Shown: piece by piece, positions 1 through 24,974 of the stretch
Position numbering within the stretch: position 1 is the stretch's first letter
Layout: every line of letters starts with the position of its first letter
Virus record (IMG/VR): IMGVR_UViG_3300013131_000233
Location: 1 to 24,974 of that record
DNA length: 24,974 bases
Origin: a virus
Direction: 5' to 3' (one strand)
Notes under the pieces: model-generated
Seen by the model: the letters and a program-made list of their open reading frames with translations, nothing else
The model's database searches: none
What the model was told of the DNA's origin: nothing
Program-made: the position numbers and the translations under genes

Positions 1-135
1 CCCAAATTTTTACAATAGATAGTGTTTAGGTCTGGGTCACCATGTAAAAACGAACGGTCGTGCTTTTATTTTGCATGATGTTTTATGTGGTCAGTATTTA
101 CAATCATGGTTTTTTTAAAACATGATTTGTTCATT

Positions 136-504
136 ATGAATGATACAAAAAATAAAATTAAAAAAGTTTATAGATCACCAAAACCAAAAGATAAAAAATT
201 TAATTATTATTGGGATTTGTTTGTTGATGCTGTTACATCAAAAGAAAATTTTATACCAGCACACCTAGAGCAATTAAAAATTTTATGCAAACTCTACACA
301 GAAGTTGATCTTTTTAATGAAATGTTAATTGAAGAGGGATATGTTTTTGAGTCAAATGGTCGGTATGGAATACAAAAAAGACCATCTCCATATATCAACT
401 TAAAATTAAAAGCAGTTCAAGAAATTAGGGCATATTCAAAAGTTTTAGGAATTACAATATCAAAAGAGTTAGCAGAAACGGATGATGATGATTCATGGTC
501 ATAG
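136..504 (+). CDS. Phage terminase small subunit (P27 family)
   Basis: This is the DNA-recognition subunit of the packaging motor. It should bind the packaging site and deliver genome concatemers to the large subunit. The 122-residue protein has a basic, lysine-rich N-terminus. It continues with a helical core containing the YINLKLKAVQEIRAYSKVLGI stretch (split by me around its Pro-Tyr-Ile start), which is typical of P27-type small terminases, and an acidic tail ending in DDDDSWS. It overlaps the large terminase gene by 10 bases, the standard pairing. The open frame extends upstream to an ATG at 85. That extension would add a hydrophobic 17-residue leader unlike the family, so I prefer the ATG at 136. 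Neither ATG has a clear Shine-Dalgarno sequence, so the start is uncertain although the family call is fairly firm. Confidence 0.82.
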   Translation: MNDTKNKIKKVYRSPKPKDKKFNYYWDLFVDAVTSKENFIPAHLEQLKILCKLYTEVDLFNEMLIEEGYVFESNGRYGIQKRPSPYINLKLKAVQEIRAYSKVLGITISKELAETDDDDSWS

Positions 505-2192
505 ATAGTTTAAAATATCCCCATACTGCAAAAGGGATACAATACGCAAAAGATGTAATTAGTGGAAAGATTGTATCATGTATCTATGTACTTAATGCTT
601 GCCAAAGATTTTTTAAAGACATAGAAACATCAAAACTTGCAGTTAGCAAATTTTATTTTGACTTTGATAAGTCTGAAAAATTTTTAAGACTTGGACAAAA
701 ATTTAATCACGTTAAGGGTGAGTGGAAAACTCCAAATGTGGTTTTTGAACCATGGCAATGTTTCATTTTCATGAATATCTATGGCTTTGTTTCAAGAGAA
801 ACTGGTTCAAGAAGATTTCGATCATCACACATTGAGGTGGCAAGAGGTAATGGGAAAAGTGCCATAGCATCTATTGTTGGCTTGTTCCATCTGTGTCTTG
901 ATGACATGGTTAAAGGAAATGAAATTTATTCTGCTGCCACAGGAAAGGAACAGGCCAAAATAATTTTAGATTCATCAAGAGCAATGGCAATGGCCAATCC
1001 ATCTTTCTTAAAAAAGAAAAAAGTTAAGGTATTAAAGCATAAAATAACTCATGACAAAACCAATTCAGTATTCAAAGCACTATCATCTGACTCAAAAAGC
1101 CTTGATGGCCTTCAACCAGCATGTGCGTTGATAGATGAATTGCACTCTCATAAAACCAGGGAAGTTTACGATGTAATAGATTCAGCGATGTCTAAAAGAA
1201 AAGATTCTTTGATGTTTTCTATTACAACTGCTGGTTTCAAGATTACTGGAATTGGTTACTCTCAAAGCCAATATGCAAAAAAAGTATGCACAGGTGCCAT
1301 TCAAGATGATGCTTTTTTTGCGATTGTATTCACTCTTGATGAGCAAGATGATCCATTTAATCCTGATGTATGGATTAAATCTAATCCAAATTGGGGAATC
1401 TCTGTTGATCCAATTAACTTTGCAAACAAAGCACAAAAAGCACAAACCAATCCAGAAGATAAAAATAATTTCATGGTTAAGCATCTAGATATTTGGAGTG
1501 CTGCCGCTAATCCATTCTTTGATGTTAAGAAATGGGATGCATGTAAAAAGGAAGGGTTGAGGATAGAAGATTTTTATGGTGAAAAATGTTTTGGTGCAAT
1601 CGATTTGGCCAGCAAAATAGACTTGGTTGGTAAAGCATTTGTTTTTAAACCAGATGATTTTTATAGAATATTTTTCAAGGCCTATATTCCAGAAGAAAGA
1701 TTAAAAGATTCAAGAAACAAAACAGCTTATTCTTTATGGGTTGAAAAAGGCTGGTTGAACGTAATGCCTGGCCCGGTCATAAATTATATGAGATTGCAAG
1801 ACGAGTTGGAAGAAATATCTAAAAAAATTTTAATAGAGTCATTTTATTATGATCCATGGAACGCCAGAGAGTTTTCTCAACGCATGATCGAAAAAGATAT
1901 TAATATGGTTGAGTTTTCAATGAATACATCTAATTTAAGTGAGCCAACCAAGAAATTTGACGCACTAATAAGAGAAGAAAAGATTTTCCATGATGGAAAT
2001 CCTATGGTTTCATGGTGCATTGGAAATGTTGTTGCTAAAAAAGATGCGAAAGACAATGTTTTTCCTAAAAAGGAAATAGAAGACAACAAAATCGATCCTG
2101 CAATTGCTGGCATCATGGCCTTGGCCGGATACGTTCAGTATGAAAATGAAGACCAAAGTGCTTATGATAGGCAGGATAAAATTATTTTGTAA
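495..2192 (+). CDS. Terminase large subunit, ATPase-nuclease (Terminase_1/HK97 gp2-like)
   Basis: This is the motor that translocates DNA into the prohead and cuts the concatemer. The 565-residue length is normal for the family. The N-terminal ATPase has a Walker A motif ARGNGKS at about residues 116-122, a Walker B motif ALIDELH at about 211-217 (D214, E215), and the coupling motif SITTAG at about 242-247. The C-terminal RNase H-like nuclease has the expected three acidic positions: D370 in AIDLAS, D453 in YYDPWNA, and D534 in IDPAIAGIMA. All key residues appear intact, so the enzyme should be active. The ATG at 495 lies inside the end of the small terminase gene and has no Shine-Dalgarno of its own, which suggests translational coupling. 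Confidence 0.97.
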   Translation: MVIDSLKYPHTAKGIQYAKDVISGKIVSCIYVLNACQRFFKDIETSKLAVSKFYFDFDKSEKFLRLGQKFNHVKGEWKTPNVVFEPWQCFIFMNIYGFVSRETGSRRFRSSHIEVARGNGKSAIASIVGLFHLCLDDMVKGNEIYSAATGKEQAKIILDSSRAMAMANPSFLKKKKVKVLKHKITHDKTNSVFKALSSDSKSLDGLQPACALIDELHSHKTREVYDVIDSAMSKRKDSLMFSITTAGFKITGIGYSQSQYAKKVCTGAIQDDAFFAIVFTLDEQDDPFNPDVWIKSNPNWGISVDPINFANKAQKAQTNPEDKNNFMVKHLDIWSAAANPFFDVKKWDACKKEGLRIEDFYGEKCFGAIDLASKIDLVGKAFVFKPDDFYRIFFKAYIPEERLKDSRNKTAYSLWVEKGWLNVMPGPVINYMRLQDELEEISKKILIESFYYDPWNAREFSQRMIEKDINMVEFSMNTSNLSEPTKKFDALIREEKIFHDGNPMVSWCIGNVVAKKDAKDNVFPKKEIEDNKIDPAIAGIMALAGYVQYENEDQSAYDRQDKIIL

Positions 2193-2282
2193 ATAGTTCT
2201 TTTCTTTTTTATCTTTAAATGCATAAAATAATCCTTGATTAAAATTAAATAGTGTTTACTCTATTTATTATGGAGTTTTTAA

Positions 2283-3035
2283 ATGTCAAAAATTTTATTT
2301 TTTAAAAAATTTGATGTTGTTAATAAATCTAATTCTTCAGCAGAGTTGATTATTTATGACATAATTGGAATTGACTGGTGGACAGGTGAAGGTGTTACAG
2401 CTAAGACCGTTCAAAAAGCATTGGGCGAAATTCCAACTTCAGTTGATGAACTTAATATAAGGATCAATTCACCTGGAGGTTCGGTTTTTGATGGCGTTGC
2501 CATCTATAACTTGATTAAAAACAGCAGATTTAAGAAGAAAAAAGTTTATATAGATGCATTAGCAGCTTCAGCGGCTTCTGTTATAGCTATGGCCGGCGAT
2601 GAAATTATTATGATGGAAGCATCGTTAATGATGATTCACCAGGCATCAGTTGGTTCTTATGGTAATGCAGATCAACTTCAAAACATTGTTGATGAATTAA
2701 GATTAATTGATGATCAAATTACTTCAATCTATGCAAAGAAAACCAAAAAAGAAAGATTTGAGGTTTCAACTCTACTTAAAAAGAATGGCCCAGATGGATA
2801 TTGGATGGATGGGGCAAAGGCAATTGAAGAGGGTTTTGCAACATCTGTTATTAGCAAAAAAGATGATGATGATGAAAAAACAATGAGGGCCGTTGCGCAT
2901 TGGAATCCTGAAGCATCTAAAAATATGCCATGGATGAAGATGGCACCAAAGATGGCAACACAAAAAGATGTTGTTTCTGGTAAAGCAAAAAGTTTAAAAC
3001 AAAATATTGAAAGTTTTTTAGCTCATCGAAAGTAA
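2283..3035 (+). CDS. ClpP-like prohead maturation protease (peptidase S14)
   Basis: A serine protease of the ClpP fold that in this position normally removes the scaffold (delta) domain of the capsid protein and may digest itself before DNA packaging. The 250-residue protein shows INSPGGSVFDG (about 61-71). The nucleophile motif LAASAAS is at about 93-99, with S96 the likely catalytic serine, and MMIHQASVG follows at about 116-124 with H119 as catalytic histidine. GPDGYWMDGAKA at about 169-180 lies where the ClpP aspartate region falls, with D171 the tentative third residue. A charged tail (residues 190-250) extends beyond the fold. TGGAG at 2271-2275, seven bases before the ATG, supports the start. 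The gene lies directly upstream of the capsid gene, its expected substrate. Confidence 0.93.
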   Translation: MSKILFFKKFDVVNKSNSSAELIIYDIIGIDWWTGEGVTAKTVQKALGEIPTSVDELNIRINSPGGSVFDGVAIYNLIKNSRFKKKKVYIDALAASAASVIAMAGDEIIMMEASLMMIHQASVGSYGNADQLQNIVDELRLIDDQITSIYAKKTKKERFEVSTLLKKNGPDGYWMDGAKAIEEGFATSVISKKDDDDEKTMRAVAHWNPEASKNMPWMKMAPKMATQKDVVSGKAKSLKQNIESFLAHRK

Positions 3036-3072
3036 TGTAGCTTCTTTCAATTAATTTTTAATAGGAGTATTT

Positions 3073-4371
3073 ATGAACTTAGAGCAACTAAAGAAAAGGT
3101 TAGAGGAAATCAGAAATGAAATGGCAAAATTTGGCGACAGCTTAACCGAAGCTGAAGTTAATGCCTTATCTGCTTTGTCAGATGAAGCAAGTCAAGTTAT
3201 GGCCAATATCACAACTCTTGAAAAAGCTGAAGCAGTAAAAGCTAAGATGAATCAAGGAACAGGCCGAACATCTGAACCTCAAGCTGTAGCACCTGCTGGC
3301 CATGTTAGAGTTGTTGAAAACGCTCATGAGTTAAGAACTCATGGCTTCAAAAGCCAAGGCGAATTTTACAAAGCAGTAATGAACGCTAGTCGTGGCATCG
3401 CTGACGATCGACTAACAAAATATTCAAGAAATGTTAACAATACAGCAATCTCTTCTTCTGGGGAAGACGGTGCATTTTTGGTTCCAGAAGACTTCAGAAC
3501 AAACATTTTAAAGAAAGTAGAAGGTGATGAATCTCTACTAACAAGAACAACTGGAATTAACACTGAGAGAAATTCTGTTAGACTTCCAATCAATGAAACA
3601 GCACCATGGTCTGGTTCCGGTTTCGCTGCTTACTGGAAAAACGAGGCCGCTGCTTATACAGCTTCAAAAGATGTTTTTGGTTCAACATTGTTTGAGCTAC
3701 AAAAACTTACTTGCTTGGTTAATATCACTGATGAATTACTTGATGATGCTCCAGCACTAGAAAGCTGGATCAACGCAAACGCTCCATCAGCAATGTTACA
3801 TAAAGTTAATGATGCAATCATTGGTGGCGTTGGCGGTGATCGTCCATTAGGTTTCTTAAACTCAAGCTTTGCTTACACTGTTGCCAAAGAAGGTGGTCAA
3901 TCAGCAGACACAGTTCTTTATAAGAACGTGGCAAAAATGTATAACAGAATGTTACCAAGTTCTGTTAAAAATGCTGTATGGTTAATCAATCCAGCAGTTC
4001 AAGATCAATTAATGTTCATGGAGTTTGCTCCAGGTTCTTCAACTCCAGTTCCAGTCTACCTTCCAGCCAACGGTGCTTCAGGGCAGCCTTTTGCAACACT
4101 TTTTGGACGGCCAGTTCTTCCATTTATGGGTGGAACAAAAGCACTTGGCGATAAAGGTGATATTGCTTTTGTTGACCTTGCTTACTATATTTCAGTAATG
4201 AAAACTGCTGGAATTAAGCAACAGTCATCAATCCATGCTTACTTTGCTCAAGACATTCAATCCATCAAGTTCACAATGAGAGTTGGTGGCCAGTGTCCAT
4301 TCAAGTCAACTGTAATGACTCAGAATGGTTCTTATGAAATGTCTGGTCTAGTATTGCTTGAAGATAGATAA
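3073..4371 (+). CDS. Major capsid protein, HK97 fold, with N-terminal scaffold domain
   Basis: This is the shell subunit of the icosahedral head. The 432-residue product starts with a charged, heptad-rich helical region (about 1-60) followed by a Gly/Pro-rich linker, which resembles the HK97 delta domain acting as a built-in scaffold. The HK97-fold part begins near FKSQGEFYKAV (about 92-102). It contains SSGEDGAFLVPEDF (about 128-141), a common signature of this family, and continues through the A- and P-domain strands to the C-terminus. The upstream ClpP-like protease probably cleaves between the two parts, but the exact site cannot be read from sequence. AGGAG at 3063-3067, five bases from the ATG, is a strong ribosome site. 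A terminator hairpin directly follows the stop. Codons are somewhat richer in GC than in the neighbours, as expected for a highly expressed gene. Confidence 0.95.
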   Translation: MNLEQLKKRLEEIRNEMAKFGDSLTEAEVNALSALSDEASQVMANITTLEKAEAVKAKMNQGTGRTSEPQAVAPAGHVRVVENAHELRTHGFKSQGEFYKAVMNASRGIADDRLTKYSRNVNNTAISSSGEDGAFLVPEDFRTNILKKVEGDESLLTRTTGINTERNSVRLPINETAPWSGSGFAAYWKNEAAAYTASKDVFGSTLFELQKLTCLVNITDELLDDAPALESWINANAPSAMLHKVNDAIIGGVGGDRPLGFLNSSFAYTVAKEGGQSADTVLYKNVAKMYNRMLPSSVKNAVWLINPAVQDQLMFMEFAPGSSTPVPVYLPANGASGQPFATLFGRPVLPFMGGTKALGDKGDIAFVDLAYYISVMKTAGIKQQSSIHAYFAQDIQSIKFTMRVGGQCPFKSTVMTQNGSYEMSGLVLLEDR

Positions 4372-4376
4372 TAATT

Positions 4377-4407
4377 GGGCCTAGCAATAGGCCCTTTATT
4401 TATTTTT
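4377..4407 (+). terminator. Rho-independent terminator after the capsid gene
   Basis: A perfect 7-bp stem with a four-base loop, GGGCCTA-GCAA-TAGGCCC (4377-4394), is followed by a T-rich tract TTTATTTATTTTT. It begins five bases after the capsid stop codon. It probably stops or attenuates transcription so that capsid transcript outnumbers downstream message. Confidence 0.85.
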
Positions 4408-4454
4408 AGTGTGTAATTAAATTTTTTAACAAGTAAAAACAAGAGGGTAAAAAA

Positions 4455-4928
4455 ATGAAAGAATTATTTTCCGATAAACACGTTGTAAAAAGTTTGCTTT
4501 TAGCAGACATTGATTCAAGTCAAACTTCTGCAAGAATTGAACTTTCAAAGCTTCATAAACTTGCAATTGTTATTAATGCTGCTTCACTTGCCGCAGATTT
4601 GGCTTTTACTGTAAAGCAGAGCAATGCTGCATCTGGTGGAACCACAAAAGAACTTTATCAAACAACTCCATATTATGTTAAAGCTGGTGCCGCAACGTCT
4701 TTTACAAAAACAGAGCAAAGCACACCAAACGATACATACAATCTAGCATCACTTAACAATGCTGTTGGCGTTGTTGTTGTTGAGATTGACCCAAGAGAAA
4801 TGGATTTTGAAAATGGTTTCAAATGGGCACATATTGTATTCACTGATCCAGCCGCAGCAAGAATTGTATCTGTGCTTGGCGTTTCTGATGAACCACGTTT
4901 CATGCCTGGATACTCTCAAGCTATCTAA
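4455..4928 (+). CDS. Putative capsid accessory or decoration protein
   Basis: A 157-residue protein that I do not recognise with certainty. It has no signal peptide, membrane segment or cysteine. It looks like a compact, beta-rich structural protein: alternating hydrophobic strands such as AVGVVVVEIDP (about 102-112) and RIVSVLGVSDEP (about 136-147). The central segment is rich in Ala, Ser and Thr, and the C-terminus ends PGYSQAI. The gene directly follows the capsid gene and is bounded by terminators on both sides. It has its own strong ribosome site (GAGGG at 4443-4447, seven bases from the ATG). That arrangement fits an abundant head protein such as a decoration or stabilising protein. The role is inferred from position and expression signals only; another virion protein is possible. 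Confidence 0.5.
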   Translation: MKELFSDKHVVKSLLLADIDSSQTSARIELSKLHKLAIVINAASLAADLAFTVKQSNAASGGTTKELYQTTPYYVKAGAATSFTKTEQSTPNDTYNLASLNNAVGVVVVEIDPREMDFENGFKWAHIVFTDPAAARIVSVLGVSDEPRFMPGYSQAI

Positions 4929-4947
4929 TTTTTTTATTAATTTTTTT

Positions 4948-4979
4948 AGGCCCCATTTTTCTAATGGGGCCTTCTTTTA
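4948..4979 (+). terminator. Rho-independent terminator after the putative decoration gene
   Basis: A perfect 9-bp stem with AGGCCCCAT on the left arm (4948-4956) and ATGGGGCCT on the right arm (4964-4972) flanks a seven-base loop and is followed by TCTTTT. The GC-rich stem stands out strongly against the AT-rich surroundings. It lies 20 bases after the preceding stop and 16 bases before the next ATG. Confidence 0.88.
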
Positions 4980-4994
4980 ATTTTCGAGGTTGTT

Positions 4995-5312
4995 ATGAGC
5001 AAGGAAAAAGGTGGAAAAATTTTATTCATTGAAACAAAAATTTATGGAGATAAAGTTTTCAGCCCTGGCGATGTTGTAAGCTTTGACAGAGATGATATTG
5101 TTGATAGATGGGAAAAGAGAGGACAAATTAATGTTTCTGCTTTAGATTCATCTAAAATAGAAAAATTAATTGAATCAAAACTTAGCAAAATTGATTTTGA
5201 TTTGTATAAAATGAAAAAAGCAAAACAAGAACAAGCTAAGGTTGAACCAGTTAAAACTGAACAAGCTAAGATTGAACCAACTAAGGCAGTTGTTTCTGGG
5301 AAAGAAAAATAA
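4995..5312 (+). CDS. Small protein with charged repeat tail, function unknown
   Basis: A 105-residue protein that I cannot assign to a named family. Residues 1-45 look like a small beta-rich domain (KILFIETKIYGDKVFSPGD, then a Val-Val-Ser-Phe strand) ending in a predicted helix DDIVDRWEKRGQI. This is reminiscent of small phage head proteins with a 'raised edge' beta motif, but that comparison is loose. Residues 46-105 are highly charged and contain two near-identical ten-residue repeats of the form EQAK(V/I)EP(V/T)K(T/A), probably disordered. CGAGG at 4985-4989, five bases from the ATG, supports the start. It lies just after a terminator and 28 bases upstream of the portal gene, so it may share the portal transcript. 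A structural or assembly role is inferred only from location. Confidence 0.6.
   Translation: MSKEKGGKILFIETKIYGDKVFSPGDVVSFDRDDIVDRWEKRGQINVSALDSSKIEKLIESKLSKIDFDLYKMKKAKQEQAKVEPVKTEQAKIEPTKAVVSGKEK
5229..5288 (+). repeat. Two tandem 30-base coding repeats
   Basis: Two direct 30-base copies (5229-5258 and 5259-5288) each begin GAACAAGCTAAG and encode EQAKVEPVKT and EQAKIEPTKA. They look like a recent in-frame duplication within the lysine/glutamate-rich tail of the small protein. Confidence 0.85.
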
Positions 5313-5340
5313 TTTTTTATCTTTATAAGTTTGGGTTGAT

Positions 5341-6615
5341 ATGAAAGAGAATTGGCTGCAAAGACTTTATAGAAATATAAGCTTTAAAAGAAGAGAGACT
5401 GATTCAATAAGAAGGATGCACATTAGAACTGCTGGGACTTATATCAATGCTGATACAGCAATGGAAATTTCTGCATACAATAGTGGCCTTATTTACATAT
5501 CAACTCAAATTGCAAAACTTCCATTTGAGGTAAAAAATTCAAACAATGAAGTTCAATATAATTCAGCAATAAATAATTTAATTGATCTAGCCCCAAATAT
5601 AGAAATGAATAGTTTCTTATTTAGATTAATGGCAGTTCAAACAGCCATCAATTGGGGAAATTTCTATGCAGAAATAGAAAGAACTCCATCTGGAAGACCT
5701 TATGCTTTATGGCCAATCCATCCATTAGATATGTCACCCGAAAGAACGTCTGACACAAAAAGACTTGTTTATAAACTAAATTATCCAAACGCTAAAAAAC
5801 AATATCTTGAACCAAGAGATGTTTTTCATATCAGAAATTTTCACACAAAAGATGGAATTGTTGGCATGTCTCTGGTTGATTATGCGGCAGATGTTCTTGG
5901 TATTGCCAAAGGTTCAAATAATTTTGGTTCAAGTGTTTATGCAAATGGGGCCATGCCATTAGGTGTTTTAGAAACAGAAAAAGCAATGAAAGATGATACG
6001 ATAAAAAAATTAAAAGAAACATGGAAAGAACTATACGGTGGAAGAAATGTTGCCGAAATAGCAGTTCTTCAAGATGGTTTAAAATTTAAACCAATATCAA
6101 TGAACCCTGAAACATTACAATTTTTGCAAACAAAGAAATTTTCAGTAATTGAAATTGCAAGATTTTTAAGAGTTCCACCAACAAAACTATTTGATACTGA
6201 AGCTTCAACATACAACAACACAGAAAATGCAAACCTTGAAGTAGCAACAGACACACTTGATCCATGGTGTAAAAACTTTGAAACAGAAGTTGATATTAAG
6301 CTTTTGGATTACAGGAAAGGTGGACTAAGATCATCAATGGATTTGGATGCAGTATTTAGGGGTGACATGGAATCGAGAAGTAAATATTTTACTTCAATGT
6401 TTGGGATTGGTTCCATTAACTCTAACGAGATAAGAAAGAAAGAAGGAAGACCTTCTTATGATTCTGGAGATGAATTTTATATAGCTTCAAATAACTATGC
6501 TCCAGTTTCAAAAATAAAAGAAGTTATTGATGCTGAGATAGAGGCAAAAAAATCTAAAGCAAAATCAGACGAGTCGGTTAAAAAAGCAATAGAAAACAAT
6601 TTTAATATGAATTAA
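5341..6615 (+). CDS. Portal protein, HK97 gp3 family
   Basis: This protein forms the dodecameric ring at one capsid vertex through which DNA enters and to which the connectors dock. The 424-residue length is typical. Family landmarks appear in order: an N-terminal AYNSGLIYISTQIAKLPFEV segment (about 44-63), and RDVFHIRNFHTKDGIVGMSL at about 159-178. Then come NGAMPLGVLE (about 202-211), the LQFLQTKKFSVIEIARFLRV region with PPTKLF (about 260-285), the STYNNTENANLE motif (about 289-300) and SINSNEIRKKEGRP (about 359-372). A lysine/glutamate-rich tail follows. The ribosome site is weak (GGG about eight bases upstream). The gene lies downstream of protease and capsid, whereas in HK97-type phages the portal normally precedes both. 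Confidence 0.95.
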   Translation: MKENWLQRLYRNISFKRRETDSIRRMHIRTAGTYINADTAMEISAYNSGLIYISTQIAKLPFEVKNSNNEVQYNSAINNLIDLAPNIEMNSFLFRLMAVQTAINWGNFYAEIERTPSGRPYALWPIHPLDMSPERTSDTKRLVYKLNYPNAKKQYLEPRDVFHIRNFHTKDGIVGMSLVDYAADVLGIAKGSNNFGSSVYANGAMPLGVLETEKAMKDDTIKKLKETWKELYGGRNVAEIAVLQDGLKFKPISMNPETLQFLQTKKFSVIEIARFLRVPPTKLFDTEASTYNNTENANLEVATDTLDPWCKNFETEVDIKLLDYRKGGLRSSMDLDAVFRGDMESRSKYFTSMFGIGSINSNEIRKKEGRPSYDSGDEFYIASNNYAPVSKIKEVIDAEIEAKKSKAKSDESVKKAIENNFNMN

Positions 6616-6624
6616 GGATTGTTC

Positions 6625-7971
6625 ATGGAGCATGAATTAATTCTCTTTCTAATAGAATCAAGAATAAAAAAAGAGCTAAGAAACATTGAAAAAAATGTTT
6701 TAGTTCCAAGAACTCCAAGAAATGGAAGAGATTTTGTATTTGAAGATCATGAAGATAAGATTTTCAAAGAAATAAGAACAACCATTGATGAATTGGCCCC
6801 ATCTCTAAAGTTAAAGCTATCAGACCTATCAGAGAGTGAAATTTCTGGTTTAAAAGGAAAAGATTTTTCATTTGAAGAAAATGAAAATCAAATAAATTCA
6901 TTAATCAAAAAATTTGTATTGTCAATTAAGAGTGATTTAAAGCTTAAATTTTCCGATCTTTCAGAAGACGAAATTTCTGGTTTAAAAGGAACTGATGGCA
7001 AGGATGGGATCGATGGAAAAAACGGATTAGACGGTGAGAATGGAAAAGATGGCCGTGATGGTCTTAATGGCCGAGATGGAAGACATGGAAATGACGGAAA
7101 AGACGGAAAAGATTTTTTGTTTGAAGAAAACAAAGAAGAAATATCAGATTTAATAAAAAAATATTTTGATAAGATAAAAAGCGATCTAAAAATTACATTA
7201 TCTGATTTAACTGATGAAGAAATTAAACTTATAAGAGGGCCAAGAGGGTATAGAGGTCAAAAAGGTGACAAGGGATCAGATGGTAAAGATTTTTCATTAG
7301 AAGAATCTTCACAGTTTATTTCTAGTGAAATACTAAAAATATTTAACAACCAAAAAGACTCTCTAAAGTTTAAGTTTTCAGATTTTACAGAAAATGAAAT
7401 CTCTGGTTTAAAAGGAAAAGATGGCCGCGATGGAAGGCCTGGGAAATCAGCTTTTGATTTATGGGTAACTCAAGGTAATTTGGGTGCACTTGAAGACTTT
7501 TTAAAATCATTAAAAGGTGATATTGGGCCAAGAGGCGCACCAGGGTTGATTGGATTAAATGGTTTAGATGGAAAAAATGGTCTAAATGGAAGAGATGGTC
7601 AAGACGCACCATATATTACAGAAGTTTCTGTTAATTCTTTAAAAAAAAATAAAATTAGTTTTACATTTTATTTTAGCAATGGTTTCTCTATCGAAACAAA
7701 TGAAATAGAACTACCAATCAGTAAAGATGTTTACAATTCTATTGTTTATGCATTTTCTTCTGCCTCGCAAAACGATGACTCCACAGATGCTATTTTTTAT
7801 AATCTATGTGAAATCGAATCAAATGGAACGCTTTTGATTGAAGATGACGGTGGAGTAAATATTAAAAATAGTTTGTCAAAAAGCCAAGTAATAAGAAACA
7901 ATGTTACAGTAAGTAATTTAGGTGAACTAACAATTGAGTCGTCATCAGGACTTGATTTAAAGGACAATTAA
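6625..7971 (+). CDS. Collagen-like modular fiber protein (head or tail fiber)
   Basis: A 448-residue fibrous structural protein, probably trimeric. After a short helical N-terminus it has four 44-residue modules. Each starts (K/R)DF.(F/L)E(E/D) and ends in an SDL...EI..L(K/R)G-type motif. Three of the four are followed by Gly-X-Y collagen runs, the longest being about 39 residues after the second module. A GKSAFDLWVTQGNLGALEDF spacer, familiar from bacterial and phage collagen-like proteins, follows the fourth module's collagen run. Then come another collagen stretch and a beta-rich C-terminal domain that may trimerise or bind a receptor. The frame opens with TTG at 6619, but AAGGA at 6614-6618 abuts it. 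Six-base spacing to the ATG at 6625 makes that the likely start. It sits between portal and connector genes, so a head fiber is possible; a tail fiber is the alternative. Confidence 0.85.
   Translation: MEHELILFLIESRIKKELRNIEKNVLVPRTPRNGRDFVFEDHEDKIFKEIRTTIDELAPSLKLKLSDLSESEISGLKGKDFSFEENENQINSLIKKFVLSIKSDLKLKFSDLSEDEISGLKGTDGKDGIDGKNGLDGENGKDGRDGLNGRDGRHGNDGKDGKDFLFEENKEEISDLIKKYFDKIKSDLKITLSDLTDEEIKLIRGPRGYRGQKGDKGSDGKDFSLEESSQFISSEILKIFNNQKDSLKFKFSDFTENEISGLKGKDGRDGRPGKSAFDLWVTQGNLGALEDFLKSLKGDIGPRGAPGLIGLNGLDGKNGLNGRDGQDAPYITEVSVNSLKKNKISFTFYFSNGFSIETNEIELPISKDVYNSIVYAFSSASQNDDSTDAIFYNLCEIESNGTLLIEDDGGVNIKNSLSKSQVIRNNVTVSNLGELTIESSSGLDLKDN
6727..7416 (+). repeat. Four dispersed 132-base (44-residue) coding modules
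   Basis: Copies lie at 6727-6858, 6859-6990, 7108-7239 and 7285-7416, each exactly 132 bases. Copies 1 and 2 are directly adjacent; 2/3 and 3/4 are separated by collagen-coding DNA. All encode a conserved (K/R)DF start, a helical middle with a conserved Ile, and a conserved SDL/SDF...E(I)...L/I-K/R-G end. Copies differ by many substitutions, so the duplication is old, although short identical blocks such as TCTGGTTTAAAAGGAA recur in copies 1, 2 and 4. Confidence 0.88.
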
Positions 7972-7973
7972 AA

Positions 7974-9296
7974 ATGTCAAAAATAACAATGGAGATTGGA
8001 TCAGTCCCACCCACACCAGCGGCAGGTAAAATTGTTGTCTACCCTAAAAGCGATTTGAAATTATATCAAAAAGATGAAAACGGATTAGAGACTCAATTTG
8101 GTGGAACTAGAGGAATCTTGTCTGGGCCATCAGCACCGACTGGATCAGATGGTGTGGATGGTGATTTTTATATTGAGACAACATCATTAACAATTTACGG
8201 CCCTAAGGCCGCTGGTGTTTGGGGAAGTGGCACGTTAATGATTGGTGCCACAGGTGCTCAAGGCATCCAAGGCATCCAAGGCATCCAAGGCATCCAAGGC
8301 GACACTGGCCCTCAGGGAAATGTTGGCCCTCAAGGAGCGCAAGGCCCATTCGGAGCAACAGGAGCCGATGGAACCGAATGGCTAACAGGATCAGGAGTGC
8401 CAGCAGGTGGCCTTGGGGATGAAAGAGACTTTTATCTCAACACTGACAATGGTGACATATACAAAAAGACCGGCCCGGCAACGTGGTCGTTTGTAACAAA
8501 TATAAGCTCGTTTCTTGGTATAAATGATTTAACCAATAAAGACACTTTAGATATTGACGATTATTTAGTAACCCAAGAGGCGGGTAATACACTTAAAAAA
8601 GTTTCGGCCGTTTCGTTGGCCTACGGAAATGTTGATCGCTATCGCACAGAATATGATGATTTTTTATCCTCCGCAGTAGGGAGTAAACTAAGTTGGACCT
8701 CGGCTACGGCTGGGACTGGTGCTTCTGCACAGATAGGAACTTATGGAGTCAACGGCACAGAAAAAGCCATGGGAGTCGTGCAAATAGATACTGGCACAAC
8801 TAGCACTGGAAGATGCACTTTTAGCAGGGCATTAAATCAATTTTTCTTGGGGTATGCGGCCTTTAATCAATATTGGCGTGTGGCCCTTGAGGCCCTTTCT
8901 AACTCAACTGATCGCTTCATCACCCATATTGGGTTTATTGATAATTCGGGGGCTGGCGAGCATACCGATGGCGTTTACTTTAGGCAAGTTGACAACGTAA
9001 ATTCTGGGAATTGGCAGTGTGTTTGCCGAAATGCAGGCGTTGAAACGGTAGTCAATACGTCGGTATCACCGAATATACAATATAACATTTTTGAAATTGA
9101 CGTGAACGAAGCCGCTAATGAAGTAAACTTTATGATTAATAATGTTCTAGTGGGGACAATAACTACTAACATACCAGGCCCAGCGGCGGCGGTAGGTATT
9201 GGCGTCAAGATTGAGAAGACCGTTGGAGCAGTACAAAGAAACTTGAGCATAGACTATTATGCAGAAAGAATAGAATTTCAATCAGGAGCAAGATAA
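7974..9296 (+). CDS. Second collagen-like fiber protein with putative binding domain
   Basis: A 440-residue fiber protein. Residues 1-62 form a phage-type N-terminal region. GDFYIETTSLTIYGPKAAG (about 63-81) and DFYLNTDNGDIYKKTG (about 152-167) are short beta motifs often found flanking collagen runs in fiber proteins. Gly-X-Y repeats occupy about 91-133 and include a perfect GIQ repeat. Residues 205-440 form a beta-rich domain rich in aromatic and polar residues, which may be lectin-like and bind a surface ligand, though I cannot name its family. AAAGGA at 7959-7964, nine bases before the ATG, supports the start. From about 8160 onward the gene has more CpG and more even codon use than the portal or first fiber gene, suggesting separate origin. 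The stop overlaps the next start as TAATG. Confidence 0.8.
   Translation: MSKITMEIGSVPPTPAAGKIVVYPKSDLKLYQKDENGLETQFGGTRGILSGPSAPTGSDGVDGDFYIETTSLTIYGPKAAGVWGSGTLMIGATGAQGIQGIQGIQGIQGDTGPQGNVGPQGAQGPFGATGADGTEWLTGSGVPAGGLGDERDFYLNTDNGDIYKKTGPATWSFVTNISSFLGINDLTNKDTLDIDDYLVTQEAGNTLKKVSAVSLAYGNVDRYRTEYDDFLSSAVGSKLSWTSATAGTGASAQIGTYGVNGTEKAMGVVQIDTGTTSTGRCTFSRALNQFFLGYAAFNQYWRVALEALSNSTDRFITHIGFIDNSGAGEHTDGVYFRQVDNVNSGNWQCVCRNAGVETVVNTSVSPNIQYNIFEIDVNEAANEVNFMINNVLVGTITTNIPGPAAAVGIGVKIEKTVGAVQRNLSIDYYAERIEFQSGAR
8262..8300 (+). repeat. 9-base tandem repeat, four copies, in collagen-coding DNA
   Basis: Four perfect copies of GGCATCCAA (8262-8297) plus a partial GGC encode Gly-Ile-Gln triplets. 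The unit is a multiple of three, so copy-number change would lengthen or shorten the collagen rod without breaking the frame. Confidence 0.95.
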
Positions 9297-9640
9297 TGCC
9301 TTTTCCGACAACAACACAACAACGTGGTGATTATGAAGCAGACGTTAAGTTTGCTTATGAATTATTTTTTCAATTCAAATTAAAGAATATAAGTGAGGGT
9401 ATCAATGCTCATCAGTCCTTGTGGCTTCACCATAGAACAAAAAAACTCGATGTGAATTTTATGGGCATACCTTTCGAGGTCGATGTCATAAATATGGGTG
9501 GTAGTGGTGACATCCAAACGGCCTGTATATCTCTCATGTATTGCCAGCCAGATGATATGACGCTGCCTTATCATTGGTTAAGTCAAGAGAGACTTAATTG
9601 GCTTGTTAGCGAAATGAAAACTCACTTAGGTTGGCCATGA
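9296..9640 (+). CDS. Hypothetical protein, accessory cassette
   Basis: A 114-residue protein that I do not recognise. It has no signal peptide or membrane segment. The N-terminal half is helical and charged. The middle has a strand-like segment LDVNFMGIPFEVDVINMGG (about 51-69). The C-terminal part contains two cysteines and a tryptophan-rich helix ending HLGWP. The start codon overlaps the fiber stop (TAATG), so it is probably translated by reinitiation after the fiber, which hints at a role with it, for example as a fiber assembly helper. That is inference from coupling alone. Like the end of the fiber gene it is richer in CpG than the portal region. Confidence 0.6.
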   Translation: MPFPTTTQQRGDYEADVKFAYELFFQFKLKNISEGINAHQSLWLHHRTKKLDVNFMGIPFEVDVINMGGSGDIQTACISLMYCQPDDMTLPYHWLSQERLNWLVSEMKTHLGWP

Positions 9641-9876
9641 ACACTACTATTGTTTTTATTTTTGCAACAATAATCGCAATCATAATCTTTGACATTGTTA
9701 TAATTGCAAAAAAGGGCAAATATGAATCAATCAGTGCCCACGTTATCAGAGCGTCCTATAAATATCCATTAATAGTGCTCCTTTTTGGTATAGTTTTAGG
9801 CCACTTGTTTTGGTCTATGAAAACTGAAGACTGGCAAGGAAAAATAAATTGCCAAGACAAAATCAATCATAATTAA
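9637..9876 (+). CDS. Small two-helix membrane protein, possible holin
   Basis: A 79-residue protein with two hydrophobic segments. The first is about residues 3-22 (Ile/Phe-rich, right after the N-terminus). The second is about 43-58 and contains the motif GIVLGHLFW. A basic loop separates them (AKKGKYES...RASYKYP) and the tail is polar and charged. The frame is open from a TTG at 9631, but TTAGG at 9626-9630 is spaced six bases from the ATG at 9637, making that the better start. It overlaps the previous stop as ATGA. Two-helix topology and size fit class II holins, and small membrane proteins of this kind occur in phage structural regions, but no lysis enzyme is present beside it. The holin reading is a hypothesis. 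Confidence 0.68.
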   Translation: MNTTIVFIFATIIAIIIFDIVIIAKKGKYESISAHVIRASYKYPLIVLLFGIVLGHLFWSMKTEDWQGKINCQDKINHN

Positions 9877-9934
9877 TTTTATATTATTATTTTTTTTATT
9901 GATTTAAACTGTAATAAAAAACATGGAGGTAAAA

Positions 9935-10183
9935 ATGGATAAAACTTTAAAAACCATTCTTGTTGCCTTTATGGTTGGTGGAATAGCAAACGGAATTATA
10001 ACATGGAGAGAGTTTGCTGTAGCACAAAACAAAATTTTAAACATAGAAAAAAGCCAAGAAGAACTAAAAGACGATTATAAAAAATCTCTTGATAAAATTG
10101 ATTCAAAATTAAATAATTTTAGCAATGACATTACCGATCTTAAGGTAAAGACAACTCAGATACATGAAAGAATTATTAAATAA
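9935..10183 (+). CDS. Small membrane-anchored coiled-coil protein
   Basis: An 82-residue protein with one N-terminal hydrophobic helix (about residues 5-22, LKTILVAFMVGGIANGIITW region). A long charged helix follows (about 28-80) with heptad-like spacing of Leu, Ile and Val, predicted to form a coiled coil. The topology, an anchored N-terminus and a helical soluble domain, resembles an inner-membrane spanin or an XhlA-like accessory, although it is short for Rz and XhlA has the reverse order. An earlier in-frame ATG at 9923 is rejected because GGAGG at 9925-9929 overlaps it. That same GGAGG sits five bases before the ATG at 9935. It lies just downstream of the two-helix protein and may work with it. 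Confidence 0.68.
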   Translation: MDKTLKTILVAFMVGGIANGIITWREFAVAQNKILNIEKSQEELKDDYKKSLDKIDSKLNNFSNDITDLKVKTTQIHERIIK

Positions 10184-10199
10184 AAAATAAGGATTGGTT

Positions 10200-10883
10200 G
10201 TGATAGTAACACTTGCAGACATGAAAACTAGGTTAGGGATTTCAGATAATTCTCAAGATGCATTTTTAACCAGTGAAATAAATATAATGACAGAAGCAAT
10301 AAATTCATATTGTGGAAGAGTGTTTGAGCAAGGAAGTTATGTTCAAACATTTTACTCTGATGATTATGAAAACCTTGTAACCAGTAAATGCTTTATCGAT
10401 ACATTTATTTATCCAATAGTCAGCATAACTCACGTTAAAGAAAAACAACAACAGAGCAATGGTTCTTTTGTTGAAACCGTAATTCCTGCCACAGAATATA
10501 GATTAAACAAACCTCTTGGAAGATTAATAAAAACTGAAGTCGGGTCACCTACAGAATGGTTTCAAGAATATGGCCACCCTTCTCTGGTTGAAGTTTCTTA
10601 TTCTGCTGGTTTTGCAACAGTTCCACTTCCGGTTCAAGAAGTTTGTTATGCTCTTGTTGGTGAAAGATATAATAAAAAACAGGCCGGTGTTGATTTAAAT
10701 TTTGGTAGCAATGTTCAAAGAATATCAATCCCTGGTGTTTTTTCTCTGGATTATGATTTTTCACTTCAAACCAATGAAGTGAAAAATACTTTTGGAGCAA
10801 TCCTTGGTGATCAAAAAAACATTCTTGATTTTTACTTATCAGACAGAAGAATTGTTGGAGATATAAGGCCAATTTATGTCTAG
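10200..10883 (+). CDS. Head-tail connector (gp6-like adaptor)
   Basis: A connector ring protein that docks under the portal and begins the neck. The 227-residue product opens with a helical segment typical of HK97 gp6-like and phiE125 gp8-like adaptors: TLADMKTRLGISDNSQDAFL, then helices leading to INSYCGRVFE (about 33-42). A beta-rich middle follows, with YPIVSITHVKE and TEYRLNKPLGRL strands. The C-terminal helical part contains EVCYALVGERYNKKQ. The frame also contains a TTG at 10194, but AAGGA at 10189-10193 would then touch it. The GTG at 10200 has six-base spacing and is preferred. The gene overlaps the next one by eight bases. The family call is good; the start is moderately certain. Confidence 0.82.
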   Translation: MIVTLADMKTRLGISDNSQDAFLTSEINIMTEAINSYCGRVFEQGSYVQTFYSDDYENLVTSKCFIDTFIYPIVSITHVKEKQQQSNGSFVETVIPATEYRLNKPLGRLIKTEVGSPTEWFQEYGHPSLVEVSYSAGFATVPLPVQEVCYALVGERYNKKQAGVDLNFGSNVQRISIPGVFSLDYDFSLQTNEVKNTFGAILGDQKNILDFYLSDRRIVGDIRPIYV

Positions 10884-11196
10884 TTTAAATAATTTATTTT
10901 GTTACATTATAAATCTAAAAGGTAAGACTGTTACGATCAAACGAGGAACCAACGAATATAATGTAATGATGGCACAATCTCATTATTTCAGAAATTCAGA
11001 ATCAATTGAAGAGTCAGTTGTTACCGGCCAGGAATATGTTGTGTCTAAAAAAAGTTTAGACGATGTTACTTTTCCAGTTCCACCAAAAATCGGTGACTAT
11101 GTTTTATTTCCAGAAAAGCAAAGGGCCATAAAAGAAGTATCTCCAATGGAAGGTCTTAAAGGCATTGTTATAGGATATAGGCTGAGGTTTGGTTAA
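10876..11196 (+). CDS. Head closure / head-tail adaptor protein (stopper-like)
   Basis: A 106-residue small, beta-rich protein with an SH3-like or barrel character: GKTVTIKRGTNEYNV (about 15-29), a variable loop, then PVPPKIGDYVLFPEKQRAI (about 68-86) and the final strand GIVIGYRLRFG. The motif in which a Pro-Lys-Ile-Gly-Asp-Tyr-Val sequence precedes a barrel strand is typical of phage head-closure proteins of the gp7/gp16 type, which seal the connector after packaging. It overlaps the connector gene by eight bases and touches the next gene through TAATG, so the three are probably translationally coupled. The assignment rests on size, fold impression and synteny, not on a catalytic motif. Confidence 0.68.
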   Translation: MSSLNNLFCYIINLKGKTVTIKRGTNEYNVMMAQSHYFRNSESIEESVVTGQEYVVSKKSLDDVTFPVPPKIGDYVLFPEKQRAIKEVSPMEGLKGIVIGYRLRFG

Positions 11197-12038
11197 TGGA
11201 TGTAGCTTTTTCTTACTCTATTAAAGACTCAGGAAAAGGCGTTAATGTTAAAGACCTTGAAAATGATCTAACTGGTGCAAAAACATTTGAAAATTTTTTA
11301 ATAACATTAAAAAAGTTCCATTTAAAAACGTCAAGAAGTGTATTAAAAGAAGAACAGGTAAAAGGTTTTGATAAATACCCTAGAGTTATTGTTGATAATA
11401 GAAAAGATGTTCCAATAATAAATGTTAAAGATTTTGGTAAAATAGAATTTTTTGCAAGGGCCGTTGTGTCTGAATCTATTTTACAAATATTTGATGAAAT
11501 AGAAAAAAGATCACCAGTTGACACAGGTCAATACAGGGCAAGTAATGTTGTTTTCTTCAACAAAAAACTTGTGGCAAAAAATAAAGCAGAGTTGAGAACA
11601 TTTCTTGAGACACACCAAAAAACAGTTGGTTTCAAATTAAAAGACACCATTAGGTTTATTAATACAACTCCATACGCAAGAAGACTTGAATATATGGGTG
11701 GCAGAAGATCGCTAACTGGTGACTTTAAGGGAAGTAACCGTGTTTTTGGTGGAAGAAAAATAAAGTCTAAAAAGACTGGAAGGATATTAAAGAGGCCTAA
11801 TGGAGCATATTATTTGGCCTTTGTTCTGGCAAAAAATAAATTTAGTGGAATATCAAGATTTATTAAATTTGTTTTCTTGCCAAATGGTGCCGATGGAATA
11901 AACATTGATCCATTGCCAGGTGAAAAACCATTGGTTTTTAAAAAAGGTAAAGGTGCAGGTAGGCCCTATCTTTTTCCGTCAATTATTATAAGATTGTCGG
12001 ATCGGGGAATAATAGAAAAAGGTGTGGAGTATGAGTAG
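11196..12038 (+). CDS. HK97 gp10-like neck / tail completion protein, long form
   Basis: A 280-residue neck protein. The diagnostic gp10-like pattern is present: a helix ending in EKRSPVDTGQYRASN (about 107-121), then NTTPYARRLEYMGG (about 155-168), and near the C-terminus GRPYLFPSII. These match the 'sPvdTG.lr.s', 'apYa..lE.g' and 'rpf..pa' blocks of the family. It is roughly twice the usual length of about 140 residues. The extra material is an N-terminal region of about 90 residues and an internal basic segment (about 170-205) with many Lys and Arg. It overlaps the following gene by eight bases. The job is probably to help join the head and tail or complete the tail end; the function of the extra parts is unknown. 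Confidence 0.78.
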   Translation: MDVAFSYSIKDSGKGVNVKDLENDLTGAKTFENFLITLKKFHLKTSRSVLKEEQVKGFDKYPRVIVDNRKDVPIINVKDFGKIEFFARAVVSESILQIFDEIEKRSPVDTGQYRASNVVFFNKKLVAKNKAELRTFLETHQKTVGFKLKDTIRFINTTPYARRLEYMGGRRSLTGDFKGSNRVFGGRKIKSKKTGRILKRPNGAYYLAFVLAKNKFSGISRFIKFVFLPNGADGINIDPLPGEKPLVFKKGKGAGRPYLFPSIIIRLSDRGIIEKGVEYE

Positions 12039-12495
12039 CCTTAACGTAAGAAATGATATTAAAGCTTTTTTTGCCATTGAAGCACCAACGGAAAATATTA
12101 TTGATATAACTGCCATTTATGGCGAGTTGTCTGATGCCTTACTGGATAACACTCCATCGATAGGGCCAGAAGACAATTGGGTTGGTATTGATTTTATTCC
12201 AAGTGACGAAGAACCAGTTGGTTTGCATGCTAACAACACCCAGGGAAGATACAGGGAATATGGAATTGTAATGATCCATGTTGTCGAAAAGGTTATTAGT
12301 GGAGTAGATTTTGTCGATAGCATACTCCAAAGAAGTGAAGCGATCAGAGATAGTTTTAGAGGGCAACGGATTAATAATATTATTATTCAGTCGGTTACTC
12401 CACCAAACTTTAAGTCAGGTGCAACGCTTCAAATGGAAGACGGTTATCAGTCAGCTACATTTACTTTAGCGTATTATGCTGACATAAATTTATAG
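12031..12495 (+). CDS. Tail terminator protein (DUF4128-like)
   Basis: A 154-residue protein in the usual tail-terminator slot, immediately before the tube gene. It probably caps the tube when the tape measure is fully covered and presents the tail to the head. The sequence begins with a helix (NVRNDIKAFFAI). It has the pattern GRYREYGIVMIHVVEKVISG (about 69-88), a helix DFVDSILQRSEAIRDSFRGQ (about 90-109), and a final strand YQSATFTLAYYADINL, a topology like gpU-type and DUF4128 terminators. A GTG at 12022 is in frame but would put the ribosome site inside the gene. AAGG at 12019-12022, eight bases from the ATG at 12031, supports that ATG. It overlaps the previous gene by eight bases. Confidence 0.72.
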   Translation: MSSLNVRNDIKAFFAIEAPTENIIDITAIYGELSDALLDNTPSIGPEDNWVGIDFIPSDEEPVGLHANNTQGRYREYGIVMIHVVEKVISGVDFVDSILQRSEAIRDSFRGQRINNIIIQSVTPPNFKSGATLQMEDGYQSATFTLAYYADINL

Positions 12496-12538
12496 TTGTG
12501 TTTAAATTAATTATTATTTTTAAAAAAGGACAATAAAA

Positions 12539-13723
12539 ATGTCATCATCAAACAGAATCAGAATTACTTCTATAGCAGAATCAACCTATGGCGTAACTCC
12601 AGGTGTGGGGAATTTTAACACAACAAGATACACTTCTGAAAGTTTGTCTGGGACTCCAGAAACTACAGAATCACAAGAAATTAGATCAGACAGACTTTCT
12701 TCTGGCCAGACTGTTGTTGGCCTGACTGTTGGTGGAGATTTAAATGGCGAATTGTCGAAAGATGCAGCCTTTGAAGCTTTCTTAGAATCTGCTATGTATT
12801 CAACATGGATTACAAGTGTTGCGGTAAACGCAGACCTTGATGTTGATGTTGTAAACAAAGAATTAACCAGGGTGGCAGGAAACTGGAACAGTGATGTTTT
12901 TGTTGGTGCCGTTTTAACTCTTACTGGTTTTGCAAACTCTGTAAACAACACTCAAGTAATGGTTATGGAAATTGTTTCAAACACAGTAATTAAATTTGCT
13001 GGCCCAGACACCATGGTTGATGAAAACGATACTGGAAATACTTTTAAAGTGGCAGATTATTTGGCCATTGGAACAACAACAAAATCATTCTCAATGGAAA
13101 AGGCCTTCCAAGATTTAACAAACAAAGCGATCAATTACACTGGTATGATTGTTGGAAGTTTGTCTTTAAATATTGCCTACGGTTCAATAGCAACATATTC
13201 ACTCAGCTTTAGTGGTAATGGCCATGAACCAGTTGATGCTGCTGCCGACTTTATGACAGATGGAAGAACCATCAACGCAGCTTCAACAACCAATACTCTT
13301 AATGGTTCAGTTGATATGCCATTTTTCTGTAATAGCGCAGGTGGAAATTTTGAAGACTCTCCATTCTGTATTCAGTCAATCACAATTAACTTGAATAACA
13401 ATTTAAGGCCACAAACTTGTATAGGCCAGGCTGCCCCAGATTTTCACAATGCTGGAAAAGCTGGAGTTGAAGCATCAATGACGGCTTACCTTGAAGACTC
13501 TGATTGGGCCTTATTGGATAGCAAAATAACTCAAGAACCATTTAAGGTTGGTGGTATCGTTAAGAACTCTTCTGGTGGTTATGGTTTTTATATTCCAGCA
13601 TTACAAGTTAGTTTTGACGATCCAGCTTCAGCAGGTGAAAACCAAGACGTATTCTTAAATATGTCTGGTGTTGGAAAAGTTGGTTCAAACAGCGAAAAAT
13701 CTCTTTACATTTTCAGATTCTAA
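12539..13723 (+). CDS. Major tail tube protein
   Basis: A 394-residue tube subunit of the Phage_tube_2-type family, which stacks as hexamers around the tape measure. The N-terminus SNRIRITSIAESTYGVTP (about 4-21) followed by YTSESLSGTPETTESQEIRS (about 31-50) is a highly characteristic opening for this family. GLTVGGDLNGELS (about 61-73) then matches the conserved block before the body of the beta sandwich. It is longer than minimal tube proteins and may carry an inserted Ig-like or decoration domain (about 95-155, rich in Val, Asn and Asp). AAGGA at 12526-12530, eight bases from the ATG, and a 43-base gap upstream set it apart from the overlapping connector genes, in keeping with strong expression. 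Tail assembly chaperone genes follow. Confidence 0.9.
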   Translation: MSSSNRIRITSIAESTYGVTPGVGNFNTTRYTSESLSGTPETTESQEIRSDRLSSGQTVVGLTVGGDLNGELSKDAAFEAFLESAMYSTWITSVAVNADLDVDVVNKELTRVAGNWNSDVFVGAVLTLTGFANSVNNTQVMVMEIVSNTVIKFAGPDTMVDENDTGNTFKVADYLAIGTTTKSFSMEKAFQDLTNKAINYTGMIVGSLSLNIAYGSIATYSLSFSGNGHEPVDAAADFMTDGRTINAASTTNTLNGSVDMPFFCNSAGGNFEDSPFCIQSITINLNNNLRPQTCIGQAAPDFHNAGKAGVEASMTAYLEDSDWALLDSKITQEPFKVGGIVKNSSGGYGFYIPALQVSFDDPASAGENQDVFLNMSGVGKVGSNSEKSLYIFRF

Positions 13724-13752
13724 TTAACACACACACTAAAAACGGAGGGACT

Positions 13753-14160
13753 ATGCAATCTAATTTGGACGCACTTTTTAAAACAAGCAAAGAACTTGAG
13801 AAATCTGGTAGGTGGTATGAGATTAACGACCGAACCTCTTTCCTGGTTAAAAGATATGGTGGTTCAAATTCAAAAAAGCTTGAAGAAAGTTTTGCAAAAC
13901 ATTACAGACCTTACGCTGCCATAATCGAGAGAAATGGCTTACCTGAAGAAAAAACAAATGAAATTTTGGCGACGATCTTTGTAGAAAGTTGTTTGATTGA
14001 CTGGAAAGGAATTGACATTGATGGAAAAAAAGATGTTCCATACAATCAAGAGTTGGCAATTAAACTATTCCAACTCCTTCCAGATTTGCTGAAGACTCTT
14101 ATGGAGTATGCACAACAACCTGGATACTACAAGGAAGAGTTAGAACAAGCGGGAAACTAA
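13753..14160 (+). CDS. Tail assembly chaperone, short form (gpG-like)
   Basis: A 135-residue helical, acidic/basic mixed protein between the tube and tape measure genes, exactly where lambda G lies. It should bind tube protein and the tape measure during tail assembly and then leave. There is no catalytic motif; the helices WYEINDRTSFLVKRYGG and FAKHYRPYAAIIERNGLPEE resemble tail assembly chaperones of siphophages. It has the strongest ribosome site in the area (GGAGG at 13744-13748, five bases from the ATG), fitting the excess of G over GT. Its last codons, GGA AAC before TAA, form a slippery heptamer with the preceding G that predicts a longer -1 frameshift product. Confidence 0.85.
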   Translation: MQSNLDALFKTSKELEKSGRWYEINDRTSFLVKRYGGSNSKKLEESFAKHYRPYAAIIERNGLPEEKTNEILATIFVESCLIDWKGIDIDGKKDVPYNQELAIKLFQLLPDLLKTLMEYAQQPGYYKEELEQAGN

Positions 14161-14186
14161 TAAAAAGATACCTTCTTTGGTATCTT
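14151..14186 (+). promoter_or_regulatory. Programmed -1 ribosomal frameshift signal (slippery site plus stem-loop)
   Basis: The heptamer G GGA AAC (14151-14157) is in the correct phase, X XXY YYZ, with the gpG-like frame and lies immediately before its TAA. Seven bases downstream is a perfect 8-bp stem, AAGATACC (14165-14172) with GGTATCTT (14179-14186), enclosing a six-base loop. The -1 frame is open from here to 14558. Lambda and most long-tailed phages use such a shift (GGGAAAG in lambda) to make GT. The stem could be read as a weak terminator, but no T-run follows directly and its spacing fits a frameshift stimulator. Confidence 0.9.
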
Positions 14187-14558
14187 GAGTTTTCTGATAG
14201 TTTAGAATTTTACTACAATTTTTTACTTCCTAATGGAAAAATAACTCCAGACAGAATGGAACCAGAGATAGGGCCATTGTCATTCTACGTTCAATGTTTT
14301 TTTGAATTAAGCACATCAAGGCAATCTGGCCTTGGTGTTGCACCTATTTCATTTGAACAAATATATAAATTTGCTATTATTAATGAATTAGAGGATTATC
14401 ACTCTTTTAATTATTTAATAAGAGTTTTAGATGGGTGTTACTTAAAGTTTCACTCAGAAAAACAAAAGGCCAAACAAAATGCCTCAACAAACAGAAGTCA
14501 GGGCAATACGGATAGAGGTAAAGTCGTCGGGGCAAGGCGAAATAAAAAGATTAAATAA
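14157..14558 (+). CDS. Tail assembly chaperone frameshift extension (T part of gpGT-like fusion)
   Basis: This is the -1 frame continuation of the gpG-like gene. After the slip at 14151-14157 translation would continue as LIKRYLLWYLEFSDSLEF and so on for 133 residues, giving a GT-like fusion of 268 residues. An ATG at 14256 exists in this frame but has no Shine-Dalgarno, and 33 codons of open frame precede it, so I do not treat it as an independent start. The extension has a conserved-looking helical part (FYVQCFFELSTSRQSGLGVA) and a basic tail with KAKQNASTNRSQG and ARRNKKIK, as expected for a domain that binds the tape measure. Its last 80 bases overlap the tape measure gene in another frame. 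Confidence 0.85.
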   Translation, partial: LIKRYLLWYLEFSDSLEFYYNFLLPNGKITPDRMEPEIGPLSFYVQCFFELSTSRQSGLGVAPISFEQIYKFAIINELEDYHSFNYLIRVLDGCYLKFHSEKQKAKQNASTNRSQGNTDRGKVVGARRNKKIK

Positions 14559-16704
14559 AAATCTTGTCGATCTTAATAAAAATGTTAAGTCAATGACTTC
14601 TGGTTTTAGTTTTTTAAAAACTTCTTTCTATGGGCTTATTTCTGCTTTTGGTATTTCTCAATTAAAAACAATGGCAGATTCTTTTCAGTTGATAAACGAT
14701 AGAATAAAAGCATTAACCTCAAACTCTGATGAAGCACAAAGAATATTTGATGGATTGTTTCAATCTTCAAAGTATTTAAGAACAAGCTTTGATTCAATGG
14801 GAACAAGTTTTTCAAGATTAAATCTTGCTCTTGCAGAATCGAGAATTTCATCTGAAGCAATGCTTGGATTAACTGTTTCATTGCAAAATACATTTAAGGT
14901 GGCAGGAACAGGAATTTCAGAAACAACAAATACAATAATTCAGATTGCACAAGCATTGGGAACTGGAACAATTAGAGGTGACGAGTTCAGATCGATCATG
15001 GAACAAAACACTGTATTAGCTCAATTACTTGCCAAAGAAATGGGCGTTACAACTGGCCAATTAAAACAATTATCACAAGAAGGTAAATTAACTTCTGATG
15101 TTATGGTTAATGCCTTGGCAAAAAGTTTCGATGAAACAAATATGAAGGCCAGGGCAATGGGAACAACATTTGAACAGGCCATAGCAATAGGAATGGATGC
15201 TGTTAGATATGAAATAAACGAATTGAATAAACAATTTGATATAAGTGGGAAATTTGCCAAGGGTATAATTTTTATTACAAACAACATAGGTCTTTTTGCT
15301 GGTGCAATAACTTCACTTATTGCCACCGGAGCGTTGTTAAAATTTGTCACATATTTAAAGGCAATTGAGTTCAGTGTTTCTGGTTTGGCAAAAAGCACAG
15401 GTTGGGCCTTATTAATATTTGGACTAACTCAGATCGTGGCAAATTTTGATTTGGCAGCAGCATACGCAAATAAGTTTTTCCTGGTTCTTCAAGATGGTGT
15501 GTTTACTGTTCTTAAACCTCTTGCAAATTCTCTGATTGATTTTTTAGGTGACTCAAGTTTGGCAAAAAAAATAATTGGAAGTGAAAAAGACGTTGAACTG
15601 GTTAAGAATTTTTCAAAAGCGTTCATTGGTGTTGCAAGCAAAAATGTTAAAGATGATCTGGCAAAAGTTAATGCTGAAATAGAGAAGTTAAGAAAACCAA
15701 AAACTGAAACAAATTTTGAAGATCAGTTGTTGAGATATAAAAAGGCTTTACAAGATTTTGCAAAGTCTTATCGCTCTCCAGTTGATAGAACAAAAACTCC
15801 ATTCTATGAAATAAATAGATTGTTAAGAGAAGGCATAATAACTCTTGAAGAGTACAATAGAAGATTGTTTGCAATAAGAATTGATATAATTAATAAAAAA
15901 ATCGAAAAAGGAACCGATGATCTGGCCGACTACCATAAAGAGCTAAGAAAGATAAACCAGGAAATGGTTTCTATGGGCCAAATATTCTCACTTAATGAGC
16001 AAGCAGCATTAGGTTTAAGAGATGGACTTGTTAGAGTGGCAACAGAGTATGGAAATGTGGCCCAACAATTATCAAACACTGTTTATGATGCCTTCAATAA
16101 ACTTGAAGATGCTATTTATGAATTTACCAAAACTGGAAAATTAAGCTTTAAAGATTTTACAGATTTTGTAATGGAAGAATTGACAAGAATAATTATTAGA
16201 GCGGCCCTATTGGCACCATTATCAAATATAGCTGGAAGTTTTTTAAGTAGTTTTGGTGCTGCTTCTGGTTCTGGTGCTGGAACAGCAGGTGCTACAGATT
16301 TGGCGTCTGGTGCTGCTGCTGGAACTGCATATAATGGTAAAGCATTTTTTGGTGGAAATGTTATACCGTTTGCCAATGGTGGAATTGTTGACAGGCCAAC
16401 ATATTTTGGAATGTCGAGAAACAGAACCGGACTAATGGGTGAAGCTGGCGCAGAGGCGATACTTCCACTTAGAAGAGACTCAGAAGGAAGACTTGGTGTT
16501 TCCACAGAAGGCGGTGGAACCAATGTTATTGTCAATGTAATTAATCAATCTAATGGAAGCGTTCAACAAAAAGAATCTACAAACTCTAATGGCGATAGAG
16601 TTATTGATATTATTATTCTGGATAAAATTAAAACAGCTATAGCAGAAGGGAAGCTTGATAGGGCAATGGGTGAAACTTATGGCCTAACGAGAAGGGGTAG
16701 ATAA
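14479..16704 (+). CDS. Tape measure protein
   Basis: Sets tail length and forms the core around which the tube assembles. The 741-residue product has a coiled N-terminus (AIRIEVKSSGQGEIKRLNKN, about 9-28). It then has the conserved tape measure domain with GTGTIRGDEFRSIMEQN (about 161-177), LAKEMGVTTGQLKQLSQEGK (about 184-203) and an AMGTTFEQA block (about 226-234). Two hydrophobic stretches follow (about 262-295 and 308-325), which may enter the host membrane. The C-terminus is glycine-rich with NGGIVDRPTYFGM and GLMGEAGAEAILPL, the gpH-type tail that is often processed. At about 1.5 angstrom per residue the tail would be near 110 nm. The ATG overlaps the chaperone extension by 80 bases, and the gene ends in a TAATG junction with the next. 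Confidence 0.95.
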   Translation: MPQQTEVRAIRIEVKSSGQGEIKRLNKNLVDLNKNVKSMTSGFSFLKTSFYGLISAFGISQLKTMADSFQLINDRIKALTSNSDEAQRIFDGLFQSSKYLRTSFDSMGTSFSRLNLALAESRISSEAMLGLTVSLQNTFKVAGTGISETTNTIIQIAQALGTGTIRGDEFRSIMEQNTVLAQLLAKEMGVTTGQLKQLSQEGKLTSDVMVNALAKSFDETNMKARAMGTTFEQAIAIGMDAVRYEINELNKQFDISGKFAKGIIFITNNIGLFAGAITSLIATGALLKFVTYLKAIEFSVSGLAKSTGWALLIFGLTQIVANFDLAAAYANKFFLVLQDGVFTVLKPLANSLIDFLGDSSLAKKIIGSEKDVELVKNFSKAFIGVASKNVKDDLAKVNAEIEKLRKPKTETNFEDQLLRYKKALQDFAKSYRSPVDRTKTPFYEINRLLREGIITLEEYNRRLFAIRIDIINKKIEKGTDDLADYHKELRKINQEMVSMGQIFSLNEQAALGLRDGLVRVATEYGNVAQQLSNTVYDAFNKLEDAIYEFTKTGKLSFKDFTDFVMEELTRIIIRAALLAPLSNIAGSFLSSFGAASGSGAGTAGATDLASGAAAGTAYNGKAFFGGNVIPFANGGIVDRPTYFGMSRNRTGLMGEAGAEAILPLRRDSEGRLGVSTEGGGTNVIVNVINQSNGSVQQKESTNSNGDRVIDIIILDKIKTAIAEGKLDRAMGETYGLTRRGR

Positions 16705-17057
16705 TGGCAGAAACATTTCCAGCTTCACTGGCACAAAAACTTCTCGAATCTGGTTTCTCTTACGATAAAGGTTCCACAGTTGTTAGGTCAAGCAATGATA
16801 CTGGCCCAAATAAAGTCAGAAGACGTTTTACGGCACCAATAAACACTATTGCTGGTTCAATAGAATTAAACTTAAATGATTTTAACACTCTTGAGGAATT
16901 TTACGACACAACTCTTAATGGTGGAGTGAAAACATTTAACTACAACCATCCTATTACTGGCGTTGTAACAGAGTTTAGATTTTTAACTGAATATAATATG
17001 ATTCCGATTGGTGGAGAATATTTTCTAGTCAACTTCCAATGGGAGATAATACCATAA
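16704..17057 (+). CDS. Minor tail protein (lambda gpM position)
   Basis: A 117-residue tail-tip protein in the slot held by lambda M, directly after the tape measure. The sequence has VRSSNDTGPNKVRRRFTAPI (about 26-45), then a beta-rich body with FNTLEEFYDTTLNGGVKTFN (about 60-79), HPITGVVTEFRF and a final tryptophan strand VNFQWEIIP. The charged 'GP.KVRRRF' block followed by 'F..FY...L..G...F...HP' is a pattern I associate with phage minor tail proteins of this position. It probably forms part of the ring linking tube and tip. It overlaps the tape measure by one base and is one base from the next gene, so it belongs to the same coupled string. There are no cysteines or membrane segments. Confidence 0.72.
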   Translation: MAETFPASLAQKLLESGFSYDKGSTVVRSSNDTGPNKVRRRFTAPINTIAGSIELNLNDFNTLEEFYDTTLNGGVKTFNYNHPITGVVTEFRFLTEYNMIPIGGEYFLVNFQWEIIP

Positions 17058-17058
17058 A

Positions 17059-17535
17059 ATGCCAAGGCAATTATCAAACAACTTATTGTTCGAGATGTTG
17101 GAAAACGATAGCAATGATCCGTTTCTTGCTTTGCTAACTTTAAATCATGATGACTTTGATCAACCAGTTCGATTGGTTAACAACACCGTAAACATTGATT
17201 CAAGAGGTGAAACTTATTTAGCTTTTCCATTTAAGTTTGTCCTTTCAACAGATGATGGCGAATCTGATCAGTATGTTAAAATCGAAATGGATAACAGTTC
17301 ACTTCTATTAATGGAAAAACTAAGATCAATAACTTCACCTGTAACTGTTACAATAGAAATGGTTTTGGCATCAACACCTGGAACAGTTGAAGTTGGGTTG
17401 GGTGAATTAAAACTGAGAAACATTGCCTATAATGCACAATCAATATCTGGAACATTATCATTAGATGACTTTTTAAACACGGATTTAACAAGTGAATCAT
17501 ATTCTCCAACAAGCTACCCAGGAATCTTTTCATAA
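17059..17535 (+). CDS. DUF1833-family minor tail protein (gpL-like position)
   Basis: A 158-residue tail-tip component. Conserved DUF1833 features appear in order: FLALLTLNHDDFDQPVRLVN (about 22-41), SRGETYLAFPFKFVL (about 48-62), MDNSSLLLMEKLRS (about 77-90), VEVGLGELKLRNIAYNAQSI and the terminal SPTSYPGIFS, where the family ends in a Pro-Thr...Pro-Gly-Leu-Phe motif. It occupies the position of lambda L but contains no cysteine. So, unlike lambda gpL, it cannot carry an iron-sulfur cluster. It likely forms part of the tail-tip scaffold between the tube and the hub. The NlpC/P60 gene starts inside its 3' end in another frame. Confidence 0.85.
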   Translation: MPRQLSNNLLFEMLENDSNDPFLALLTLNHDDFDQPVRLVNNTVNIDSRGETYLAFPFKFVLSTDDGESDQYVKIEMDNSSLLLMEKLRSITSPVTVTIEMVLASTPGTVEVGLGELKLRNIAYNAQSISGTLSLDDFLNTDLTSESYSPTSYPGIFS

Positions 17536-17893
17536 TTTGATTGGGATTTCATACAAAGAAAAAGATTGCTATGAAATACTAATTGATTTTTACAAACAGG
17601 TATTATCTGTTGACCTTGATATTCTTTATAATATTAAGAGGCCTACAAACACAGAGATAAAAAACCTTGTTGGAGATGAATCTGGAAAATTTATAAAAGT
17701 TCATAATCCTCAATTTGGTGATATTATTTTGTTTAACATCATTGGCCTTCCGTGTCATATCGGTGCGTATTTAGATCGAAAAACTTTTTTCCATACTACA
17801 GTAAAAACTGGTAGCATCATAGATAGATTTGAAAATTGGCAAAAAAGAGTAATAGGTTTTTATAGGCATCCAAAATTGGTGATCAATGAGTAA
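17492..17893 (+). CDS. NlpC/P60-family tail peptidase (gpK-like)
   Basis: A 133-residue cysteine peptidase of the NlpC/P60 fold, likely cutting peptidoglycan cross-bridges during DNA entry. The catalytic triad is visible: C26 in KDCYEILIDFY, H89 in CHIGAYLDRKTFFH, and H101 twelve residues later, the same spacing as H119 and H131 of E. coli Spr. The GDIILF strand before the histidine is also typical. Lambda K has an extra Mov34/JAB domain upstream; it is absent here. The start is a GTG at 17492 inside the DUF1833 gene, which provides the helix normally preceding the core. A TTG at 17537 is the alternative and would lose it. The stop overlaps the next start by eight bases (ATGAGTAA). Confidence 0.85.
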   Translation: MNHILQQATQESFHNLIGISYKEKDCYEILIDFYKQVLSVDLDILYNIKRPTNTEIKNLVGDESGKFIKVHNPQFGDIILFNIIGLPCHIGAYLDRKTFFHTTVKTGSIIDRFENWQKRVIGFYRHPKLVINE

Positions 17894-20800
17894 CATCAGG
17901 GCAAGAATAAATCCATTGTCTGGAAATGAAATACTTCTTTCATATAATAAAGAAAAAAAATTATATGAATACTTTGATGATCTTCTCGAAAAATATCCAA
18001 ATAGAAGGGAAGCTGAAAAATATTTTAAAATATTTATCAACGGTTATGAAGTTGACAAAAAGCATTGGAAATATATTAAACCAAAGCCAAGCGTTTCAGT
18101 TGTCATAGCTCTTGTTCCTGGTAACGATCAAACCATAGGACAGTTGGCCATTATATCTGCTGTTATTGCCGTAACAGTTTTTACTCCAGTTGGCCCAGCA
18201 GGTTTTACAGCAGGTCAAGCATTTTTAATTAGGGCCGGTGTTGCCATTGGTGCAACATTGTTGGTTAATTCTTTAATCACACCACAGGCAAATGCATTTT
18301 CTTTTGGTGAGACATCACAAGATGAAGGTCAAACTTTTTCGATAGCTTCTCAATCAAACATTTTTAAGAAATATGGAAAGGTTCCTAAAGTTTATGGCAA
18401 GCATAAAATGTTTCCTATTGTTGTTGCTAATCCATATACCGATCTTGAACTAGATCAAAGAACAAAAGAGTTGGTTCAATATTTTTATTGCATTTATGAC
18501 TTTGGATTAGGGCCAGCGTTTGTTGAAGATTTAAGAATTGGCGATACTCCAATAAATAACTTTTTAGATGTTGTTCAAAATGATGATGGAGGGTTTGATG
18601 TAGTAAATGCCAGGTATAGATTTGTTGATCCGAACAAACCAGACACGGATGAAGGTGTTTGGGATGAAAAAGTTAATAAAACATTTGAACTTTATAAAGG
18701 CGATGTAACACAATCTGAAGTTAGTGTTGCCATAAACAGGAACAGAGATAATGACCTTGGTTCAACTGTTGCCGATTATCAGGCAGTAAGAAACTGTGAA
18801 GCAAATATTAGAAGTGAAAAACAGGAAATTGTTCTTGGTTTTATTTTTCCACAAGGCCTTAAAACATTTGCAAGCAACGGTTCTAGTGGCCAGAGAAACG
18901 TACAAATTCTGGTTGAGTTTGCTGAAGATGGAACAGAAGATTGGAGAAGGTGTGACGATCTAAATTATGTTGATGACTTTGAGTATTATGAGCAAGAAAG
19001 TTCAATGGCGAAAATTCCACAGAACTTATGGAATGACACAAGTTTAAATCAGGATTTTTTACATGAACTAGACAGCACAAGTTTTTACACTGGAGTCATT
19101 TCTTCAAATACAGAAATAACTAGCGAAGTATTCTTTTCTGATAGATACAATTTCCTTGATGAAGACTTTAGATACCCTGAAGGAAAACAGAATGTTCCAG
19201 ATACAAACATCTTCTGGCCAATAGGTAATTATGGTTTTTTTATAAGACAGTATGGAATAAGAAAAGGTTACACAACAAAGATTTTGTTAAACATACAAGC
19301 ACCTGTTGGTTGCAACATTTTTATTAACGGCCAAGAGATAGGAACTGTGACTGGCCATACAGCTTATATGTCTGGTTACTACAACCATATAACTCCAGCT
19401 AAAACATCTGTTGTTTTATTTATTGATTATGTGAGACGTAATTTTGGATTAAATACAAATACGTTTTACTATAAAGACCATGAAGCACTTGGCGACAATA
19501 TACCAAACAATGATTTTAATTTCTTTGAAATAAGAGTTCCACAAGATGGAACAAAAACATTTTATGGTAACCAGCAAAAGCCAATGTATGGTTCCATTAG
19601 GTTTGCTCCAAAATCAAAAGAATCTTTAAAGGTAAGAGTAACGAGAATAAGAAGTTATCTTGGTTACGCTTATCAGATACTAGACAACATGACATGGTTG
19701 TATTTAACAACTAAATTTGAAACTCAAACAATCTCCACAGACAAACGGCATGTTTTTCTTGAATTAAAAATAAAGGCCACAGATCAACTTAATGGTGCGA
19801 TCCAAGATTTGTCTGGTATCGTAACATCTGTTTTAGACGTTTACGATGAAAACACAAGCACATGGAATAAAGAATTATCTGAAAATCCTGCATGGATATT
19901 TGCTGACATTTTAAGTGGTGAAGTTAATAAAAGATCGATAGCAAAATCAAGATTAGATACAGCTTCCCTGGTTGAATGGGCAGAGTATTGTGACGAGGTT
20001 CCAACAGCACCAAGTAACATTGATGCTTATATTAACCAAAGATTTAAATGTGGTTTTATTTTGGATTATAATGCCACAGTTATTTCTTTGATAAACCAAG
20101 TGTGTTCATCGGCCCAGGCATCGATGTCGGTAATTGATGGGAAGTATGGCGTATTAATAGACAAACAAAAAACAAACCCAGTTCAAATATTCACTCCAAG
20201 AAATTCAAGTAACTTTGCTTCAAATAGAAAGTATGTAGATATTCCACATGCCCTAAAAGTTAAATACATTGAACCGTCTTCAAATTGGGAAATTAGAGAG
20301 AAGATTGTTTACAGTGATGGCTTTAATGAATTGAACGCAACAACCTTTGAAGACATCGAGACATTTGGCGTAACCAATAATGAACAAGCATACAGATATG
20401 GTAGATACATGCTTGCTCAAGGAAAATTGAGGCAAGAAAATATTTCAATCAATGTTGATTTTGAACATCTGGTTTGTGTTCGAGGCGATTATGTAAAGAT
20501 CACACAAGATGTAATGATGGTCGGTGGAGTTCCGGCCAGGGTTAAAGCTGTTTCAGGTAATGACATAACAATTGATAATAAATTTACAACTGAAATTAAC
20601 ATTGATTATGGTTATACGTTCAGAACAAAAACTGGTGAAGTAAAAACATCAACCATGACAATCAACTCTCCAACAACAGCAGAGGTTGATGGTGATATTC
20701 CAGAAGTTGGTGATTTAATAGTTTGGGGTGAAGTTGGAGAAATAACTTTCGATTGTATTGTTAAATCTATAATTCCATCCGATGATTTAACAGCACAGCT

Positions 20801-22304
20801 TATTCTGGTTGAAAAAAATGATGCAATATTTGATGCTGAATCTTCAGATGAAATTCCTTTATACAATCCGTTAATATCTTCAATTAAAGATAGTGAATCT
20901 TCACCGCCATCGGCAGTTGAAAATTTAGCAATTACAGATAATAGTTATGATTGCAATGGTTCACAGTATGAATATTTTGTTGACATGTCATGGTCTATAC
21001 CACTTGGAACAGTTTATGAAGTCTTTGAGGTTTATGCTGATTTTGGCCTTGGTTATTCTATTGCTGGTTACACTAACAATCTAAATTATAAATATATTGT
21101 TGATGCTGGCAATTTAAGTATTGAACATAAGTTTAAAGTTTTGGCAGTTAGCTCAACTGGTGCAAAAATATCTTTAGGTCAAGCATTAGAAGTTTCTGCC
21201 ACTCCATTGCCTAAAACATCTGCGCCAAAAAATGTTGAAAACTTTAATGCAAATATAACCAATGAAACATTACAGCTTGATTGGGATTTAATAGATGACT
21301 GTGATGCTGATGGATACTTAATAAGATTCTCTCCATCGTTAACTGCTACCTGGCAATCATCGATTCCATTGCTGGAAGTAAGTAAAAATACTTCAATGAT
21401 AAATTTCCAGGCAAGAGTTGGAACTTATTTTATTAAGGCCAAAGACTTTGCTGGTAACGAATCAGCAGATGCAGCACAAGTTAAAACTTCAATACCTAAT
21501 TTATTTAATTTAAATGTAGTTGAAGAAACAAATGACTTCCCAACATTTCCTGGTGCTTTAGATAAGGTTGAAGATTTTAGTGGAAGTTTAATTTTGGAAG
21601 AGGCCATATCAGGCGGCCCAGGCGTTATTCAATATTATCCTGATGGTGAATATTTCTATGAAAACTTCTTAGACCTTGGAGATGTTTTTACTGTTAGACT
21701 TCAATCGCTGATAGAGGCCGAGGGCTATACCATTGATGATCTGATGTCAAACTGGAATACATTGTCTGAAGTGGCAGTTTTAGGATCAGTTCAATCCAGC
21801 GATTGGAATGTTGAGACATATTACAGGGCCAGAGATTCCATGGTTGTTATGGCCGATTGGACAACGCTTGACTCTGTTGCAACACTGGCAGCAGGCGCAG
21901 AGGCCGATTGGATGGCATGGAGAAAATTTACGGTTGGAGATTTTACTGGCCGACTGTTCCAATTTAAATTGAAACTTATTTCCAATGTTCCAAATGTAAG
22001 CCCTAGAGTTATTGATGCTGAAATTAGGTCTGATATGCCTGATAGAATTGAATCTTACAATAATCAGTCAGCACCAAACACAGGTTTAACCATTACATAT
22101 TCACCAGCGTTCTATGGGCCAGGAACAACTCCGACCATTGGGATAACTCAGGACAACGCACAACAGGGTGATTATTATGAAATTACAAATAGAACTTTAG
22201 AAGGATTTGACATACAATTTTTTGATAAAGATGATGTTGCTGTAGCAAGAACATTTGATGCGATGATTAAAGGTTATGGAAGAAACTACACTTCAACAAT
22301 TTAA
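17886..22304 (+). CDS. Central tail hub / host-specificity protein (gpJ-like with gpI-like N-terminus)
   Basis: A 1472-residue tail-tip protein, the largest in the window. Residues 1-80 look like a small beta-grasp domain ending FINGYEVDKKHWKYIKPKPS. Residues 84-132 form Gly/Ala-rich hydrophobic helices like those of lambda I, so I and J seem fused. FSIASQSNIFKKYGKVPKVY (151-170) opens the J body, matching the 'N......iP.vyG..r..P' signature. The body (about 170-1000) should form the beta hub that closes the tube. Two fibronectin III-like domains follow (about 1007-1100 and 1113-1195), the second with LDWDLIDDCDADGYLIRFSP. The end, with TRTLEGFDIQFFD-like and MIKGYGRN strands, resembles a common C-terminal domain of such proteins. 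It probably contacts the receptor directly or carries the distal fibers encoded next. Confidence 0.92.
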   Translation: MSNIRARINPLSGNEILLSYNKEKKLYEYFDDLLEKYPNRREAEKYFKIFINGYEVDKKHWKYIKPKPSVSVVIALVPGNDQTIGQLAIISAVIAVTVFTPVGPAGFTAGQAFLIRAGVAIGATLLVNSLITPQANAFSFGETSQDEGQTFSIASQSNIFKKYGKVPKVYGKHKMFPIVVANPYTDLELDQRTKELVQYFYCIYDFGLGPAFVEDLRIGDTPINNFLDVVQNDDGGFDVVNARYRFVDPNKPDTDEGVWDEKVNKTFELYKGDVTQSEVSVAINRNRDNDLGSTVADYQAVRNCEANIRSEKQEIVLGFIFPQGLKTFASNGSSGQRNVQILVEFAEDGTEDWRRCDDLNYVDDFEYYEQESSMAKIPQNLWNDTSLNQDFLHELDSTSFYTGVISSNTEITSEVFFSDRYNFLDEDFRYPEGKQNVPDTNIFWPIGNYGFFIRQYGIRKGYTTKILLNIQAPVGCNIFINGQEIGTVTGHTAYMSGYYNHITPAKTSVVLFIDYVRRNFGLNTNTFYYKDHEALGDNIPNNDFNFFEIRVPQDGTKTFYGNQQKPMYGSIRFAPKSKESLKVRVTRIRSYLGYAYQILDNMTWLYLTTKFETQTISTDKRHVFLELKIKATDQLNGAIQDLSGIVTSVLDVYDENTSTWNKELSENPAWIFADILSGEVNKRSIAKSRLDTASLVEWAEYCDEVPTAPSNIDAYINQRFKCGFILDYNATVISLINQVCSSAQASMSVIDGKYGVLIDKQKTNPVQIFTPRNSSNFASNRKYVDIPHALKVKYIEPSSNWEIREKIVYSDGFNELNATTFEDIETFGVTNNEQAYRYGRYMLAQGKLRQENISINVDFEHLVCVRGDYVKITQDVMMVGGVPARVKAVSGNDITIDNKFTTEINIDYGYTFRTKTGEVKTSTMTINSPTTAEVDGDIPEVGDLIVWGEVGEITFDCIVKSIIPSDDLTAQLILVEKNDAIFDAESSDEIPLYNPLISSIKDSESSPPSAVENLAITDNSYDCNGSQYEYFVDMSWSIPLGTVYEVFEVYADFGLGYSIAGYTNNLNYKYIVDAGNLSIEHKFKVLAVSSTGAKISLGQALEVSATPLPKTSAPKNVENFNANITNETLQLDWDLIDDCDADGYLIRFSPSLTATWQSSIPLLEVSKNTSMINFQARVGTYFIKAKDFAGNESADAAQVKTSIPNLFNLNVVEETNDFPTFPGALDKVEDFSGSLILEEAISGGPGVIQYYPDGEYFYENFLDLGDVFTVRLQSLIEAEGYTIDDLMSNWNTLSEVAVLGSVQSSDWNVETYYRARDSMVVMADWTTLDSVATLAAGAEADWMAWRKFTVGDFTGRLFQFKLKLISNVPNVSPRVIDAEIRSDMPDRIESYNNQSAPNTGLTITYSPAFYGPGTTPTIGITQDNAQQGDYYEITNRTLEGFDIQFFDKDDVAVARTFDAMIKGYGRNYTSTI

Positions 22305-22319
22305 TGTGAGGATTAATTA

Positions 22320-23597
22320 ATGGATACAGGAATTTTTTCAAATATAAATCCGTTGGTGACTAGCGGAACTCAATTGGCCTCACTTTTAAATTTATTTAAA
22401 GACGGTGTTGCCAATAATCAAAAAACAACAGATGGAACAAGGCCAACAAATTTAACATCTGGAGGGTTGTGGGTTGATGCTCAGAACTCTCCATATTATG
22501 TTTTGAAACAATACGATGGAACAACAGATCATACATTATTGACTTTAAATATTTCTACAGGAATTTTAAGTCTTGGAAGCCAGGCCGATAGTTTGACTAT
22601 AACAAAAAACAGCGATGATTCTGTTGGCCCGTATTTAAATTTATTTAAAAGAAGAACCGCTGGGACAGGACAAACTCAAGATGGAGATACTTCTGGTGAG
22701 TTAAGATTTTCTGGTAGAACAGATGCAGGCGTTGAGGAATTATTAGCAAAAATTCAAGCTTATGTTACAGATGATATAACATCTTCAAATCAAGGTTGTG
22801 ATTTATTATTTTTCACAACACCTGATGCTGGTGCCACTTTAACTCAAAACATGACATTAAAAGGAAGTGGATTATTAGGCATTGGTGAAACGTCTCCAGC
22901 GGCAAGAGTTCATGTTAATGGGAGTTCAACAACTGGAAACATTAAAAACGAATTAGTTGAAGATTCAACAGTTGGAGCTACATTAACTCAAAAGAAAAGA
23001 AGATCAACAGGTAATGGCCAAGTATTAAATAATGACATCATTTCTAATTATATATCAACAGCGCATGACCAGAACGGAGCAGAGCAAACTACATCTAAAA
23101 TAGAATCTAAAGCAATTCAAAATATTACAAATACAGAACATGGAACTGAAATTAACTTTTACTCAGTCAAGACAGGCGAAACATCATTGTCTTTGGCAAT
23201 GAAATTAAAAGAAGGAAAAATATTAAATGCCGATGGAAAACATTTATTAGAATATTCTGAATCTTCATTACTTCAAGACGCTTCGGCCACAAGAAATTTA
23301 ATAACATTAGATGGTTCTGTTTACGGTTGTTACGTTATTGAAGCATTGTTTTACGGCAGAGACAACACTCCAGAGACAAGGGCACAAAAAACAACAATTA
23401 ATGCAGTTTATAATTATAATACATCTCAATGGATTTATTCTAAAAAAGATGAAACTTTAACTGACACAGCAAAATTAATTGAATATAGTTTTACTAACGG
23501 AGCGTCTTTGGTTATTGACTATGTTAACCAATTCGTTAATGCTAATTTCTTGGATGGTTCTATTCATTTAATCATTAAAAGAGCATTGAGGGCATAA
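22320..23597 (+). CDS. Putative tail fiber / distal tail protein
   Basis: A 425-residue fiber protein following the hub gene. The N-terminal section (about 1-60) may attach to the tip. LTSGGLWVDAQNSPYYVLKQ (about 45-64) resembles short beta motifs common in phage fibers. LLGIGETSPAARVHVNGSS (about 197-215) is a variant of the 'GIGTTSPSARLHV' motif widespread in fibers, which often precedes a C-terminal S74 chaperone domain. No such domain is obvious here. The rest is rich in Thr, Asn and Ser with beta-helix character and ends in a basic tail IIKRALRA. GAGG at 22307-22310 lies nine bases before the ATG. The gene runs to within one base of the next start, so the two are probably co-translated. 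Confidence 0.75.
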   Translation: MDTGIFSNINPLVTSGTQLASLLNLFKDGVANNQKTTDGTRPTNLTSGGLWVDAQNSPYYVLKQYDGTTDHTLLTLNISTGILSLGSQADSLTITKNSDDSVGPYLNLFKRRTAGTGQTQDGDTSGELRFSGRTDAGVEELLAKIQAYVTDDITSSNQGCDLLFFTTPDAGATLTQNMTLKGSGLLGIGETSPAARVHVNGSSTTGNIKNELVEDSTVGATLTQKKRRSTGNGQVLNNDIISNYISTAHDQNGAEQTTSKIESKAIQNITNTEHGTEINFYSVKTGETSLSLAMKLKEGKILNADGKHLLEYSESSLLQDASATRNLITLDGSVYGCYVIEALFYGRDNTPETRAQKTTINAVYNYNTSQWIYSKKDETLTDTAKLIEYSFTNGASLVIDYVNQFVNANFLDGSIHLIIKRALRA

Positions 23598-23598
23598 T

Positions 23599-24974
23599 AT
23601 GAATAAAAATTTAATTACATTAATTTTGACATTATTAATTATTCCAACGGTTTTATTGGCATCTGGAGGTACAACATATTTAGATGACGATAAAATTAAT
23701 TTTGGTAGCTCTGCACTTGGAACCAGAAAATTATGTTTTGATGAAACACCAGATTCAACTTCGGTTTGTTTAAATGTAAATCCATCAACCGATGATGCAA
23801 CATTATTTACAGATAATTTTACAATTGGTGAAGGGATTGATGAAGACCTTAAAATTAAATTTGACTTTGGTTCTGGAACGGGAAATGGATACATTGGATA
23901 TGATACAACCAGCAAAAAGATTGTTGTAAGCCATGATGGGAGTGATGAATTTTCACTAAGTCGAGGCGGTGCCGGTGGAGAAAACTATTTATCCGATGGT
24001 TCATTTGAGGCCGCATTTTCTGGAACATGTAACACTGGAACATGTACTAACCCTGACACAGGGGCCATCCAAGAAGGAGCTAAAGCGTTAAATATTTCTT
24101 TGTCATCTCAGATTGGTGACGTTGAATATTGCGTGACTAATACCGCATGGGCCGGACAAAGCATGACCATTAGTGCGTTTTTAAAAACGTCTAGCGCGCT
24201 ATTTAATTTTTGTTCTTCTGACGATAGTGGTTCAGGCGATGACTGTCTCGATGTTTCGTCCGAAGATGTTTTTAAAGAATATTCTCTTACCCGCATCATA
24301 CCAGCGTCAGGAAAAGGCTGCTGGCGTATAACGTCCGACTCGTCTACTACTGCTTCAATTCGTGTTGATGCTTCTAAAATATTTAATTTGAGGCCGCAGG
24401 CGGTTTCTAAGATTTATAAACAACAGTTAAAACATAGTGCTTCTGGCTCATCGCTAACGGACAGGACAGGCGAATTAGAGTTCAATACTTCTAATTTTAC
24501 ATTAACAGGCGACGACTTAGTGACGCTTGATAACTCGGACGGTACTAGAACAAAGTTTATATGCAAAAAAACTCAAGGTTGTATTTTTAGGGGTTATTTT
24601 AATGGCGAGGCTTCGGACAGTACAACTTCTCAAGCTGCGGTTGTCTATAAAGACATTGCAGAAGGTGCGTTTACTGATTTGGCTGTTTGTGGGAATAGCT
24701 CTGTCCACCCGACGAGTTCTTACGAAACTACTTTAACTTCCGCATTTAACTGTAAAGTGGCGTATAACGGATTTATCACAATCAGATTTTTTCAAGACTT
24801 AGCAAATACTTCTACGGCTGCCCATGTAAACATGGAAGTTGAAAGCATTGAGCAAGATCAAGTAATAACTTCACAAGGATTTAACGGCGCGGGTTATAAA
24901 TTTACTAACCTTCCCGGGTGCGATACTACAATAACCTCCGGCTCCTTCACAGACGTAAGTGACGTTGATTGTAC
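23599..24974 (+). CDS. Fiber-like protein with signal peptide, cysteine-rich (partial, runs off window)
   Basis: An open frame from the ATG at 23599 to the window end, 458 residues without a stop, so the 3' end is missing. GAGGG at 23588-23592, six bases before the ATG, supports the start. The N-terminus is a clear Sec signal peptide: positive MNKN, hydrophobic LITLILTLLIIPTVLL, then ASG, with cleavage likely near residues 21-22. Residues 23-110 resemble fiber proteins (YLDDDKINFGSS, FGSGTGNGYIGYDTTSKKI). From about 118 the sequence ENYLSDGSFE looks like the start of a carbohydrate-binding-type beta domain. Fourteen cysteines occur in 458 residues, against two in the preceding fiber, as in exported disulfide-bonded proteins. 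After about 23960 CpG rises sharply. It could be a host-receptor protein or an exported conversion protein. Confidence 0.75.
   Translation, partial: MNKNLITLILTLLIIPTVLLASGGTTYLDDDKINFGSSALGTRKLCFDETPDSTSVCLNVNPSTDDATLFTDNFTIGEGIDEDLKIKFDFGSGTGNGYIGYDTTSKKIVVSHDGSDEFSLSRGGAGGENYLSDGSFEAAFSGTCNTGTCTNPDTGAIQEGAKALNISLSSQIGDVEYCVTNTAWAGQSMTISAFLKTSSALFNFCSSDDSGSGDDCLDVSSEDVFKEYSLTRIIPASGKGCWRITSDSSTTASIRVDASKIFNLRPQAVSKIYKQQLKHSASGSSLTDRTGELEFNTSNFTLTGDDLVTLDNSDGTRTKFICKKTQGCIFRGYFNGEASDSTTSQAAVVYKDIAEGAFTDLAVCGNSSVHPTSSYETTLTSAFNCKVAYNGFITIRFFQDLANTSTAAHVNMEVESIEQDQVITSQGFNGAGYKFTNLPGCDTTITSGSFTDVSDVDC

Follow-up and report, generated by a model that had tools for sequence, protein, structure and literature searches.

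What is a gene with a predicted export signal doing in the tail-fibre operon of a phage, when tailed phages are taught to assemble in the cytoplasm? The window that we analysed, 24,974 bp long, spans an entire viral record and contains a lambda-like late region with genes for terminase, capsid, portal, connectors, tail tube, tape measure, J and fibres. The central tail fibre, or host-specificity protein, J (1472 amino acids; 17886 to 22304, plus strand, like the other features of the fibre region) matches the PHROG family phrog_31, 'central tail fiber J' (6e-82), and has relatives in 435 phage records. The first fibre gene (22320 to 23597) carries a canonical N-terminal docking domain, recognized by a docking-domain profile and by alignment, with no signal peptide and no cysteine in the domain. 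Behind it lies the fibre-like gene P0001 (23599 to 24972), whose 458 codons in the ORF list are cut by the contig end. We put the odds at about even (roughly 0.5) that P0001 is a virion fibre, an export-signal member of the tail-fibre operon.

Elsewhere in the window, positions 7974 to 9296 encode a collagen-repeat protein with an SO2946-like C-terminal domain (Pfam, 6e-14). Its gene adjoins the portal and connector genes, and the product is a second fibre-like protein and a candidate head fibre. No tRNA was found in the window or its relatives. 'Candidatus Dependentiae' was considered as host and rejected: a close J relative (52%) lies on a short contig of one MAG (L095), which is probable contamination or a misbinned phage because the MAG, at 2.4 Mb, is too large for a phylum whose other listed members measure 0.7-1.7 Mb, and because just 1 of that phylum's 101 genomes has J.

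Start and predicted leader of P0001

The first fibre ORF ends in TAA, and the ATG of P0001 follows at 23599 after a gap of 1 base, as the initial annotation had described. A Shine-Dalgarno-like GAGGG (23588 to 23592), within the 3' end of the first fibre gene, lies 6 nt 5' of this ATG, and the frame is still open at the contig end. The only alternative starts in codons 1-70 are TTG at codons 10 and 20, neither with a clear Shine-Dalgarno sequence, so the leader is not easily skipped. P0001 is the second gene after J and, like its counterpart in the related locus L019, belongs to the part of the late operon directly downstream of J. Because the 1-base gap contains no promoter, expression is expected to be late; the region also contains no terminator-like site.

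The N-terminus reads MNKNLITLILTLLIIPTVLLA-SGGTTY. Codons 1-21 (23599 to 23661) would form a classical Sec signal peptide, with K3, an uncharged hydrophobic core of ~16 residues and a predicted cleavage site between VLLA and SGG, beyond which there is only beta/Thr/Ser/Asp-rich sequence. Leaders were called by rule (n-region charge, h-region, small residue at -1, lipobox absent) and not by a trained predictor; by this rule P0001 has a type I signal peptide and lacks a lipobox. The strong signal sequence noted at the outset holds up by this score, which only 1 of the 367 genes that precede J in related loci equals. The N-terminal hydropathy is likewise the highest among the tail genes of the window, and is exceeded by that of a small membrane protein (9631 to 9876). 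From these sequence features, P0001 is very probably exported.

The hydrophobic N-terminus could instead be an uncleaved anchor lodged in the tail tip of the virion or in the inner membrane, and the Leu at -3 of the cleavage site, in place of the ideal Ala, would suit this. However, a core of ~16 residues followed by SGG is short for a membrane anchor, and the 14 cysteines discussed below fit oxidation outside the cytoplasm. We regard an anchor as improbable, and the leader-bearing docking-domain fibres of related phages, described below, argue further against it.

A homologous leader gene in a related locus

In L019, whose J is 48% identical, the order is the same: J, a docking-domain fibre and then a 600-aa leader gene starting MKKLIIALLAIIPLVIIA-EGG. 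Leader and mature N-terminus align with those of P0001 (46% over 87-93 aa), and the two mature N-termini have in common the motif FGSSALGxRxLxFDxxPDxxSxxLxVNPxTD. In P0001 the mature N-terminal segment spans residues 22-124 (23662 to 23970), with residues 23-65 homologous to L019. Because L019 shares leader, mature N-terminus and gene position, the P0001 start is not an artefact. The initial annotation had allowed that homologues might start downstream of the hydrophobic stretch; the L019 homologue includes it. A second leader-bearing gene of L019 (13168 to 14118), four genes after J, encodes 316 aa of charged, coiled-coil-like sequence.

L020 has a leader gene one place further downstream. 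L017, which is close by J, has no leader gene despite a complete downstream region, and the gene is therefore accessory. Across the related loci, leader-bearing genes of at least 150 aa, called by our simple rule, make up 13 of 168 genes after J and 3 of 367 before it (Fisher 4e-5), although the 13 include several genes for lysis or other functions and the enrichment is only a pointer. We also observed a leader and a fibre-like AEGGTG motif in L078 (2301 to 2948), about ten genes upstream of J. L112 (3921 to 6846), a phage-like contig in a Nitrospinaceae MAG, has consecutive leader-bearing fibre-like genes after J, one of them with a QHDY-type docking sequence behind its leader.

A composition step inside P0001

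GC3 in P0001 is ~12-18% up to codon ~90 and reaches 30-37% beyond codon ~120, so that it roughly doubles from codon ~90-130 on; by position, the step lies at 23870 to 24000 (~13-18% before, ~35% after). The leader and the first ~90 codons match the phage and L019. From the step we conclude that the 3' two-thirds of P0001, and thus most of the coding sequence, is a separately acquired, swapped module of foreign composition. The idea that P0001 is not an isolated insertion of unrelated DNA thus stands for its phage-like 5' part and fails for the remainder.

A second contig, IMGVR_UViG_3300014720_000364 (L004), is identical to the window over 9077 to 24077 save one base (99.99%), and confirms the gene junction, the leader and the composition step. 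As far as 24077, P0001 is therefore no accident of assembly. An untranslated frame, or a chimera joining two phages, would account for the sharp GC step inside the ORF, and strain variation may have broken the assembly at 24077, the end of L004. Yet the second contig runs through the leader and across the step, L019 has a homologous leader gene at the same place, the Shine-Dalgarno sequence is good and 458 codons are open, which makes an artefact of assembly or annotation very improbable. The step and the end of L004 together resemble a joint left by recombination in a variable fibre tip. An exact DNA search of viral_contigs, made to extend the contig to the 3' end of the gene as had been proposed, found no extension.

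Cysteines, predicted structure and family searches

The fourteen cysteines counted in the initial annotation are present, all in the mature part (positions 46, 57, 144, 149, 178, 205, 216, 241, 322, 328, 364, 385, 441 and 458), where the cysteine content of the remaining ORFs in the window would predict 2.7 (Poisson P 9e-7). Twelve lie in residues 125-458 (23971 to 24972), a cysteine-rich, predicted all-beta part with its end missing, for which no relatives were found. An AlphaFold2 model of low confidence (mean pLDDT 36) has a single helix of at least 4 residues, at 3-21, and then strands only. In this low-confidence model Cys46 and Cys57 (23734 to 23769) fall on predicted strands 43-47 and 56-60, in a register that fits a cross-strand bond. 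At the aligned positions L019, whose gene is also leader-bearing, has two isoleucines, so both residues have changed together; the searches turned up no unexported counterpart of P0001.

P0001 matches no profile family convincingly. Pfam gives no match at E<=1, including to beta-barrel or S-layer families, the best PHROGs match reaches only E=0.005, and phmmer returned 0 hits in the PDB. The docking-domain profile does not pick up P0001, although it does match the neighbouring first fibre. No Pfam S74 domain occurs in the part present, which lacks the C-terminus. Searches that included tblastn of phages found no close homologues beyond L004 and L019, and the middle segment has matches only at E>=3. 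Foldseek matches of the model, the best being to a Bdellovibrio MAT fibre (E 0.009, TM 0.12), were not taken as evidence. The label 'fibre-like', the weaker part of our description, draws on gene position, the all-beta prediction and homology to the L019 leader gene.

Docking-domain fibres with predicted leaders

The docking domain, a helix and a beta meander (GxxxP..W.D..YDG), normally starts at the Met of the first fibre; its profile pattern is MSQxxFGTI..SG..L...L....AL.S.HxG...P.Y...G..W.DT...W.LK.YDG. Canonical fibres of this kind (PHROG phrog_523 tail collar fibre, phrog_24121 and phrog_21249) occupy the same operon place after J as P0001, and have neither signal peptide nor Cys pair, whereas P0001 lacks the docking domain and bears a leader. 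They share docking domain and Collar tip with a set of relatives in which a signal peptide directly precedes the docking domain: L061, L085, Bradyrhizobium P0004 and P0005, and the Nitrobacteraceae loci L167 and L197-L200. L167, L197, L198, L199 and L200 are prophage-like loci, and their genomes belong to the same family as L129 (Tardiphaga). The leaders of L085, L167 and L200 failed the rule and were recognized by eye. The domain model is confident (pLDDT 88), and in BFVD its fold resembles that of phage proteins labelled 'tail collar' and 'tail fiber'; neither profile nor fold found a PDB relative at E<=0.001.

L061 begins MIRKILLSLALLVALALPASA-SQYDFGTINPSTTSG, compared with MSQYDFGTIVPTTKSG of L066. 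Its predicted cut, between ASA and SQYDFG, restores exactly (M)SQYDFG, the N-terminus of the unexported L066 fibre, which is hard to reconcile with an uncleaved anchor. In a non-redundant set, 11 of 68 docking-domain fibres bear a leader, clustered in Bradyrhizobium-type prophages plus L061. The earlier premise that fibres lack signal peptides thus describes the majority and fails for these 11. At least two cysteines occur in the docking domain of 9 of the 11 with a leader, versus 0 of the 57 without, and the appearance of such pairs only behind leaders is a further point against an anchor. One member of the pair sits at the helix end (S-C-x-x-G), and the other adjoins the invariant Trp (W-C-D or C-W). 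In the L197 copy of P0005 both cysteines are replaced together (G/E), and seven further alphaproteobacterial docking domains, fetched independently, have neither leader nor Cys pair.

This association is limited by relatedness. Most leader-bearing docking domains form one Bradyrhizobium-type clade, joined by L061, and on a tree of docking domains the leader needs at least two changes, the best count being three. The independent leader/Cys pairs, mostly in the expected direction and with none against, come to 2-3, too few origins for significance once relatedness is counted, which would take at least six. Searched for as an exact DNA pattern, the Cys-pair docking motif turned up nowhere but in the record of L061 itself and at one site outside any fibre ORF. 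Outside the non-redundant set, L082 (15402 to 16266) and L088 (15308 to 16175) encode low-scoring leaderless docking-domain proteins with 11 Cys in ~285 residues, an exception to the leader/Cys rule.

Export might serve timing and not disulfides, the periplasm storing a fibre so that it does not stick to host glycans or tails before lysis. The leader-bearing docking domains without a Cys pair (the first fibre of L197, and L199) are what this would predict, but most have gained the pair and P0001 has 14 Cys. As the sole reason for export, timing seems unlikely by a wide measure, and it is compatible with a fibre loaded from the periplasm.

Leader-bearing fibres and virions

The complete Bradyrhizobium prophage ppBdUSDA122-1 has two docking-domain genes, P0005 (WAX24264.1) and P0004 (WAX24263.1), both leader-bearing; the annotation is 'hypothetical protein' for one of them and 'tail fiber protein' for the other. 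At its end P0004 carries a Phage Tail Collar domain (Pfam 2.9e-10), and it has matches among the tail-fibre PHROGs. The host is reported to shed siphophages, with deep prophage read coverage in the particle fraction (PMC10127595). Similarly, the sole docking-domain fibre of the 64-kb L061 record is leader-bearing. For a phage with J and a docking domain that would export every fibre, loading from outside the cytoplasm at lysis is most simply assumed. Given leader, Cys pair and a prophage whose only docking-domain fibres bear leaders, such fibres probably leave the cytoplasm, are oxidized in the periplasm and dock on virions when the cell lyses. The ppBdUSDA122-1 fibres resemble P0001 in signal peptide, many Cys, position directly after J and fibre architecture. 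They differ in keeping the docking domain, and have no sequence similarity to P0001.

These relatives strengthen two suggestions of the initial annotation: export with disulfide bonding, which is well supported at the level of sequence by the leader, the 14 Cys and the relatives with leader and Cys pair, and loading from the periplasm, by docking domains behind signal peptides.

Virion fibre or surface protein

If P0001 is a virion fibre, it would be translated together with the late fibre genes and directed by its leader through Sec into the periplasm, where the leader would be removed and the Cys pairs of its beta domains oxidized. At lysis the finished protein would meet tailed particles assembled in the cytoplasm and, judging mainly from the relatives with leader and docking domain, might attach, as an accessory receptor-binding fibre, either to the tail tip or to the first fibre. 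Its tip module would be exchanged between phages, as fits a receptor-binding protein. Features of the window that favour this are the leader, the 14 Cys, the 1-nt spacing, the lack of a promoter or terminator-like site and the tip mosaicism; among relatives they are the gene order in L019, the leader-bearing docking domains, the L061 cut and the Collar tip of P0004. Counted against it are the lack of a docking domain in P0001, the leaderless docking-domain fibre that the window already has, the absence of the gene from L017 and the 2-3 origins behind the leader/Cys association.

P0001 might instead be a cell-surface or secreted moron or adhesin that uses the fibre operon for expression, remains on the infected or lysogenic cell and there masks receptors or promotes adhesion; surface display, with superinfection exclusion, is a possible role. 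A leader without a virion docking domain and an accessory distribution would suit such a protein, and the missing docking domain keeps the preference for the virion over the cell surface modest. There are also precedents. Lambda Lom is an exported outer-membrane protein encoded in the J/tail-fibre region (PMC12309495), so an exported gene there need not be virion material; Lom is a beta-barrel of the Lom / Ail family, whereas P0001 has no such Pfam match at E<=1. PblB of streptococcal prophages is a tail-related adhesin, one version of which, in pneumococcus, has a predicted signal peptide (PMC4508584), although host (Gram-positive) and sequence are unrelated to P0001. Bdellovibrio MAT (mosaic adhesive trimer) proteins are signal-peptide fibres with exchangeable tips and phage-fibre-like parts that act as surface adhesins (PMC10769870). 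MAT proteins share signal peptide and fibre with P0001, but are chromosomal adhesins of a predator, whereas P0001 belongs to a phage late operon. Their signal peptide is followed directly by a conserved beta-rich domain of ~130 aa, and their C-terminus is an S74 chaperone or a known NS74 tip; only the tips are in the PDB for comparison.

Several observations weigh against a surface role. P0001 lacks its own promoter and would be expressed late, when surface display helps little. It has no anchor, whether lipobox, beta-barrel or S-layer family, and neither the window nor the related contig G004, each of which may be a fragment, yielded an integrase. Late expression should favour a function in the virion or at lysis over a lysogenic-conversion moron. 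We therefore consider a surface or secreted protein rather unlikely, and prefer a fibre destined for the virion.

Implications

In the open-access literature searched, tail fibres with signal peptides are not described for any Gram-negative phage, and we found no report of a periplasmic assembly route for tailed phages or of the leader-bearing fibre proteins in particles. We tentatively propose, at a little under even odds, that some phages of Gram-negative hosts send fibres through Sec, form their disulfides in the periplasm and mount them on tails only at lysis, the gene in this window being one of several independent cases. P0001 and its relatives suggest that some phage fibres mature in the host periplasm before reaching the virus particle. 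If so, host Sec and Dsb would become phage host factors, and fibre loading would be coupled to lysis. Disulfide-stabilized fibres would then become a searchable class, with leader, docking domain and Cys pair as its genomic signature and Bradyrhizobium diazoefficiens USDA 122, which sheds virions without induction, as a laboratory system.
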